From Solobacterium sp. (lineage in GTDB: Bacteria > Bacillota_I > Bacilli_A > Erysipelotrichales > Erysipelotrichaceae): a stretch of DNA of 64,000 nucleotides. Below are positions 1 through 64,000 of this stretch, piece after piece; position 1 is the stretch's first letter; the number at the start of each line of letters is the position of its first letter. The notes under the pieces were generated by a model, which did no database searches, was not told where the DNA came from, and saw only the letters and a program-made list of their open reading frames with translations. The stretch is from contig JAFYGX010000145.1 of assembly GCA_017543025.1 (NCBI GenBank), positions 1-64,000 on the forward strand, read 5' to 3'. Position numbers and translations under genes: made by a program.

Positions 1-50
1 AGCTGGCTTACAAGGGCCAGATCCCGGGCGTCAAGAAGGCAAGCTGGTAA
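1..50 (+). CDS. rpsN: Ribosomal protein S14 (uS14), 3' end only
   Basis: The first in-frame codons visible (from base 3) encode the C-terminal tail AYKGQIPGVKKASW, typical of the short zinc-type S14 of Firmicutes, and end in TAA. S14 is a 30S head protein. The body of the gene, including any zinc-binding cysteines, lies outside the window. It sits directly before rpsH, which is its usual place in the spc operon. Confidence 0.85.
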   Translation, partial: LAYKGQIPGVKKASW

Positions 51-70
51 GGATTGGAGGAGATTGAACT

Positions 71-472
71 ATGAATATGACAGATCCTATCGCCGATATG
101 CTTACCAGAATCCGCAACGGTATGCAGGCAAAAATGGAAACCGTTGACGTTGTCCCGGTATCCAAGGTCAAGTGCGAAATTGCCCGTATCCTGAAAGAAG
201 AGGGTTATATCGCCAAATATGAAGTAACAGGGGAAGGCATCGACAAGAAGATGATCGTTACCCTGAAGTACGGCGCTGACAAGCGTCCGGTCATCACAGG
301 CATCAAGCGTATTTCCAAGCCGGGCCTCCGTGTCTACACGAAGGGCGACAATGTGCCGAAGGTTCTCAACGGCCTCGGAATTGCAATCATTTCCACATCG
401 AACGGAATGATGACAGACAAGGAAGCACGCAAGCAGCACGCAGGCGGCGAAGTCGTCGCTTACGTGTGGTAA
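71..472 (+). CDS. rpsH: Ribosomal protein S8 (uS8)
   Basis: S8 is a primary 16S rRNA-binding protein of the 30S platform. In enteric bacteria it also represses its own operon, which is not shown here. The 133-residue product begins [16 protein letters not shown] and ends [13 protein letters not shown], both hallmarks of the family, and has normal length. A GGAGGAGA ribosome binding site precedes the ATG. It lies 20 bp after rpsN and 22 bp before rplF, in the standard spc order. Confidence 0.97.
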
Positions 473-494
473 TACGTAAAGAAAGGAAAGAAAA

Positions 495-1043
495 ATGTCA
501 CGTATCGGTAATAAGCTGATTACCATTCCCGCAGGCGTTGAAGTAACAGTCGCTGAAGGGAATGAGGTGACGGTGAAAGGTCCTAAGGGAACGCTCGTAA
601 GAAAGTTCTCTCCGATTCTCGGAATTGAAGTTAAGGACGGAACCGTTACAGTCACCCGTCCTAACGAGGACAAGCACACCAAGCAGCTCCATGGCACTAC
701 CCGTGCGCTCATCGCAACGATGATCGAAGGCTGCGAAAAGAACTACACAAAGATTCTGCAGATCGTCGGTATCGGTTACCGTGCTGCGATCAGCGGAAAC
801 AAGCTCACGATGAACCTCGGCTATTCACATCCGATTGAGATGGAAATCCCGTCTGATGTCGAAGTGAAATGCCCGGATGCGACAACGATTACGGTTACCG
901 GAATCGACAAGCAGCGCGTCGGTGAGTTTGCGGCTAATGTAAGAGCGAAGCGTAAGCCGGAACCTTACGGAGGAAAGGGTGTCCGTTATAAGGATGAACA
1001 TGTCCGCCGCAAGGAAGGTAAGACAGCTGCGTCTAAGAAGTAA
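495..1043 (+). CDS. rplF: Ribosomal protein L6 (uL6)
   Basis: L6 is a 50S protein that binds 23S rRNA near the sarcin-ricin loop and GTPase region. The 182-residue protein begins MSRIGNKLITIPAGVEV and carries the conserved C-terminal block KRKPEPYGGKGVRY, with two L6 beta-barrel-like repeats expected at about residues 10-80 and 90-165. Length is normal. It has an AAAGGAAAG ribosome binding site and is co-transcribed with rpsH and rplR. Confidence 0.97.
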   Translation: MSRIGNKLITIPAGVEVTVAEGNEVTVKGPKGTLVRKFSPILGIEVKDGTVTVTRPNEDKHTKQLHGTTRALIATMIEGCEKNYTKILQIVGIGYRAAISGNKLTMNLGYSHPIEMEIPSDVEVKCPDATTITVTGIDKQRVGEFAANVRAKRKPEPYGGKGVRYKDEHVRRKEGKTAASKK

Positions 1044-1061
1044 TGGGACGGAGAGAGTATT

Positions 1062-1418
1062 ATGCTGAAAAAAACAAGCAAAAATGAAGAGCGTCTGCAC
1101 AGACATAAGCGTGTGCGCCGGGTTGTCAGCGGAACTCCCGACTGCCCGAGACTGAATGTATTCCGTTCCAACAAGCAGATCTATGCACAGATCATCGATG
1201 ACACCACAGGAAAGACTCTGGCGGCATCCAGCTCTGTTGCACTGAAGCTTGAAAACGGCGGAAACATTGAAGCTGCGAAAAAGGTTGGCGCAGATATCGC
1301 TGAAAAGTGCAAAGCTATGAATATCGAAACCGTTCGGTTCGACCGCGGCGGTTATGTCTATCACGGAAGAGTCCAGGCACTGGCCGATGCGGCCCGTGAA
1401 GCCGGACTGAAGTTCTGA
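1062..1418 (+). CDS. rplR: Ribosomal protein L18 (uL18)
   Basis: L18 binds 5S rRNA in the central protuberance of the 50S subunit. The 118-residue product shows the basic N-terminus (RHKRVRRVV), the core motif [16 protein letters not shown] and the C-terminal block [19 protein letters not shown]. Length is typical of bacteria. It lies 18 bp after rplF and 16 bp before rpsE, in the conserved order, behind a GGAGAG-type ribosome binding site. Confidence 0.97.
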
Positions 1419-1434
1419 GGGGAAGGAGAATACA

Positions 1435-1959
1435 ATGGCTAACGAAGGAAAGAAACCGTTCAGAAGAGCTCGTGAACCGAAAGAGTTCGATGATGTAGTA
1501 GTCTCCATTAACCGCGTTTCCAAAACCGTGAAAGGCGGACGCCGGATGCGTTTTGCGGCGCTGGTTGTAATCGGAGATCATAAGGGCCGTATCGGATTCG
1601 GTATGGGCAAAGCAGCAGAAGTTCCTGATGCGATCAAGAAGGCAAACGAAGCAGCAAACAAAAACGTATTCCGTGTACAGCTGGTTGAAAACAACCGTAC
1701 TGTACCGTCTGACGCAATCGGAAAGCACGGAGCGACTTCTGTTGTTCTGAGACCGGCTGCGCCGGGAACCGGAGTAATTGCCGGCGGTGCGGTTCGTTCG
1801 ATTCTTGAGCTTGCCGGTGTCAGCGATGTACTGTCCAAGGTAATCGGAAGCCGTACAAGCGTCAATGTTGTCTATGCAACACTGGATGCGCTGGCAAAGA
1901 TGCGGACTGTTGACGATGTCGCGAAGCTTCGCGAGAAGAAAGTCAACGAGATTCGCTAA
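1435..1959 (+). CDS. rpsE: Ribosomal protein S5 (uS5)
   Basis: S5 sits on the solvent side of the 30S subunit and contributes to decoding accuracy. The 174-residue protein has the double-stranded RNA-binding S5 N-domain with the signature GRIGFGMGKAAEVPDAI (about residues 54-70), followed by the S5 C-domain (GVIAGGAVRSILELAG). A GGGAAGGAG ribosome binding site precedes it. The next gene is rplO after only 12 bp. The rpmD (L30) gene usually found between them is absent. Confidence 0.97.
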   Translation: MANEGKKPFRRAREPKEFDDVVVSINRVSKTVKGGRRMRFAALVVIGDHKGRIGFGMGKAAEVPDAIKKANEAANKNVFRVQLVENNRTVPSDAIGKHGATSVVLRPAAPGTGVIAGGAVRSILELAGVSDVLSKVIGSRTSVNVVYATLDALAKMRTVDDVAKLREKKVNEIR

Positions 1960-1971
1960 GGAGGTACCCGC

Positions 1972-2412
1972 ATGAAACTGAATGAACTGAAAGCTACGGA
2001 AGGGGCGCGTTTCGTATCCAAGCGGATCGGACGCGGCCAGGGTTCCGGCAACGGAAAAACGTCCGGTAAAGGACAGAAAGGCCAGAATTCGAGAAGCGGC
2101 GGCGGCGTTGCGATCGGATTTGAAGGCGGACAGACCCCTGCATTCAAGCGTTTCCCGAAGCGTGGATTCACAAACATCAACCGCAAGGAATATGCTGTTG
2201 TGAATGTTGAGGATCTCAATAAGTTTGATGATGGCGTCACAGTTGACTACGAAGCACTGAAGGCTGCCGGTCTGGTGAAGAAACAGCTCGACGGTGTGAA
2301 AGTGCTTGGCAGAGGCGCGTTGGAGAAGAAGCTGACTGTGAAGGCAGCGAAATTCTCTGAATCGGCTAAGAAAGCTATCGAAGCAGCAGGCGGAACAGCC
2401 GAGGTACTGTAA
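1972..2412 (+). CDS. rplO: Ribosomal protein L15 (uL15)
   Basis: L15 is a late-assembly 50S protein with a long, disordered Gly/Arg-rich N-terminus that threads into 23S rRNA. The 146-residue product has that segment ([20 protein letters not shown], about residues 19-38) and the globular C-domain. Ribosome binding site AAGGAGG. It follows rpsE directly instead of rpmD and is 2 bp upstream of the secY start, so the two are probably translationally coupled. Confidence 0.97.
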
Positions 2413-2414
2413 TC

Positions 2415-3701
2415 ATGATGCAGACGTTCGTCAGCCTGTTCAAAAATAAGGAGATCCGGAAAAAGATTCTCTTTACGATGTGCATGCTGCTGATCTATCG
2501 CATCGGTTCTGCAGTCCCTGTTCCGGGAGTGGATTCAGCGAAACTCACGGCACAGATTGCGGATAACTCGATTCTCGGAATGATGAATCTGCTCGGAGGC
2601 GGCGCCTTCGAGCGAATGAGTGTGTTTGCACTCGGTGTTACTCCGTACATTACTTCCAGCATTATCATCCAGCTCCTCAGCATGGATGTAATTCCGGCCC
2701 TGTCCGAGATGGCAAAATCCGGACAGACCGGAAGAACCCAGATGGACCGCATTACGCGGTATCTGGCTGTAGTACTTGCCTTTGTGCAGTCGATTTCAAT
2801 GGTATATGCATTTGATCGACAGTATCAGATTCTGGCAAGCTCTTCCGTATCCACTTACCTGTTCACCGCAACGATCCTGACTGCGGGTACGCAGTTTCTG
2901 ATCTGGATCGGTGACCGTATCAGCATGTTCGGAATCGGCAACGGTATCTCGATTATTATCTTCGCAGGTATCGTATCCAATATGCCTGCTCAGTTCGTAC
3001 AGGTATGGAACATCTTTGTAGGCGGTGCTGAAGCGGGCGCAATGTTCAGCGGTGTGCTGCAGTTTGTGCTGTACAGCATCCTGTACCTTGCGATCATCAT
3101 CGGTGTCATTGTGATGGAGACGGCGGTACGTAAAATACCCATCCAGTACACCTCAAGCTCCAATGTAAGAGGCAGCGGCGATATCACCTATCTGCCGTTC
3201 AAGATCAATTCTGCTTCTGTTATTCCGGTCATCTTCGCATCGTCGATCATGACTGCTCCGCAGATCATCCTGAGTTTCGTAAATCAGGATCTGTACCAGA
3301 AGGTAAGCAGTATTCTGAGTGTTCAGAAACCGGTCGGACTCATTATCTATGCAGTACTGACATTCCTGTTCACCTTCTTCTATACCGATCTGCAGGTAGA
3401 TCCGGATAAGATTGCGGAAAATCTTGGTAAATCCGGTGCCTACATTCCGGGCATCCGTCCGGGTTCGGAGACGAAAACGTATCTCCGGAAGGTGCTTAAC
3501 CGGATCACTGTTCTCGGCGCTACAGCCCTGACTCTGATCGCTGTTATTCCGTATCTTCTGCCGATGCTCATCACCTCCATGCCGAGCAGTGTGAGCCTTG
3601 GCGGAACCGGTATCATCATCGTCGTCGGTGTGGCAATGGAAACAATGTCGCAGCTGAAAGGTCAGTTAACTCAGAAACAGTATCACGGATTCCTCAAATA
3701 A
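2415..3701 (+). CDS. secY: Protein translocase subunit SecY
   Basis: SecY is the channel-forming subunit of the SecYEG translocon in the cytoplasmic membrane and exports unfolded proteins. The 428-residue product has the family pattern of ten hydrophobic segments, the N-terminal block KILFTMCMLLIYRIGSAVP, the plug-region segment NLLGGGAFERMSVFALGV, and the cytoplasmic loop PGIRPGSETKTYL. Two consecutive Met codons are possible starts. Its position between rplO and adk is the standard Firmicutes arrangement. Confidence 0.97.
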   Translation: MMQTFVSLFKNKEIRKKILFTMCMLLIYRIGSAVPVPGVDSAKLTAQIADNSILGMMNLLGGGAFERMSVFALGVTPYITSSIIIQLLSMDVIPALSEMAKSGQTGRTQMDRITRYLAVVLAFVQSISMVYAFDRQYQILASSSVSTYLFTATILTAGTQFLIWIGDRISMFGIGNGISIIIFAGIVSNMPAQFVQVWNIFVGGAEAGAMFSGVLQFVLYSILYLAIIIGVIVMETAVRKIPIQYTSSSNVRGSGDITYLPFKINSASVIPVIFASSIMTAPQIILSFVNQDLYQKVSSILSVQKPVGLIIYAVLTFLFTFFYTDLQVDPDKIAENLGKSGAYIPGIRPGSETKTYLRKVLNRITVLGATALTLIAVIPYLLPMLITSMPSSVSLGGTGIIIVVGVAMETMSQLKGQLTQKQYHGFLK

Positions 3702-3724
3702 CTTTTTCACAAAAGGAAGGAAAC

Positions 3725-4375
3725 ATGAATATTCTGATTATGGGGCCTGCCGGTGCAGGCAAGGGCACAATGTCCGGTCTGATCATCAAAGAATTTGATA
3801 TCCCGCATATTTCCACTGGGGATATGCTCAGGGAGAATGTTCGCAGCAATACCGCTCTCGGGCAGAAGGCAAAGGAATTCATGAATACCGGAAAGCTTGT
3901 GCCGGATGAGCTCATCAATGCCATGGTTGAGAAGCGTCTTCAGGAAGAGGATTGCCAGAAAGGATATCTGCTTGACGGATTTCCCCGCACCCTTGTGCAG
4001 GCTAAAGCCTTTGAAGAGATGGCGGAACGGATCGGGAAACCGGTTGAAGCCGTGATCGCGCTTGAAGTCGATTTCGATACACTGGTTGACCGCATTACAG
4101 GCAGACGCATCTGCCCGAACTGCGGTGCGATCTACCATGTGCGCAATAACCCCAGCAAAACGGAAGGCATCTGCGATGTATGCGGCAATGAGCTGCAGCA
4201 GCGCAAAGATGACACCGTTGAACAGCTGAAAATCCGTATGGAAGAATATGAATCCAAAACCGCTCCGATTATCGGCTACTTTGCGCCGAAAGGAATCGTG
4301 AGCAGGATTGATGCTTCGAAAAATGCGGAAGAAACGTTCGCACAGGTAAAAGAGGCATTAGGAAAGGTTGCATAA
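3725..4375 (+). CDS. adk: Adenylate kinase, zinc-lid type
   Basis: Adenylate kinase interconverts ATP + AMP and 2 ADP. The 216-residue product has the P-loop GPAGAGKGT (residues 7-15), the AMP-site block STGDMLREN, the motif DGFPRTLVQA, and a LID domain with two cysteine pairs (CPNC and CDVC) that normally bind structural zinc, as in Gram-positive enzymes. AAAGGAAGG ribosome binding site. It follows secY by 23 bp. The map gene that often follows it is missing, and a strong hairpin lies between it and infA. Confidence 0.97.
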   Translation: MNILIMGPAGAGKGTMSGLIIKEFDIPHISTGDMLRENVRSNTALGQKAKEFMNTGKLVPDELINAMVEKRLQEEDCQKGYLLDGFPRTLVQAKAFEEMAERIGKPVEAVIALEVDFDTLVDRITGRRICPNCGAIYHVRNNPSKTEGICDVCGNELQQRKDDTVEQLKIRMEEYESKTAPIIGYFAPKGIVSRIDASKNAEETFAQVKEALGKVA

Positions 4376-4382
4376 ACAGTCT

Positions 4383-4414
4383 GGTGCGGGTATGATGTAC
4401 ATCGTGCCCGCACC
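4383..4414 (+). other. Strong hairpin between adk and infA
   Basis: An 8-bp perfect stem (GGTGCGGG at 4383-4390, CCCGCACC at 4407-4414) encloses a second palindrome, GATGTACATC. A weaker outer pairing (ACAGT with ACTGT) may extend it. No T-run follows, so it is not a classical terminator. It occupies the place where map lies in many relatives, and may be an mRNA processing or stabilising element separating adk from infA. Confidence 0.55.
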
Positions 4415-4449
4415 TAGGCACTGTTATTTATCCGGGAAAGAGAGATCGA

Positions 4450-4668
4450 ATGGGAAAACAGGACGTCATTGAAATGGACGGAGTTGTTGAAGAAACACTT
4501 CCTAACGCTAACTTCAAGGTGAAACTTCAGAATGGTATGGAGATCCGTGCCCACGTTGCCGGTAAAATCCGTATGAATTACATTCGCATTTTACCGGGAG
4601 ACCGGGTCACCGTTGAAATTTCACCCTATGATTTGACACGTGGGCGTATTACCTACAGACACAAGTAA
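4450..4668 (+). CDS. infA: Translation initiation factor IF-1
   Basis: IF-1 is a single-OB-fold protein that occupies the 30S A site during initiation. The 72-residue product ([20 protein letters not shown] at the start, [14 protein letters not shown] at the end) matches the family throughout and has the standard length. It lies upstream of rpmJ and rpsM as in other Firmicutes, behind an AAAGAGAG-type ribosome binding site. Confidence 0.97.
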
Positions 4669-4686
4669 CATAAGGAGGTACTTATC

Positions 4687-4800
4687 ATGAAAGTAAGACC
4701 GTCAGTTAAACCAATTTGCGACAAGTGCAGAGTGATCAAGCGCAAGGGTGTAGTTATGGTCATCTGCGAAAACCCTAAGCACAAACAGAGACAGGGTTAA
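4687..4800 (+). CDS. rpmJ: Ribosomal protein L36 (bL36), zinc type
   Basis: This 37-residue basic protein of the 50S subunit begins [14 protein letters not shown] and ends NPKHKQRQG. The C-x2-C ... C-x4-H zinc-binding pattern is intact, so this is the zinc-dependent (C+) form of L36. AAGGAGG ribosome binding site, 18 bp after infA and 21 bp before rpsM. Confidence 0.96.
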
Positions 4801-4821
4801 TCAGGAGGAGAGAAAACACAT

Positions 4822-5187
4822 ATGGCACGTTTTGCTGGTGTGGATATTCCGAATAATAAAAGAATCGTAATATCCCTTACCTATATTTACGGAATCGGCC
4901 CTTCGACCGCTTCCAGGATCCTGAAGGACTGCGGAATCAGCGAAGATATCCGTACAAAGGATCTGACAACTGAGCAGGAAACCGCAATCCGTCAGCAGAT
5001 TGACTCAATCAAGACGGAAGGTGATCTTCGCCGTGAGCGCGCGCTGAACGTCAAGCGTCTGATGGAGATCGGCTGCTACAGAGGTATGCGTCATCGTCGC
5101 GGACTTCCCGTCCGCGGACAGCGTACTCGTACGAATGCCCGTACACGTAAAGGACCGCGTCGTACTGTCGCGAATAAGAAGAAATAA
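4822..5187 (+). CDS. rpsM: Ribosomal protein S13 (uS13)
   Basis: S13 is a 30S head protein that contacts P-site tRNA and forms intersubunit bridges. The 121-residue product begins [20 protein letters not shown], has the helix-two-turn-helix core with [10 protein letters not shown], and ends in the tRNA-contacting basic tail containing [19 protein letters not shown]. Length and context (rpmJ-rpsM-rpsK) are normal. AGGAGGAG ribosome binding site. Confidence 0.97.
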
Positions 5188-5205
5188 GGGAGGTCGGAAT
5201 TAATT

Positions 5206-5610
5206 ATGGCAAAGAATACTAAAACTGCGAAAAACGCCGGCCGCAAGAAGAAGGTCAGACGTAATATAGTCAAGGGTGTTGCCCACATCCATTCGACATT
5301 TAACAACACAATCGTTTCCATCGCTGATGAAAACGGAAATGTAATCTCCTGGAGCTCCGCAGGTGCTCTTGGTTACAAGGGCAGCCGTAAGAGCACACCG
5401 TATGTTGCTCAGCTCTGTGCTGAAGCAGCTGGTAAAGCAGCAGTTCAGCAGGGTCTCAAGACGGTTGAAGTCAATGTAAAAGGTCCGGGTCCCGGACGTG
5501 AAGCTGCAGTTCGTGCACTGGCTGTTGCCGGTCTCGATATCACAGCGATTAATGATGTGACTCCGATTCCGCATAACGGATGCCGCCCGCCGAAGAGGCC
5601 GCGTGGTTAA
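5206..5610 (+). CDS. rpsK: Ribosomal protein S11 (uS11)
   Basis: S11 lies on the 30S platform near the E-site codon. The 134-residue product has a lysine-rich N-terminus, the block [16 protein letters not shown], the conserved [14 protein letters not shown] (about residues 92-105) and the C-terminal [12 protein letters not shown]. rpoA follows directly. The rpsD gene, which follows rpsK in some bacteria, is not here, as in many Firmicutes. Ribosome binding site GGGAGG. Confidence 0.97.
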
Positions 5611-5632
5611 TAAACCAATAGGAGGATAATCG

Positions 5633-6586
5633 ATGCAGAAGTTTGAACGCGCTGAGTTTGAAGTCGCGGAATATGTAGAATCTGAGAACTATGGTAAGTT
5701 CGTTCTGTCTCCGCTTGAGAGAGGTTACGGAACTACCATCGGAAATGCACTGCGCCGAGTTCTGCTGTCCTCCCTGCCGGGAGCGGCGATCTTCGCTATC
5801 AAGGTTGATGGTGTCTATCACGAATTCACCACGATTCCGGGAGTTCGTGAAGACGTCTCCATGATCATTCTGCAGCTGAAGCAGCTGATCATGAAGATTG
5901 AGGACGACGAGGTTTATACCCTGCAGATCAATGCAAAAGGTCCCTGCACCGTTACAGCCGGCGATATCATCTGCCCGGCACAGGTAGAAGTACTGAACAG
6001 GGATCTTGAGATCGCTCACCTGGAAACAGGAGCTGAGCTGGTCATGGAGCTTAAAGCAAATAACGGCCGCGGTTATGTTGGCGCTGATGTAAACAAGCAC
6101 AGCAGATCATCGCACGGAATCGGTACGGTATTTACAGATTCCATCTATACACCGGTCACCCGCGTTGCTTATGCTTCTGAGCCGACACGTGTCGGACAGG
6201 ATACAAAATATGATGAACTGACAATGGAAATCTGGACAGACGGTTCGATTTCTCCGCAGAAAGCACTCGCTACTGCGGCGAAGATTCTGATTGATCATCT
6301 GGATATCGTTGCCGGCATCAATGAAGATGTTCTTTCCATGGAAAACGTTATCAATGAAGGCAGTATGGAAGTTTCCAGCAAGGGACAGCAGCTGATGATT
6401 GAAGATCTCGATCTCTCTGTCCGTTCCTACAACTGTCTGAAGCGTGCGGGGATCCAGACGGTGGAAGAACTCACCCAGAAAACCGAGGATGAGATGATGA
6501 AAGTCCGTAACCTCGGAAAGAAATCACTGAAAGAGGTAAAGGACAAGCTCATCGAACTCGATCTGAGCTTCCGGTCCTTCGACTGA
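5633..6586 (+). CDS. rpoA: RNA polymerase alpha subunit
   Basis: RpoA dimerises to nucleate RNA polymerase assembly, and its C-terminal domain contacts UP elements and activators. The 317-residue product has the N-terminal dimerisation domain (FVLSPLERGYGTTIGNALRR, about residues 24-43) and a C-terminal domain with the helix-hairpin-helix region (LSVRSYNCLKRAGIQTVEEL and RNLGKKSLKEVKDKL). Length is normal. It is 22 bp after rpsK and 16 bp before rplQ. Ribosome binding site AGGAGGA. Confidence 0.98.
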   Translation: MQKFERAEFEVAEYVESENYGKFVLSPLERGYGTTIGNALRRVLLSSLPGAAIFAIKVDGVYHEFTTIPGVREDVSMIILQLKQLIMKIEDDEVYTLQINAKGPCTVTAGDIICPAQVEVLNRDLEIAHLETGAELVMELKANNGRGYVGADVNKHSRSSHGIGTVFTDSIYTPVTRVAYASEPTRVGQDTKYDELTMEIWTDGSISPQKALATAAKILIDHLDIVAGINEDVLSMENVINEGSMEVSSKGQQLMIEDLDLSVRSYNCLKRAGIQTVEELTQKTEDEMMKVRNLGKKSLKEVKDKLIELDLSFRSFD

Positions 6587-6602
6587 TTAGGAGGAGATTA
6601 AC

Positions 6603-6965
6603 ATGTGGAATCGTAAATTCGGCAGAACAGCGGATCACCGCAAGGCAATGCTGAGAAACCTCGCCACTTCCGTCATCATGTACGGAAAGGTTGAAACAAC
6701 CTATGCAAAGGCGATGGATATGCGCTCTGTAGTAGATGAGCTGATCACTCTTGGCAAGAAGGGTGATCTGGCTGCCCGCAGACAGGCGGCTGCATTTGTC
6801 CGTGATGTTTATGCGGATGAAAAGACCCGTCAGACAGTACTGCAGAAGCTGTTCAATGAGATTGCCCCGAAGTATGCAGATCGCAACGGCGGATACACAC
6901 GTGTCACAAAGACCGGTGTTCGCCGCGGTGACGCTGCTCCGATGGCTACCATCGAACTGGTTTAA
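6603..6965 (+). CDS. rplQ: Ribosomal protein L17 (bL17)
   Basis: L17 surrounds the exit of the 50S peptide tunnel. The 120-residue product begins [20 protein letters not shown] and ends with a [20 protein letters not shown] block, both diagnostic. It is the last gene of the ribosomal cluster. A clear terminator follows 45 bp downstream. Ribosome binding site AGGAGGAG. Confidence 0.97.
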
Positions 6966-7009
6966 TTCAGTAGACCGTCTGCTTCTTAAGCGGATGGAAG
7001 GTAACAGTG

Positions 7010-7037
7010 AAACTCTCCTGATTCGGGAGAGTTTTTT
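7010..7037 (+). terminator. Terminator of the ribosomal protein operon
   Basis: Stem AACTCTCC paired with GGGAGAGTT around a short loop, followed by a run of seven or more T. It marks the end of the spc/alpha transcription unit after rplQ. Confidence 0.9.
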
Positions 7038-7091
7038 TGTCTGTGATGCATTCTGTACGTATGCGTATGCATGCTTACAGCTTCAGGAAAG

Positions 7092-7120
7092 AAAAATCCT
7101 GACTGCTGCGGACAGTCAGG
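7092..7120 (-). terminator. Terminator of lon
   Basis: Perfect 8-bp stem CCTGACTG/CAGTCAGG (7098-7105 with 7113-7120). Read on the minus strand it is followed by TTTTT. It lies about 50 bp past the lon stop codon. Confidence 0.8.
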
Positions 7121-7169
7121 ACTGTGGTTTCAGATAATACAAACCGGTTCCGCAGTTACACGCTCTGTT

Positions 7170-9449
7170 TCAGCTGATCACTCCGGTACGCAGAAGGATA
7201 TCCCTGATATCGTGAACCGGTATGATTTCCATGTTGGCCTTCACTTCTTCTGCCACATCACGCAGATCCTGGGTGTTGTCTTCCGGAATAAATACCGTCC
7301 TTACCCCGGCACGCTGGGCGGCCATAAGTTTTTCCGGCAGACCTCCGATCGGTGTCACGGAACCTCTCAGTGCAACTTCTCCGGTCATTGCAATATGCGG
7401 ATCGACTGGTTTGCCGGCAAGCAATGAGGCAAGTGCGGTCGTCAGGGTGACGCCGGCAGAAGGACCGTCCTTCGGAACTGCCCCGGCAGGAACATGGATA
7501 TGAATATCTTTTTCCTTCAGCTGTTCTGCCTTGTCAGGGAACAGCTCTTTGACAAGACTGAGTGCAATCATAGCTGATTCCTTCATCACATCGCCAAGCT
7601 GACCGGTGATGATGACTTCGCCTTTTCCTCTGGTGGCCAGTGTTTCAATGTAAAGGATTTCACCGCCGACCGGAGTCCACGCAAGCCCGGTAACAACACC
7701 GGGTTTGGATGCAGGAAGAATCTGATTGTGGTCAATCGGATGATCACGGACTGTATCATGAATCAGTTCTTTTGTGATCCGGATCGTTTCTGTCGGATTC
7801 TCTGCAACCTGAACAGCCACACTACGGCATACCGTATCAATCATCCGGCGCAGACCGCGTACGCCAGCCTCCCGCGTGTATTCAGAAATCAGGCACTCCA
7901 CAGCATTCTCTTCAAATACAATCTGATCACTTGTGATTCCGGAGGCTTCCAGCGCACGGGGAATCAGATGATCACTGGCGATATGTGCTTTTTCAAGCGG
8001 CGTATATCCGGTAAAGGTGATGACTTCCATGCGGTTGAGCAGAGGTTCCGGAATGGTATCGGTCGTGTTTGCCGTGCAGATAAAAAGCACATCGGAAAGA
8101 TCATAAGGAACATTCATGTAATGATCAGTGAAAGTGTTGTTCTGTTCCGGATCCAGTACTTCAAGCAGCGCACTTGCGGGTGAGCCGTGGAAGGAATCGG
8201 AAAGCTTGTCTACTTCGTCGAGCACCATCACAGGATTTGATACTCCGCTGCGGGAAATACCGTCCATGACCCGCCCGGGCATTGCGCCGATATAAGTCCG
8301 GCGATGACCGCGGATATCTGATTCATCGTGGACACCGCCAAGCGAAACACGGACATACTCTCTTCCAAGAGCTCTTGCGATGGATTTGCCGATACTCGTC
8401 TTGCCGGTACCGGGAGCCCCGACAAAGAGCAGAATTGAACCGGACTGCTGTTTTTTCAGATTCATGACTGCAATCTGCTGAATGATGCGTTCCTTGACAC
8501 GGGAAAGCCCGTAATGATCTTCATCCAGTATCCGTCGCGCTTCCTTCAGATTGATTTCCTTCGGTGCTTCCTTCTTCCACGAGAGACCTGTCACAAAATC
8601 CAGATAGTCATACAGAATTCCGGTTTCCACGGACTGCTGTCCTTCCTGTTTCAGACGGTTCAGAACTTTTTCTGCTTCTTTCCGGGCAGTTTCGTTCATC
8701 CCGGACTCCTGTATCTTTTTCGCAAACTTCTGCAAATCGGTAACATTTTCCGGATGCATTTCATCGAGTTCTTTCTGAAGATGTTCCATCTGCCGTTTGA
8801 TTGCGGCTTCCCGGTAGCGCTGCTGATACTCCTTCTGCTGTTCGCCAGCGGCTTCGTTTGTGATTCTGCTTACCTCCAGGAACTGATACATGATTTTCTC
8901 AATCTGTTCCATGCGCAATGTTTCGGAATCTTCTTTTAAAAGCGCATAGCGTTCTTCACTGCTCAGCTGCAGCCAGGGAGAAGTGACCGCAATGGCAGTG
9001 CCCGCGGAATCAATCCGGTCAATATATGGTTCGATTGCTTTTCCCCAGTCAAAACCGGAAGAAAACTTTTTTATCTCTTCAATCAGACTCTTGCACTTTG
9101 CCTTTTTCTCTGCTTCAGTGAGCAGTTCGGTATCCGGACGTCTGGAAATGGAAAGCCGGATATTCCGGTCCGCATCAATACAGATGTCCTGCAGATCGAC
9201 ACGGTATTCAAGACGTACGGACGTGTATCCCTGTGCTGCGATTTCCTGAATGGTACCGACCATGCCGATCGGATAGAAGTTCTCTTCTGTCAGCGCACTT
9301 CGCTCAAGCTTCTGCTTTGCCATGATCAGAACCGCTTTTTCATGGAGTGCAATGCCCTTGTTTCCAGAGAATCCGCGAAGTTCATCGGTTTCAAAATACA
9401 CGGTGGAATCCGGAACAAGAATCATATTGTATACAGGTATTACCAGCAT
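7170..9449 (-). CDS. lon: ATP-dependent protease Lon
   Basis: Lon is a cytoplasmic AAA+ serine protease that degrades misfolded and short-lived regulatory proteins. The 759-residue protein has an N-terminal substrate-recognition domain, a coiled-coil-rich middle (about 190-300), Walker A GAPGTGKT (residues 344-351), Walker B VMVLDEVDK, and a protease domain with catalytic Ser664 in the motif PKDGPSAG. The partner lysine is about 43 residues later, in GGLPEKLMAAQRAG. Ribosome binding site AGGAGGG. A palindrome matching one in front of the adjacent TetR-type gene lies 24-37 bp upstream of the start, suggesting control by that regulator. Confidence 0.96.
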   Translation of the reverse strand: MLVIPVYNMILVPDSTVYFETDELRGFSGNKGIALHEKAVLIMAKQKLERSALTEENFYPIGMVGTIQEIAAQGYTSVRLEYRVDLQDICIDADRNIRLSISRRPDTELLTEAEKKAKCKSLIEEIKKFSSGFDWGKAIEPYIDRIDSAGTAIAVTSPWLQLSSEERYALLKEDSETLRMEQIEKIMYQFLEVSRITNEAAGEQQKEYQQRYREAAIKRQMEHLQKELDEMHPENVTDLQKFAKKIQESGMNETARKEAEKVLNRLKQEGQQSVETGILYDYLDFVTGLSWKKEAPKEINLKEARRILDEDHYGLSRVKERIIQQIAVMNLKKQQSGSILLFVGAPGTGKTSIGKSIARALGREYVRVSLGGVHDESDIRGHRRTYIGAMPGRVMDGISRSGVSNPVMVLDEVDKLSDSFHGSPASALLEVLDPEQNNTFTDHYMNVPYDLSDVLFICTANTTDTIPEPLLNRMEVITFTGYTPLEKAHIASDHLIPRALEASGITSDQIVFEENAVECLISEYTREAGVRGLRRMIDTVCRSVAVQVAENPTETIRITKELIHDTVRDHPIDHNQILPASKPGVVTGLAWTPVGGEILYIETLATRGKGEVIITGQLGDVMKESAMIALSLVKELFPDKAEQLKEKDIHIHVPAGAVPKDGPSAGVTLTTALASLLAGKPVDPHIAMTGEVALRGSVTPIGGLPEKLMAAQRAGVRTVFIPEDNTQDLRDVAEEVKANMEIIPVHDIRDILLRTGVIS

Positions 9450-9472
9450 AGTTCATCCCTCCTTTTATAAAA

Positions 9473-9486
9473 TGAACGATCGTTTA
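9473..9486. promoter_or_regulatory. Operator-like palindrome upstream of lon
   Basis: The 14-mer TGAACGATCGTTTA has a perfect 10-bp palindromic core (AACGATCGTT, 9475-9484) plus matching outer T/A. It resembles typical TetR-family operators. The minus strand in front of the tetR-like gene carries TGAATGATCATTTA, identical at 12 of 14 positions and with the same single asymmetric pair. I infer that the adjacent regulator binds both. Confidence 0.6.
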
Positions 9487-9528
9487 GTTTACATTGTAAA
9501 TGAATCCCCGGTGTCCGGGGGAGTCTGT

Positions 9529-10092
9529 TTACCTGTTCAGCAGCATGATCTGCATCATTCGGATCAGCTCATTCAGCTGACCTTCCGGATCAGGGCTGCT
9601 GCGGCGGTTTTTCGCAATATAGCGAACCGGAGCAAATAAGACAGCGGTCAGATTTTCATCGGAACAGGTGCGGAATATCCCGCGTTTCTGATAGTCGTGA
9701 ATCAGATCCAGCAGATCGAACGAGCATTCTGTATGACAGACGCTTTCCTGCAATGTAGGGCAGCAGGAACATTGCTCGACAAAGGAGAAGATTTCCTCAT
9801 GTTCGGATGCATATGCATAGGTTGATCGTATCAGAGTATCGATCAGCTGCGCGCCGGACATCTCACGATAGATGCGTTCCGTAAGGTAGTGATAAGTCGA
9901 AAAGGCATATTCGCTGAATACTTCTGCCAGCATCTCCTCCTTACTGTCGTAATAAACGTAAATGGTAGCCGGAGAAACGCCGGCATCCCGGGCAATCTTT
10001 GCGACAGATGCCCCGCTGATGCCTTCCTTCAGTATGAGTGAGATCATCGCATCTTTGATGCGTCTCTGTTTTTCCGGGTCCTTTGTTCTCAT
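9529..10092 (-). CDS. TetR/AcrR-family transcriptional regulator
   Basis: A 187-residue one-component repressor of the TetR fold. The N-terminal helix-turn-helix covers about residues 8-55 (MISLILKEGISGASVAKIAR, then DAGVSPATIYVYYDSKEEML). The C-terminal ligand domain is divergent and contains a Cys-rich stretch (QCSCCPTLQESVCHTEC, around residues 104-120), which could make it thiol- or metal-responsive. That is speculation. It lies upstream of lon in the same orientation with an 80-bp gap. The ligand cannot be predicted. Confidence 0.88.
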   Translation of the reverse strand: MRTKDPEKQRRIKDAMISLILKEGISGASVAKIARDAGVSPATIYVYYDSKEEMLAEVFSEYAFSTYHYLTERIYREMSGAQLIDTLIRSTYAYASEHEEIFSFVEQCSCCPTLQESVCHTECSFDLLDLIHDYQKRGIFRTCSDENLTAVLFAPVRYIAKNRRSSPDPEGQLNELIRMMQIMLLNR

Positions 10093-10116
10093 AATTTACG
10101 CTGCCTGAGAGAATAA

Positions 10117-10134
10117 TAAATGATCATTCATTTA
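10117..10134. promoter_or_regulatory. Operator-like palindrome upstream of the TetR-type gene
   Basis: Core AATGATCATT at 10119-10128. On the minus strand the 14-mer reads TGAATGATCATTTA, 12 of 14 identical to the palindrome in front of lon. It lies about 27-36 bp upstream of the regulator's start codon, as expected for autoregulation. Confidence 0.6.
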
Positions 10135-10213
10135 TGGTCAACGGAAATGCATCGGTTGCGGGCGTTACATGTGCATGATCTGAAGGACTGAAACGGATTT
10201 ACAGAAAATCGAA

Positions 10214-10520
10214 TTGGGCAAAGTATTGTATGCCATTATCATGGCAGACCTTAATATCCTGAATTATGTCAATGACCCCATCAGGCATTTCAAAGGCAAT
10301 CTACATATTACTTCCTGCCGCATACTGATATGCGATGAAGTAAGGCATTCGCTGGTATACCGGATCAGTGGAGATGGATTTGCGGCTCTTCTGCAAACGG
10401 CGCATGATATCGTGCTATAAGCCCTGACAGCGCGGGTCCGCTTTCGTCGGTATGGCGGCCTGTCAGCCGGAAGATAAAACAGCACTGGAAGATTTTAAGA
10501 AGGCAGATAAAAATAGGTAG
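10214..10520 (+). pseudogene. Remnant of a GGDEF-domain (diguanylate cyclase-like) gene
   Basis: Codons 10214-10420 read as the front of a GGDEF domain: YAIIMADLNILNYVND, then KGNLHITSCRILICDE, then the signature VYRISGDGFAALL, where an active enzyme would have GGDEF. After a frame change, 10452-10520 encodes MAACQPEDKTALEDFKKADK, matching the conserved end of such domains. About 40 residues between the parts are missing, and there is no N-terminal sensor or start region. Active-site loss, the frameshift and the deletion all indicate a dead gene. GGDEF enzymes make cyclic di-GMP; no intact one is visible in this window. Confidence 0.75.
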
Positions 10521-10931
10521 GAGTCGAAAGAGGAATTTCACAGGATGGAGGGTGCTTATAGGTAAGCAACCTTTGGTCTGGACAACATGATAAGGAAATG
10601 AGAAACAGCAGATCTGTAACAGACTGCTGTCTTATGACAGGAACAGTAATGCGGATCTGTTATTTCTATGTTTAGAGCAGACCGTGCAGAAAAAGATAGC
10701 TTACATCTGAGAGTTTATGTACAAGATGTTTGTGATGTCGATATTGTGCAAAGAACAAAAGTGTACGTGAGGGTGTTCGGATAGAATTGAAACAGGTCAG
10801 AACAATGAATCCGAAAGGGATTCGACGGTTTTGAACAATATAAGATCCGTATGGAACTTATATGGAATGTATTGCGGGTAACAATACATGTTTTTTATTT
10901 ACAATGATCAGCTTAAGAAGGGAGTAGGGGT
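10521..10931. other. AT-rich non-coding region before the giant surface protein gene
   Basis: No convincing gene. It contains an inverted repeat ACAGCAG/CTGCTGT near 10603-10630, which may close a leftover transcript. It must carry the promoter of the next gene, since nothing upstream on this strand is intact. TTGAAC- and TATAAG-like hexamers occur at about 10831-10850, but none has convincing spacing. Confidence 0.4.
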
Positions 10932-13900
10932 ATGAAAAAGCATCTGGCTTTATTGCTGAGCATTTCGATGTTGTTCAACGGAATGATTTCCTCTGTACAA
11001 GCGGAAGAAGCCATTCCGGAGGAACCAGAAGAGATTATCGAAGAAATTCAGGAGGAGCCCGAAGAGCTAGAAGAGGAGACTGCTGAAGAAGGCGAGGAAT
11101 TGCCGGAAGAACCAGAAGAGGAGAATGAACCGACAGGGGAAGAAGAAATTGAAATTGTAAATGAACCCTCTTTGGAAGTGAATTTCGACTTCTGTATAAA
11201 TGAGGATGATACTGTTACGGTATATGGTTATAACGGTACTTCTGATGTTGTGGAAATACCTGAAATGATTGATGGAAAACCAGTGACTGTAATTGGGAAT
11301 GGTCAATTTCAAGGCAGCAACATAAAAGAGATATCTATTCCGGGGACGGTTGAGCGTATTGACGGTTATTCGTTTTGTGACTGTTCAAATCTTAAGAAGG
11401 TAACGTTATCCGAAGGGCTTATTCATATAGAAGCTGGTGCATTTAGTAATGCCGGGATTGAAGAAATAACAATCCCCAAAACGGTTGAACGCATTGGAGA
11501 TTATTCATTCAATAACTGTTCAAATCTTAGTGAGGTAACGTTATTTAATGGACTGACTCATATAGGTGAATGTGCGTTTTCCAATACTTCACTCTCTGAA
11601 TTGATCCTTCCTGACAGTGTGATTAATGTTGGAAACAATGCATTTTCATCATGCAATAATCTTAAAACAGTAGTCTTATCAAAAAATATGTCAAAGATTA
11701 ACGCATATACATTTCAGAATTCAGACATTGAAGAGATTACTTTTTATAATTCAATTAAGGAAATTAATGGTGATAATTTTGAATTAACAGATAATTCGTC
11801 TGCCTTGACTGTAAATTATTATGGAAGCCAGGCTGACTGGGAATTAATTAATATATTCAGCGGTAATGACAGGCTTGATCAGGAGTCTGCAACGATTAAT
11901 TTTTATAATGCTGATGTTGAGAATATTTCTTTAAACACAAATTCCATCGTATTAAGACCTGAAGAGGAAGCGTTGTTGAGTGTTTCAGTTGCCCCTTTCT
12001 ATGCTTCAAAAGAGGTGACCTGGAGCAGCAGTGATACGAATGTTGCAGAAGTAGATCAAAATGGTGTTGTTACAGCCAGAGCAAATGGGACCGCTACTAT
12101 TACTGCTGTGAGTGATGCTGATCCCACAAAGTCTGCGACTTGTTCTGTTGAGGTAAAAGAGGTAAGTGTCTCGGTAGAGAGTATTTCTATTCATCCGGAA
12201 TTTTTAACCTTGAAAAGATCGGAATCATATGAACTGATTGCCGAGTTAACACCGGCGACTGCGTCGATTACTGATGTCAGCTGGTTCAGCAGTGATCCTG
12301 ACGTTGCAGAGGTGGATAGCACCGGCAAGGTGACTGCAAAGGCAAACGGAACCACCTTCATTACAGCAACCGCGATTGAAGGCGGGAAGACCGCAGTGTG
12401 TGAGTTGTCCGTGGGCGGCATTTCAGTTGAGGGTGTAACTGTTTCACCTGCAAAAATGGCAATTGAAGTCAGCGGAACAAGTTCGGTATACTGCGCTGTG
12501 TATCCGAATAATGTGCAGTACAGGAAAGTGCATTGGAGCGTTAGCGACAGTGAAATAATTGAGATTGAGGATTACTCTGACTATTACTGCAATGTTAAGG
12601 GACTGAAGGCAGGATCAGCTACTGTTACAGCAACCAGTGCAGACGGGAAGACTTCTGCAAGCGCTGAGGTTACTGTTTACGATGAGAATCCGTTTGTAAT
12701 TAATTCCAGAGATGGAATACTTATTAAATATGTTGGAACGGATAAAAATATTGTGATTCCTGAGTCAATTTCAGGAACAGAAATTCATGATATTGAATCA
12801 GAAGATGGAGAAAGTGTTTTTCCTACAGATACAACCAGCGTTGTATTTTCGGAGAGAATTACCAAGATCGGAAATAATTCCTTTAAAGGCTGTGTCGGAT
12901 TAACAAATGTGAATTTGCCTGAAAGTCTGCAGATGATAGGTGAATCTGCTTTTGCGGACTGTACTAATTTAGAAACTGTACATTTATATTCCCAGATACA
13001 GACAATCGGAACTAATGCTTTCAGCAATGTTTCAAATGATTTCGCTGCGTATTTCCATTCGGACTCCAGTCAATGGGAATATGTTGAGGTTAGGACAGGA
13101 AATGAGGCACTGGTCAATAATCTTCGGTATTCCGTGTCAGGAGTGCAAATATTTGATCGTAATATCAATATATTTACGGAAGATAATTTTGAATTGCAGT
13201 TTTCCTTATTACCTGACTACGCATATGAACAGGAAGTTTCATGGTCCTCAAGCGACAGTTCAGTAGCCTCAGTTGACAATAACGGTGTTGTTACCGGTAT
13301 TTCACAGGGCACAGCGATAATTACGGTTACAACAAAAGACGGGGGTTTTACGGATGAATGTAAAGTAAGAGTAACCGAGCCGATTCATCCGGCTAAAGTG
13401 AGTTTAAGTGAAAAAGAGCTCCAGATGCGGCCGGGGTGTGGCGAGCACTTGGATTATTCTATTGAACCGGAAGATGCTTACAGGAAGGATGTAACCTGGT
13501 CTTCAAGTGATGAAAGCGTCGTGACAGTTGATGAAGGGGGGAATATAACTGCCGTCGATTACGGAACTGCAACCATAACAGTTACGACAGTGGATCGGGG
13601 TATTACAGCGGTATGCAGCGTGACAGTTGCAGATACGCTTCATCCAACCAGAGTGCGGATTATTCCTGAAACAATACAGGTTAAGCCTGGCAAAAACAGA
13701 ACACTTGAATATGATGTTATTCCTTACGATGTAGAAAATCGAAAAGTAACCTGGTCTTCAAATGATGAAACAATCGCCAGAGTTGATCAGGATGGGGTTG
13801 TAACGGGCGTTTCCTGCGGAACTGCAACCATCACGGCAACAACGGTAGATCGGGAGATTACCGGCAATTGCGCAGTGACTGTATCGGATTCAATACATCC

Positions 13901-16900
13901 GGAACATGTGGAATTTGTTAATCCGTTCAGGCAGATCAAACCAGGCAGCTCTAAGCAGATAGAGATTTCTGTTCAGCCTGAAGATGCAGATAACAAAGAA
14001 GTGATCTGGTCTTCAGATAATGAAGAAGTCGCAGCGGTTGATCAAAATGGTTTTGTGACAGGTGTCTCAACTGGTCAAACTAAGATAACAGTAAAAACAA
14101 AAGATGGCGATGTTACCGCTGACCTTTGGGTGGATGTTACGGAGATAATTTATCCGGAAAGAATAGACTTTTCATGGGATAATGAATCTTCAATCATTAA
14201 GGGTGAGACCAAACAATTCCGGGCAACTGTTTTCCCTGAAGATGCAGATTACAAAGATGTTGTATGGTCTTCAAGTGATGAAGAAGTCGCAACGATAGAT
14301 CAGAATGGCATTGCGACAGGTATTGCTGCAGGAGAAGTTACTATTACTGCAACAGTAGAAGGATATTTATCTAATTGTGTTTTCACCTATGTCAGAGAGG
14401 TAATTCGTCCAAGCAGTGTATCTTTGCAGCCAACTTCACTTCAGCTTAAACCTGGAACTACGGAATGGCTTTCATATCAGGTTCTTCCGGTTGACGCGGA
14501 GTATCAAAATGTGAGCTGGTCTTCAGATAATGAAGCAGTTGCGACTGTTGATGACTACGGGTGTATAACAGGAGTCTCCACAGGTGAAGCTGTAATCACA
14601 GTAACTGTTGATGATCGTTATACAGCACAATGTTCTGTCACAGTGACAACAGTAATCTCCCCGACCGAAATTCGATTTAGTGAGCCTGAGTTAACAGTAA
14701 GAAAAGGAAGCTACTGCTACCCTACATATTATGTGATGCCATATAATGCAGACAGCCAGGACGTTGTATGGTCTTCAAATAATCCTGAATTCGCAGTCGT
14801 TGATCAAACAGGATGTGTAAGTGGCGTCTCAACTGGTGACGCAGTCATTACGGTGTCAACCGCAGATGGCAGGTATACAGATACCTGTACGATCCATGTT
14901 GTTGATTATCTTCATGTTGATTCCATCACGGTACCTTCTGAACTGACGATCAGGCCGGGTTATCATAAAACGCTGTATTGCGAAATTATGCCTGACAACG
15001 CAGATAATAAGAATGTTATCTGGTCAACAGATAAACCCTGGATTGCAACGGTAGACGAAGATGGTATGGTAACCGGAGTTGAAGCAGGAAAAGCGATAAT
15101 TACTGCTGTATCTGAAGATGGCGGAAAAGATGCGCATTGTACTGTTATAGTTACAGATACAATTCCGGTTGATTCTGTTTCTATCAAGCAAGAAGGAAAA
15201 TGGAATTATTTGTCTTCCATGGCATTAAGGACGGGAGAACTCGCTTACTTGATTGCTGATATTTGGCCAAGCGATGCAACAAATAAAGCAGTCGTCTGGG
15301 AATCAGACGATGATAATGTGGCAAGAATTGATGCCTACGGAAGAGTTGAGGCTGTTGCAGAAGGAACTGCGACGATCTCAGTTACCACAGAAGACGGGAA
15401 CAAGTATGCAGAGGCGGAGATTGAAGTATATGATACGATTCCTGTTTCTGGAATGTACATTTCCGGTTCGGACCAGATGACTCTTGAACCAGGCGGCACA
15501 TCATTCATGCGAGCGAATGTGTTGCCTGAAAATGTCACAAACCCCAACGTCACATGGGAGTCGTCGAATGTATCTGTTGCTGTTGTTGATAATATCGGTA
15601 TCGTGAAAGCAATTGCTCCGGGCACCGCTGTGATTACTGCTACGACAGAAGAGGGTCATTATTCTGACTCTTATACAGTTGATGTCAAGTATATCGATAC
15701 CTTGAATATCGATAAAACAATGACGATCAGGATTGGTGATTCCAAGAAGATTACGGTTGATGTTTATCCGTTTAGCACTGATTTTTTAAATGAAAAACTG
15801 ATCTGGACTTCAGATGACGAAACAATCGCAACGGTTAATCAAAACGGTACGGTAAAGGGTGTTGCAGCTGGTGAGGCAGAGATCACTGTTAAAACAAAAG
15901 ATGGCAGACTCAGTCGTACCTGCACAGTTAATATTACGAATGATATTCCGGTGAGCAGTGTTTCTTTGTTCTATGATGAGCAAATTGTTATGAAAATCGG
16001 GTCTTCCCGTACGGTGTTCCCTGTAGTGACCCCTGCTGATGCAACTGATAAATCAGTTACCTGGGTCTCCTCCGATCCTGCAGTCGTTTCAATTAATAAT
16101 GATGGTACCTTAGTTGCTTTAAAACAAGGATCGGCATCAATTACAGTTACCAGCAATGACGGCGGCTATTCTGCAACGTCTCTCGTGAAAGTAAAAGACA
16201 GCTTTGATGTCAAAGGGGTAAGTCTTACAGAAACTGTTCGTCTGAATATAGGTGAAAATGATGAATTGTATGCAGAATTTATTCCTTATTATGCAGAAAA
16301 TCGGAATGTAACCTGGGTTTCCAGTAATCCGGAGATTGCGACAGTTGAAAACGGTATCGTTACAGCCCGTTCAGAAGGAAATGCAATTATTACGGTAACA
16401 ACAGAAGAAGGCGGTTTTACTGCAAACTGTAATGTGACTGTTTATAAACCGATAACGCCGGAGTATGTGAGTGTTAATTATGTATCAATACTTGCTAACA
16501 GATCTATAATTAAGGCCGGTGAATCAATTAAATTCATTTGCAATGTTACCCCGGAGAACGCTACTGATTCAACTGTAACCTGGTATTCCAGTGATACCTC
16601 CGTTGCAACAGTTGATGAAAACGGTCTGGTACACGCAATTAAGAAGGGAAATGCGTTTATTACGGCTGTATCTAATGATGGAAAACATTCTTCCAGTCGG
16701 ATAATAAGAGTTGACGATTCATTGAAAGTTTCCAGTATAAATTTTTCAGAGTACAGACTTAATTTAGACTGCGGTGAAAAGAAAACAATCAATTACTATA
16801 TTTATCCTGATGACGCTGATGATAATAGTGTGACCTGGTATTCTTATGATCCCGCTATAGCTACAGTTGATCAAAGCGGCATCGTTACAGCAGTCAGCAA

Positions 16901-19900
16901 AGGTATTACGGCTGTCAAGGTAGTATCGAATGACGGCGGTTATATGGCAACCTGTCAGATTAATGTGGGAGAAGCAGATCCTTCTGTAATACATGTGGAA
17001 TCTGTATCCCTGGATAAAACGGCTGTTACCATGGAAAAAGGCGGAACTGAAACACTGACCGCAGCTGTATTGCCTGCCAATGCAGCGAACAAGGATATCC
17101 TCTGGAAGTCAGATAATTCTGCAGTTGCGACGGTTGATTCAACAGGAAAAGTAACTGGAGTGTCCGGCGGTACAGCGAATATTACGGCTACTACCGTTGA
17201 CGGCGGAAAGACTGCGACTTGTACGGTAACAGTAAGTGTGCCTGTGACGGGAGTCAGTCTGGATAAGACTGAACTTACGATGGTCAAAGATTCAAATGAA
17301 ACGCTGACCGCAACCATACTGCCTGAAGATGCAACGAACAAAGAGGTAATCTGGAGTACAAGTGATTCTTCTGTTGCGACAGTGGCTGATGGAGTTGTTA
17401 CTGCAGTTGGCGGCGGAACAGCAATAATTTCGGCAAAGACTTCTGACGGGAACTATGAAGCACAGTGTGAGGTTACCGTAAATGTGCCTGTATCTGGCGT
17501 ATCCCTGAACAAGGAAACCCTTACACTGGATGCAGGAGCGTCGGAAACACTGACGGCGACGGTTCTTCCGGAAAATGCGACAAACAAAAATGTTACCTGG
17601 AGTTCCAGTGACACAGGTGTAGCGACAGTTGATTCAGCCGGCAAAGTGACAGCAGTCGCTGCAGGAACTGCAAATATTACGGTTACAACAGTAAATGGCG
17701 AAAAGACCGCAGCCTGTGCAGTGACGGTTGTTGTTCCGGTAACAGGCATCAGTCTGAACAAGACGGAAACAACCATCGCCAAAGGCAGTGCGGAAACACT
17801 GACTGCGGCAATTGCACCTGCGACAGCGACTGACAAGACCGTAACCTGGAGCAGTAACAAGACTGCTGTCGCAACCGTAGACAGTACTGGGAAAGTAACC
17901 GCTGTTTCAAACGGAACTGCAGATATTACTGCTAAGAGTAAAGACGGGAACTTTGAGGCAACCTGCACTGTTACCGTTGTAACACCGGTAACAGGGGTCA
18001 GTCTGAATAAGACAGAACTTACACTTACCAAAGATGCAAGCGAGACATTAACCGCAACGGTTGCACCGTCTGATGCAAGTGATCCGTCTGTTACCTGGAG
18101 CAGCGACAATACGAATGTTGCGACAGTGAACAACGGAGTTGTCACAGCAGTAAATGCCGGCACCGCAAACATCACCGTAACAACCACAGATGGCAGTAAG
18201 ACAGCGACCTGTGCAGTAACCGTTGTGATTCCGGTAACAGGAGTCAGTCTGAATAAGACAGAAACAACAATTAACAAAGGCAGTTCAGAAACACTGACTG
18301 CGACTGTAGAACCTGCGGCAGCGACCGATAAAACAGTTATCTGGAGCAGTGACAAGCCTGCAGTTGCGACTGTTGACAATAGCGGAAAAGTATCTGCAGT
18401 TGGAAAAGGAACCGCAGTGATCACAGCAACAACGAAAGACGGAAGCTTTACGGCGACCTGTACGGTAACGGTCGAAGTCAGAGTAACAGAAGTGAAGCTG
18501 AATAAGACAGCGATTACACTGGAAGAGGAATCATCCGAAACGCTGATCCAGACTGTATTTCCTGCTGATGCAAATGATAAGAGTGTCAGCTGGAGTTCAA
18601 CCAACTCTTCTGTTGCGACCGTTGATGAAACCGGAAAAGTAACAGCAGTTCAGGCTGGTACAGCAAACATTACCGTAACAACCACAGATGGCAGTAAGAC
18701 AGCGACCTGTACGGTTACCGTAAAGAAGAAAACGTTCGAAATTACTGATCTGGGAACCAATCAGGCAGCTATCTCCAAATATAACGGAGATGCGGCAGAT
18801 GTAACGATTCCGGATACCCTGCAGGGAAAGAAGATTGTATCCATCGGCGATTATGCATTTGAAGGATGCACAAGTCTGAAGAGTATTGTGATTTCGGGTA
18901 ACATTATCAACATCGGAACCGGTGCATTCAAAAACTGTTTGAATCTTGAATCTGTTGTGATCCCGGCAAGCGTAGCAGTGATCAGTAACGGTTCGGGAAG
19001 CGGATTGCTTCACGCTGCGGAAGCAGAGGCAGGACTGCAGAGAGGTATCGGAGATAAGGCCTTCGAGGGATGCGTACTGCTTAAAACAGCTGGTCCGATC
19101 GGGAGTGAATCCAACATTCAGATTCAGTTTACCGACACACTTCCGGATACGTATGCAAAGGGCGGTCTGTTTGATCATCTTGAAACCATTACGATCCCGG
19201 AAGAAGTCAGGACAATCGGAACCGGTGCATTCAGCGAATGTTCGAGCCTGTCTGAAATCAACATTACAAACAGCATTCAGACCATTGAAGAAAATGCATT
19301 CAGCACCGGAAATTCTGAGAATTCTGTGACTGTGAAATTCCATGGAACCGAAGAAGAATGGAAGAAGGTGGAAATCAGGGGCGAAGAGAACAACAGGATT
19401 CTTGATACAGAAAAAGTGAAGTATGCGGTGGAAAGCGTCACTTTGAACAGAAGCACTCTGAGTCTGAAGAAAGGTGATTCAGCTCAGCTCACAGCAACCG
19501 TCAAGCCGGATCATGCGACGGATAAGAACGTCACATGGAAGAGTGAGAAGGAAGGAATTGCGAAAGTAGACGCAAATGGTAAAGTGACTGCCGTGGCGAA
19601 AGGAAGTACAACGGTTACTGCAACTGCAGACGGCGTAAGTGCAACATGCAGGGTAACAGTAACTGAAACAGTACCTTCACCAACTCCGACAATAACGCCA
19701 ACACCAACGCCAACCCCAACTCCGACCTCGACACCAACCCCGACTCCTACCGTTACACCGACTCCGGTTCCGACACCAACGCCAACCCCGGCGCCTTCCG
19801 GAGACACGGTGAAGATGTACCGGATGTACAATCCCAACAGCGGCGAGCATTTCTATACCGGAAATGAGCAGGAGAAGGACATGCTGGTGAAGACAGGATG

Positions 19901-20216
19901 GAACTATGAAGGGGAAGGATTTACTGCACCGAAGAGCTCCAGCACTCCGATGTACCGGCTGTACAATGCGAATGCCGGAGATCACCATTACACCTCCAGT
20001 AAGGTGGAACGTGATCATCTCATAAGCATTGGCTGGAAGGATGAAGGTATCGGCTGGTATGCAGATGATGCGAAGGGCGTAGCGATGTATCGTCTCTACA
20101 ACCCGAACTGCATCGGAGCCGGATCGCATCACTACACCTCCAATGCACAGGAGAAAGCGCATCTCATCAGTATTGGATGGAAAGATGAAGGCATTGGCTT
20201 CTACGCCTGTAAGTGA
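10932..20216 (+). CDS. Giant secreted repeat protein (BspA-like LRR, Big_2 and C-terminal triple-repeat domains)
   Basis: A 3094-residue secreted protein, probably a surface adhesin. Order: signal peptide (1-24, ending SSVQAEEA); Glu/Pro-rich acidic segment (25-80); BspA-type leucine-rich repeats (about 87-328); three bacterial Ig-like (Big_2) domains (328-587); a second LRR block (587-737); 22 Big_2 domains (737-2600), each with a VTWSSSDxxVATVD-type core; a third LRR block (2600-2833); a 26th Big_2 domain; a Thr-Pro linker (2913-2956); and three copies of a YRLYNPNxGxHHYT repeat (about 2960-3094) resembling the DUF5648 family. No LPXTG sorting motif, so how it is retained is unclear. The first two thirds are AT-rich while the part after about 17000 is GC-richer with near-identical repeats, suggesting mosaic growth. 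Confidence 0.93.
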   Translation: MKKHLALLLSISMLFNGMISSVQAEEAIPEEPEEIIEEIQEEPEELEEETAEEGEELPEEPEEENEPTGEEEIEIVNEPSLEVNFDFCINEDDTVTVYGYNGTSDVVEIPEMIDGKPVTVIGNGQFQGSNIKEISIPGTVERIDGYSFCDCSNLKKVTLSEGLIHIEAGAFSNAGIEEITIPKTVERIGDYSFNNCSNLSEVTLFNGLTHIGECAFSNTSLSELILPDSVINVGNNAFSSCNNLKTVVLSKNMSKINAYTFQNSDIEEITFYNSIKEINGDNFELTDNSSALTVNYYGSQADWELINIFSGNDRLDQESATINFYNADVENISLNTNSIVLRPEEEALLSVSVAPFYASKEVTWSSSDTNVAEVDQNGVVTARANGTATITAVSDADPTKSATCSVEVKEVSVSVESISIHPEFLTLKRSESYELIAELTPATASITDVSWFSSDPDVAEVDSTGKVTAKANGTTFITATAIEGGKTAVCELSVGGISVEGVTVSPAKMAIEVSGTSSVYCAVYPNNVQYRKVHWSVSDSEIIEIEDYSDYYCNVKGLKAGSATVTATSADGKTSASAEVTVYDENPFVINSRDGILIKYVGTDKNIVIPESISGTEIHDIESEDGESVFPTDTTSVVFSERITKIGNNSFKGCVGLTNVNLPESLQMIGESAFADCTNLETVHLYSQIQTIGTNAFSNVSNDFAAYFHSDSSQWEYVEVRTGNEALVNNLRYSVSGVQIFDRNINIFTEDNFELQFSLLPDYAYEQEVSWSSSDSSVASVDNNGVVTGISQGTAIITVTTKDGGFTDECKVRVTEPIHPAKVSLSEKELQMRPGCGEHLDYSIEPEDAYRKDVTWSSSDESVVTVDEGGNITAVDYGTATITVTTVDRGITAVCSVTVADTLHPTRVRIIPETIQVKPGKNRTLEYDVIPYDVENRKVTWSSNDETIARVDQDGVVTGVSCGTATITATTVDREITGNCAVTVSDSIHPEHVEFVNPFRQIKPGSSKQIEISVQPEDADNKEVIWSSDNEEVAAVDQNGFVTGVSTGQTKITVKTKDGDVTADLWVDVTEIIYPERIDFSWDNESSIIKGETKQFRATVFPEDADYKDVVWSSSDEEVATIDQNGIATGIAAGEVTITATVEGYLSNCVFTYVREVIRPSSVSLQPTSLQLKPGTTEWLSYQVLPVDAEYQNVSWSSDNEAVATVDDYGCITGVSTGEAVITVTVDDRYTAQCSVTVTTVISPTEIRFSEPELTVRKGSYCYPTYYVMPYNADSQDVVWSSNNPEFAVVDQTGCVSGVSTGDAVITVSTADGRYTDTCTIHVVDYLHVDSITVPSELTIRPGYHKTLYCEIMPDNADNKNVIWSTDKPWIATVDEDGMVTGVEAGKAIITAVSEDGGKDAHCTVIVTDTIPVDSVSIKQEGKWNYLSSMALRTGELAYLIADIWPSDATNKAVVWESDDDNVARIDAYGRVEAVAEGTATISVTTEDGNKYAEAEIEVYDTIPVSGMYISGSDQMTLEPGGTSFMRANVLPENVTNPNVTWESSNVSVAVVDNIGIVKAIAPGTAVITATTEEGHYSDSYTVDVKYIDTLNIDKTMTIRIGDSKKITVDVYPFSTDFLNEKLIWTSDDETIATVNQNGTVKGVAAGEAEITVKTKDGRLSRTCTVNITNDIPVSSVSLFYDEQIVMKIGSSRTVFPVVTPADATDKSVTWVSSDPAVVSINNDGTLVALKQGSASITVTSNDGGYSATSLVKVKDSFDVKGVSLTETVRLNIGENDELYAEFIPYYAENRNVTWVSSNPEIATVENGIVTARSEGNAIITVTTEEGGFTANCNVTVYKPITPEYVSVNYVSILANRSIIKAGESIKFICNVTPENATDSTVTWYSSDTSVATVDENGLVHAIKKGNAFITAVSNDGKHSSSRIIRVDDSLKVSSINFSEYRLNLDCGEKKTINYYIYPDDADDNSVTWYSYDPAIATVDQSGIVTAVSKGITAVKVVSNDGGYMATCQINVGEADPSVIHVESVSLDKTAVTMEKGGTETLTAAVLPANAANKDILWKSDNSAVATVDSTGKVTGVSGGTANITATTVDGGKTATCTVTVSVPVTGVSLDKTELTMVKDSNETLTATILPEDATNKEVIWSTSDSSVATVADGVVTAVGGGTAIISAKTSDGNYEAQCEVTVNVPVSGVSLNKETLTLDAGASETLTATVLPENATNKNVTWSSSDTGVATVDSAGKVTAVAAGTANITVTTVNGEKTAACAVTVVVPVTGISLNKTETTIAKGSAETLTAAIAPATATDKTVTWSSNKTAVATVDSTGKVTAVSNGTADITAKSKDGNFEATCTVTVVTPVTGVSLNKTELTLTKDASETLTATVAPSDASDPSVTWSSDNTNVATVNNGVVTAVNAGTANITVTTTDGSKTATCAVTVVIPVTGVSLNKTETTINKGSSETLTATVEPAAATDKTVIWSSDKPAVATVDNSGKVSAVGKGTAVITATTKDGSFTATCTVTVEVRVTEVKLNKTAITLEEESSETLIQTVFPADANDKSVSWSSTNSSVATVDETGKVTAVQAGTANITVTTTDGSKTATCTVTVKKKTFEITDLGTNQAAISKYNGDAADVTIPDTLQGKKIVSIGDYAFEGCTSLKSIVISGNIINIGTGAFKNCLNLESVVIPASVAVISNGSGSGLLHAAEAEAGLQRGIGDKAFEGCVLLKTAGPIGSESNIQIQFTDTLPDTYAKGGLFDHLETITIPEEVRTIGTGAFSECSSLSEINITNSIQTIEENAFSTGNSENSVTVKFHGTEEEWKKVEIRGEENNRILDTEKVKYAVESVTLNRSTLSLKKGDSAQLTATVKPDHATDKNVTWKSEKEGIAKVDANGKVTAVAKGSTTVTATADGVSATCRVTVTETVPSPTPTITPTPTPTPTPTSTPTPTPTVTPTPVPTPTPTPAPSGDTVKMYRMYNPNSGEHFYTGNEQEKDMLVKTGWNYEGEGFTAPKSSSTPMYRLYNANAGDHHYTSSKVERDHLISIGWKDEGIGWYADDAKGVAMYRLYNPNCIGAGSHHYTSNAQEKAHLISIGWKDEGIGFYACK
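17000..18720 (+). repeat. Tandem near-identical Big_2 coding repeats
   Basis: Seven Big_2 units of roughly 240-260 bp follow each other with high DNA similarity. The most striking is a 39-bp exact direct repeat, at 18174-18212 and 18672-18710. Such repeats are expected to change copy number by recombination and can collapse in short-read assemblies. Confidence 0.75.
19674..19800 (+). repeat. Thr-Pro (TP)n linker-coding repeat
   Basis: Imperfect 6-bp repeats of the type ccaacn/ccgacn encode about 40 residues of alternating Thr and Pro. They form an extended spacer between the last Big_2 domain and the C-terminal repeats of the surface protein. Confidence 0.85.
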
Positions 20217-20227
20217 GAATTCAACGA

Positions 20228-20258
20228 ACTGAAACTGCAGCCCTATCTCAGTTTCAGT
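20228..20258 (+). other. Hairpin after the surface protein gene
   Basis: Perfect 10-bp inverted repeat ACTGAAACTG/CAGTTTCAGT with an 11-nt loop and no T-run. It may protect the 3' end of the long transcript. A genuine terminator follows at 20301. Confidence 0.5.
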
Positions 20259-20300
20259 AAACAGCCAGCTTCCGCTGTTAAAGGAAGTGATGATTCAGAG

Positions 20301-20335
20301 AACAGTACCGCATGGTGCGGTACTGTTTTGTTTTT
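20301..20335 (+). terminator. Terminator of the giant surface protein gene
   Basis: Perfect 11-bp stem ACAGTACCGCA/TGCGGTACTGT with a 3-nt loop, followed by TTTTGTTTTT. It lies about 85 bp past the stop codon. Confidence 0.92.
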
Positions 20336-20433
20336 GAATCTTCAAAGCCGCAAGCGCAATCGCAGAAGAAAGGCTGTATCTTGTGAGGAAAAGCAATATG
20401 CTGGAATGTATACTGAATCTGGAGTAAAGCAAA

Positions 20434-21798
20434 ATGGACAATAGAAAAGAACTGTTTGAAACTGCAGATGTTCCCCGGGCAGTGGCTGTGATGGCATTTC
20501 CGGCCATCATCAGTCAGCTGATTATCCTGATTTATAATCTTGCCGATACGTGGTTTGTCGGAAGAGCGAACAATCCGTATATGGTGGCTGCTACCTCTCT
20601 GGTTCTGCCGGCATCCATGATTACTATTGTGATTTCCAATGTGTTCGGTACCGGCGGCGGGACGCTGATTTCCCGGCTGATCGGAAGAGGAGAAGATGAA
20701 GAAGCGTCCAGGGTTTCTGCTGCCTGTATTGCGATGTGCGTGATTGCCGGGGCAATGTTTTCGTTGATCTGTTTCTTCTTCATGACCCCGCTTCTGAAAC
20801 TGCTTGGCGCCAGTGAAAACGTGCTGGGGTATGCAAGGCAGTATATGTTCTTCGTCGTTGTGATCGGCGGTATTCCGGCAATCGTAAATAACACAATGTC
20901 TGCTGTTCTCCGCAGTATCGGTCTTTCTTCCCGGGCATCGTTCGGGCTGAGCCTTGGCGGAGTGATGAATATTCTGCTGGATCCGCTGTTCATGTTTGTG
21001 TTGCTGCCGGATGGTCAGCAGGTCGCAGGAGCGGCGATTGCGACCATGTTAAGCAATCTGATCGCATTGGTTTATTTCGTTGCGGTATTTCGGACTGCCG
21101 AAAAGGAAACGGTTCTTCGGTTCCGGATGAATGGTTCATATCCTTCCGTGCAGTCATTGAAGGAAATCTTCGGGGTTGGAATTCCTGCCGGCATTTCCGT
21201 GCTGCTGTTTGATTTATGCAATATCATGATTAACCGGCTTGCGTCCGGGTATGGCGATATCCAGCTGGCCGCGATCGGGATTGTTCTGAAAGCGGAACGG
21301 CTTCCGCTCAATATCGGCATCGGCATCTGTATCGGAATGGTACCGCTGCTTGCGTACAGCTATTCCAGCGGAAACAGGGAACGGATGGATGAAATCTTCC
21401 GGTTCGGAAGAGGATGCGGGCTTCTGGTAAGTATCGTGAGTGTGGTGCTGTACTATCTTGGTGCACCGTTTATCATGAAGGTATTTATCAATGATCCGGA
21501 GACAGTCCGGTACGGAACGGTTTTTCTGAAAGCACGCTGTCTTGCGACACCGCTGATGTTTCTCTGTTTTTCCATGGTGCATTTCACACAGGCAATCGGA
21601 AGAGGAAAGGCATCCTTCCTGCTTGGCGTAATACGGCAGCTGGTGTTCAATATTCCGCTTCTGTTCCTCATGAATCACAGGTTTGGTATGGAAGGAATTG
21701 TCTGGACACAGGCCTGCGCGGATTTTCTGACGGTCATCGTTTCGTATCTGATCTATTTCAGAATCCGGCAGCAGGAAGGCTGGCCGCCGGCAATCTGA
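20434..21798 (+). CDS. MATE-family efflux transporter
   Basis: A 454-residue inner-membrane protein with about twelve hydrophobic segments arranged as two MatE halves. The N-terminal motif AFPAIISQLIILIYNLADTW and FGTGGGTLISRLIGRGEDEE are characteristic of the DinF/NorM-like group common in Firmicutes. MATE proteins export drugs or metabolites in exchange for Na+ or H+; the substrate here is unknown. It appears monocistronic, with a GGAG ribosome binding site and no regulator next to it. Confidence 0.93.
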   Translation: MDNRKELFETADVPRAVAVMAFPAIISQLIILIYNLADTWFVGRANNPYMVAATSLVLPASMITIVISNVFGTGGGTLISRLIGRGEDEEASRVSAACIAMCVIAGAMFSLICFFFMTPLLKLLGASENVLGYARQYMFFVVVIGGIPAIVNNTMSAVLRSIGLSSRASFGLSLGGVMNILLDPLFMFVLLPDGQQVAGAAIATMLSNLIALVYFVAVFRTAEKETVLRFRMNGSYPSVQSLKEIFGVGIPAGISVLLFDLCNIMINRLASGYGDIQLAAIGIVLKAERLPLNIGIGICIGMVPLLAYSYSSGNRERMDEIFRFGRGCGLLVSIVSVVLYYLGAPFIMKVFINDPETVRYGTVFLKARCLATPLMFLCFSMVHFTQAIGRGKASFLLGVIRQLVFNIPLLFLMNHRFGMEGIVWTQACADFLTVIVSYLIYFRIRQQEGWPPAI

Positions 21799-22134
21799 AG
21801 TGATGACAGCTGAACTGCCGTTGTGAAGCCTGTGAGACTTTCATCCGAACTGACTGCCGCTGCGCTTCGTTCTGTTATGCAGATAACGGAAATGAATCAT
21901 GACGGACAAAGGAATGATGAAAGAGCAGAATTTTCACCCCTGCGCAGTACATATCAGCAGCTGTTTTTTTTTCTTTCCGTTAAAAATACGAATATTCGAT
22001 ATATACTTGTACTGACCGGATGAGAAACCCTGCGGCAATGAAACATGAAGTTCCGGAGTAAAGAGAGCTGCAGAACCATGGCAGGAAGATGAAACTTTAC
22101 GCTATCGTTTCTGTTAGAAAGGGGTAAGTGCAAA
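21799..22134. other. Intergenic region upstream of the serine recombinase gene
   Basis: 336 bp without a convincing gene. A perfect 10-bp palindrome CGAATATTCG (21989-21998), adjoining the AT-rich string ATATATAC, is a candidate promoter/operator for the recombinase gene. No terminator is obvious after the MATE gene. Confidence 0.4.
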
Positions 22135-22725
22135 ATGATGTATGGGTATGCGCGTGTTTCAAGCACAGATCAGAATGTGGAACGGCAGATCATCGCTTTG
22201 AAAGCTCAGGGCATTAGTCCGTCTGAGATCTTTGTCGACAAGAAATCGGGCAAGGATTTTGAACGGCCGCAGTATAAGAAACTGATGCGAAAGCTGCGGA
22301 AAGGCGATGTGATCTATGTTCTCAGTATTGATCGGCTGGGCCGAAGCTATGAGGAGATTCAGGTTCAGTGGCGCTATATCACAAAGAAGAAACAGGCCGA
22401 TATTGTGGTGATCGATATGCCGCTTCTTGATACAAGAAACGGACGGGATCTTGTCGGTACATTTCTTTCTGACGTTGTACTGCAGCTTCTGTCGTTTGTG
22501 GCAGAAAATGAACGAAACAGCATCCGGGAACGGCAGGCCGAAGGAATTGCCGCAGCCCGGGCAAGGGGCGTACGCTTCGGCAGACCGTCCAGAATACTTC
22601 CGGAAAATTACGAACAGCTTGCGGAGAAGGTAAGAGCACATGAAATATCGCTGCGAGCTGCTGCCCGTGAATGCGGGATGCCGCCCAGTTCCTTTTCGTA
22701 TTATCTGAATAAAAAAAAGGACTGA
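22135..22725 (+). CDS. Small serine recombinase (resolvase/invertase family)
   Basis: A 196-residue site-specific recombinase of the resolvase/DNA invertase group. The N-terminal catalytic domain has the nucleophile motif YARVSSTDQN (serine at residue 9 or 10) and the conserved arginines of the block SIDRLGRSYEEI. The long E helix ends in FVAENERNSIRERQAEG. A C-terminal helix-turn-helix follows (about 150-193, LRAAARECGMPPSSFSYYL). The length is that of invertases and simple resolvases, not the large integrase type. No transposase or phage genes are nearby. Just after the gene lie two inverted copies of an 11-bp sequence, so a DNA-inversion role is possible. Ribosome binding site AAAGGGG. Confidence 0.93.
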   Translation: MMYGYARVSSTDQNVERQIIALKAQGISPSEIFVDKKSGKDFERPQYKKLMRKLRKGDVIYVLSIDRLGRSYEEIQVQWRYITKKKQADIVVIDMPLLDTRNGRDLVGTFLSDVVLQLLSFVAENERNSIRERQAEGIAAARARGVRFGRPSRILPENYEQLAEKVRAHEISLRAAARECGMPPSSFSYYLNKKKD

Positions 22726-22736
22726 ATGTACAGAAA

Positions 22737-22892
22737 GTGTACTTTTCAGACACCTGAACACTGTCTATATTGTAACTGCGCATACCCTTTTCTGTAAACT
22801 CCGGGTCCATGCATACATGCGGAACGAAGAATACAGACGCAATCCTTTATAACGGATAGATGTACGTGTAATCGATGTTCAGAAAAGTACAC
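22737..22892. repeat. Inverted-repeat-bounded segment next to the recombinase gene
   Basis: GTGTACTTTTC (22737-22747) recurs inverted as GAAAAGTACAC (22882-22892), an exact 11-bp match with 134 bp between. The left copy begins 12 bp past the recombinase stop codon. Between them, on the minus strand, lies a plausible promoter (TTTACA, 18-nt spacer, TACAAT). This is the layout expected of a small invertible promoter element. Orientation switching itself cannot be seen from one sequence. Confidence 0.5.
22769..22798 (-). promoter_or_regulatory. Putative sigma-A promoter inside the inverted-repeat segment
   Basis: On the minus strand, -35 TTTACA (plus coordinates 22793-22798) and -10 TACAAT (22769-22774) are separated by 18 nt. 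In the present orientation it points back into the recombinase gene. If the segment were inverted it would point toward the aldo/keto reductase gene. Confidence 0.4.
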
Positions 22893-23026
22893 ATTTATGC
22901 CCGATGAGGTACAGTGTCAATGCATGAGGGGTCAGACGCTGAGCACTGGCCGGCATTCCATCCGGCCGCGGTAACTCTTTTGCCGCGATAATCCTCTTTG
23001 CAGCCCGGGAACGGGATGCAGAAAAA

Positions 23027-23058
23027 GGGAATCTGAATGCCCAGGTTCCTTTTTTTTC
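23027..23058. terminator. Bidirectional terminator upstream of the aldo/keto reductase gene
   Basis: Stem GGAATCTG (23028-23035) with CAGGTTCC (23042-23049), one G-T pair, flanked by AAAAA on the left and eight T on the right. It can stop transcription from either side and insulates the reductase gene from the recombinase region. Confidence 0.75.
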
Positions 23059-23135
23059 AGCTTTCCGTTTATGCGGGCATGAAACCGGTCACGGAGCGGT
23101 TCACGTGATATGCTGGAGAAAACTGGAGAAACGCT

Positions 23136-24329
23136 ATGCAGTACAGAAGTGACAGACACGGAAACCAGCTTTCCATTCTTGGCTATGGATGTATGAGATT
23201 TTCAAGAAAGGGAAGCGGAATTGATCTTGAAAAAACAGAAAAGGAAATCCTGGCAGCCTATCGTGCCGGGGTGAATTATTACGATACCGCATATATCTAT
23301 CCGGGAAGTGAAGAAGCACTCGGAAAGATACTGGAGAAGAATCAGATCCGGGACAAGGTGAATATAGCCACCAAGCTGCCGCAGTATATGATCGCAAACC
23401 GGGCGGCGATTGACCGGTATTTCAATGAGGAGCTCTCCCGTCTTCGAACGGATCATGTTGACTATTATCTGATGCATCATCTGACGGATATCGCGATGTG
23501 GGAGAAACTGAAACAGGTGGGTATTCTCGAATGGATCAGAGAAAAGAAGGAATCCGGAGCGATCCGCAATATCGGATTTTCCTATCACGGAAATACCGAT
23601 AATTTTCTGAAGATACTGAATGACTATGACTGGGACATGTGCCAGATTCAGTACAACTATCTGGATGAAGTGAGTCAGGCCGGGAAAGCAGGCCTGCATG
23701 CGGCATATGAAAAAGGGATTCCGGTTGTGATCATGGAGCCGCTGAGAGGCGGAAAACTGGTAAATAATCTTCCGGAAACCGCACGCAATGCAATGAAGGA
23801 TAGCGGCAGGAGCTGGGGCCCTGCGGAATGGGGGCTGCGCTGGCTGTATGATCAGCCGGAAGTGACCGTGGTGCTTTCCGGCATGAATTCCGAAGCGATG
23901 GTGGCGGAAAACTGCCGGACCGCATCGGATACACCTGCCGGAAGTTTTACCGAAGAAGACCGGGCAGTGCTGGAAACCGTAAAGAAGGCAATCCGGGAGA
24001 AGGAAAAGGTTGGCTGTACCGGATGCCGCTACTGCATGCCATGTCCGAAGGGCGTCGATATTCCGGGAATCTTCCGCTGTTATAACGCCATGTTTACAGA
24101 GTCGAAATCCCAGGGCAGATTTCAGTTTGCCCAGACGGTAGGTCTGACAAAAGAACCGGCATTTGCGACGCAGTGCATCGGCTGCGGGAAATGTGAACAG
24201 CATTGTCCGCAGAGCCTTCCGATCCGCGAAAAGCTGAAAGAAGCCGACAGGGCGCTACGGCCATTGCCGTATAAGATCGGAATCGATCTTGTCCGTTCCT
24301 TCATGTTCCGGAAACCATCCGCAAAATAA
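23136..24329 (+). CDS. Aldo/keto reductase with C-terminal 4Fe-4S domain
   Basis: A 397-residue cytoplasmic oxidoreductase. Residues 1-280 form an AKR TIM barrel (YDTAYIYPGSEEALG near residue 50, DYYLMHHLTD near 110). Residues about 290-360 hold ferredoxin-like cysteine clusters (CTGCRYCMPCPKGVDIP and CIGCGKCEQHCPQSLPI). This AKR-plus-ferredoxin architecture is common in anaerobes. The physiological substrate is unknown. It is monocistronic with its own terminator. No classical SD is obvious; GGAGAAA lies about 6-12 bp before the ATG. Confidence 0.93.
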   Translation: MQYRSDRHGNQLSILGYGCMRFSRKGSGIDLEKTEKEILAAYRAGVNYYDTAYIYPGSEEALGKILEKNQIRDKVNIATKLPQYMIANRAAIDRYFNEELSRLRTDHVDYYLMHHLTDIAMWEKLKQVGILEWIREKKESGAIRNIGFSYHGNTDNFLKILNDYDWDMCQIQYNYLDEVSQAGKAGLHAAYEKGIPVVIMEPLRGGKLVNNLPETARNAMKDSGRSWGPAEWGLRWLYDQPEVTVVLSGMNSEAMVAENCRTASDTPAGSFTEEDRAVLETVKKAIREKEKVGCTGCRYCMPCPKGVDIPGIFRCYNAMFTESKSQGRFQFAQTVGLTKEPAFATQCIGCGKCEQHCPQSLPIREKLKEADRALRPLPYKIGIDLVRSFMFRKPSAK

Positions 24330-24336
24330 GATCAGG

Positions 24337-24367
24337 AACAGTACAGGATATTCTGTGCTGTTTTTTT
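24337..24367 (+). terminator. Terminator of the aldo/keto reductase gene
   Basis: Stem ACAGTACAG (24338-24346) with CTGTGCTGT (24353-24361), one wobble pair, followed by seven T. Confidence 0.85.
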
Positions 24368-24396
24368 CAGGATTGTGAATTCAGAACAGGAACGGA

Positions 24397-24405
24397 TGAT
24401 ACTAT
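24397..24405 (+). promoter_or_regulatory. Extended -10 element immediately before the 24412 gene
   Basis: TGA-TACTAT (24397-24405) fits an extended -10 (TGn-TATAAT-like). Its expected transcription start, about 7 nt downstream, coincides with the ATG at 24412. No SD sequence is present, so a leaderless mRNA is likely. Confidence 0.45.
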
Positions 24406-24411
24406 AACTGT

Positions 24412-26091
24412 ATGAAATCAAAGACTGGAAAACTGCTTCTGATCGGAATCAACTTCGCCGTGTTTCTTTTTTTTCTGATGCTGAAACAATCCGCATTTGA
24501 AGGAAATGATGATGAAATGATGAATCTGATCGCTGCCGGAGCGTTCGGCACAAACGGAAATCACCTGATTTTTTCCGGCATTCTTACGGAATGGGTGCTG
24601 CGGATTCTGTATCTGCTTCCATGGAAAATCAATTATTATCTTCTGTGGTTTCAGACACTGGCGTTTGCCGCATTGAGTGCGGTCAGCACCGTATGCTGGT
24701 CAGAAAAGCCGGTTATAAAAGGCGTTGTGTTTACCCTTCTTCTGAATCTGATATTTGCCAATGACTTCTACCTGTACATGCAGTTCACCAAGCTTGGCAG
24801 TCTGCTTGCCGCAGCAGCCATACTCCTTCTGCATGACGCGTTCCGCAGAAGGTCCTGGCTGACAGGCAGTACCGGAATTCTTCTGCTTGTGCTTGGCATC
24901 AGTGTGCGGCAGGAAAGCGCGCTCTTTGCATTGCCGTTTGGCGCCTGCTGGCTGCTGGAAGACTACTGTTCCGTGTGTGAGAACGGAAAACTGCTCCGCT
25001 TTCGCGATCAGGCCGGCGGGAAGTTTCTTGTGAAACTGGTACTCAGTACCGCTGCCGCATGCGCAATCCTGCTGGGGCTGAACAGGCTGCCGTACCAGAG
25101 TCCGGAATGGAAGGCGTATGAGCGGTTCAACCGGGTGCGGTCCAACCTGCTTGATTACGGGATGGCGGATTATGAATCGAATGCCGACGCATATATCAAT
25201 ATCGGAGTGTCCTATGAAGACTACCGGCTGCTCCGGGAATGGGTGTTTGCGGATCCGGAAGTATTCACTGTGGAGAAGCTGGAAAAAATCGATGCGATCT
25301 CAAACGGGCGGGGAATGCATGCCGGCCTGAAACAGGCGTATGCCTCATTCGTTTCTGCGGTCCGTTACGGAAGCTATTCCCATCTGGTTCTGATTCTGCT
25401 GGCAGTTCTGGTGCTTGCGGATGGAAAAAAGAAACATCGAATCCTGCTGGCAACTGGCGGAATGGTGCTTGCGGAATATCTGTTTCTTGGCATCCTCGGT
25501 AGGATCAATATCCGGGTGGAGCTTGGCATCTGGTTTGCGGCGCTGCTTGTGCTGCTCTATGAAACAGAAGAAGAACGGCTGCTGGAAAAGAAACCGCTGC
25601 TGGTGATTGCGGCGGTGCTCGCTGCTGCAGAGGGATTCAGAAGCGTGCAGGCAATCGCAGAGCGGCTTGAACTCAACCGCAAAGCGGCAGAGAGTACTGA
25701 GTTTTCTGAGTATTTTCTCAAAGATGCAGAAAAAGCGGCTGAGAATTGTTATCTGATGGATGAAAAAACGATTTACCGGGGAGGGAGTATTTTTTCTTCG
25801 TCATATACTATCACTTCCGATCTTGACCAGCTTTTGATCAATGTATGCCCGCTGGGCGGCTGGGAATATCCGGCTCCCTTCCTGATTGAGGATATAAAGG
25901 AAGCGGGGGTTGCCAATCCGCTGAAAGACCTGCTTTATCAGGATCATATCTATTTTGCGACGGTCAACCGGAACGGCATCTGTGATGTGCTTCTGAACTA
26001 TCTCAGAGAACATTACGATCCTTCGGCTGAGATGAGACATGCGGGTGAAATACGGGGAATCGGTATTGTGGAATACTATATTCCGGAATAA
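24412..26091 (+). CDS. Multi-pass membrane protein of unknown function (GT-C-like topology)
   Basis: A 559-residue protein with hydrophobic segments at about residues 8-24, 50-65, 75-95, 103-122, 128-145, 158-175, 205-220, 315-335, 340-365 and 385-405, and a soluble C-terminal part of about 150 residues. A conserved-looking acidic loop (FEGNDDEMMN, residues 29-38) follows the first segment, as in GT-C glycosyltransferases, where an acidic residue in the first extracytoplasmic loop is catalytic. This is only a resemblance, and I recognise no family. It is followed after 63 bp by a lipoprotein gene, probably co-transcribed. No SD was found. Confidence 0.75.
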   Translation: MKSKTGKLLLIGINFAVFLFFLMLKQSAFEGNDDEMMNLIAAGAFGTNGNHLIFSGILTEWVLRILYLLPWKINYYLLWFQTLAFAALSAVSTVCWSEKPVIKGVVFTLLLNLIFANDFYLYMQFTKLGSLLAAAAILLLHDAFRRRSWLTGSTGILLLVLGISVRQESALFALPFGACWLLEDYCSVCENGKLLRFRDQAGGKFLVKLVLSTAAACAILLGLNRLPYQSPEWKAYERFNRVRSNLLDYGMADYESNADAYINIGVSYEDYRLLREWVFADPEVFTVEKLEKIDAISNGRGMHAGLKQAYASFVSAVRYGSYSHLVLILLAVLVLADGKKKHRILLATGGMVLAEYLFLGILGRINIRVELGIWFAALLVLLYETEEERLLEKKPLLVIAAVLAAAEGFRSVQAIAERLELNRKAAESTEFSEYFLKDAEKAAENCYLMDEKTIYRGGSIFSSSYTITSDLDQLLINVCPLGGWEYPAPFLIEDIKEAGVANPLKDLLYQDHIYFATVNRNGICDVLLNYLREHYDPSAEMRHAGEIRGIGIVEYYIPE

Positions 26092-26154
26092 AAAGAAGAA
26101 GTTAAAAAGAAGAAGGAACGGGGATCAACGCGGAAAGGAAAGCGGAAATACAAG

Positions 26155-27354
26155 ATGTACAATTGCCCTTTGAAAACAATAACCGCAGCAGTTCTTCTGG
26201 CGGCTCTGATTGCCGGATGCGCAGGCACAGATGCGGCAGAGCCGACTGCTGTGCCGGCAGAAACAGCACCTGCTGCAGAGCCGGAAGGATATGATCGCTA
26301 TCTCGAGCGGATGAACGCAATGCCGAAGATGGATAACTATACTGCTGGCGTTCAGCGTTCCTATGATATGAAGCTGGAAGATGGCTCACGCTCTGCGTAT
26401 GATCTGGATGGGGTTCTGATGGAGCAGGACGGGAGAATTCATCTTACACAGCATCTTTATTCGGACGGCATGCGTTCGGAAGCAGACGGATGGTACGATG
26501 GTTCCCGTCTGTATATGACTTATAATCAGGTGAATTACTACGAAGACATGGATCCTGATTCTGTGAGGGAGATTGCCATGGTGCCGCTCACTCCGGTTAC
26601 GGTGAGGAAAGAAGACATTGCGTCCATGGACTGTCATCCGGAGGAAGGAAACGAGAGCTGTACGTTTGTGCTGAAGCCGCAGAATGCTTCAGTACTGTTT
26701 GATGAGCGATATGATATCTACGGGCTGAACAGCTCCGGGGGTTATGAGATGAATACGGGAACGATCGTGCAGACGTTTCAGCCGGACGGGACGATCGTTT
26801 CAGAAGCAGCTTCTTTTCTCTGCAGTATGAATGTAAAAGGAATGAATGTTTCGGTTGAAGCGAAGACCTATGCGGGATGGATGGATATCGGAACGACCGA
26901 AGTCAATCTGACGAATGAACAGAAGGAAACGTTTGCGTCCTATGTGAATTTCCGGGATATTGATACCTCGAAGATCAGCGATGCGGACATCACTGCGGAT
27001 ACGGCAGAAGCGACTGCAGAGGGGACCTTCCGGAAGCGGCTGCAGAGCAGGCTGAGTTATAAACTGCAGGAAGACGGAACCTATCTTGCCGAATTCAATG
27101 ACGCGGAATCGTATCGGGTGGACTTTGAACATCATATCTTCACATATTCCAATCATACGAGTCACTATATCTATAACTGGCAGGGAGATATCGGCGGATT
27201 CGAAGACGCCTGTGTCTATGCGTTTTCTGATCAGACATCTGCGTCGGAATGTGAGGAATCGGTCATTGAGCAGATCCGCAACGTGAAGAAATTCTTTGTG
27301 ATGGAACTGTATTACTGCGGGCTTTCCCTTGAGGATCTCAGAGCGGAAGTGTAA
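26155..27354 (+). CDS. Putative lipoprotein of unknown function
   Basis: A 399-residue exported lipoprotein. The N-terminus has a short basic region, a hydrophobic core and the lipobox LIAGC (Cys at residue 22), then an Ala/Glu/Pro/Thr-rich linker before a soluble domain rich in Asp, Glu, Tyr and Ser. No family or catalytic motif was recognised. The upstream membrane protein gene is 63 bp away in the same orientation. The ACT-domain gene begins 44 bp downstream and has its own ribosome binding site. Confidence 0.82.
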   Translation: MYNCPLKTITAAVLLAALIAGCAGTDAAEPTAVPAETAPAAEPEGYDRYLERMNAMPKMDNYTAGVQRSYDMKLEDGSRSAYDLDGVLMEQDGRIHLTQHLYSDGMRSEADGWYDGSRLYMTYNQVNYYEDMDPDSVREIAMVPLTPVTVRKEDIASMDCHPEEGNESCTFVLKPQNASVLFDERYDIYGLNSSGGYEMNTGTIVQTFQPDGTIVSEAASFLCSMNVKGMNVSVEAKTYAGWMDIGTTEVNLTNEQKETFASYVNFRDIDTSKISDADITADTAEATAEGTFRKRLQSRLSYKLQEDGTYLAEFNDAESYRVDFEHHIFTYSNHTSHYIYNWQGDIGGFEDACVYAFSDQTSASECEESVIEQIRNVKKFFVMELYYCGLSLEDLRAEV

Positions 27355-27398
27355 TTCCTGTGGTATCGTAATAGCAATTATCAGATGGAGGCAGAAAC

Positions 27399-27668
27399 AT
27401 GAGAGCTGTAATATCCGTAATCGGAAAAGACCGGCCGGGAATTCTGGCGTTTACCGCAACCGAATGCGCAAACCGAAATATCAATATCGAAGATGTCACC
27501 CAGAAGGTTCTGGAAGATATCTTTACGATGATCATGATCGTAACAATTCCGGAAGACCCGCAGGCTTATCATGAATTTGTGACATCGCTGGAATCCAGCG
27601 GAGAAGAACAGGGGCTGAAGATTCATGTCATGCATGAAGATATCTTCAATGCCATGCACCGGATCTAG
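27399..27668 (+). CDS. ACT domain-containing protein (UPF0237 family)
   Basis: A single 89-residue ACT domain ([18 protein letters not shown] at the start). ACT domains bind amino acids or other small ligands. In Firmicutes and archaea this family is encoded directly before the PFL (UPF0210) gene, as here with an 11-bp gap. The pair probably functions together, the ACT protein as a regulatory partner; the ligand is unknown. Ribosome binding site GGAGG. Confidence 0.93.
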
Positions 27669-27679
27669 GGGAACACGGT

Positions 27680-29035
27680 ATGCGAAGCGATTATATTCTG
27701 GAAACCGTACGGATGATCGAAGAGGAATGTCTGGATATCCGTACGATTACAATGGGCATCTCTCTGCTGGACTGCTGTGACAGCGACATTGACCGTTCGT
27801 GCGAAAAGATTTATCGGAAGATTACGACCTGTGCGAAAGATCTGGTACAGACTGCGAGGGATATCTCGACGGAATACGGTATTCCGATTATCAATGAGCG
27901 TATCTCGGTTACGCCGATTTCACTTCTGGTAAGCGTCAGTAAAGGCGATCCGGTGAAATATGCGAAAACGCTGGACCGGGCCGCAAAGGCAGTCGGCGTC
28001 AATTTCATCGGCGGCTATTCTGCATTGGTACAGAAAGGCATGACAGAAGGCGACCGGGCTCTGATTGAATCGATCCCGGAGGCACTTGCCTGCACCGATA
28101 TCGTATGTTCGAGCGTCAATGTCGGTTCCACGAAAGCCGGTATAAACATGGATGCCGTGAAGCTGATGGGAACGATTGTCCGCAGAAGTGCGGAACTGAC
28201 GAAGGACAATAACTGTTTCGGGGCGTCCAAGCTGGTGGTTTTCTGCAATGCGGTGGAGGATAATCCGTTTATGGCAGGCGCATTCCATGGCATTTCAGAA
28301 CCGGATGTCGTGATTCATGTCGGAGTTTCCGGACCTGGCGTTGTAAGAGAAGCGGTGAGGGAAGCCGGGCCGGACAAACCGATGGATGAGATCGCGGAAG
28401 TCATTAAGAAGACAGCGTTCAAGATTACCCGGATGGGGCAGCTGGTCGGAACAATTGCGGCAGAGCGGCTTGGCGTGCCGTTCGGCATCGTGGATCTTTC
28501 TCTGGCACCAACCCCTGCGGTCGGTGATTCAGTTGCGCGGATTCTCGAAGAGATCGGACTGGAAACGTGCGGCGGCCCCGGGACAACTGCCTGTCTTGCC
28601 ATGCTGAATGATGCGGTGAAAAAAGGCGGCGTAATGGCAAGCTCCTCCGTCGGCGGACTTTCCGGTGCGTTTATTCCGGTATCGGAAGACGCCGGTATGA
28701 TTGAAGCCGCAGGAAAAGGCGTGCTTTCGATTGAAAAGCTGGAAGCGATGACCGCGGTGTGTTCGGTAGGACTTGATATGATCATCATTCCCGGCGACAC
28801 CACGGCCGAAACGATCTCCGCTCTGATCGCAGACGAAGCCGCAATCGGCATGATCAACAGTAAAACCACTGCCTGCCGGCTGATACCGGCAATCGGAAAG
28901 CAGGAGGGAGAAACTCTGAACTTCGGAGGACTGCTGGGCTATGGCCCGGTAATGCCGGTGCGCAGTGTCAGTGCAGAAACAATGATTAACCGGGGCGGGC
29001 GGATTCCTTCTCCGATTCACAGTCTGAAAAACTGA
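27680..29035 (+). CDS. PFL family protein (UPF0210/DUF711)
   Basis: A 451-residue protein of the widely conserved UPF0210 family, whose fold is related to pyruvate formate-lyase-type (alpha/beta)10 barrels but without a glycyl radical site. Recognisable blocks are [38 protein letters not shown] and [17 protein letters not shown]. The biochemical role is not established. It is always found with the upstream ACT protein. Length is normal. A terminator follows. Confidence 0.92.
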
Positions 29036-29050
29036 ATACAGATCAAGATA

Positions 29051-29077
29051 AAGCTCAGTCCTGGCGGCTGGGCTTTT
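29051..29077 (+). terminator. Terminator after the ACT/PFL operon
   Basis: Stem AAGCTCAG (29051-29058) with CTGGGCTT (29068-29075), one wobble pair, followed by TTTT. It overlaps the last codons of the convergent membrane protein gene (stop at 29055) and may serve both directions. Confidence 0.65.
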
Positions 29078-29957
29078 CTGATTGCGGAGCCAGCTGTTTC
29101 TGAACCTTCTGTTTCAGATCCTGCAGCAGCTCCGGATAATCCCGGTTCCGGTAATCCGGGTTTGCCAGCAGAATCCGCCGAAACGCGTTCTGTTCCAGAA
29201 GATCCAGCTCAAGCCGTTCTGCTTCCCGCTTCAGCTTCTCCTGAGCTGTTTTTTCTGCAAGAAGGAACCGTGACCGTTTTTCCGCAGCCGCATCCTTCAG
29301 CTCCGCACGGAACGCTTCAGCCTGCTCTTTTTTCAGCTGAAATTCATGGTTTTTCTCAATTACATCGGTGCCGATCTGCGTGCTGACGCTGTCGCTGACA
29401 GAACGCATTGCATTCCGGGCGTGATCCAGCGCTCTGAAGGTACGGTTCAGGCCAAGCAGGAACGCAATTGTAATCCAGACATCCGCACTCAGAAATGCAT
29501 AGCTTACCAGAATCAGAATCCAGCCGGCGGAGGAAGGAAGCACATCCGAAATCAGATGTGCAACGGGCGGATGGATGACCCGCATGCCGACCAGAATCGC
29601 AACACCCCAGAGGATGGAGAACTTAAGGCAGATATAGCCGTGCAGATTGAGGGGAAGATCGCTGTAATCCCACCATCGTGCGTGAAACATCCGGTCCAGA
29701 ATCCAGCCGGCAGCCAGCTCGATCAGTGTTGCGAAACATGAGCCGCACAGAAAGAGAGCCAGCGGATTGCGGAGGGGGAAATAACCATCTGCCAGCAGAA
29801 TCGCTGCGGCACCGAATCCGTATACCGGACAGAGCGGACCGTTCAGAAATCCGCGGTTTACTACTTTTCCAAATGATACGGCATGATAAACGACCTCAAG
29901 GACCCAGCCCATGCAGGAATAGATCATGAAGTACAGAAGCAGTGTGTACAAGGACAT
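29055..29957 (-). CDS. CmpB-type (putative ABC transporter permease) membrane protein
   Basis: A 300-residue protein starting MSLYTLLLYFMIYSCMGWVL. Residues 1-200 hold five or so membrane segments and match the CmpB-type family (PF06541), with FLNGPLCPVYGFGA as a clear signature. The last 90 residues form a charged, probably coiled-coil cytoplasmic tail. Reading-frame extension to 30122 is possible, but the extra 55 residues are hydrophilic, lack family character and overlap the divergent gene's leader. No SD precedes the chosen ATG; a TACAAT hexamer ends 6 nt upstream, suggesting a leaderless mRNA. Function is unknown despite the ABC-transporter name. Confidence 0.85.
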   Translation of the reverse strand: MSLYTLLLYFMIYSCMGWVLEVVYHAVSFGKVVNRGFLNGPLCPVYGFGAAAILLADGYFPLRNPLALFLCGSCFATLIELAAGWILDRMFHARWWDYSDLPLNLHGYICLKFSILWGVAILVGMRVIHPPVAHLISDVLPSSAGWILILVSYAFLSADVWITIAFLLGLNRTFRALDHARNAMRSVSDSVSTQIGTDVIEKNHEFQLKKEQAEAFRAELKDAAAEKRSRFLLAEKTAQEKLKREAERLELDLLEQNAFRRILLANPDYRNRDYPELLQDLKQKVQKQLAPQSEKPSRQD

Positions 29958-30092
29958 GATTCCATTGTAATTGTTTGTCAGAGAGAAGGAAACGGAAATG
30001 ACAGAGTGCGTTCGCGGCTGCGTGATTTTTTTCTGCCCGCTGAAACGAAGCTTCCGGAATGCGGTAAGATACAGACAAAGAGGGCTGAACAT

Positions 30093-31472
30093 ATGATCAT
30101 TGGTGCTGTGATGGTTCCCCATCCGCCGATTGCAGTTGCAGAGATCGGAAAAGGGGAAGAGAAGAAGATTCAGAAAACACTGGACAGCTTTGCGAAGGTT
30201 TCAGAAACAATTGCAGAACTGAAACCGGATACGATTGTAATGATTACGCCGCATGTGATTCTCTACCGGGACTGGTTCAATATTTCGGAAGGCAGCCATG
30301 CGTATGGTGATTTTTCCAGGTTCGGGGCAGGCTCTGTGAAATTTGAAACGGACTATGATGAGACGCTGAGCAGACGCATCAGCGAACTCTGCGAAGCAGA
30401 AGGAATCCCTGCCGGTACGCAGTATGACCGTGACCACGATCTGGATCAGGGGACGATGGTTCCGCTGTATTTTATCAATCAGAAATACCGGAATTACAAG
30501 CTGGTGCGGATCGGGCAGAGCGGCCTGCCGTTAAGTGTGCATTATCGCTTCGGAATGTGCATCCGGAAAGCAGCGCAGGAAAGTGATAAACGCATTTTGA
30601 TCGTGGCAAGCGGAGATCTGTCGCACTGTGAAAAAGAAGACGGTCCCTATGGCTATAAACCGGAAGGACCGGCGTATGACGCAAGGCTGATGAAGGATAT
30701 GGCGGAGGCAGACTTCAAAGCGCTGCTTGGCTATGAACCGGGGTTTCTTTCGAAAGCGGAAGAATGCGGGCATCGCTCCTTTGTGATTATGGCCGGCATA
30801 CTGGACAGACTTGCGGTGGAGCCGGAAGTGCTCAGCCATGAGGCGACGTTCGGGGTCGGATACGGATTTGTGATTTACCGCATAAAGAAAAGCGATGAAA
30901 CAAGAAACTTTCTGGATCAGTACGAGGCGGCCGTCCGAAACGAATGCGGGGCCAGACAGGAAGCTGCCGATCCGTATGTCCGGCTTGCGATTGCGGCGGT
31001 CAGGGAGTGGGTGCTCTTTCATAAACGGCTGTCTGAACCGGTTGCGGAAGAACTGAAGAACCAGCGGGCAGGGGTATTTGTATCCATACATGAATTCGGA
31101 GATCTGCGCGGATGTATCGGAACGATTGAACCGGTACGTTCCTGTATTGCAGAAGAGATTGTCGCAAATGCAATTTCTGCCTGCTCAAAAGACCCGCGGT
31201 TTGAACCGGTGCAGAAGGAAGAACTGGACTTTCTGGAAATGTCGGTAGATGTGCTGTCACCGGCGGAACCGGTGCGCAGTATGAGCGAACTGGATGCGAA
31301 GCGCTATGGCGTGATTGTGTCTTCGGAAGACGGCAGAAGAGGACTGCTACTGCCGGATCTGGAAGGGGTGGATACACCGCAGGAACAGATCCGGATTGCC
31401 CGTTCCAAAGCAGGAATCGGCGAATTCGAAACGGTTCGTCTGGAGCGTTTTGAGGTGATCCGGCATGTCTGA
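30093..31472 (+). CDS. AmmeMemoRadiSam system protein B fused to protein A (MEMO1-AMMECR1)
   Basis: A 459-residue fusion. Residues 1-260 resemble MEMO1, a dioxygenase-LigB-like fold (MIIGAVMVPHPPIAVAEIGK at the start, then SGDLSHCEKEDGPYGYKPEG). Residues about 285-459 form an AMMECR1 domain (GVFVSIHEFGDLRGCIGTIE, the conserved RGCIGT motif). In many anaerobes A and B are encoded beside a radical SAM enzyme, as here, and the trio is called AmmeMemoRadiSam. Its reaction is unknown. The start at 30093 has an AGAGGG ribosome binding site and removes 70 non-family residues of the longer frame. It overlaps the next gene by 8 bp. Confidence 0.92.
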   Translation: MIIGAVMVPHPPIAVAEIGKGEEKKIQKTLDSFAKVSETIAELKPDTIVMITPHVILYRDWFNISEGSHAYGDFSRFGAGSVKFETDYDETLSRRISELCEAEGIPAGTQYDRDHDLDQGTMVPLYFINQKYRNYKLVRIGQSGLPLSVHYRFGMCIRKAAQESDKRILIVASGDLSHCEKEDGPYGYKPEGPAYDARLMKDMAEADFKALLGYEPGFLSKAEECGHRSFVIMAGILDRLAVEPEVLSHEATFGVGYGFVIYRIKKSDETRNFLDQYEAAVRNECGARQEAADPYVRLAIAAVREWVLFHKRLSEPVAEELKNQRAGVFVSIHEFGDLRGCIGTIEPVRSCIAEEIVANAISACSKDPRFEPVQKEELDFLEMSVDVLSPAEPVRSMSELDAKRYGVIVSSEDGRRGLLLPDLEGVDTPQEQIRIARSKAGIGEFETVRLERFEVIRHV

Positions 31473-32286
31473 AATCCGCTGTGAGGTCTGTTTCCGCCAC
31501 TGCATACTGAACGAAGGAAGGACCGGTTTCTGCCGGGCAAGGATGAATCAGAACGGGCAGAATATCTGTACCGGCTACGGACGCATCACTTCACTTGCCC
31601 TGGACCCGATTGAAAAGAAGCCGCTGGCCCGGTTCTTTCCGGGTTCCATGATTCTTTCTGCCGGTTCTTACGGCTGTAATCTTGCCTGTCCGTTCTGTCA
31701 GAACTGGCAGATTTCCATGGCAGATGAAACCAGCGTGCATTATGAAACAGTCTCTGCAGAAGAGCTTTCTGCTGTTGTGCTGCGGACAGAGGGGAATCTT
31801 GGCATCGCGTTTACCTATAATGAACCGCTGATTTCGTGGGAGTACATCCGTGATGTTGCGAAACTGGTAAAGCCGTACGGGAAAAAAGTTGTTGTCGTTT
31901 CAAACGGGTGCGCATCCCCCTCCGTGCTTATGGAGCTCGAGCCGTATGTGGATGCGATGAATATTGATCTGAAAGGAGATGACGCCTGTTACCGGGAGTT
32001 CGGGGGCAGTTATGAACAGGCAAAAGAGACGATCGAACGAATGCATACGCATTGTCATGTAGAGGTGACATCTCTGATCATCCCGGGAAAGAACGATTCG
32101 GAAGAATGGGTGGAGAAAGAAGCGAAGTGGCTGGCCTCGCTGGATCCGTCCATCGTCCTTCATCTGACCCGCTATTTTCCGAACTGGAAGTATGATCTTC
32201 CGGCAACACCGAAAGAAACGATATGGAAGCTTCAGAAAACTGCATCGCAGTTTCTTGAAACCGTACTGACAGGAAATATGATATGA
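31465..32286 (+). CDS. AmmeMemoRadiSam system radical SAM enzyme
   Basis: A 273-residue radical SAM protein. An N-terminal Cys-rich segment (CEVCFRHCILNEGRTGFC, residues 5-22) precedes the cluster motif CNLACPFCQNWQIS (C-x3-C-x2-C), and the TIM-barrel blocks GIAFTYNEPLISWE and AMNIDLKGDD follow. It is related to pyruvate formate-lyase activase but belongs to the AmmeMemoRadiSam branch. The substrate is unknown; a modification involving the MEMO/AMMECR1 partner is often supposed. Gene overlaps on both sides (8 bp upstream, 4 bp ATGA downstream) indicate one operon with tight coupling. Confidence 0.93.
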   Translation: MSEIRCEVCFRHCILNEGRTGFCRARMNQNGQNICTGYGRITSLALDPIEKKPLARFFPGSMILSAGSYGCNLACPFCQNWQISMADETSVHYETVSAEELSAVVLRTEGNLGIAFTYNEPLISWEYIRDVAKLVKPYGKKVVVVSNGCASPSVLMELEPYVDAMNIDLKGDDACYREFGGSYEQAKETIERMHTHCHVEVTSLIIPGKNDSEEWVEKEAKWLASLDPSIVLHLTRYFPNWKYDLPATPKETIWKLQKTASQFLETVLTGNMI

Positions 32287-32903
32287 CCAGCAGTCTGAAG
32301 GAAGTGGAACTGCAGGCAAGAGAGAATCATGTTCCGATCATGCTGGAAGACGGAATGGAATTTCTTCTCTCCTATATCCGCGAACATCCCTGGATCATGA
32401 AAATTCTGGAATGCGGAACTGCAGTGGGCTGGTCGGCAATGAAGATGGCTGAAGTACGGCAGGGCATTACAATCGATACGCTGGAAGCCGATCCGGCAAT
32501 GGCAAAGCAGGCTGTGAACAATATCAGAAATGAAAAGCTGGATGACAGAATCTTTGTTCATCTGTGCGATGCGGCGCTGTATCAGACGAATCAGTATTAT
32601 GATCTGTTTTTCATCGATGCCGCAAAATCACAGTACCGGATGTATCTGGAACACTTTCTGCCGAATGCATATGCCGGTTCGGTATTTGTGTTCGATAATC
32701 TGAATTTCCACGGGATGGCCGATCATCCTGAGCTCACGGATAACCGGAGCACGCGGCAGATGAGCGCAAAGATCCGGAAGTTCAGGGAATCCCTTCTTCA
32801 GGATAAGCGGTTTCGGGTCTCCTGGCATCCGGAAATCGGCGACGGAGTCATGACAGCGGAATTTCTCGGGCATAACAGTTTGCCGGAAAAACAGAATCGG
32901 TAA
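32283..32903 (+). CDS. SAM-dependent O-methyltransferase (TrmR-like)
   Basis: A 206-residue class I methyltransferase. Motif I is ILECGTAVGWSAMKMA (about residues 40-55), and the acidic metal/SAM loop is FIDAAKSQYRMYLEHF (about 116-131). It resembles the family containing TrmR, which methylates 5-hydroxyuridine at the tRNA wobble position, and COMT-like enzymes. TrmR is my best guess by family similarity. It is translationally coupled to the radical SAM gene (ATGA overlap), so a role tied to the AmmeMemoRadiSam genes is also possible. Confidence 0.85.
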   Translation: MTSSLKEVELQARENHVPIMLEDGMEFLLSYIREHPWIMKILECGTAVGWSAMKMAEVRQGITIDTLEADPAMAKQAVNNIRNEKLDDRIFVHLCDAALYQTNQYYDLFFIDAAKSQYRMYLEHFLPNAYAGSVFVFDNLNFHGMADHPELTDNRSTRQMSAKIRKFRESLLQDKRFRVSWHPEIGDGVMTAEFLGHNSLPEKQNR

Positions 32904-32926
32904 AATAAAGACGGAGGAAAGAAACT

Positions 32927-33793
32927 ATGGTATATGATATTGCGATTATCGGAACAGGTCCCGCAGGTCTGGAAGCGGCGATTACTGCTCAGATCAGAAA
33001 GAAGAGTTTTATTCTGTTTGGCTCAAAGAAGTCATCCGTCAAAGTAGAAAAAGCACATACCATTCTGAATTATCTCGGACTTCCGGAAATCACCGGCTCA
33101 GAAATGTCAAAGGCATTTCTGAACCATGCGGCTTCAATGGGGGTTGAGATCACGGAAGAACAGATCACAGCGGTCTATGCAATGGGTGAGACCTTTGCAC
33201 TTCAGGGTGCAGTCAATATGTATGAGGCAAAGACGGTGATTCTTGCGACGGGCGTGGTCATGGAAAAGCCATATCCGAACGAAGAACGCCTGCTTGGCCG
33301 CGGAGTCAGCTATTGCGCAACCTGTGATGCGGCGCTGTACAAAGGAAAGACGGCAGTTGTGATCGGAAGCTCTTCGAAAGAAGAAGAGGAAGCGGATCTT
33401 CTGAGCGAATATGCGGCGAAAGTCTATTACATTCCGCTGTACAAAGATGAGGTTCATACAAAGGAGTGCATCGAAGTAATCCGCGAGAAACCGATTGATG
33501 TGATCGGCGACAGACAGGTTGAGAAACTGAAGACCGATCAGCGTGAGATTGAAACAGACGGCGTATTTATTCTCAGAGATGCAGTTTCGCCCGGGCAGCT
33601 GGTGCCGGGACTTGAGACAAACGGAGCCCATGTGGCGGTAAACGTCGATATGTCGACTTCCATTCCCGGCTGCTTTGCGGCAGGCGATATTGCCGGGCTG
33701 CCGTATCAGTACATCAAAGCAGCAGGGCAGGGGAATACTGCAGTACTGTCTGCAGTAAACTACCTGAATTCAAAAGCGCATAATAACGGATAA
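32927..33793 (+). CDS. Thioredoxin reductase-like flavoprotein with an atypical NAD(P)H site
   Basis: A 288-residue FAD protein with the Rossmann motif IIGTGPAGLEAA (residues 7-18) and the redox pair CATC at about residues 130-133 (GVSYCATCDAALYKG). In NADPH-dependent thioredoxin reductases the second nucleotide site has GxGxxA and an HRRxxxR-like basic block. Here the corresponding stretch is VVIGSSSKEEEEADLL followed by VYYIPLYKDE, without arginines. The reductant may therefore be ferredoxin or flavodoxin, as in ferredoxin-dependent flavin thioredoxin reductases of clostridia. It lies 23 bp after the methyltransferase gene with its own GGAGGAAAG ribosome binding site. Confidence 0.88.
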   Translation: MVYDIAIIGTGPAGLEAAITAQIRKKSFILFGSKKSSVKVEKAHTILNYLGLPEITGSEMSKAFLNHAASMGVEITEEQITAVYAMGETFALQGAVNMYEAKTVILATGVVMEKPYPNEERLLGRGVSYCATCDAALYKGKTAVVIGSSSKEEEEADLLSEYAAKVYYIPLYKDEVHTKECIEVIREKPIDVIGDRQVEKLKTDQREIETDGVFILRDAVSPGQLVPGLETNGAHVAVNVDMSTSIPGCFAAGDIAGLPYQYIKAAGQGNTAVLSAVNYLNSKAHNNG

Positions 33794-33798
33794 ATGCA

Positions 33799-33850
33799 GA
33801 AAGGATTCCTGACAGCGATTATAAACCGGCTGTACAGAAATCCTTTTTTC
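33799..33850 (+). terminator. Terminator between convergent operons
   Basis: Long imperfect stem, AAAGGATTCCTG-ACAGC with GCTGTACAGAAATCCTTT, followed by T6 on the plus strand. It closes the 30093-33793 operon and probably also stops the convergent nanE operon, whose stop codon is about 25 bp away. Confidence 0.75.
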
Positions 33851-33873
33851 TGTTTCCTTCATTGTTTTGCGGA

Positions 33874-34638
33874 TCAGTGTTTTGCCCGTTCCGCATCCCG
33901 CCAGTTTGTCTGATATCCGCTGAGCAGATCGACAAACCGTCTGGCGGTCAGGTGCGGCCGGGTTATTGCGCTTCCGACCACAACCGCGTGGGCACCGAGG
34001 AAAATGCACTTCATCGCATCTTCCGGAGTATAGATATGGCCTTCCATCATGACATAAGCATGATCTTTGAACTGCCGGCACATCTCTGCGAACATCCGGT
34101 AATCCGCACCTTCGATATGTGCGGTTTCCTTTGTATATCCGTAAAGCGTCGGCGCAATGATGTCAGCGCCGTTCTCCACCGCATGAGCTGCTTCTTCGAG
34201 CGTTGAGACATCAGCGAAGGTGATTGCGTCAGGGATTTCCTCTTTCACCTGTTTCAGAAGATCCCAGGCAATGGTTTTCTCATGGGTAATCTGCTTTGTG
34301 CAGTCCATGGCAATGATTTCTGCACCGGCTTCCCAGATAGCCCGGGCTTCCTTCATGGTCGGCGTGATAAACACGTCGGTATCTTCATGCCAGACCTTCC
34401 ATAATCCGATTACCGGCAGTTCCGGGACAGCTTCCTTGATCGCCCGGATCTGTTCCGGTGAATTGGCCCGGAGTCCTGCTGCGCCTGCCCAGCGGGCGGC
34501 CTCCGCCATCTTGACCGGCATCAGGTTCGGATCGGAAGCGATATTGATCGGATCATCATGCTGTACCTGGCAGGAAACAATCAGGCCTCCTTTCATTGAT
34601 TCGAGCAGTCTGCGTTTTCGTTCGTCCTGTGTTTTCAT
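33874..34638 (-). CDS. nanE: NanE-like N-acylmannosamine-6-phosphate 2-epimerase
   Basis: A 254-residue TIM-barrel protein with the NanE blocks GLIVSCQVQHDDP, AAGLRANSPEQIRAIKEAV, DVFITPTMKEA and VVVGSAITRPHLTARRFVDL. NanE converts ManNAc-6-P to GlcNAc-6-P in sialic acid catabolism. The segment GLWKVWHEDTD replaces the usual GIxKRDYxDSD, so the substrate may differ. No nanA, nanK or nagA/nagB is nearby. The gene is the last of a minus-strand operon with a glycyl radical enzyme, 11 bp after the regulator gene. Ribosome binding site AGGAGG. Confidence 0.87.
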   Translation of the reverse strand: MKTQDERKRRLLESMKGGLIVSCQVQHDDPINIASDPNLMPVKMAEAARWAGAAGLRANSPEQIRAIKEAVPELPVIGLWKVWHEDTDVFITPTMKEARAIWEAGAEIIAMDCTKQITHEKTIAWDLLKQVKEEIPDAITFADVSTLEEAAHAVENGADIIAPTLYGYTKETAHIEGADYRMFAEMCRQFKDHAYVMMEGHIYTPEDAMKCIFLGAHAVVVGSAITRPHLTARRFVDLLSGYQTNWRDAERAKH

Positions 34639-34649
34639 ATGTCCTCCTG

Positions 34650-35408
34650 TTATTCTGCAGTCCGGAATGTGTCCGGATAGTTTTCCTGCGGTTTGCCATT
34701 GAGATATACCGCATCAAAGTCACTGAGCTTTGCGAATGAGATCAGGGCACGCTGATTCAGTTTTGAGGTGTCTGCCAGTAAAAAGGACTGGCAGGCATGC
34801 TTCATGACGAGTTTCTTCAGTTCTGCGATTGCGATATCCGCAGCTGTCACTTCACCTGTATCCGGATTGATGCCGCTGGCACTGATCAGTGCGGTATCAA
34901 AGCGGAAGCGATCCAGCTGTTCCAGACACTCGATCCCCACCAGCATGTCATATTTCTGATCATAGGTACCTCCGATCAGGTGCACTTCGGGCCGGAACCG
35001 CTCCGGCAGCCGGCGGATCAGATGAACCGATGAGGTGACAAGAATGAGATTACGGTTCCGCAGATACGGAATCATACATGCGACGGTTGTTCCGGAGTCC
35101 AGATAGATGCAGGTGTCATCTCTGAGGTCTTCTGCAGCTCTTCTGCATAACGCCTGCTTTTCTTCTGCCCGGATCGTTTCCTTTTCCCGGACGGAGCGCT
35201 CAATCGCCTTGTTCAGGGTTTCCTGTACGGAATACCGGCTTGCGCCGCCATGGCTTCGGACCAGACGGCCTTCCTTTTTCAGCGCATCAAGGTCCCGCAT
35301 TACGCTGCTGCGGGAAACATGAAGTTCTTCCATCAGTTCCTTTACGGAGACAAACGGGTTTTCTTCCAGCTTTTTCAGTATGCGCATCTGTCGTTCCTGT
35401 GTGAGCAT
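34650..35408 (-). CDS. DeoR/GlpR-family transcriptional regulator
   Basis: A 252-residue regulator. The N-terminal winged helix-turn-helix (about residues 5-57, SVKELMEELHVSRSSVMRDL) is followed by a DeoR C-terminal sugar-phosphate-binding domain (YLDSGTTVACMIPYL, then VHLIGGTYDQKYDMLVG). Members usually repress catabolic operons and respond to a phosphorylated sugar. It lies inside the operon it probably controls, 6 bp after the activase gene. Candidate operators (CAGAATTGATCA) are found in the GRE/oxidoreductase control region. Confidence 0.92.
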   Translation of the reverse strand: MLTQERQMRILKKLEENPFVSVKELMEELHVSRSSVMRDLDALKKEGRLVRSHGGASRYSVQETLNKAIERSVREKETIRAEEKQALCRRAAEDLRDDTCIYLDSGTTVACMIPYLRNRNLILVTSSVHLIRRLPERFRPEVHLIGGTYDQKYDMLVGIECLEQLDRFRFDTALISASGINPDTGEVTAADIAIAELKKLVMKHACQSFLLADTSKLNQRALISFAKLSDFDAVYLNGKPQENYPDTFRTAE

Positions 35409-35414
35409 AATGGG

Positions 35415-36290
35415 CTATCCTCCGATGGAAACAAGCGCATCGCAATAGCGCTCCAGTTCTTCTTTTTTCAGCGCCGGTATATCGTCATAGCAATATGGCT
35501 TCTGAAGCTGATGCCATTTGGCTTTGCCGAGATTGTGGTAAGGCAGCAGGTGGATCGCCTTTATATGGCGGGATTTTGCATAAGCGATGAGGTCTTCCAC
35601 TGCATCCTGATTGAAGCCGGGGATGACCGGGATGCGGGCGATGACGTCTGACGGACGCAGCGAAGTCAGATATTCAAAGTTTTCGAAGATCTGTTCCGGC
35701 ACTGCATGCGTTACTGTTTTCAGAACAGCGGGATCCGTATGTTTCAGATCAAAGAGAAACAGATCGATATACGGTTCCGCCTGTTTCATCAGTGACGCCG
35801 GAACATTGCCGGTTGTTTCAGCTGCTGTGTGAAGCCCGGCCTCTTTTGCCTTCGCAAACAGCGCAATCGCTTCCTGGCCTTGAAACAGCGGTTCACCGCC
35901 GGAGAAAGTGACGCCTCCGCCGCTTTCCTCGTAATAATCAGAATCCTTCAGAACAATGCGAAGAATCTCTTCTGCACTCATTTCCGTGCCATTGAGAGAA
36001 AGCGCGGAACCCGGACAGCAGCGGACACATTCACCGCATGCCGTGCAGGCATTCCGGTCTGCCTCAAAGGCATCGTTCTGCCATTGAATCGCATGCCTGG
36101 GACATACGGCTTCACACCTGCGGCAGCGCAGGCAGACGGATTCCTTATACATCAGTACCGGCCGCGGTTCCTTCGCTTCCGGGTTGGCACACCATGGGCA
36201 GCAGAGCGGGCATCCCTTGAGAAAAACCGCTGTCCGTATGCCCGGCCCGTCATGCGTCGCAAACCGTTCAATATTGGATACCTTAATCAT
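35415..36290 (-). CDS. Glycyl radical enzyme activase (radical SAM, PflA family)
   Basis: A 291-residue activating enzyme that uses SAM and a 4Fe-4S cluster to install the glycyl radical on its partner. The radical SAM motif is in GCPLCCPWCANPE (C-x3-C-x2-C, about residues 30-37). An inserted ferredoxin-like domain with eight cysteines follows (CLRCRRCEAVCPRHAI and CTACGECVRCCPGSA, about 53-95), as in activases of dehydratase- and decarboxylase-type enzymes but not in PflA of pyruvate formate-lyase. Block SGGVTFSGGEPLFQ is standard. It overlaps the glycyl radical enzyme gene by 8 bp, showing a dedicated pair. Confidence 0.94.
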   Translation of the reverse strand: MIKVSNIERFATHDGPGIRTAVFLKGCPLCCPWCANPEAKEPRPVLMYKESVCLRCRRCEAVCPRHAIQWQNDAFEADRNACTACGECVRCCPGSALSLNGTEMSAEEILRIVLKDSDYYEESGGGVTFSGGEPLFQGQEAIALFAKAKEAGLHTAAETTGNVPASLMKQAEPYIDLFLFDLKHTDPAVLKTVTHAVPEQIFENFEYLTSLRPSDVIARIPVIPGFNQDAVEDLIAYAKSRHIKAIHLLPYHNLGKAKWHQLQKPYCYDDIPALKKEELERYCDALVSIGG

Positions 36291-38556
36291 ACAGCTCCCT
36301 GCTCAGCAGTTCTTCCTGCACATCCCGTCCGAGATTGATGAATACCGCACTGTAGCCGGCGACCCGGACAATGAGGTCCTTATGGTCCTGCGGATGGATC
36401 ATGGCGTCTTCGAGATCACCAGGATTGACGCAGGTTACCATCAGCTGACAGCCGCCTCTGCGGAAATAGGTGCGCAACATTGCCCGCACTTTTTCTTCCT
36501 CTTCCTTCATCATGCGGGGAGTGAATTTCATGTTCTGTACGCTTCCGGCGTGATACTTTGCATTGAACTTTGCCAGGGAGTTCATGCATGCGGTAGGGCC
36601 GGAAACAGCTGCACCGCCGACCGGATTGTTTGCCGGATTCAGATAAACGCCCCGTTTTCTGCCATCAAGGCTTGCGTCTGTCTGATGTCCCCAGTCGGTA
36701 TTGGTCTGGTTGTTGGAAATCACGATCAGATAATAGCCAAGGCCTGCATCGATGCCGCGCTGACGGATGCCTTTTGCGACATATTCATACAGTTCATTGG
36801 CGAGCTCGTCTGCTTCATCAATGTCATTTCCGTACTTTGCACAGGCAAGCAGATCTTTCTGAATCAGCCGGCCGTCTTCTCCTTCAAAGTTGTGAAGGGC
36901 AGCTTCATTCAGCTGCCGCAGCGTGTATTTCTTCTGGTCAAAGACGAGTGTCTTTATCGCGACGAGCGCATCAGACGCATTGATGTTTCCGTAGGTCTCG
37001 TTGGTTCCGCCGAGAATCTGCACTCCGCCGTCGAGCAGTGCTTTTCTGCGGGCGATGCAGTCATCCATCAGAATGGAGGTGAACAGGAAGGAAACTTCCT
37101 GATTCATGATTTCATAGCTGTGCTTCTGTGCTTCGATACTGAGATCAAAGTAGTAGTCAAGCAGCCGTTTATACTGATCGAAGAATTCGTCGAATGTCTG
37201 AAAGCTGTCGATATCCGCAACCTTTACCGGACCGGCTTTATAAATATGATCCATCGGGTCATATCCGTCATTCAGCCCCAGCTGCATGATCTTGACGAGG
37301 TTGAGCAGGGTGTTGGGTGTCCCGACGCTTTTCCCCTGAATCACATACTCCGTACAGCCAAACGGCGTATACTGTTCCGCTGTTTTACGGTCCACACGCA
37401 TGCCCCATTCCACTGCCGGTACGTTGACATCGTCGTTGTACAGCGTCGGATAAGTGCATCCCTCAGAAAGACAGGCATAGGCAAGATCAAGAATATCTTT
37501 CGGTGTGGTATGGTCGAAGCGCAGTGTGAACTGCGGCTCGACATACCGGGTGGAACGGCATACTTCAAGGCAGATCCGGCAGAAGAGGTCAGCCGCTTCC
37601 GGATCTTCTCTTCCCTGCCCGCCGACAATAATCCGCCCGTTGACCGTGGTTCTGCGATTTTCAATCAGCGTCCAGAGAGAGCGGACGCAGCGGAACGCAT
37701 CTGCCCGGGTAATCACTCCCTGTTCGATATCCCGCTTCAGATACGGGCCGAGCACGATATCCAGCCGGCCGTAATTGATACAGCCGGCACACAGCGCGTA
37801 CAGCCAGAACAGCTGCAGCGCCTGATGGAATGTGACCGGAGCTTCTTCCCGGATCGCTTTAAGATCCGTCAGGATCCACTCAAGATCCATTTTGCGCTGC
37901 CCCTGTGCAGCAGTGCATTCCTCTGCGGTAAGACGGATTTCCTTATCAATTACCTCCTGAAACAGATCCAGCGCACCAAGACACGATGTGATGAATGCGT
38001 TTGACTCTGTGCGGCGCAGTTCCTCTTTCAGCCCGTTTACACCAAGACGCATCAGTTTTGCATAATCCAGCATCATGCCGCTGAGCCGGGCAGTTGCCAT
38101 AAACGGATAGCGGCAGTCAATGAATCGTCCGGTCGTGGTATCGTTCAGCACATCCTGGCAGTAGATTGATTTGACATCATGTTCCTGCCAGTAGTCGTAC
38201 AGCGTCTGAACCCGCTGTTTATGCGCATCATCTTCAAACTGTTTGCCGAATGCGCGCAGTTCATGAAATACGCAGTAATGGCCGACACCGCCGATACTGG
38301 TCACAGAACCGAAGCCAATCGGCAGGAAATCGAGCCGGCCGGCAATCAGATCGGTTTCTTCATTATGGCGGAACAGCACCGGGTACAGAACCCTGAGGCA
38401 GTTCAGCTCCCGGATTGCCTTGTCCTGACCTTCGCTGTTTCTGTGCGCATCAGTATATGTTTCCATCAGGGAAAGCTGTTCTTCTGCGGAAAGTTCCGGC
38501 GCAAGCCGTTTTGATACATTGACATTCTGTGCGCCTTCAATATTGATCCGTGCCAT
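36283..38556 (-). CDS. Glycyl radical enzyme of unknown substrate (PFL superfamily)
   Basis: A 757-residue glycyl radical enzyme. The thiyl cysteine is Cys401 in PFGCTEYV, with the C-x-E glutamate (Glu403) found in eliminases such as diol dehydratases and choline lyase. Pyruvate formate-lyase has two adjacent cysteines instead. Gly734 in RVAGYSAVF is the radical site. The usual eliminase sequence is GCVE, so the GCTE form suggests a separate subfamily. Start ATG at 38556 has a GGAGG site; the longer frame adds 19 non-family residues. It heads an operon with activase, DeoR regulator and NanE, suggesting a substrate derived from an (amino)sugar. The reaction cannot be predicted. Confidence 0.93.
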   Translation of the reverse strand: MARINIEGAQNVNVSKRLAPELSAEEQLSLMETYTDAHRNSEGQDKAIRELNCLRVLYPVLFRHNEETDLIAGRLDFLPIGFGSVTSIGGVGHYCVFHELRAFGKQFEDDAHKQRVQTLYDYWQEHDVKSIYCQDVLNDTTTGRFIDCRYPFMATARLSGMMLDYAKLMRLGVNGLKEELRRTESNAFITSCLGALDLFQEVIDKEIRLTAEECTAAQGQRKMDLEWILTDLKAIREEAPVTFHQALQLFWLYALCAGCINYGRLDIVLGPYLKRDIEQGVITRADAFRCVRSLWTLIENRRTTVNGRIIVGGQGREDPEAADLFCRICLEVCRSTRYVEPQFTLRFDHTTPKDILDLAYACLSEGCTYPTLYNDDVNVPAVEWGMRVDRKTAEQYTPFGCTEYVIQGKSVGTPNTLLNLVKIMQLGLNDGYDPMDHIYKAGPVKVADIDSFQTFDEFFDQYKRLLDYYFDLSIEAQKHSYEIMNQEVSFLFTSILMDDCIARRKALLDGGVQILGGTNETYGNINASDALVAIKTLVFDQKKYTLRQLNEAALHNFEGEDGRLIQKDLLACAKYGNDIDEADELANELYEYVAKGIRQRGIDAGLGYYLIVISNNQTNTDWGHQTDASLDGRKRGVYLNPANNPVGGAAVSGPTACMNSLAKFNAKYHAGSVQNMKFTPRMMKEEEEKVRAMLRTYFRRGGCQLMVTCVNPGDLEDAMIHPQDHKDLIVRVAGYSAVFINLGRDVQEELLSRELYD

Positions 38557-38584
38557 AGCATGTCCTCCGTTTCGCTTCAGCTTC

Positions 38585-38613
38585 AATATAATGCATGCGG
38601 GAACTATATTCAA
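38585..38613 (-). promoter_or_regulatory. Promoter of the glycyl radical enzyme operon
   Basis: On the minus strand, -35 TTGAAT (38608-38613) and -10 TATATT (38585-38590) are separated by exactly 17 nt, about 30 bp upstream of the start codon. A candidate operator ends one base upstream of the -35. Confidence 0.65.
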
Positions 38614-38614
38614 T

Positions 38615-38670
38615 CAGAATTGATCAGAAATAACCAGAATTGATCATATCCGGAGATCTGATCAAATCAG
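38615..38670. promoter_or_regulatory. Triple candidate operator in the divergent control region
   Basis: CAGAATTGATCA occurs at 38615-38626 and again at 38635-38646, 20 bp (two helical turns) apart. A third copy is inverted at 38659-38670 (TGATCAAATCAG, 10 of 12 matching the reverse complement TGATCAATTCTG). The outer copies abut the -35 regions of the two divergent promoters. Binding by the DeoR-type regulator of the same locus is the simplest reading. Confidence 0.6.
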
Positions 38671-38671
38671 A

Positions 38672-38699
38672 TTTCAAAGAAGCGGAAACAGGCTATTCT
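38672..38699 (+). promoter_or_regulatory. Putative promoter of the Gfo/Idh/MocA gene
   Basis: -35 TTTCAA (38672-38677), 16-nt spacer, -10 TATTCT (38694-38699), about 25 bp upstream of the ATG. It directly follows the third candidate operator. Confidence 0.45.
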
Positions 38700-38723
38700 G
38701 GAAGCAGAAAGGAGATCCAGTAT

Positions 38724-39854
38724 ATGATTCGACTTGCATTAATCGGCACCGGCACCATGGGCACCAATTATCTGAAGTACATCGCAGAAGGCAGCGTTCC
38801 TTCTGTCACTGCAGCTGCCGCTGTTTCCCGCAGACCGGAAAAACAGCAGGAAATCCGAGAGCTCTTTCATGATTCGATCGCTGTCTTTGAGAGCGAAGAG
38901 GAGCTGTATGCACATCCGGAATGTTTTGATGCGGTTCTGGTTGCCACGCCGCATTCCCTGCATGCGGAAATGGGCATGCGGGCGCTTCGGGCAGGCAAGC
39001 ATCTGATGCTGGACAAGCCTGCCGGCGTATGCACAGCGGAATGCCGTCCTCTGGCAGATCTGGCAGATGACGCCGGTCTGAAGTTTTCGGTGATGTTTCA
39101 TCAGCGCATGTTTCCGAAATTCCGGCGGGTAAAGGAACTGCTGGAACACAGGGAAATCGGTGATATTACCCGGGTTCTGATGAAAAACAGCCGCTATTTC
39201 CGAACGGAACATTATCATCGTTCTTCACCATGGCGCAGCAGCTGGAACGGAGAAAGCGGCGGTCTGATGATCAATCAGGCCCAGCATCTGATCGATATGT
39301 GGCAATGGCTGTTCGGCATGCCGGAAACACTTTATGCGGATATCTGCTTCGGCAAATACAATGACTTTTCCGTTGATGATGAAGTGACGATTGTCATGGA
39401 TTATCCGGACAGAAAAACCGGCGTCTTTCTGGCCTCTACCGGAGAGGGGACGGGCAGTGACCTGCTTGAAATCACCGGCTCGCTGGGAACAATCGTACTG
39501 GAGGATCAGACACTGACGATTACCCGTTATGATCAGGACCTCAATGATTACCGGAAAAATGCGGAGTGCAATTCCAGAGAGCGGCTCAGGGAAACCGTGG
39601 TTACGGAGCAGCTGGAAGAGAACACGAAGACGCATCCGCTGCTTCTGGAAAACTTTGCCCGGGCAGTGGAAGGAAAAGAACCGCTTGTTGTGGAAGGAAG
39701 AAATGCGGTCAATGCACTGGAGCTTACCAATGCGGCGTATCTCTCCGCCTGGAATCACGAAGTGATCGGTTTCCCGATTGATGAACAGCGCTATGTGAAG
39801 GAGCTTCTGGAACATCAGAACGCAGAACGGGAAGCAGGAAAATATCCCCGTTAA
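38724..39854 (+). CDS. Gfo/Idh/MocA-family NAD(P)-dependent oxidoreductase
   Basis: A 376-residue sugar or cyclitol dehydrogenase-like protein. The N-terminal Rossmann domain has LIGTGTMGTNYLKYI (residues 5-19), and the family motif DKPAGV is at about residues 95-100. The C-terminal alpha/beta domain contains the block WRSSWNGESGGLMINQAQHL. The reaction is probably oxidation or reduction of a sugar-type hydroxyl. The start with an AAAGGAGA site is preferred over an upstream ATG that lies inside the operator region. It is divergent from the glycyl radical enzyme operon and probably co-regulated. Confidence 0.92.
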   Translation: MIRLALIGTGTMGTNYLKYIAEGSVPSVTAAAAVSRRPEKQQEIRELFHDSIAVFESEEELYAHPECFDAVLVATPHSLHAEMGMRALRAGKHLMLDKPAGVCTAECRPLADLADDAGLKFSVMFHQRMFPKFRRVKELLEHREIGDITRVLMKNSRYFRTEHYHRSSPWRSSWNGESGGLMINQAQHLIDMWQWLFGMPETLYADICFGKYNDFSVDDEVTIVMDYPDRKTGVFLASTGEGTGSDLLEITGSLGTIVLEDQTLTITRYDQDLNDYRKNAECNSRERLRETVVTEQLEENTKTHPLLLENFARAVEGKEPLVVEGRNAVNALELTNAAYLSAWNHEVIGFPIDEQRYVKELLEHQNAEREAGKYPR

Positions 39855-39915
39855 CGGATTCGCAGTCATTCTTCGCTTCGCTTACGTTTACAATAAATAA
39901 AGGGGTGCGTGACGG

Positions 39916-41031
39916 ATGGAACTAACCAAGATCGTGATTACCGGCGGGCCGTGTGCCGGAAAGACAACGGCAATGAGCTGGATCAATAAAGAGTTTTCCA
40001 AACGCGGATACAAGGTGCTGTTTGTGCCGGAAACAGCGACAGAACTGATCTCAGGGGGCGTAGCGCCATGGACCTGCGGAACGAATTACGATTATCAGGT
40101 CGGACAGATGCGGCTGCAGTACGAAAAGGAAAAAGTCTTTGAGGCAGCGGCGAAAACAATGCCGGATGAAAAGATACTGATTGTCTGTGACCGAGGTCTG
40201 ATCGATAACCGCGTTTATATGACGGAAGCGGAATTTCAGAAGATTCTTGCCAGTATGGGGCTGAATGAAGTGGAATGCCGGGATTCCTATGATGCGGTGT
40301 TCCATATGATGACTGCGGCAAAAGGAGCGGAGCAGTTCTATACGACGGACAATAATGAAGCACGGATCGAATCGATTGACCAGGCAGTCAGACTTGATGA
40401 CAGCCTGATTGACGCATGGACCGGACATCCGCATCTTCGGGTAATCGATAATTCCGTTTCCTTCGAGGAAAAGCTCGTCCATCTGATTTCGGAAATCTCT
40501 GCTTTCCTCGGCGAGCCGGTCATGATGGAGGTAGAACGGAAATATCTGATTCGCTATCCGGATATTGCCTGGCTGGAAAGTCTGACGAACTGCCGCAGAG
40601 TTGAAATCATTCAGACCTATCTCTGTGCGCCGGCCGGAGAAGAACTGCGTGTGCGTCAGCGGGGAGAAAAAGGGCATTATACGTATTACATGACTTCCAA
40701 GCGGAAGGTCACGGGACTGAAGCGGATTGAAATTGAAAAGCGTCTGACACAGAATCAATATCTGGACCTGCTTATGGAAGCAGACCCCCAGAAGCGCCCG
40801 ATCCGGAAAACCCGTTTCTGCATGTCTTATCAGAGTCAGTATTTTGAAATTGATATTTACCCGTTCTGGAAAGACCGTGCCGTTATGGAAATTGAGCTTC
40901 AGAATGAAGATCAGGAGATTCATTTCCCGGAAGGAATTGAAATTATCCGGGAAGTGACAGAAGAGCCGGAATATAAAAATTCCGAGCTGGCAAGAATCAG
41001 TCTGGAAAAGGAAAAGAACAGGCTTCTGTAA
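39916..41031 (+). CDS. P-loop NTPase (AAA_28) fused to a CYTH domain
   Basis: A 371-residue two-domain protein. Residues 1-190 are a small nucleotide-binding domain with P-loop GGPCAGKTT (residues 10-18) and a kinase-like ILIVCDRGLIDNRVYM block (about 85-100). Residues 203-371 are a CYTH (triphosphate tunnel) domain opening with MMEVERKYLIRYP, which contains the ExExK signature, followed by alternating Arg/Lys/Glu beta strands (RVRQRGEKGHYTYYMTSKRK). CYTH enzymes hydrolyse or bind triphosphates. The same pairing occurs in the insect GTP-binding protein TTD14. Substrate unknown. It is monocistronic, with a terminator following. Confidence 0.88.
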   Translation: MELTKIVITGGPCAGKTTAMSWINKEFSKRGYKVLFVPETATELISGGVAPWTCGTNYDYQVGQMRLQYEKEKVFEAAAKTMPDEKILIVCDRGLIDNRVYMTEAEFQKILASMGLNEVECRDSYDAVFHMMTAAKGAEQFYTTDNNEARIESIDQAVRLDDSLIDAWTGHPHLRVIDNSVSFEEKLVHLISEISAFLGEPVMMEVERKYLIRYPDIAWLESLTNCRRVEIIQTYLCAPAGEELRVRQRGEKGHYTYYMTSKRKVTGLKRIEIEKRLTQNQYLDLLMEADPQKRPIRKTRFCMSYQSQYFEIDIYPFWKDRAVMEIELQNEDQEIHFPEGIEIIREVTEEPEYKNSELARISLEKEKNRLL

Positions 41032-41082
41032 CAGCGGCAGAGCGAAGGAATGAACTGTCTGCACAGGCGGATACAGATTCAG

Positions 41083-41113
41083 GGAACCAGTACATTCTGC
41101 TGGTTCCTTTTTC
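41083..41113 (+). terminator. Terminator of the P-loop/CYTH gene
   Basis: Perfect 8-bp stem GGAACCAG (41083-41090) with CTGGTTCC (41100-41107), followed by a T-run. Confidence 0.85.
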
Positions 41114-41124
41114 GATTGAGGAAC

Positions 41125-41150
41125 TGAAAACTGCAGCCATGGGCTGCAGT
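41125..41150 (-). terminator. Terminator of the GltD-like gene
   Basis: Perfect 9-bp stem ACTGCAGCC/GGCTGCAGT with loop ATG. Read on the minus strand it is followed by TTTT. It lies about 11 bp past the stop codon of the minus-strand gene. Confidence 0.7.
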
Positions 41151-41160
41151 CATTGATCTG

Positions 41161-43974
41161 TTAATGCTCGTTCGGGTAATCGGATTTTCCGGTTATTTTT
41201 TTCTTTATGATCTTAAAGCCCCGCTTCAGCGCATAAGGCGCAACGCACCGGATCATTTCTTCTGCGGTATGCATGTCTGAGGCATGCGGGATATCCCGTT
41301 CAAGCCGGATGGCATCGAATGCGCAGCGTGTCGTGCAGAGACCGCAGCCAACACACTGGTTCAGATCAACCTTTGCGGCACCGCATTTCAGACAGCGGCG
41401 TGCTTCATTCTGTACCTGCTTTTCGGTAAATGGCGCCCGCAGATCGGAAAAGGTTTCAGCTGCACTGCCGGGTTTTGAACCGGGCCGCTGACGAGCTGCG
41501 CTGTCATACGATTCGACACGGATATCGTCACGGTCCAGTTCAGTGAATTTCCGCAGATCGCGGCCAAGCGTGAGCGACTGCCCGGGATGGACAAAACGGT
41601 TGATTGATACCATGCCTTCTCTGCCCTCAGCGATCGCATCAATCGCAAACCGCGGACCGTGATAAATATCACCTCCGGTGAAGATATCGGGCTCGTCAGT
41701 CTGATAGGTAATCGGATCAGCGATCACAGTGCCGTTCGGATTGAGGCGGACCTTTGTTCCGTTCAGCAGATCTCCCCAGTCTGCTCTTTGGCCGATTGCC
41801 ATCAGAACATTGGCGCAATCTACGCGAATCGTTTCATTTTCATTGAATTCCGGAGAAAAGCGTCCGGTTTCATCGAATACGGAAATACATTTCCGGAAGA
41901 TCATGGAGGTGATTTTTCCGTCTTGTGTCCGGATTTCAAGCGGACCGTATCCGTTGATGATGTCGACGCCTTCTGCTTTCAATTCGGCGATCTCTTCGTC
42001 AGCGGCAGGCATTTCATCAGCCTGTTCGAGACAGACCATGAAGACGCGCTCACTTCCTGCACGCAGTGCGGTACGTGCAACATCTGCCGCAACATTACCG
42101 CCGCCGACCACAACTGCGGCACCGCTCAGTCGCTGCGTTTCATCCTGGCTGATGCGCTTCAGGAAGGAAATACCGCTTTCGACACCTGCAGCGTCTTCGC
42201 CGGGAATGCCGGCCATCGCTCCTTCCTGCAGACCGATCGCAAGATAGAATGCTTTATATCCCTGCGTCCGCAGTTCTTCAATCGTGACATCTTTACCGAC
42301 TTCAATTCCGCAGCGGATCTCAGCGCCCATCTTCTCAATGATCGAAATCTCCGCATTCAGAAGTTCTTTTTCCAGCCGGAAGTTCGGAATGCCGTTCATC
42401 ATCATCCCGCCTGGCCGGGATTCTTTCTCAAATACCGTAACCGGATAGCCTTCCGTCCGGAGCCAGTACGCTGCTGTAAGCCCTGCAGGACCGGCGCCGA
42501 TCACGGCGATTTTAAATTCATCCCATTGTTTTCCGTCCATGTTCTCACAGACAGGAATAAAGCAGTCCGGATTCTGAACCTCATACTGACAGAGGAACTT
42601 CTTGATCTCATCAATTGCGACCGGCTGATCGATGATTCCGCGTGTGCAGCGGTCTTCACACCTTCTGTTGCATACTGCTCCGCATACTGCCGGGAACGGA
42701 TTGTCCCTGCGGATCAGCTTTACAGCATCTTCATAGCGGCCTTCTGCCGCCATACGGATGTACCCCTGAACAGAAACATGTGCAGGGCAAGCGGTTTTGC
42801 ATGGCGATGTGCCGGTGTCATAGCAGCTGATTCTGTTATGATCGCGGTAATCGGGATCCCATCTGTCTTCGCCCCAGATGTTGTCATCCGGCAGCTCATG
42901 GAGCGGATACTTCACACGGGAGCCATCTGCCCGGCAGAGTTTCTGGCCAAGCTTTGCGGCTCCGGCCGGACAGACCTCAGCGCATTTCCCGCAGGCTGTG
43001 CATTTCTGCGGGTCAACATGCGCACGGTAGGCGCTCCGGCTCATGTTCGGCGTATTGAACAGCTGGCTGGTGCGCAGTCCGTAGCAGCTGCCGGGAGAGC
43101 AGTTGCAGATGCCGACGATGCGATCCGGACCGTCAAGATTGGTGATCTGATGCACGTAACCCTTGCGCTCTGCCCGCAGGATGATGTCCATCGCTTCTTC
43201 TCTTGTGATGTAGTGCGCATCTTTTCCGGATGTTACAAGAAACTCGGCAATATCACCGACGCCGATGCACATATAGCCTTCCACATCACCGACGCCTTCA
43301 TTCCGGATGCGCTGAGCTTTCCGGCAGGCGCAGACCATTGCACAGAAGGTGTCGTATTTCTGAAGCCAGTGGGAAAGATGCTCTACGGAAACCGAACGGC
43401 TTTCCGCTTCAATGGCCTTCTCCACCGGAATGACATGCATTCCGATACCGGCTCCCCCGGGAGGAACCAGTTTTGCGGCAAGCTCAAGGGGCTCCTGCGG
43501 GGCAAGGTTGAACATAGTGGCAATTTCCGGATGCTCATCCGGCAGTGTCGGGTGCTCGACCATGTATTCCCCGCTTCCGACAACCCATTTGGGAATCAGA
43601 TACTGAATATGGTGATCCTGGTTGTCGCGGTTCTGTTCCAGGAGGCCGATCCACAGCAGATGGTTGATCATGCGCTGAGCTTCCTCTTCACTCATATGAT
43701 TGGCTCTGGCAAGTTCCGCTGTGGTTTTTCCGGTCCGCCGTTTTCTGAAGCTGAGCATGAACTTCACTTCTTCATTGGAAAGAAGCCGGTCAAGAATCCA
43801 GAAGTCCATATGATTTTCGTGCATTCCTCCGGGGAGTTTGCGGGGAATGTTGTCGGTGATCATCCGGGCAAGCTTCATCACAAGCTCTTTCTTCTCCGGA
43901 TCATCACAATGGTGGTCCTGATACGGGTAATCGCGTTCATTCACATGAATGCGTGGATTAACTTCTTTTGGCAT
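41161..43974 (-). CDS. Large GltD-like FAD/iron-sulfur oxidoreductase
   Basis: A 937-residue flavoprotein. Residues about 65-130 look like a winged helix (KTTAELARANHMSEEEAQRM); a Cys-rich region follows (CNCSPGSCYGL). A ferredoxin motif KCTACGKCAEVCPAGAAKLG lies at about 326-345. A glutamate-synthase-small-subunit-like module (about 400-830) has CKTACPAHVSVQGYIRMA, FAD motif IGAGPAGLTAAYWL and NAD(P)H motif VVVGGGNVAADVART. A final [4Fe-4S] pair (CVGCGLCTTRCAFDAI) ends the protein. Such proteins pass electrons between NAD(P)H and ferredoxin or a partner enzyme. It is divergent from the fatty acid isomerase-like gene and may supply reductant to that cluster. Ribosome binding site AAGGAG. Confidence 0.9.
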   Translation of the reverse strand: MPKEVNPRIHVNERDYPYQDHHCDDPEKKELVMKLARMITDNIPRKLPGGMHENHMDFWILDRLLSNEEVKFMLSFRKRRTGKTTAELARANHMSEEEAQRMINHLLWIGLLEQNRDNQDHHIQYLIPKWVVGSGEYMVEHPTLPDEHPEIATMFNLAPQEPLELAAKLVPPGGAGIGMHVIPVEKAIEAESRSVSVEHLSHWLQKYDTFCAMVCACRKAQRIRNEGVGDVEGYMCIGVGDIAEFLVTSGKDAHYITREEAMDIILRAERKGYVHQITNLDGPDRIVGICNCSPGSCYGLRTSQLFNTPNMSRSAYRAHVDPQKCTACGKCAEVCPAGAAKLGQKLCRADGSRVKYPLHELPDDNIWGEDRWDPDYRDHNRISCYDTGTSPCKTACPAHVSVQGYIRMAAEGRYEDAVKLIRRDNPFPAVCGAVCNRRCEDRCTRGIIDQPVAIDEIKKFLCQYEVQNPDCFIPVCENMDGKQWDEFKIAVIGAGPAGLTAAYWLRTEGYPVTVFEKESRPGGMMMNGIPNFRLEKELLNAEISIIEKMGAEIRCGIEVGKDVTIEELRTQGYKAFYLAIGLQEGAMAGIPGEDAAGVESGISFLKRISQDETQRLSGAAVVVGGGNVAADVARTALRAGSERVFMVCLEQADEMPAADEEIAELKAEGVDIINGYGPLEIRTQDGKITSMIFRKCISVFDETGRFSPEFNENETIRVDCANVLMAIGQRADWGDLLNGTKVRLNPNGTVIADPITYQTDEPDIFTGGDIYHGPRFAIDAIAEGREGMVSINRFVHPGQSLTLGRDLRKFTELDRDDIRVESYDSAARQRPGSKPGSAAETFSDLRAPFTEKQVQNEARRCLKCGAAKVDLNQCVGCGLCTTRCAFDAIRLERDIPHASDMHTAEEMIRCVAPYALKRGFKIIKKKITGKSDYPNEH

Positions 43975-44202
43975 GCGTGTCTCCTTAAATGAGTTTCCGG
44001 CAATCTGTTTTCACATTCCGGTCTGAACAGGAACCGGATTGCGGACAATAAGAATCCTGCTGGAGTAATTTTACAACATCATAATGAGAAAACCATCCGT
44101 CAGGCAGAAAAGGGAGGGGCGAGGAGATTCGGAAATGCGTGCAAAAAACCGAATCATACGGCTATAATGAAATCAGCTGAAACACTGGAGGATAATTTAC
44201 TT
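43975..44202. promoter_or_regulatory. Divergent control region of the redox/fatty acid cluster
   Basis: 228 bp between divergent genes. A consensus -10, TATAAT, at 44163-44168 precedes the plus-strand gene by 34 bp. No strong -35 stands at 17 nt (closest TGCAAA-like). I could not find a clear operator. Confidence 0.45.
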
Positions 44203-45558
44203 ATGGATAAGGATACAAGAATCTGTATTATCGGCGGAGGACCCGCAGGTCTTTCTGCCGGAATGTATCTTGAAAAGAAAGGATACGATAATTATACGAT
44301 CCTGGAGCGGAACGATCATGTCGGCGGCAAATGCAACAGCCCGCACTATAACGGAAGACGGTATGAGATGGGCGCGATCATGGGCGTGCCTTCTTACTAT
44401 GCCGTTCATGATGTGGAAACATTCTGCGGCATTACCCATGACGGACCGCAGCTGAGCCGCAGATACAAGGATGCCGAAGGAAATGTAATCGAACCGTTTG
44501 AACCGGCGAAGAATCTTCTGAAGATTCCGCATCTGATGAAGATGAAGCAGCAGGTTACAGAACTGGGACGCATTCTTGAGACAAAGTACAAGGGGTACGA
44601 TGTCAACGGACACCGCGGTGTTGCGCAGGGCCGGTATGAAGGCTTTGCCTGCACGCCGGAGCGCGAAGAAGTCAGCGGTACAAACGAGAATCTGAAGGAT
44701 CTTTCTATGCCGTTCAAAGACTGGTGTGAAATGAATCATGTTGAACTCATTCAGGATATCTGGGTCGGCCCGTTCACTTCATTCGGCTACGGTTATTTTG
44801 ATGAGATTCCGGCGGCCTATGTTCTGAAATATCTGGACTTCCAGACATGCATGAACTTCGTCCGGCTGAACCTCTGGACATGGAAGAACGGTACGCAGTA
44901 CATCTGGGAATGCCTGAATGAAAAACTGAAGAATCCGGCCCGGCTCTGTGCTTCGATTTCGAAGATCGAGCGGAAAGACGGAAAGGTATATGTGACCGTC
45001 AACGGGGAAACAGAGGAATACGACAAGCTGATTGTAACCGCTCCGCTGCAGTTCTTCCCGAACTATGCGGACGCAAGAGAAGATGAGAAGAAGTATTTCT
45101 CGAAGATTGAGTACGAGCGCTATGACGTGCTGGCAGTCGAGACAAGACCGGAAGATCATCCTGATATCTCCTACTATGTATTTGATAATATGACGCCGGA
45201 GCGCCTCGGGCATCTGATGGTTTATTACCGTCGCTGGAGAGATACGAAAGACCAGGTGATTACCACCTACGCCCTCCGCAAGCATAAAAACCGTGAGGAG
45301 ATCACCGTGGATGCGTGCCGCCAGATGGTTCTGGAAGACCTGCGCATCATGCGGAACCCGGCATCCAATGTCATCAATGAACAGAGCTGGTATTACTTCC
45401 CCCATGTCTTCTCGGAAGACTATGCGGCAGGCTGGTACGATGACGTTGAAGCAATGCAGGGTAAATACGATACCTACTATGCCGGTGAAATCATGTCATT
45501 CGGAGACATGGATGAAACCGCTGAGTATTCAAGAGAACTTGTTGAACGTTTCTTCTGA
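44203..45558 (+). CDS. FAD-dependent fatty acid (linoleate/PUFA) isomerase homologue
   Basis: A 451-residue flavoprotein of the amine oxidase/isomerase fold with FAD motif IIGGGPAGLSAGMYL (residues 9-23). Several blocks match, from memory, the Cutibacterium acnes polyunsaturated fatty acid isomerase (PAI), which makes trans-10,cis-12 conjugated linoleic acid: TILERNDHVGGKC, GRRYEMGAIMGVPSY, IPAAYVLKYLDFQT, RLGHLMVYYRRW, WYYFPHVFSEDYAAGWY and YAGEIMSFGDMDE. I infer the same type of double-bond isomerisation; the regiospecificity is unknown. The start at 44203 has a GGAGG site; the ATG at 44167 overlaps the -10. Upstream of a saturase-like gene and a reductase gene, after its own terminator. 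Confidence 0.85.
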   Translation: MDKDTRICIIGGGPAGLSAGMYLEKKGYDNYTILERNDHVGGKCNSPHYNGRRYEMGAIMGVPSYYAVHDVETFCGITHDGPQLSRRYKDAEGNVIEPFEPAKNLLKIPHLMKMKQQVTELGRILETKYKGYDVNGHRGVAQGRYEGFACTPEREEVSGTNENLKDLSMPFKDWCEMNHVELIQDIWVGPFTSFGYGYFDEIPAAYVLKYLDFQTCMNFVRLNLWTWKNGTQYIWECLNEKLKNPARLCASISKIERKDGKVYVTVNGETEEYDKLIVTAPLQFFPNYADAREDEKKYFSKIEYERYDVLAVETRPEDHPDISYYVFDNMTPERLGHLMVYYRRWRDTKDQVITTYALRKHKNREEITVDACRQMVLEDLRIMRNPASNVINEQSWYYFPHVFSEDYAAGWYDDVEAMQGKYDTYYAGEIMSFGDMDETAEYSRELVERFF

Positions 45559-45583
45559 GAAGCCTTCAGCGATCCGAAGATTG

Positions 45584-45624
45584 AAAGAACAGGTTCGGCC
45601 GGATGCGGCAGCCTGTTCTTTTTC
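45584..45624 (+). terminator. Terminator between isomerase-like and saturase-like genes
   Basis: Perfect 10-bp stem AAAGAACAGG (45584-45593) with CCTGTTCTTT (45612-45621), followed by a T-run. Some read-through is possible, as no strong promoter is visible before the next gene. Confidence 0.8.
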
Positions 45625-45680
45625 AGTCAGGACAGAATGCGTAAAAACAGATCCATAGCATCATGAGAAAGGATAATCCT

Positions 45681-47240
45681 ATGGCTTTTTACAGAGAACA
45701 TTACGATGTGATCGTGATCGGCGGTGCGCTTGCGGGCATGAGCTGCGCGATGCGGCTGGCTTCGGAAGGAAAATCAGTGCTGGTGCTTGAGCGCCATAAT
45801 CTTCCGGGCGGCTGTGCGACAAGCTTTGTGCGAAGCGGGATTGAAATGGAAGCGACCCTGCATGAGATGATGTCGCTTGGCCCGGCGGAGGAACCGCTCT
45901 ATATCCGGAAGTATCTGGATGAGATGAAGGTAGCGATTGACTGGCTCCGGGTTCCGGAAGCGTATGAACTGGTTTCGCCGGAAGATCAGATTGATATTGA
46001 ACTGCATGCCGGAAGGAGAGCGGACGGCACATGGGTCTGCGCAGATGAGATCGAAGCGCAGTATCCCGGCACCCGCCCGGAAGTCAACCGGCTGCTTGAG
46101 GTCTGCCGCAGCGTTTATGAATCCGTGCTGTATCTGAATGAGCATTCGCTGTCGAAGGCAGAGATGCTGATGAAACATGAAGCGCTGGTCAGAACAGCCG
46201 GCTATTCCGCAGAGGAAGTGCTGCATGCTGCGTTTCATCTTCCTGCACCGGTGAAAAAGATTCTCAGCGCATACTGGATTTACGTCGGGCAGCCGATGAG
46301 CACCCTGCCGTTTACAATCTATGCATTTCTGATGGCGGATTATATGATGGGCGGAAGTTATGTTGCGCGCGGCTTCTCTCATGAGATGGCCATGGCAATG
46401 CAGAACCGCTGTGAAGAACTCGGCGTGCAGTTTGAATACTGTCAGAACGTGGAGAAGATCCTGGTGGAAAACGGCCATGTTTACGGCGTCCGTACATCCC
46501 GCGGGGATGAGATTCATGCGCGGTATATCGCCTGTGCGCCATATCCGAATACCGTTTACGGAACCATGATCGAACCGCAGTCTGAAGTTCCGGTACAGGC
46601 AAGAAAGTACGCCAATGCGATGCCGATGTCCGTGACAAACTTTTCGGTTGTGCTTCTTCTGGATCAGAAACCGGAAGAGCTCAATATTCATTCCTATTCG
46701 GTCTTCTCCAGTGAAATTCCGTTTGATACGAATGTGTTCTGGGAACAGGGAAAACAGCCCGGGAACTGGAGCTATCTGACAGCGATCTGTCTGAATTACG
46801 CCAATCCGGATGCGGTGCCGGAAGGCATGACCAGTCTTTCGATCACCAACCTTCCGCTGCCGGAAGCGTTTGACCGGGTCAATGCGGATAATTATTACAG
46901 AATGAAGCGGAAGATCGCAAAGCAGATGATCGATACGGTGAGCAGACGGCTTGGCGTCAATCTTCTGAATCATATTCAGGAGATTGTGATTGAAACTCCG
47001 ATGACGATTGCCCGGTATACCGGAATGTATCAGGGCGGTATTTACGGTTACCAGCATTCGATGGTCAACTCTGTTGTCGGCCGGCTGGAAGATGTGGAAC
47101 GGGAACAGTACATCGGGGGTCTTGTGTGGTGTGCGAGCCATCAGCTTGTCGGAGACGGCATGGCGTGCAATATCAATAACGGAAAGATCGCTGCGACGAT
47201 GATCCTCGAACAGATGAAAAAGGAGGCGTCCGGAAAATGA
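45681..47240 (+). CDS. Retinol saturase/phytoene desaturase-like FAD oxidoreductase
   Basis: A 519-residue flavoprotein of the CrtI/RetSat-like group. FAD motif VIVIGGALAGMSCAMRL (about residues 10-26), then ERHNLPGGCATSF (about 36-48), and a C-terminal FAD-closing block (GGLVWCASHQLVGDGMACNI). Family members desaturate or saturate conjugated polyenes. Next to a linoleate isomerase homologue and a reductase, reduction of a conjugated fatty acid is a reasonable inference. The ATG at 45681 has a GAAAGGA site with 8-nt spacing; an in-frame ATG at 45663 lies inside that site. It overlaps the next gene by 4 bp (ATGA). Confidence 0.83.
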   Translation: MAFYREHYDVIVIGGALAGMSCAMRLASEGKSVLVLERHNLPGGCATSFVRSGIEMEATLHEMMSLGPAEEPLYIRKYLDEMKVAIDWLRVPEAYELVSPEDQIDIELHAGRRADGTWVCADEIEAQYPGTRPEVNRLLEVCRSVYESVLYLNEHSLSKAEMLMKHEALVRTAGYSAEEVLHAAFHLPAPVKKILSAYWIYVGQPMSTLPFTIYAFLMADYMMGGSYVARGFSHEMAMAMQNRCEELGVQFEYCQNVEKILVENGHVYGVRTSRGDEIHARYIACAPYPNTVYGTMIEPQSEVPVQARKYANAMPMSVTNFSVVLLLDQKPEELNIHSYSVFSSEIPFDTNVFWEQGKQPGNWSYLTAICLNYANPDAVPEGMTSLSITNLPLPEAFDRVNADNYYRMKRKIAKQMIDTVSRRLGVNLLNHIQEIVIETPMTIARYTGMYQGGIYGYQHSMVNSVVGRLEDVEREQYIGGLVWCASHQLVGDGMACNINNGKIAATMILEQMKKEASGK

Positions 47241-48424
47241 AAGTCCATGGATTTTTCAGAGATGTACTCGGCGCAAACCGCGTCATTGACGCAAGACGGA
47301 AGCTGATTGAAAGCGGCAGCCCGGAGAACCTTTACCACGACCATATCAAGGAGATTGCGCAGGAACTGCATCCGGAATCGACCAGAGTCAGGGTGACGAA
47401 GGCGGAGAATGTTTCGCCGACTGCCAGACGGTTTACGTTTGAGGCAGCAGAAGGAGAACTCCTTCCGCCGTTTCAGGCAGGACAATATGTCAGTCTTGAT
47501 CTGGAAATTAACGGAACCGTGACTACGCGCCCGTATTCGATCTGCAGCGCGCCGTTTGAAGCGCGCGGTGATGACCATCCGTTCTTTCAGATTACGGTGC
47601 GAAACGGAAAACCGGAAACCGGATTTGCGGCAAACTGGCTGTATGCCAATGTGAAGCAGGGAGATATCTTTACTGCTCATCTGCCGTTCGGCGAATTTTA
47701 CTATGAACCCCTGCGGGATTCCAAAACCGTGGTGGCGCTTGCGGGAGGCAGCGGCATTACGCCGTTCTGCTCGATGGCAAAGGAAATCGCGCATGGCACG
47801 CTGGACATGGATCTTACGATTCTGTATGGTTCGGTTTCGCCGAAGGATATCATTCTGGAAGATACGCTGAAGTCTGTTCGCAGCGACCGCGTTCGTCTGA
47901 TCAATGTCATCAGCGGGGATGAACCGTATGAAGGAGAACGGGGACTGCTTTCGAAGGAGCTGATCCGGAAGTATTCGGGTGAGGATACGACATACTTCGT
48001 ATGCGGACCGCTTCCGATGTATCGCTATGTGAAACAGCAGCTGGAACAGCTGAACGTGCCGGCCAGGCGCATCCGGATGGAAGTGTTCGGCGCACCTCGT
48101 GATGTCAGACAGGCAGAAGGCTATCCGAAGGAGCAGAAGCCTGAAATCTTCCGGCTGACGGTGCTTCGCGGCATTCAGGAAGATGTGATAGAAATGCGCT
48201 CAGAAGAGCCGATCATGATCGCACTGGAACGGGCGGGGATTCCCGGCCGCAGCAGATGCCGCTCCGGAGCCTGCGGGTACTGCCGCGCCAAACTCATCAG
48301 CGGAGAGGTATTTGTACCGGCGGACGGCGATGGCAGAAGACGGGCGGATAAGCAGTTCGGCTATATTCATGCCTGCAGCAGCTGGCCGCTCAGCGACTGC
48401 ACGATACGGATTCCGATTCTGTAA
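47237..48424 (+). CDS. Flavin/[2Fe-2S] NAD(P)H oxidoreductase (ferredoxin reductase type)
   Basis: A 395-residue electron-transfer protein. Residues about 50-160 form a ferredoxin-reductase FAD domain with TRPYSICSAP. Residues 160-290 form the NAD(P) domain with ALAGGSGITPFCSMAKEI and YFVCGPLPMY. Residues about 305-395 form a plant-type ferredoxin with the C-x4-C-x2-C motif in RCRSGACGYC and a fourth cysteine in HACSSW. The design resembles reductase components of oxygenases and hydroxylases, yet here the start overlaps the saturase-like gene (ATGA), so it most likely delivers NAD(P)H electrons to that flavoprotein. A terminator follows. Confidence 0.9.
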   Translation: MKVHGFFRDVLGANRVIDARRKLIESGSPENLYHDHIKEIAQELHPESTRVRVTKAENVSPTARRFTFEAAEGELLPPFQAGQYVSLDLEINGTVTTRPYSICSAPFEARGDDHPFFQITVRNGKPETGFAANWLYANVKQGDIFTAHLPFGEFYYEPLRDSKTVVALAGGSGITPFCSMAKEIAHGTLDMDLTILYGSVSPKDIILEDTLKSVRSDRVRLINVISGDEPYEGERGLLSKELIRKYSGEDTTYFVCGPLPMYRYVKQQLEQLNVPARRIRMEVFGAPRDVRQAEGYPKEQKPEIFRLTVLRGIQEDVIEMRSEEPIMIALERAGIPGRSRCRSGACGYCRAKLISGEVFVPADGDGRRRADKQFGYIHACSSWPLSDCTIRIPIL

Positions 48425-48454
48425 GCAGAATTGGCGCAGTAAACAGATGATCAG

Positions 48455-48487
48455 AAGAACACGGCTGTAAGCGCTGTGTTCTTTTTA
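48455..48487 (+). terminator. Terminator of the saturase/reductase operon
   Basis: Stem AAGAACAC (48455-48462) with GTGTTCTT (48476-48483), extended inward by partial pairing, followed by TTTTT. Confidence 0.85.
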
Positions 48488-49179
48488 CCCTCAGCTGATT
48501 CTGCGAAACCGGCTTCCGGACAGAAAATCCGGACATTCTGATTTTTCATGCGGATGTTTTCTGTGATGAAATAAGCACACTTGTGGCAGGAAACGGATTT
48601 TGTAATATGCTATGAAGCTGATGCCTGTCCTGCAGAGGCAAAAGCAAAAACAGGAAAATGCAGATTATGCATAACTGTTATGAAGCACCCTGAGCATTGC
48701 GGCCTGACAAAGTTTATAAAACCGGAGATTATGACATTGGTGAGACAGGTGATATTCTCGCTCTGCCGCACTATCCTGTCTTTCTGTTCGGATGCAGAAC
48801 AGATTTGATTGAGATGAGTCGAAACGCTGCCTGATCGACAATATCATGATGAAAAATATCTTTGAGGCCGATCAGGATCGGGCTGTACGGGAGTGCGTGT
48901 TATCCATGGCTGCGCAGTATCGCCGGTTTAATGCCCGTCCGATGTCAATCACAGAGGTTATGACAATCATTCAGACAACATGCACGCGTATTAAATTGAA
49001 TGGACTGAGTCGCTGATTTGCATATAAGTCCTTTCGTATCGCTGCAGAGGAAGTGCGGTATGATAAGATGGCATTTGCATGAGAGATATGCATCAGCGAC
49101 GGAAACAGTGTCAGGCACAGCTGTTTTGCACAGAAACAGAATGGAAAGGAATCGCGGGAATGCCTGCCCGAAAAGAAAA
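48488..49179. other. Intergenic region with possible gene remnants
   Basis: About 690 bp with little coding character. A Cys-rich 75-codon frame (48581-48808) has no ribosome binding site and no recognisable motif. A 56-codon frame at 48846-49016 looks more protein-like and is listed separately. A TATGAT hexamer at 49059-49064 may belong to the NUDIX gene promoter. Confidence 0.4.
48846..49016 (+). CDS. Possible small protein or gene remnant, 56 residues
   Basis: Begins MMKNIFEADQDRAVRECVLS and continues as an amphipathic, helix-like sequence (AAQYRRFNARPMSITEVMTI). In-frame codons extend upstream to 48813 without a start, so it may be the tail of a decayed gene. No clear ribosome binding site and no family recognised. 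Confidence 0.3.
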   Translation: MMKNIFEADQDRAVRECVLSMAAQYRRFNARPMSITEVMTIIQTTCTRIKLNGLSR

Positions 49180-49752
49180 ATGGAAATGAAACCGGAAAAA
49201 CTTACAGAGCTTGAAGAGAAAACCGTTCGTCAGGAGACGGTCTATGACGGACATATCATCAAGGTGCGGCTGGACGAAGCAGAGCTGCCCGATGGCCAGC
49301 ATGCGGCGCGGGAAGTAGTTGTTCACCCGGGAGGCGTCGGAATTGCACTGGAAGATGAAGAAGGAAAATTCACATTTGTAACACAGTGGCGGTATGGCCA
49401 GCAGATGGCGATGCTGGAATACCCGGCCGGAAAAAAGGAACCCGGAGAAGACCCTCTTACAACCGCAAAGCGTGAGATCGTGGAAGAAACCGGTTATGAA
49501 GGAACAGGGTTTGTCCGCCTCGGCTCGCTGGTACCGACACCTGCCTATGACAGTGAAGTAATTGAACTGTATTATGCAAAGCAGGGGAACTATGTCGGTC
49601 AGCATCTGGATGCGGATGAGAATATCAATCTGAAGAAACTGACGCTCGATGAAATTACAGAGCTGATTGTCAGCGGCGAAGTGACCGATGCCAAGACGGT
49701 TGCCATGACCTTTCTGATCAGAGAGTTCAGACAGCGGGGGATGATTGAATGA
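49180..49752 (+). CDS. NUDIX hydrolase, probable ADP-ribose pyrophosphatase
   Basis: A 190-residue NUDIX enzyme. The Nudix box spans residues 84-106, with Glu90, Arg98-Glu99 and Glu102-Glu103 all present, preceded by the ADPRase-type block VVVHPGGVGIALEDEEGK and followed by PTPAYDSEVIELYYA. It probably cleaves ADP-ribose to AMP and ribose-5-phosphate. The start is uncertain: 49180 gives normal family length but has only a weak AAAAGAAA stretch upstream. Codons from 49018 lack family character. mtnN follows after 48 bp. Confidence 0.9.
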   Translation: MEMKPEKLTELEEKTVRQETVYDGHIIKVRLDEAELPDGQHAAREVVVHPGGVGIALEDEEGKFTFVTQWRYGQQMAMLEYPAGKKEPGEDPLTTAKREIVEETGYEGTGFVRLGSLVPTPAYDSEVIELYYAKQGNYVGQHLDADENINLKKLTLDEITELIVSGEVTDAKTVAMTFLIREFRQRGMIE

Positions 49753-49800
49753 ACGGATGCACTGATCGTACAGAATATCGCATCGGAAAGAGGAGGATAC

Positions 49801-50505
49801 ATGCATAACTATAAAATCGGAATCATTGGCGCAATGGCGCCGGAAGTAGCGATTCTTCATGACCGCATGAATGTGGAGTCGGAAACGGAAAAAGCCGGAA
49901 TGAAATTCTGGCAGGGAACAATCGGTACGAAAGATATCGTTCTGGTTCAGAGCGGAATCGGAAAAGTCAACGCTGCGGTATGCGCGCAGATTCTGATTGA
50001 CTGCTTTGAAGTGACCCACATTCTGAATACCGGAATTGCCGGTTCGCTGAATGATGCGCTCAATATCGGAGACATTGTGATTTCAACCGATGCGGTGCTG
50101 CATGATTTTGATATCACTGCGTTCGGGTATGCCAAGGGTGAGGTGCCGGGAATCGGAAGTGCCTCGTTCAGAGCCGATGAGACATTCCGGGCGAAAGCAG
50201 TGGAGGCCGCAAAGGCAGCTGCTCCGGATATTCAGGTGTTTGAAGGGAGAATTGTGACCGGAGATCAGTTCATCAGCTCCCAGGCGAGGAAGGAAGCCAT
50301 CATCGCGGATTTTGGCGGTATGTGCACAGAGATGGAGGGCGGTGCGATTGCGCAGACCGCCTGGATCAATCACATTCCGTTTGTGATCATCCGGGCGATT
50401 TCTGATAACGCCAATGATACGGCCCATCGGGATTATGCGGAGATTGAAGCGGAAGCTGCCGCACACAGCGCAGCGATCACTGCACGGATTCTTGAACTGA
50501 TGTGA
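49801..50505 (+). CDS. mtnN: 5'-Methylthioadenosine/S-adenosylhomocysteine nucleosidase
   Basis: A 234-residue enzyme that removes adenine from methylthioadenosine and S-adenosylhomocysteine, recycling SAM by-products; its product S-ribosylhomocysteine feeds LuxS, also encoded in this window. Conserved blocks are KIGIIGAMAPEVAIL (start), SGIGKVNAA (Glu/Ser pocket region), GIAGSLND and the catalytic end ISDNANDTAHRDY with the active-site aspartate. Normal length. Ribosome binding site GAGGAGG. A terminator follows. Confidence 0.96.
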   Translation: MHNYKIGIIGAMAPEVAILHDRMNVESETEKAGMKFWQGTIGTKDIVLVQSGIGKVNAAVCAQILIDCFEVTHILNTGIAGSLNDALNIGDIVISTDAVLHDFDITAFGYAKGEVPGIGSASFRADETFRAKAVEAAKAAAPDIQVFEGRIVTGDQFISSQARKEAIIADFGGMCTEMEGGAIAQTAWINHIPFVIIRAISDNANDTAHRDYAEIEAEAAAHSAAITARILELM

Positions 50506-50510
50506 CGGAG

Positions 50511-50536
50511 ACGCCTCTGCAGCAGGGGCGTTTTTT
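50511..50536 (+). terminator. Terminator of mtnN
   Basis: Stem ACGCCTCTG/CAGGGGCGT around a short loop, with one wobble pair, followed by TTTTTT. Confidence 0.8.
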
Positions 50537-50584
50537 GTTTTCGGCGCAGGCGGAAGTGCGCCTGTACGTAATGCAAAAACCCGT

Positions 50585-50590
50585 TATAAT
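50585..50590 (+). promoter_or_regulatory. -10 element of the queuosine-precursor transporter gene
   Basis: Consensus TATAAT, about 20 nt upstream of the riboswitch-like stem. No good -35 is visible at 17 nt. Confidence 0.5.
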
Positions 50591-50610
50591 AGGAACTGCG
50601 GTTTTTCCGC

Positions 50611-50650
50611 CGTCGGTAGCGGCTACCCGACGTATACCTAAAATAAGGAG
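50611..50650 (+). promoter_or_regulatory. Probable preQ1-I riboswitch
   Basis: A 6-bp stem CGTCGG/CCGACG (50611-50616 with 50627-50632) encloses a 10-nt loop containing TAGCGGCTAC. An A-rich tail TACCTAAAATAAGGAG follows, with CTA able to pair with TAG of the loop. This is the compact H-type pseudoknot plan of preQ1-I riboswitches, placed so that the ribosome binding site AAGGAG is in the tail. A QueT-type transporter gene follows. Ligand binding should close the site and reduce translation. Two GTATAC hexamers flank the ribosome binding site and could form an alternative hairpin. Confidence 0.65.
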
Positions 50651-50659
50651 TATGTATAC

Positions 50660-51160
50660 ATGACACTGAAACGTTTAACCAGAATTGCAATGGTGGCGGC
50701 GATCTATGCGGTCCTGTCCATTGCCCTTGCCCCGCTTTCCTACGGGCCGATTCAGATCCGCTTCTCGGAAGCGCTGACGATGCTGCCGCTGATCTGGCAG
50801 CCGGCAATTCCGGCGCTTACCATCGGATGCTTTATTACAAATCTGGTCGGCACAGCAATGGGGGCGACCGGGGCGATTGACATTGTTTTCGGAACGCTGG
50901 CGACGTTCCTTGCGGCGGTATGTACCTATAAGCTGAGAGATGTAAAAACATTCGGGATTCCGTTCGCATCGATTCTGATGCCGGTTCTGTTTAACGGAGT
51001 CATTATCGGACTGGAACTCGGATGGATGCTGAGTCCGGATCAGATGTGGAAGATGTCGGTTATTTACGGGCTTCAGGTGGCAGCCGGAGAACTGGTTGCT
51101 GTGGTGATCGGTTATGTTCTGGTGGAACAGCTGGAGAAAACAGATCTGTTTAAGGAGTGA
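50660..51160 (+). CDS. queT: QueT-family transporter (queuosine precursor uptake)
   Basis: A 166-residue membrane protein with five to six hydrophobic segments, related to ECF-transporter S components. Diagnostic blocks are APLSYGPIQIRFSEALTMLP and FITNLVGTAMGATGAIDIVF. S components bind the vitamin-like precursor (preQ1 or similar) and use a shared energising module encoded elsewhere. The preQ1-like leader upstream supports the assignment. The carboxypeptidase gene follows after 6 bp, probably in the same operon but functionally unrelated. Confidence 0.9.
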   Translation: MTLKRLTRIAMVAAIYAVLSIALAPLSYGPIQIRFSEALTMLPLIWQPAIPALTIGCFITNLVGTAMGATGAIDIVFGTLATFLAAVCTYKLRDVKTFGIPFASILMPVLFNGVIIGLELGWMLSPDQMWKMSVIYGLQVAAGELVAVVIGYVLVEQLEKTDLFKE

Positions 51161-51166
51161 TTTCAT

Positions 51167-51961
51167 ATGAAATATGTGCTTTCTGCACTGCTTGTTGTAC
51201 TGGTGGCGCTGCTTGCCGTCAGTTCCTATCTGACCTTCTTTTCAAAACCGAAAGCAGAAGACAGTCAGATACCGGAACCGGAACCGGAAACAGAAGCTCC
51301 GGAGAGTTCAGCTGAGCCGGAGCCGACCGTAACGCCGGAACCTGAGCCGACGATTGATCCTGCGGTATTCACCGATACCGGCAGCCTGCTTGTTGTCGCC
51401 AATAAAAAACACAAGCTTCCGGACGGTTACGTGCCGGCCGATCTTGTATCTCCTTCCATCGCACAGACAGCCGCATGTACGATGCGGGAACCGGCCGCAC
51501 AGGCAATTGCAGAAATGGCGCAGGCAGCAGCCGCGGAAGGCGTGACACTGATGATCTCCTCTGCATACCGGGGAGAGGATTATCAGCGGCAGCTGTATAA
51601 CGGATATGTCGCAAGCTATGGTGCGGAAACGGCTGATACAATCAGTTCACGGCCGGGTTATTCCGATCATCAGACCGGACTTGCGGCAGACTTTGTGGAG
51701 GTTGACGGTTCGCTGAACGGCATCAACTTCAATCAGAAGTTTGAAGAGACCGAAAGCGGCAAGTGGCTTCGCACCCATGCGCATGAGTACGGATTTATCA
51801 TGCGCTATCCGAAGGGAAAACAGGAGATTACGGGTTATGCCTATGAACCATGGCATTTCCGCTATATCGGAATCGAAGACGCAACAGCTGTTTACAATGT
51901 GGATGAATTCGAATCGTTTGAGGAATTCTTCGGCGTAGAAGGCGGCGATTATGCAGGCTGA
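51167..51961 (+). CDS. D-alanyl-D-alanine carboxypeptidase, VanY/DacB-like (M15B)
   Basis: A 264-residue cell-wall enzyme that trims the terminal D-Ala from peptidoglycan stem peptides. An N-terminal membrane anchor or signal (residues 4-24) is followed by a Glu/Pro/Thr-rich linker (28-70). The M15 catalytic domain (about 85-245) has SSAYRGEDYQRQLYN, the zinc motif SDHQTGLAADF (S-x-H-x6-D) and EPWHFRYI with the second zinc histidine. It faces the outside of the membrane. The 3' end overlaps a possible small gene by 11 bp. Confidence 0.93.
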   Translation: MKYVLSALLVVLVALLAVSSYLTFFSKPKAEDSQIPEPEPETEAPESSAEPEPTVTPEPEPTIDPAVFTDTGSLLVVANKKHKLPDGYVPADLVSPSIAQTAACTMREPAAQAIAEMAQAAAAEGVTLMISSAYRGEDYQRQLYNGYVASYGAETADTISSRPGYSDHQTGLAADFVEVDGSLNGINFNQKFEETESGKWLRTHAHEYGFIMRYPKGKQEITGYAYEPWHFRYIGIEDATAVYNVDEFESFEEFFGVEGGDYAG

Positions 51962-52136
51962 GCTCTGGAAACAGGGCTTTTTACATGGGCTTGCGGATAA
52001 GGAATCTCAGGTACGTGACTACAGCTCTGCAGTCCTGCGGTTTTTGGCTGTGTATTTTGCTTTGAACGGCGAAGAGGCAGAGGTTCGCATGTGGCAAAGG
52101 AAATTCTGCTGGGGTAAGATGGTAATGCGCTTATGA
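51951..52136 (+). CDS. Possible 61-residue small protein between carboxypeptidase and DUF624 genes
   Basis: The frame overlaps the upstream gene by 11 bp and the downstream gene by an ATGA junction, as in translationally coupled operons. The product (MQAELWKQGFLHGLADKE at the start, ending WGKMVMRL) is amphipathic and matches no family I know. The ribosome binding site is weak (GAAGG). It fills what would otherwise be a 171-bp gap. It could equally be non-coding leader for the DUF624 gene. Confidence 0.4.
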   Translation: MQAELWKQGFLHGLADKESQVRDYSSAVLRFLAVYFALNGEEAEVRMWQRKFCWGKMVMRL

Positions 52137-52783
52137 GTGAAAACAGAAAACTGACGCCGGGGTTTGATACGCTCGGAAAGATCGGCAGTATCGTTCTGCT
52201 GAATTTTATATGCATGGTCAGCTGTATTCCGCTGATTACAATCGGGGATGCGGCAGGAGCGATGTATTACGTGATGCTGAAGCTGGTGCGGGGAACGGAA
52301 GAAGAAGTGATAAAGCCTTATTTTCGGTTTTTTATCGGAAATTTTCTGAAAAGTATTCCCTATACGCTGGCTCTTGCGGCCGGCACATTTGTGATCAGCT
52401 CCGCAGTAACGGTCCTGAAAGAGGTCAGCGGTCCGCTTGCGTTCTGCACAGGCGTTTCGCTCTGTATTGTACTGGCTGCGGAAGCGGGCTGGGCAATCCC
52501 GCTGTTTGCACAGTTTGATGACTCCTTTGCCACAACCCTGAAACATGCGTTTCTGCTTGCACTGCAGAATCCAAGAGAGACTGCTGTGGTGACCGCATGT
52601 AATCTGTGTCTGCCCGCAGTTATGTTACTGCTGCCGCAGGTTTCTGCTTACGCCCTGTTTTTCTGGATGTTTGCAGGAGCTGCGATCCTGAGCCGGATTG
52701 CGGCAGGCGTGCTGGCGCCGGTGTTTGAAAGACTGATGCCGGAACAGAAAAAGATAGAAGAGGAATGTTCAGAAGATGAGTAA
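52133..52783 (+). CDS. YesL/DUF624 family membrane protein
   Basis: A 216-residue protein with five or six membrane segments (about residues 20-45, 75-95, 103-122, 148-170, 175-195). The N-terminal block LGKIGSIVLLNFICMVSCIP is typical of DUF624 (YesL-like), often found near carbohydrate transport genes. Function is not established. The charged C-terminal tail (MPEQKKIEEECSEDE) overlaps the start of the phosphosugar mutase gene by 8 bp. Confidence 0.85.
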   Translation: MSENRKLTPGFDTLGKIGSIVLLNFICMVSCIPLITIGDAAGAMYYVMLKLVRGTEEEVIKPYFRFFIGNFLKSIPYTLALAAGTFVISSAVTVLKEVSGPLAFCTGVSLCIVLAAEAGWAIPLFAQFDDSFATTLKHAFLLALQNPRETAVVTACNLCLPAVMLLLPQVSAYALFFWMFAGAAILSRIAAGVLAPVFERLMPEQKKIEEECSEDE

Positions 52784-54500
52784 TGCGGAACAGACATTTC
52801 AGCACTGGCTGGAATCCCCTTATTTTGACGAACGCACAAAAGAAGAGATGCGTACATTTCAGAATGACAGGAAAGAGATTGAGGACCGGTTCGGAAAAGA
52901 GCTGTCGTTTGGTACCGGGGGTCTGCGGGGACTGCTTGGCGCCGGGACGAACCGGATCAACATGTATACCGTCCGCCGGGCAACCCAGGGACTGGCAGAC
53001 TACATCCGGGAGCTTCACGGTGAAAGCAGAGGAGTTGTGATTGCGTATGACAGCCGCCATATGAGTGCAGAGCTTTCAGAGGAAACCGCGCTCTGTCTGA
53101 ATGCCAACGGCATCCGGACGTACCGGTTTGAAAGCCTGCGCCCGACACCGGAGCTTTCATTTGCGGTACGGGAGCTGAACTGCATTGCCGGTGTGGTGAT
53201 CACAGCGAGCCACAACCCGGCTCCATACAACGGATATAAAGTATACTGGGCAGACGGGGCTCAGATTACACCGCCGCATGACCGCAATATTCTCCGCCAT
53301 GCGGAAGCAGTCACTTCCTTTGAGTCTGTGAAAACGATGGAAAAGGAAGCGGCAGTCGAAGCGGATCTGTATAAAACCATCGGAGAAGAAATCGATGAGC
53401 GGTATTATGAAGAACTGCTGAAGCTGACAATTGACCGGGAGGTTCTGAAGCAGTATGCAGATCAGGTGCGGATCGTTTATACTCCGCTTCATGGAACGGG
53501 AGCGATTCCGGTGACGACGCTTCTGAACCGGCTTGGCATTACGCATACCTGCATTGTGAAGGAACAGTGGGAACCGGATGGGGATTTTACCACCTGTGAA
53601 ACGCCGAACCCCGAAGAACCGGATGTATACCGACTTGCGCTGAAGCTGGCGGAAGAACAGAATGCTGATCTGATTATTGCGACGGATCCGGATTCTGACC
53701 GGATCGGCGTCATGGCGAAAGATGAGACGGGAAGGTATGTTCTCTTTAACGGAAATGAGACGGGTCTTCTTCTGGGAGAATATATTCTGAGCAGACGGAA
53801 GGAACGGGGGACCATTCCTTCTGACGGCGTGCTGATGACAACGATCGTATCCAGCCCGATGGCAGAACGGATGGCAGATGCGTATCATCTGCAGCTGCGG
53901 AAAGTGCTGACGGGTTTCAAATACATCGGCAATGAGATGCGGATCTTTGACGAAGAAGGCGGTCATGAATATATCTATGGCTTTGAGGAAAGCTATGGAT
54001 GTCTGTATGGCAGATATGTACATGATAAGGATGCGCAGTCTGCTGTGGTGATTCTGGCGGAGCTTGCGGCTTCCTGCAGAGCGGAAGGCGTTACGCTGGT
54101 ACAGAAACGGAACGAGCTGGATCAGAAATATGGCTGCTACAGAGAAGATCTGATCACGGTACGGCTCAGCGGAGCGGATGGACTGGCCCGCAGTAAAGCA
54201 GTGATGGAAACCCTGCTTTCCCCCGACCGGCAGTCGATCGGCGGAAAAACAATCCTTGCGGTGCAGGATTATCGGAGCGGCGTCAGGCTGGACCGGAATA
54301 CCGGCAGGCGTACGGATCTGAAGCTTCCGTATTCCAATGTGGTTTATTTTGAACTGGAAGACGGATGGTGTGCGATCCGTCCGTCCGGAACCGAACCGAA
54401 GCTCAAGTGCTATCTTGGCGTGAACGCAGAGAATGCAGGAACGGCAGATGCGGATCTTTCCGCGCTGCGGGAAGGGCTCATTGCCCTTGCGGGAATCTGA
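52776..54500 (+). CDS. pgcA: Alpha-phosphohexomutase (phosphoglucomutase, PgcA type)
   Basis: A 574-residue cytosolic enzyme interconverting hexose 1- and 6-phosphates. Domain 1 has the phosphoserine loop VITASHNPAPYNGYK (catalytic Ser145), domain 2 the Mg2+ loop ATDPDSDRIG, domain 3 the sugar-binding loop GFEESYGCLYG, and domain 4 the phosphate-binding IRPSGTEPKLKCY. The length and the long N-terminus (SFGTGGLRGLLGAGTNRINMY) match the Gram-positive PgcA type, which supplies glucose-1-phosphate for glycolipid and wall polymer synthesis. Confidence 0.95.
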   Translation: MSNAEQTFQHWLESPYFDERTKEEMRTFQNDRKEIEDRFGKELSFGTGGLRGLLGAGTNRINMYTVRRATQGLADYIRELHGESRGVVIAYDSRHMSAELSEETALCLNANGIRTYRFESLRPTPELSFAVRELNCIAGVVITASHNPAPYNGYKVYWADGAQITPPHDRNILRHAEAVTSFESVKTMEKEAAVEADLYKTIGEEIDERYYEELLKLTIDREVLKQYADQVRIVYTPLHGTGAIPVTTLLNRLGITHTCIVKEQWEPDGDFTTCETPNPEEPDVYRLALKLAEEQNADLIIATDPDSDRIGVMAKDETGRYVLFNGNETGLLLGEYILSRRKERGTIPSDGVLMTTIVSSPMAERMADAYHLQLRKVLTGFKYIGNEMRIFDEEGGHEYIYGFEESYGCLYGRYVHDKDAQSAVVILAELAASCRAEGVTLVQKRNELDQKYGCYREDLITVRLSGADGLARSKAVMETLLSPDRQSIGGKTILAVQDYRSGVRLDRNTGRRTDLKLPYSNVVYFELEDGWCAIRPSGTEPKLKCYLGVNAENAGTADADLSALREGLIALAGI

Positions 54501-54513
54501 AAAGAAGAACAGC

Positions 54514-54533
54514 GGGCCCGATGAAACGGGCCC
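54514..54533 (+). other. GC-rich hairpin between pgcA and tmk
   Basis: 7-bp stem GGGCCCG/CGGGCCC with a 6-nt loop and no T-run. It directly precedes the -10 element of tmk and may reduce read-through from pgcA. Confidence 0.55.
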
Positions 54534-54537
54534 TTCA

Positions 54538-54546
54538 TGCTATAAT
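54538..54546 (+). promoter_or_regulatory. Extended -10 promoter of tmk
   Basis: TGC-TATAAT (54538-54546) is a perfect extended -10. The expected transcription start falls on or beside the ATG at 54553, and no SD sequence lies between. This implies a leaderless tmk message. Confidence 0.55.
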
Positions 54547-54552
54547 CACGGT

Positions 54553-55185
54553 ATGTTTAAAGGGAAATTCATTACATTTGAAGGACCGGACGGAAGCGGA
54601 AAAACGACTGTTTCCACCGCGGTCGTTGAAGCGCTGAAGGAGCTCGGCTATCCGGTGCGCTATACAAGGGAACCAGGGGGTTCAGTGATTGCGGAGAAGA
54701 TCCGTACGATTATTCTGGATCCGGCGCATACGGAAATGGATGCGCGGTGCGAAGCGCTCCTGTATGCGGCTGCGCGCGCCCAGCATCTGAATGATATCGT
54801 GCTTCCTGCACTGGAACAGGGCATCCATGTGATCTGCGATCGGTTTACGGACAGTTCGATTGCCTATCAGGGTTTTGCACGGGGGCTTGGCGCAGAAGGC
54901 GTGCGGCTGATCAATCAGTTTGCGACTTCCGGGTTTATGCCTGAGAAAACGATCTATCTTGATCTTCCGGCAGAGATCGGTCTGCAGCGGATGCACACAA
55001 GAGACAGGGCAAACGACCGGCTGGATAATGAGGGCATTGCATTTCATACGGCGGTATGCCGCGGCTATGAGCAGGTGAAGAAAGAAGCCGGCGACCGGAT
55101 GGTCGTGATCGATGCGTCAGCACCGGAGCAGACGGTGATTGAAGAAGCGATCAGAAAGGTAAGGGAAATTCTCGATGCCGGCTAA
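54553..55185 (+). CDS. tmk: Thymidylate kinase
   Basis: A 210-residue enzyme phosphorylating dTMP to dTDP. It has the P-loop FEGPDGSGKTT (residues 8-18), the block YTREPGGSVIAEKIR and the DR-Y motif CDRFTDSSIAYQGFARGLG. The ATG at 54553 is chosen because the family begins KGKFITFEGPDG; an upstream extension to 54433 would add 40 non-family residues and cross the hairpin. It overlaps holB by 11 bp, the standard tmk-holB pairing of Firmicutes. Confidence 0.95.
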   Translation: MFKGKFITFEGPDGSGKTTVSTAVVEALKELGYPVRYTREPGGSVIAEKIRTIILDPAHTEMDARCEALLYAAARAQHLNDIVLPALEQGIHVICDRFTDSSIAYQGFARGLGAEGVRLINQFATSGFMPEKTIYLDLPAEIGLQRMHTRDRANDRLDNEGIAFHTAVCRGYEQVKKEAGDRMVVIDASAPEQTVIEEAIRKVREILDAG

Positions 55186-56299
55186 AAAACTGACCGCAAA
55201 GGAAAAGGAAGCCGTTGAGCAGGATAAGGAACGGACGGAAACCGACCTTGCGGATCAAAAAAAGCGGACGCAGATCAGCAGGCTGTTCCGGCAGACCCCG
55301 GCAGGACAGCTGCTTGAAACATCTCTGTCGCATCAGGATGTGTTTCATGCCTATCTTTTTTTCGGGCCGGCAGACTCATTGAAGGATGATGCGGCACTGC
55401 TGTTCGGGGCAAGCATTCTCACCGGAAGCGATCATCTGATTGATGAAACAGAGGAGACCGGAGAAACAGCGGAGCTGATTTCGCAGGTCTATCACGGTGA
55501 ACACAGCGATTTCATCTGTCTTGACGGAACCCGGCGGGAAGCGATAAAGAAGGAAGAGATCGATGAGATTCAGAAGCGGTTCTCCCGGACGGCGTCCTCT
55601 GCGGCCGGCCGGAAGGTCTATATCATCACACGGGCAGAGAATTCTTCCCTGAATGCGATGAACAGTCTTCTGAAATTTCTCGAGGAACCTTCCGGGAATG
55701 TGTTTGCGATTCTGACAACCGACAATCTGGAACGGCTGCTGCCGACAATCCGTTCCCGCTGTATTACCGTTCAGTTTCATTCACTTCCGGAAGAAACGAT
55801 GAAAGAGCTCTGCCGGGCTGAAGGGCTGGATGAAGAAGACGTCTATTTTCTCAGTACGGCGGCGGTGCGTCCGGATGAGCTGGGCAGAACCGCGGCAGGA
55901 AGGAGCTATCAGACCGCAAAGAAGATGCTGAAACAGTATCTGAATGCGGAGGGAAGCAGAGAACTGCTGTATGTGGATTATGAGAACCGGTACCGGTCAA
56001 AAGCGGGAAGCGATGACGGGGAGGGCGTACGGTTCAAGGACGCAAGGGATGAGAATCTGGATACGCTGGATTTCTTTTTCCGTTTTCTCATGCAGTATTA
56101 TCATGCGGTATGCGCAAATGACGCGGAGGGACCGGCATGGTATCATGAATCTGCCGCAAGGCTGCGGCAGCGGGAAGATTATATGCGGGTATGCACCGCA
56201 TGCATGAAAGCTGCGGCGGATGGCCGTGACAAAGTGAACCGAAACAACGATCTGAGTCTTCTGCTGGCGCAGACGCTGGTTCGACTGGAGGATATATAA
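55175..56299 (+). CDS. holB: DNA polymerase III delta' subunit
   Basis: A 374-residue clamp-loader subunit. After a charged N-terminal extension of about 35 residues, the AAA-like domain has AYLFFGPADSLKDDAA in place of a working P-loop (as usual for delta'), KVYIITRAENSSLNAMNSLL, the sensor block LLKFLEEPSGNVFAILTTDN and the SRC-like motif TIRSRC. The C-terminal collar domain follows. It lies between tmk and ricT as in Bacillus and relatives. The zinc-binding cysteines present in many delta' proteins are absent. Confidence 0.9.
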   Translation: MPAKKLTAKEKEAVEQDKERTETDLADQKKRTQISRLFRQTPAGQLLETSLSHQDVFHAYLFFGPADSLKDDAALLFGASILTGSDHLIDETEETGETAELISQVYHGEHSDFICLDGTRREAIKKEEIDEIQKRFSRTASSAAGRKVYIITRAENSSLNAMNSLLKFLEEPSGNVFAILTTDNLERLLPTIRSRCITVQFHSLPEETMKELCRAEGLDEEDVYFLSTAAVRPDELGRTAAGRSYQTAKKMLKQYLNAEGSRELLYVDYENRYRSKAGSDDGEGVRFKDARDENLDTLDFFFRFLMQYYHAVCANDAEGPAWYHESAARLRQREDYMRVCTACMKAAADGRDKVNRNNDLSLLLAQTLVRLEDI

Positions 56300-56302
56300 G
56301 TT

Positions 56303-57568
56303 ATGCCAATGAAGGAAGATACGATACAGAACGTACAGGACGGCAGGGCAGAACGCCGTTACCCCTATACGGTTTCTGTACGGTTTCATAACAGCGGGCG
56401 TTCGTATACATTCGGAACGGAGCTTGCGGATCTGAAGATCGGCGACCGGGTAGTTGCTGAGACTGCGCAGGGACTTGTGCTGGGGACGTGTCAGACCGCC
56501 AGTGTAAACTGGGAGGGATGCCGCTGTCCGAAGATGTCGCTGATGCCGGTACACCGCAGGGCGGAAGCCAATGACATTGAACAGTTTCAGAAGAATCTCG
56601 AACTTGCAAAATATGCACTCCGCTTATGTGAAGCAGAGGTAAAGGAACTTGAACTGGGCATGCATCTGCTGTCGGCAGAATATACGCTTGACCGTTCCAA
56701 GGTGCTGGTTGTCTATCAGGCGGAACAGCGGGTGGATTTCCGCGAGCTGCTGAAACGGCTGGGGAGCCGGCTTCACTGCCGGATCGAGCTGCGGCAGATC
56801 GGCGAGCGCGATAAGGCCAGAATGGTCGGCGGCATCGGTTTATGCGGCATGGAATGCTGCTGTGCGAGATTCAAGCAGAAGATGGATGTGATCTCGATCA
56901 ATATGGCGAAGAACCAGCTTCTGGCCCTGAATACGGAAAAACTTTCCGGCATGTGCGGCAAGCTGATGTGCTGTCTGAAATATGAGGACGCCAATTATAA
57001 GGAACTGACGGCAGGGCTTCCGAAGCTGGGCGCCCATGTGGAATATCAGGGGGAGATGTACCGCGTGACGTCGATGAACGTCATGACAAATGAAGCCCGG
57101 CTGGAAAACAGCGAAAGCTATGAAATTCTTACGATCGATGAGCTGCGTGAGCATACGGTAGTCCGCAAGGGCGTAACGGTCGGCCGCAAGTCGAATCAGC
57201 GTACACCCAAGCAGACGCATATCGCACCGGGTGTCCGGAATGTGCGGGAACAGCAGGCCGCATTCAGTGCAAGCGAGAGTGAGAAGAGCCGTGGAATTTC
57301 GGCGGAATCCAAGGACACCTCGCATCAGAAGAACGCAGATCTTAAGCCGCTCCGTACCGAGCGCAAACGGCCGGCTGAACCGAAAAAACAGGAAAAGAGC
57401 GGTGCGAAGGCGGCAGAGAAAAACCGCCGGTCCGCATCGAATGCGAATAACCGCAGACGGGAGAATAGCCGGAAGACTGCAGATACGAACAATCCGAATG
57501 TCACGGTACGCAGCTTCAAGTCTTCAAAAACCAGAGCAGAAGAGGCAGCGAAAGGGTCATCGAAATGA
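56303..57568 (+). CDS. ricT: PSP1-domain protein, RicT (YaaT) homologue with basic tail
   Basis: A 421-residue protein. The PSP1 core (about residues 15-265) contains GLVLGTCQTA, the block VVYQAEQRVDFRELLKRLGS and the Cys-rich signature GIGLCGMECCCARF followed by LSGMCGKLMCCLKYE, which binds iron-sulfur clusters in the RicAFT complex of Bacillus subtilis. That complex promotes mRNA processing by RNase Y. The protein is about 145 residues longer than B. subtilis RicT because of a Lys/Arg/Ala-rich disordered tail (about 280-421), possibly RNA-binding. The start is 3 bp after holB; the end overlaps rsmI by 4 bp. Confidence 0.92.
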   Translation: MPMKEDTIQNVQDGRAERRYPYTVSVRFHNSGRSYTFGTELADLKIGDRVVAETAQGLVLGTCQTASVNWEGCRCPKMSLMPVHRRAEANDIEQFQKNLELAKYALRLCEAEVKELELGMHLLSAEYTLDRSKVLVVYQAEQRVDFRELLKRLGSRLHCRIELRQIGERDKARMVGGIGLCGMECCCARFKQKMDVISINMAKNQLLALNTEKLSGMCGKLMCCLKYEDANYKELTAGLPKLGAHVEYQGEMYRVTSMNVMTNEARLENSESYEILTIDELREHTVVRKGVTVGRKSNQRTPKQTHIAPGVRNVREQQAAFSASESEKSRGISAESKDTSHQKNADLKPLRTERKRPAEPKKQEKSGAKAAEKNRRSASNANNRRRENSRKTADTNNPNVTVRSFKSSKTRAEEAAKGSSK

Positions 57569-58419
57569 ACCGGCAGAAAAGCTTTGAAAACGAAAAGCCG
57601 ACCCTCTATCTTGTGCCGACGCCGATCGGAAACCGGTCAGAGATGACGCCCCGGGCAATCGAAGTGCTGAAGAGCGTGAATGTGATTGCCTGCGAGGATA
57701 CCCGGACGAGCGGTCAGCTGCTGAAGTACTATGAGATTCATAACCGGCTGATCTCCTATCAGAACTTCAACGAAGACCCGAGCGCAAGAGGAATTCTGAA
57801 TCTGCTGGCCCAGGGACAGAATATCGCTCTGATTTCCGACGCCGGCTATCCTTTGATCAATGATCCGGGTCAGCGGGTTGTCAGCGAGGCGAGTGCAATG
57901 GGATATAATGTGGTTCCGCTTTCCGGCTGTTCTGCATTTCTCAACGCCCTTGTCGCAAGCGGACTGATTGTTCAGCCGTTCCTCTTCATCGGATTTCTGC
58001 CCTCTGGTTCATCCGACCGGGAAAAGAAGCTGCGGGAGTACCGGAATTATCCGATGACTCTGGTGTTCTATGAAGCGCCGCATCGGATCGCGAAATGTCT
58101 GGAATCCTGTCTGGAAGTGCTTGGCGACCGCCGGTGCTGTCTGGCAAGAGAGCTTACAAAAAAACACGAAGAGTTTCTTCGCGGCACCATTTCTGAGATC
58201 CTTGCGGAGTGTGATGGTCTGAAAGGAGAGATGGTTCTCATCATTGATGGAAATCATGATGATTACCTGAAGGATGTGGATTACGGTGCCCTGCTGATGA
58301 AAGTGCAGGAACGGATTGCCGAGGGAATGACAAAGTCGGAAGCGATCCGGAAGGTCGCGACAGAACACGGGGTTCCCCGCAACCGGCTGTATGAATATGT
58401 GCACAGCCAGAGCTGCTGA
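57565..58419 (+). CDS. rsmI: 16S rRNA (cytidine-1402-2'-O)-methyltransferase
   Basis: A 284-residue SAM methyltransferase of the tetrapyrrole methylase fold that modifies the ribosomal P site. Blocks: LYLVPTPIGNRSEMTPRAIE (start), ACEDTRTSGQLLKYYEI, ALISDAGYPLINDPG (SAM site) and MTLVFYEAPHRI. Normal length. It overlaps ricT by an ATGA junction, continuing the tmk-holB-ricT-rsmI housekeeping operon. Confidence 0.95.
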   Translation: MNRQKSFENEKPTLYLVPTPIGNRSEMTPRAIEVLKSVNVIACEDTRTSGQLLKYYEIHNRLISYQNFNEDPSARGILNLLAQGQNIALISDAGYPLINDPGQRVVSEASAMGYNVVPLSGCSAFLNALVASGLIVQPFLFIGFLPSGSSDREKKLREYRNYPMTLVFYEAPHRIAKCLESCLEVLGDRRCCLARELTKKHEEFLRGTISEILAECDGLKGEMVLIIDGNHDDYLKDVDYGALLMKVQERIAEGMTKSEAIRKVATEHGVPRNRLYEYVHSQSC

Positions 58420-58440
58420 TAACGAAAGGAGAATCAACTC

Positions 58441-59139
58441 ATGAGTCTGGTTACAGTTATCTATATTATCGCGGGATTGCTTCCTGCCATCTTTCTGATG
58501 TGGTATATCTACAAGAACGACAAACTCGAGAAGGAACCCATCCCGCTGCTCAGAAAACTGGCGTTCGGCGGCGTGCTTGCGGCATTTCTTGCGCTGTTCC
58601 TGGAACAGGTGTTTTCCCATGTGATGAGCCAGATCAACTTCCCGGATGAGAGTACGATGATCATCTGTGAAGCGATTATGATAGGCGCCAGCGAAGAAGC
58701 GTCCAAGCTGTTCTTTCTGAAACGGAATACATGGCGCAGCCCGGCGTTCAATTTCCGGTATGACGGTATCGTATATGCGGTATTTGTATCGCTTGGTTTT
58801 GCGGCAATCGAAAATGTGCTGTATGTATTCCAGTATGGTCTTGGCGTCGCACTGTCCCGCGGTCTTCTGGCTGTGCCGGCACATATGGCGTTCGGTGTTT
58901 TCATGGGATCGTTCTATGGCCGTGCGAAGGTTGCGGAGATCTACGGAAGAGATTCCGAAAAGATTCTGAATCTGGTGCTCTGCTATGTGGTTCCGGTTGC
59001 GCTGCACGCATTCTATGACGCCTGTGCAATGCTTGGGTCAGATATGGCCATGATTCTGTTTATCGCCTTTGTGATTGTCATGTATATCATTGTCATCCGC
59101 AAGGTGAGAAACGAGTCGAAAACAGATTACGAATTCTGA
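58441..59139 (+). CDS. PrsW family intramembrane metalloprotease
   Basis: A 232-residue protein with seven or eight predicted membrane segments. The putative catalytic residues are in IGASEEASKLFFL (EExxK), NFRYDGIVYAVFVSLGFAAI, and the two histidine motifs AHMAFGVFMG and ALHAFYDAC. In Bacillus, PrsW cuts the anti-sigma factor RsiW. The target here is unknown, and no sigma/anti-sigma pair lies nearby. Ribosome binding site AAAGGAG, 21 bp after rsmI. A terminator follows. Confidence 0.92.
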   Translation: MSLVTVIYIIAGLLPAIFLMWYIYKNDKLEKEPIPLLRKLAFGGVLAAFLALFLEQVFSHVMSQINFPDESTMIICEAIMIGASEEASKLFFLKRNTWRSPAFNFRYDGIVYAVFVSLGFAAIENVLYVFQYGLGVALSRGLLAVPAHMAFGVFMGSFYGRAKVAEIYGRDSEKILNLVLCYVVPVALHAFYDACAMLGSDMAMILFIAFVIVMYIIVIRKVRNESKTDYEF

Positions 59140-59164
59140 AACATCCGCTGCAGATTCATGCAAT

Positions 59165-59191
59165 GCCCGGGGAGAAAACCCCGGGTTTTTT
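59165..59191 (+). terminator. Terminator of the tmk-prsW region
   Basis: Perfect 7-bp GC stem CCCGGGG/CCCCGGG with an AGAAAA loop and six T. Confidence 0.93.
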
Positions 59192-59520
59192 CGTGCAGAA
59201 CAGCTGCAGACAGAAACTCTTATTCTGCTGAAAATGTGAAGCAGACACGGGAGTTCTGCTCAAAGAAACGGACAGCGTCCGGAAGACACTGCAGGTGCAT
59301 GTGGGCTAGAATGAAAGAGTCTGTTATCGCACGGAAAGATGCGGAGAGAGACTTTATCAGAACAGCCCGGAGCGAACCGGTACTTCGAAGAGACAGCGCA
59401 GTCTGGCCCGCATATGAAAGAACCGGTTCAGGATATATACTGGGATCCGGATCAGAGAACGTATGTTCAGGGTAGTGTTTTCCGGAGCGCTCAACGGAGA
59501 TATAAGAGGAGGAAGTTGTT
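59192..59520. other. Intergenic region before the Ser/His-rich protein gene
   Basis: About 330 bp. Overlapping reading frames are open, but none has a ribosome binding site or family match. A short frame starting at 59414 (MKEPVQDIYWDPDQRTYVQG) looks slightly protein-like and might be a remnant. The AGAGGAGG before 59521 belongs to the next gene. Confidence 0.35.
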
Positions 59521-60507
59521 ATGCCAAGTCATCACAGTCATAGCAGTCACAGCAGTCACAGTTCACGCAGCTCTTCCAGCTCGCATCACTCATCGGGTTC
59601 CCGGTCATCGTTTTCCTCTCCGTCACGGCATAGCTTTTCATCTCACTCATCTCGATCGGCGGGAAAGAATACATCTGGAAAAAGCGTCTGGGGAAATCTG
59701 AACAGCCGGAGCTTCAGCAGCACCCCAAAATACTATGTCAGTCCGAAACACCGGTACGTGTATATTCCGGAAAGTTTTATCGGATCGGACGGAGTTCAGT
59801 ATAAAAAGGGATATTATGACGAGAATAACGACTATTCCGAAACGCTCCGGAACACAGCGGATAAACCGGGGACGATAACCTGTCACTGCCCCTATTGCGA
59901 TCGGACAGTTGTATATAATCTGCTGAACTTCGACAAGGCGGATATGACCTGTCCTTCCTGCGGCGGTCAGATGGAACCGGAGGCATTCGAAGATGAAATC
60001 CGGGAAGTATCCGGCGCTGAAGCAATAAATGAAGGTGAAGTGTCAAAGACAGCGTATCATGCAGTTGCGGCAAGTGCTGTGATTATTCTGGCGACTGCAA
60101 TCTGCATCTTTTCGGCATACATGTTCATTTCAATTACCCAGGAGAGTCTCGGAAACAGTTATCAGATAACAGAAGTTCTGGAGAACAGGCATGATCCGGT
60201 ATATCTGAACAAAGAGAACGGTTCAGGATATTCTGTTGTACAGGATAGCAGCAATTATTCCTATGTGCTTGAGTATATTCCGGCAGAAGACTCTTATTAC
60301 TGTCAGGAGCTGAACCAGTGGTTCTGGTACAACGAAGAAGTATATCCGGCAATCTGGCAGTACTGGCATGAGGACATCTCATCTGATTTCGGTGATTATG
60401 GCTGGATGGAGCACGATAATGAAGGCTGGTGGATAGAAACGTCGGACGGCAACTGGGAAAAGGTGCCGGAGCGATATGATACATCAGGGCTTATCTGGAT
60501 CGAGTGA
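59521..60507 (+). CDS. Ser/His-rich zinc-ribbon membrane protein of unknown function
   Basis: A 328-residue protein. Residues 1-65 consist almost only of Ser, His and Arg (HSSHSSHSSRSSSSSHHSSG within it). A YVYIPESFIG block follows, then a zinc ribbon with CHCPYC and CPSCGG (about residues 120-147), a single membrane segment (about 180-205), and a C-terminal part rich in Trp, Tyr and acidic residues. The His-rich start could bind metal. No enzyme family recognised. Strong ribosome binding site GAGGAGG. It stands alone between terminator-like regions. Confidence 0.82.
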   Translation: MPSHHSHSSHSSHSSRSSSSSHHSSGSRSSFSSPSRHSFSSHSSRSAGKNTSGKSVWGNLNSRSFSSTPKYYVSPKHRYVYIPESFIGSDGVQYKKGYYDENNDYSETLRNTADKPGTITCHCPYCDRTVVYNLLNFDKADMTCPSCGGQMEPEAFEDEIREVSGAEAINEGEVSKTAYHAVAASAVIILATAICIFSAYMFISITQESLGNSYQITEVLENRHDPVYLNKENGSGYSVVQDSSNYSYVLEYIPAEDSYYCQELNQWFWYNEEVYPAIWQYWHEDISSDFGDYGWMEHDNEGWWIETSDGNWEKVPERYDTSGLIWIE

Positions 60508-60780
60508 GGGGTGCAGAGCGTTCAGCTAATAACCGGTCCTGTATGCAGGTGTTCTGAAAAACCGGATAAGGGCATTCTGTCTGTCATTCGGTGATCGGTT
60601 CGACCGGTTCTGACGTAAAACCGTATGCCGGATATACGGAGTGTTTTCTGCTGCGAGCGGAAAACAGGTGAGCGGAACATCGGTTTCTGCATCACCCTGG
60701 CATAACTACAGACCCGGAGACAGATACGATTCCGGTATCTCATAAAGATAATTCGAAAGCTCTACTCTGACGATGGAACT
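60508..60780. other. Intergenic region between the zinc-ribbon gene and luxS
   Basis: Convergent intergenic stretch of 273 bp. Only short inverted repeats are seen (for example CGGT-TCG-ACCG near 60597); no gene. Confidence 0.35.
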
Positions 60781-60810
60781 GAAAAAAGACCCGCATGGAC
60801 TGCAGGTCTT
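60781..60810 (-). terminator. Terminator of luxS
   Basis: 10-bp stem AAGACCTGCA/TGCGGGTCTT (minus-strand reading, one wobble pair) with a 5-nt loop, followed by six T. Confidence 0.88.
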
Positions 60811-60821
60811 CGGAATGCTTC

Positions 60822-61346
60822 TCAGGAATCAAAGAAGTGACGGCCGTCTTCGGTCACAAGCCGTTCGGCCTTCGGATATTCAAAGATCTCAGACTGACCT
60901 TCATGGTCTGCGAGATAGCCGGCAAATCTGCGGGCATGCCATTTTGCCATGCCAAGGTTGTGCATCAGATAATTGCCGCAGTTCTCTGCGGAGGCGCCTG
61001 GTACATCGTCGTAGTGCTCTACGGACTGAAAGGCCCGGAGTACAAGATCATAAATCTCCTGAGGTTTACGGCTGCCTTTGAGAATCAGATAGAACCCTGT
61101 GAGACATCCCATCGGACCCCAGTAGATTACCTGATCCTTCCAGTCGGGTTCATTTCTCAGAAAGGTGGCGATGGTGTGTTCCAGAGTATGCATTGCCGCA
61201 ACATCAATTGCTGGTTCGTCATTCGGCTTTGTGACTCTGATATCATAGGTTGTAACGATCTGATCGCCGAGAGTGTCAGTTCTGCTGGTATAGATTCCCG
61301 GGATGATTCTGGTGTGGTCAACGGAAAAGCTGGGAATTAAATCCAT
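60822..61346 (-). CDS. luxS: S-ribosylhomocysteine lyase (autoinducer-2 synthase)
   Basis: A 174-residue metalloenzyme that splits S-ribosylhomocysteine into homocysteine and the AI-2 precursor. The metal ligands His53 and His57 are in AAMHTLEHTIAT, the catalytic Cys81 in GPMGCLTGFY, and the third metal ligand (Cys) in SAENCGNYL. It belongs to the longer LuxS form found in clostridia and Bifidobacterium-like sequences. The ATG with an AAAGGAG site (61346) is chosen; an upstream ATG would add 14 residues. With mtnN it completes the SAH-detoxification route. Confidence 0.95.
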   Translation of the reverse strand: MDLIPSFSVDHTRIIPGIYTSRTDTLGDQIVTTYDIRVTKPNDEPAIDVAAMHTLEHTIATFLRNEPDWKDQVIYWGPMGCLTGFYLILKGSRKPQEIYDLVLRAFQSVEHYDDVPGASAENCGNYLMHNLGMAKWHARRFAGYLADHEGQSEIFEYPKAERLVTEDGRHFFDS

Positions 61347-61373
61347 GTTGATATCTCCTTTCAAATTGTGAGA

Positions 61374-61389
61374 GATGCACATATGCATC
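61374..61389. promoter_or_regulatory. Palindrome upstream of luxS
   Basis: GATGCACATATGCATC, a 6-bp inverted repeat (GATGCA/TGCATC) with a 4-nt centre, lying 28 bp before the luxS start. It may be an operator or a leader hairpin. Confidence 0.35.
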
Positions 61390-61684
61390 CGTATAGTCCG
61401 GTTTCATTACAGACTGCCTTCCGGTATCGTGATGGAAGTGCTGCGTCATGAAACAAAACTGCCGGAATCATCATAGCATATCAGCGAAGATCGCAAGGCG
61501 GCATTTTTTGTCCGGAATGCCGGGTCTGCAGGTTCAGAATATCTGCTGCACAGATGAGAAACAGCAGCCCTGCTGTGACAGATGAAAAAAGACGGATAAG
61601 GAATTGCCGGGGGGATTTTCGGATTATATTTTTTTCTGACAGTCGTAATCTGCAGGGCTGTGAATGTAATGGAAGAAAAATCGT
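61390..61684. other. Divergent intergenic region between luxS and the CPBP gene
   Basis: 295 bp that should contain both promoters. I see no convincing promoter pair and no riboswitch fold. The part near 61610-61660 is AT-rich (ATTATATTTTTTTC) and may hold the CPBP promoter. Confidence 0.35.
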
Positions 61685-62555
61685 ATGAGTAATTCAAAAA
61701 ACGACATCAGAAGTATTGCCGAAAAAGCCGTCATCGTTTTCCTGCTGGGATATGGAATGCATTATTTCGGGTATTTTATCAGAGCGAGGTATTATATCTG
61801 GCTCGATTCACTGCATCTGGATCCCGGCATCGCTCATTGTTTAAGATATTCTGGTCATGCGGTTTTTCTGGTGATCATGCTGGTGTATGCACTGGTGGTA
61901 AAAGGGGACAGGAAATATATCTTTTCCTTCTGTCATGGAAAAGCCGGGCATAATCTGAAATATGCGTTAATTGGTGCGGCAGCCGGATTCTGTGAAATGG
62001 GTGCCTGTATTCTTGCGGCAAGCCTGAACGAAAATATTGTGATCCGTCCTTCCGCATCGGTCAGCGTTCCGATCTTTATCCTTGCCTTTGCCTGTGTGTT
62101 TGTTCAGGCATCAGCGGAGGAGATAGAGGACAGAGGATTTGTGTTCGGGAAAATGAACAGTGAAGGTGTTCCGCTGGTTCCGGCTGTGCTCGTCAGTTCT
62201 TTCTTTTTCTCTTATCTCCATGCGGCCAATCCCGGATTTGGCTTTCTGCCGCTGCTGTCGCTTCTTCTGACGGGGGGTTCAGTATGCTCTGAGCTGTCAC
62301 TACTTCCATACGGTCTGGTTTGCCTTTTTAGCTCATACTGTCTGGAACTTTACACAGGATTTTCTGTTCGGGCTGCCTGACAGCGGACACCCGGCTGCAG
62401 TGTCAGTTTTTACGAGCCAGGTGCAGGGTTCCGGATTCTTCTATGATCAGACCTTTGGAATCGAAGGCAGCTGGATGGCAGTTCTGATCAATGTGATTGC
62501 CTGCATCATTATCATTGCGGTTGGCAGATATTATCTTCAGAAGCAGAAAGGTTAA
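61685..62555 (+). pseudogene. CPBP-family intramembrane protease gene, frameshifted at a G6 tract
   Basis: The first frame gives 231 residues with membrane segments and the CPBP motif SAEEIEDRGFVFGKM (EExxxR region). Near 62272-62277 (six G) the true frame is lost: the first frame continues into nonsense and stops at 62380. The next frame carries on with GVQYALSCHYFHTVWFAFLA and HTVWNFTQDFLFGLP, the second conserved CPBP motif (H-x3-N-like), and a last membrane segment ending at 62553. Removing one G restores an intact protein of about 289 residues. CPBP proteases often serve in bacteriocin or lantibiotic immunity. It may be a true mutation, a phase-variable tract or a sequencing error. Confidence 0.8.
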
Positions 62556-62698
62556 TGTACATAACGGAGAACTCCCGAAACTGATTTTCCCGTTCTGCCG
62601 TTCCTGACGGAAGCACTGACAGAGGGAAGGTGTCCCGAATCAGGTTATGAAACAGTGAATGAAAAATGAAAACGGTTTCTGAATTTTCTGAAAATTGC
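62556..62698. other. Intergenic stretch between the CPBP gene and the leuA leader
   Basis: 143 bp, no gene and no T-tailed hairpin recognised. Confidence 0.3.
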
Positions 62699-62728
62699 TT
62701 GACCGGCTTTCCGGACCTGGTGTAACAT
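62699..62728 (+). promoter_or_regulatory. Promoter of the leuA leader
   Basis: -35 TTGACC (62699-62704), 18-nt spacer, -10 TAACAT (62723-62728). The predicted start is just upstream of the T-box stem I. Confidence 0.6.
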
Positions 62729-62732
62729 TAGA

Positions 62733-63032
62733 CACAATAACGAAATGCAATGACGGGGAACAAATCGGCCTGACGCGTAGAAGAGAGCTGTCGTCTGGTG
62801 AAAGACAGCACCGTGAAGCCGGCATAACTCACCCCTGAGCAGCGAGGCAGAACCGTTCAGTAAGCCAAGCCGGACTGACCCACGTTAACGGGTTCGCGAT
62901 TCGCACAGGAACCTGTGCTGATCGGCAGAGCGGCTGGCAACAGCAAAGAGAGTGGTACCGCGGTACGCTGAAACAGATCAGCTTCCGTCTCTCAGGGAAC
63001 AGAGGTTTCCGGAGACGGAAGTTTTTAATTCC
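62733..63032 (+). promoter_or_regulatory. T-box riboswitch (tRNA-Leu) controlling leuA
   Basis: A T-box leader. Stem I elements occur at 62780-62810 (AGAGAGCTGTCG with a GGTGAAAGACAGC partner). The specifier loop reads ATAACTCACC with CTC (CUC, Leu) at 62828-62830. The antiterminator T-box AGAGTGGTACCGCGG lies at about 62950-62965. The terminator follows: CTTCCGTCTC paired with GAGACGGAAG, then T5 (about 62981-63027). Uncharged tRNA-Leu(GAG) should stabilise the antiterminator and switch on leucine synthesis. Confidence 0.9.
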
Positions 63033-63063
63033 CGAAGACAGATGAAAAGGAGATCGAAATTGT

Positions 63064-64000
63064 ATGATGGACGCATCCAAGTATTCCCCCGGCTATTTTC
63101 CTGCCCCGGCAGGAAATGACGATTGGGTCAGAAAAGATCACATTGAAACAGCCCCTGCATGGTGCAGCGTTGACCTGCGCGACGGCAATCAGGCCCTGAT
63201 CATTCCGATGAGTCTGGAAGAGAAACTGGAGTTCTATCAGCTTCTTGTAAAAATCGGATTCAAGGAAATCGAAGTCGGATTCCCGGCCGCAAGCGAAACG
63301 GAATATGAGTTTCTGCGGACATTGATCGATCAGAATATGATTCCGGAGGATGTGACGGTACAGGTGCTGACACAGTGCCGTGACCATATCATCCGGAAGA
63401 CATTTGAAGCGGTAAAGGGAGCACCTTCTGCTGTGATTCATTTCTATAACTCCACCAGCGTTGCACAGCGTGAACAGGTGTTCAGGATGAGTAAGGATGA
63501 GATCAGGCAGATTGCGGTTGACGGAGCGAAACTGGTAAAACAGCTCTCAGAAGAATATGAAGGCAATTTCCGGTTTGAATATTCGCCGGAAAGCTTTACC
63601 GGAACAGAGCCGGAGTTTGCACTGGAAGTATGCAATGCGGTGCTTGATATCATGAAGCCGACAAAGGAAAAGCCGATGATCATCAACCTGCCTTCCACGG
63701 TGCAGATGTCCATGCCGCATGTGTATGCTTCACAGATCGAATATATGCATAAGAATCTGAAATACCGGGATGCGGTTATCCTTTCGCTTCATCCGCATAA
63801 CGACCGGGGAACCGGCGTAGCGGATGCGGAGCTCGGCGTGCTTGCCGGAGCAGACCGGATCGAATGCTGTCTGTTCGGAAACGGAGAACGGACCGGAAAT
63901 GTCGATGCGGTTACGCTGGCAATGAATATGTACAGCCATGGCGTAGACCCGCATCTGGATTTCTCCGATATGCCGTCGATTGCGGAAGTTTATGAACGCG
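63064..64000 (+). CDS. leuA: 2-Isopropylmalate synthase, 5' part
   Basis: The frame is open to the window end (312 codons seen). The product makes 2-isopropylmalate from acetyl-CoA and 2-oxoisovalerate, the first step of leucine synthesis. Conserved blocks: [20 protein letters not shown], the catalytic metal site [10 protein letters not shown] (about residues 39-48), [18 protein letters not shown] with the two metal histidines, and [14 protein letters not shown]. The N-terminus identifies the longer LeuA type 2 (about 550 residues expected). Two adjacent Met codons are possible starts behind AAAAGGAG. Controlled by the T-box leader upstream. Confidence 0.94.

Follow-up and report, generated by a model that had tools for sequence, protein, structure and literature searches.

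A recurrent set of redox genes in a Solobacterium genome as a candidate isomerisation and hydrogenation system for polyunsaturated fatty acids

The biohydrogenation of polyunsaturated fatty acids (PUFA) is a well-known rumen process that also takes place in the gut, and it sets the amounts of PUFA, conjugated linoleic acid (CLA) and trans fat that reach milk, meat and host tissue. To our knowledge, the genes for fatty acid hydrogenation in the rumen are mostly unidentified. The CLA-HY/DH/DC/ER route of Lactobacillus plantarum, in the sections of PMC13365329 drawn on here, consists of a hydratase, a dehydrogenase, a decarboxylase and an enone reductase. A CLA reductase has been described from Butyrivibrio fibrisolvens (Hughes 1982 and Fukuda 2007, as cited in excerpts of PMC4478896 and PMC2836310); according to the excerpt of PMC4478896, its absence from the family databases had precluded a search for it. 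The linoleate isomerase gene was not found in Butyrivibrio, as stated in an excerpt of PMC6249431. Furthermore, IsrA of Acetobacterium wieringae (VUZ27132.1) is a putative reductase of isoprene, a conjugated diene, and a site of six cysteines has been proposed to bind its substrate; other Acetobacterium homologues of IsrA did not reduce isoprene, and hypA and hypB are common neighbours of the IsrA clade (0.73 and 0.56, respectively), and hence not defining (PMC10134865).

The window, which is the whole 64-kb stretch of Solobacterium sp. DNA that was analysed, contained four redox genes, here called GLTD, PAI, SAT and RED, all of which were found as open reading frames where the first-pass annotation had placed them (Table 1). 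Gene calling was done with a custom script, and the genomes compared were mostly drafts. The start at 44203 previously chosen for the PAI-like gene was retained over 44167, since a GGAGG leader and ATGGATAA are common to five relatives, while the in-frame ATG at 45681 in SAT has a Shine-Dalgarno-like leader and fits the 515 to 522 amino acids usual for SAT homologues. We put the probability at roughly 60% that the locus is a dedicated O2-independent system for the isomerisation and hydrogenation of polyunsaturated fatty acids.

Table 1. Features of the locus, with positions in the window
Feature	Position	Strand	Basis
GLTD (937-residue GltD-like protein)	41161..43974	minus	ORF, 937 aa
PAI-like PUFA isomerase	44203..45558	plus	Longest ORF from 44167; 2b9w match
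SAT (saturase-like, CrtI-superfamily flavoprotein)	45681..47240	plus	Longest ORF from 45663
RED (FAD/NAD(P)/[2Fe-2S] reductase)	47237..48424	plus	Pfam, overlap, conserved cluster Cys
Divergent intergenic region GLTD/PAI	43975..44202	none	Operator-like sites in five relatives, none in window
Terminator-like hairpin, PAI/SAT gap	45584..45621	plus	Inverted repeat
Terminator-like site 3' of RED	48783..48803	plus	Consensus match only; no commoner than in shuffles

The hairpin between PAI and SAT was a perfect inverted repeat with 10-base arms (45584-45593 and 45612-45621) followed by T residues, and was not listed by the terminator scan, which covered loops of 3 to 8 bases only. PAI and SAT-RED may therefore be separate transcripts here. 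In five close relatives (L002, L004, L006, L035 and L041), TGGTNNNACCA sites, all of one operator-like motif, were located upstream of GLTD, PAI, a gene for a GntR/FCD regulator and SAT; neither the regulator nor its operator-like sites were found in the window.

The PAI-like protein was homologous over its full length to the PUFA isomerase (PAI) of Cutibacterium acnes, with 54% identity over 418 residues, and matched 2b9w among the PDB sequences (E = 8.5e-144), which bears out the relationship seen in the first-pass annotation. The window protein also contained the FAD motif GGGPAG at residue 23 and R88 and F193, two substrate-gate residues of PAI; R88 was found in 84 of 84 alignment rows, and F193 in 83 of 84, the remaining row being a gap.

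The joining of a [2Fe-2S] reductase to the saturase-like gene was likewise upheld. RED contained the Pfam domains FAD_binding_6, NAD_binding_1 and Fer2, its cluster cysteines (C341, C346, C349 and C380) were conserved in 71 of 71 aligned relatives, and its start codon overlaps the stop codon of SAT (ATGA). Conservation was examined at 80 SAT loci, the best 80 of 581 SAT relatives; kin species among them are not independent. RED was located directly after SAT at all 80 of these loci, with aligned ends -7 to 66 bases apart (in L075, RED was split into two ORFs), and PAI was located upstream of SAT at 59 of them, so that isomerase, SAT and RED do form a conserved set. The linkage of SAT and RED is more than chance.

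The co-occurrence of PAI and SAT, which the first-pass annotation had proposed as a check, was also supported. Among 176 Erysipelotrichales genomes, 19 contained PAI, and all 13 with a SAT homologue of at least 50% identity contained PAI as well (p 1.7e-15, a value inflated by kinship). Four of the 5 genomes that carried SAT among 200 Lachnospiraceae also contained PAI. The co-occurrence was not complete, however, in that 10 of the 80 SAT genomes (best 80 of 581) had no match to PAI, which suggests that SAT-RED has some PAI-independent use.

The first-pass annotation had considered that GLTD could link the cluster to ferredoxin. Its GltD-like character stood: the Pfam domains were Fer4 (319-339), Fer4_20 (384-467) and Pyr_redox_2 (487-784), the PDB matches were NfnA and other Nfn/GltD-type chains, and the closest curated families among the matches listed were GltD-like. 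However, a role as a mere link became less likely. GLTD has the architecture of IsrA (clade 9), with an unassigned N-terminus followed by Fer4, DPD domain II, the FAD/NAD(P) domain and a C-terminal [4Fe-4S] motif, the last of these corresponding to cysteines 861-884, which were invariant in the alignment and lie where no Pfam domain was listed. A six-cysteine site (C215-x-C217, C236, C290-x-C292 and C297) was invariant in 41 of 41 aligned homologues, and an additional cysteine, C211, was present in 19 of 19 homologues of the cassette type and in 0 of 22 of the others. In a second PAI clade, a GLTD homologue adjoined PAI in 10 of 15 regions, none of which contained SAT. Nine of these 10 genomes, all but G247, were searched for SAT: five (G396, G402, G275, G012 and G010) carried it at another place, and in four (G116, G395, G489 and G501) it was not found at E 1e-40. 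The architecture, the invariant six-cysteine site and the position next to PAI without an adjacent SAT make a reductase the likelier function, and GLTD is, as judged from these sequences, the best candidate for the conjugated fatty acid reductase.

Homologues of GLTD were identified in 49 of the 176 Erysipelotrichales genomes, including 19 of the 19 with PAI (p 1.4e-12, likewise inflated by kinship), and the absence of PAI from 30 of the 49 indicates that they have other roles or partners. Of 77 GLTD places in this order, 47 had a hypA gene no more than 1.5 kb away.

It is rather unlikely, but conceivable, that, as in the scheme of the first-pass annotation, SAT-RED is itself the conjugated fatty acid reductase and that GLTD only supplies or balances electrons, in the manner of GltD or NfnB. 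The fixed partnership of RED with SAT, the GltD-like families and Nfn chains matched by GLTD and the close GLTD homologue located after RED at 14 of the 80 loci (best 80 of 581) are consistent with such a division of labour, whereas the PAI-GLTD regions without SAT or RED, and the invariant N-terminal six-cysteine site, whose counterpart in IsrA has been proposed to bind the substrate (PMC10134865), argue for GLTD as a reductase.

SAT has the fold of the CrtI superfamily, and none of its scores for the 25 NCBIfam families listed, out of 69, was above the curated cut-off. The phytoene desaturase family crtI_fam scored slightly higher (96.2, cut-off 238.1) than the second-best match, carot_isom (85.4 bits, cut-off 586.9). 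Retinol saturase reduces one bond within a conjugated polyene, while carotenoid isomerases of this sort require reduced FAD. SAT might accordingly be a carotenoid-isomerase-like enzyme that shifts the geometry or position of double bonds with no net reduction, using reduced FAD that RED could supply; we regard this as improbable given the low score and the higher rank of the desaturase family. Because of the resemblance, a reducing role of SAT is put forward as a candidate function only.

Many relatives of the locus contained additional genes. An acyl ligase gene divergent from PAI was identified at 49 of 60 related PAI loci, usually together with genes for an acyl carrier protein and an acyl-ACP thioesterase; this trio was not found in the window. 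Although these neighbours and the proposed isoprene substrate of IsrA (PMC10134865) would suit a cluster for the synthesis or modification of a different lipid or diene, such as an ACP-bound product or a terpenoid, instead of dietary PUFA, such a function is very unlikely, as PAI is a PUFA isomerase homologue and as many of the 80 SAT loci (best 80 of 581) are named as coming from rumen or gut samples, environments with known PUFA hydrogenation. In one lineage, the place of PAI was taken by a DUF5692 membrane protein with close homologues in Butyrivibrio, which may be the linoleate isomerase sought in that genus. A search for SAT at E 1e-40 in 28 Lachnospiraceae genomes with DUF5692 gave none except one match of 29%.

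For the isomerising and hydrogenating system that we favour, strong homology predicts that the PAI-like enzyme would convert a methylene-interrupted diene to a conjugated diene. GLTD may then pass electrons from NAD(P)H through FAD and the [4Fe-4S] clusters to the six-cysteine metal site, where the conjugated diene would be reduced to a monoene. RED would take electrons from NAD(P)H and deliver them, by way of FAD and its [2Fe-2S] cluster, to SAT, for a second reduction or as an alternative to the GLTD step. A dedicated acyl carrier protein may hold the chain in the majority of relatives; the genes concerned were not found in the window. The scheme of the first-pass annotation is partly supported, by PAI homology, the conserved set and co-occurrence, with GLTD recast as a candidate reductase.

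More tentatively, and with some doubt, PUFA biohydrogenation in anaerobic gut bacteria could be composed of interchangeable modules, in which one of two unrelated isomerases, the soluble PAI or the membrane protein DUF5692 (as the Butyrivibrio linoleate isomerase), is combined with an IsrA-type metal enzyme, often served by HypA/HypB, and/or with SAT-RED; the common natural role of the IsrA type would then be the reduction of conjugated fatty acids and not of isoprene. Now that each step has a named candidate in a recurrent gene set, and a natural role is proposed for enzymes of the IsrA clade, the question can be put to a direct test.

Like the scheme proposed here, the L. plantarum route takes linoleate through CLA towards monoenes with several enzymes, but none of the four genes has a Pfam match to a hydratase, dehydrogenase, decarboxylase or enone reductase of the kind described in the cited sections of PMC13365329. 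The CLA reductase of B. fibrisolvens, as outlined in the excerpts cited above, performs the reaction proposed here. SAT scores below the curated cut-offs of the carotenoid desaturase and isomerase families, and differs from these flavoproteins and from retinol saturase in its fixed [2Fe-2S] reductase partner. Compared by its published description, IsrA resembles GLTD in its size of about 900 amino acids, its GltD/Nfn-like core and its several [4Fe-4S] sites, and the two CxC motifs of the six-cysteine site are 74 residues apart in IsrA and 75 in GLTD; GLTD differs in adjoining a fatty acid isomerase gene, in the extra C211 of the cassette type and in that no hypA or hypB gene was found in the 64-kb window. 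The PUFA isomerase of C. acnes (PDB 2b9w) has the FAD motif, R88 and F193 in common with its homologue in the window, which in contrast is encoded in a cassette with reductases.

Relatives of the saturase-like flavoprotein (SAT) were sought over species genomes with a profile built from 20 SAT proteins, which gave 581 relatives, and the SAT locus counts presented here rest on the best 80 of the 581. The gene for the [2Fe-2S] reductase (RED) was located directly after the SAT gene in all 80 loci. The gene for the polyunsaturated fatty acid (PUFA) isomerase-like protein (PAI) preceded SAT in the same orientation in 59 loci and was located downstream in one, L042. These counts bear out the gene linkage described in the first-pass annotation. 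For the 20 remaining SAT loci, a whole-genome search that took in 23 genomes, 3 of which carry PAI within the SAT locus, placed PAI elsewhere in 10 and gave no match in 10. A close homolog of the GltD-like protein (GLTD, type 1) was encoded downstream in 14 of the 80 loci, many of which are truncated by contig ends, and upstream in 6. The record titles of the 80 relatives referred to Erysipelotrichaceae, Lachnospiraceae, Coriobacteriia, Clostridiales and further MAGs, with a rumen or gut source in many cases; isolated odd titles (Sphaerochaetaceae) may be binning errors. We conclude that the cassette is real and recurrent, and its predicted role is most likely PUFA isomerization and hydrogenation.

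The association of SAT with PAI expected in the first-pass annotation was also recovered in genomes selected without regard to SAT, although the p-values are inflated by kinship among the genomes. Among 176 Erysipelotrichales genomes, PAI was present in 19 and SAT (at least 50% identity) in 13, all 13 of which contained PAI (p = 1.7e-15). GLTD homologs (E 1e-100) were identified in 49 genomes, including all 19 with PAI (p = 1.4e-12) and 30 without it. In 200 Lachnospiraceae genomes, PAI was found in 6, SAT (at least 46% identity) in 5, and both together in 4, while a sparse phylum-wide sample contained PAI in 7 of 245 genomes.

A gene for a divergent AMP-forming acyl ligase adjoined PAI in 49 of 60 PAI loci, usually followed by genes for an acyl carrier protein (ACP) and an acyl-ACP thioesterase (Pfam AMP-binding, PP-binding and Acyl-ACP_TE; gene clusters in 50, 46 and 41 loci). 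The complete block, thioesterase-ACP-ligase next to PAI-SAT-RED-GLTD, was seen in at least 7 of the 80 loci and once more in L184. Of 21 genomes searched for the ligase, 16 had a ligase-free SAT locus, and a homolog was present in 12 of these 16. Three of the 12 ligase loci retrieved (L081, L082, L086) were the SAT loci themselves; among the other nine, ACP and thioesterase genes were present in seven and PAI adjoined the ligase in two.

A gene for a GntR/FCD-family regulator, whose NCBIfam matches, all below cut-off, include NanR, PdhR and FadR, was located upstream of SAT in 13 of the 14 loci of its cluster, L053 being the exception. The motif TGGTNNNACCA, which we take to have the shape of FadR-type operators, was found 14 to 18 bases ahead of the regulator gene in ten loci, 24 to 35 bases ahead of SAT in 13, and 34 bases ahead of PAI in L022. 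In L002, L004, L006, L035, and L041 it was located both 46 to 78 bases before GLTD and 93 to 110 bases before PAI, and in L018 and L020 between PAI and the divergent ligase. Within 4 kb of SAT there were 32 such motifs in the 14 regulator-cluster loci versus 2 in the other 66, with a chance rate of about 0.1 per locus by mononucleotide shuffles of 8 loci. We infer that the regulator binds this motif, and the cassette is co-regulated in close relatives. The window contained neither the motif nor a regulator match across its 64 kb, and a hairpin is located in its PAI-SAT intergenic region; its own control therefore differs. Since the ligase/ACP/thioesterase trios of the window's clade were only 36% to 48% identical to the cassette trios and lacked the operator-like site in all 5 examined, they may be paralogous to them.

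The choice of SAT-RED as the conjugated fatty acid reductase, made in the first-pass annotation, is probably incomplete. In a second PAI clade (46% to 54% identity), a gene for a GLTD homolog adjoined PAI in 10 of 15 regions, 7 of which contained hypA and/or hypB and none of which contained SAT; three of the five regions without GLTD sit on contigs of 3 to 6 kb. Genome-wide outcomes for nine of the ten PAI-GLTD genomes, G247 being left out, placed SAT elsewhere in five (G396, G402, G275, G012, G010), and it was not found at E 1e-40 in G116, G395, G489, and G501. HypA was encoded in 59 of the 176 Erysipelotrichales genomes and in 48 of the 49 with GLTD (p = 3e-31). Because 48 of the 59 hypA genomes have GLTD, and the distance to a GLTD gene is at most 1.5 kb for 46 of the 63 hypA genes, the main clients of these nickel chaperones in Erysipelotrichales may be enzymes of the IsrA type. 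The near restriction of hypA to genomes with a GLTD homolog was also noted with L186, L188-L190, L192, and L195-L197.

The membrane protein DUF5692 was a frequent neighbor of GLTD homologs, and a literature search returned a single paper naming it (Kronen et al. 2023, PMC10134865). In three related genomes without PAI (L074-L076), its gene occupies the PAI position, divergent from SAT-RED, and is followed by the ligase in L075 and L076, the L074 contig ending there. Among 50 SAT genomes, DUF5692 was present in 3 of 10 without PAI versus 0 of 40 with PAI; the three represent a single lineage, and the other seven (L047, L049, L027, L030, L032, L034, L036) have neither PAI nor a DUF5692 match. 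In one Lachnospiraceae genome, G533, DUF5692 is adjacent to relatives of RED (38%) and SAT (29%). Named homologs among the best 120 of 3917 included Butyrivibrio and Pseudobutyrivibrio proteins with 78% to 83% identity. PMC6249431 reports that a linoleate isomerase gene was not found in Butyrivibrio, and a membrane enzyme is indicated for B. fibrisolvens in PMC12254105. In five Butyrivibrio-like regions (L153, L158-L161), DUF5692 was 72% to 81% identical to the L076 protein, and no GLTD or SAT gene was evident in the vicinity. These sequence patterns make DUF5692 a lead for a second isomerase. Across the DUF5692 loci (L074-L076, L185, and L143-L162), GLTD and hypA were both neighbors of the gene in 10 of the 20 Lachnospiraceae regions.

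Other features of the window
Feature	Position	Strand	Remarks
Glycyl radical enzyme (PFL-like) and radical SAM activase	35415-38613	minus	below named NCBIfam subfamily cut-offs
AAA_28 protein	39916-41031	plus	N-terminal AAA_28 at residues 5-186; C-terminal half without domain assignment
3094-residue surface-type protein	10932-20216	plus	BspA leucine-rich repeats, 26 Big_2 stretches, C-terminal DUF5648
Adjacent ORFs of 559 and 399 aa	24412-26091 and 26155-27354	plus	zero Pfam matches at 1e-5

The glycyl radical enzyme pair lies next to NanE-type epimerase and DeoR regulator genes, and a homolog of the AAA_28 protein adjoins GLTD in L002, L004, and L041.

No description of the assembled system, or of a conjugated fatty acid role for its IsrA-like member, was found in the literature searched; the component families are already known. 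In PMC10134865, IsrA is a 901 amino acid, isoprene-induced protein proposed to hydrogenate isoprene, a conjugated diene. It is described as having an Nfn/GltD-like core with four [4Fe-4S] sites, and its six-cysteine site includes Cys180-x-Cys182 and Cys254-x-Cys256. The paper places an oleate hydratase next to the IsrA homologs of A. woodii and A. fimetarium and suggests other unsaturated hydrocarbons for the clade; the term "conjugated linoleic" does not occur in it. We propose that conjugated fatty acid reduction is a frequent role of the IsrA clade. Compared with the published description of IsrA, the window GLTD likewise has a six-cysteine site with two CxC motifs (C215-x-C217, C236, C290-x-C292, C297), invariant in all 41 aligned homologs (19 of cassette type and 22 others), whereas an additional C211 is present in 19 of 19 cassette-type proteins and 0 of the 22 others.
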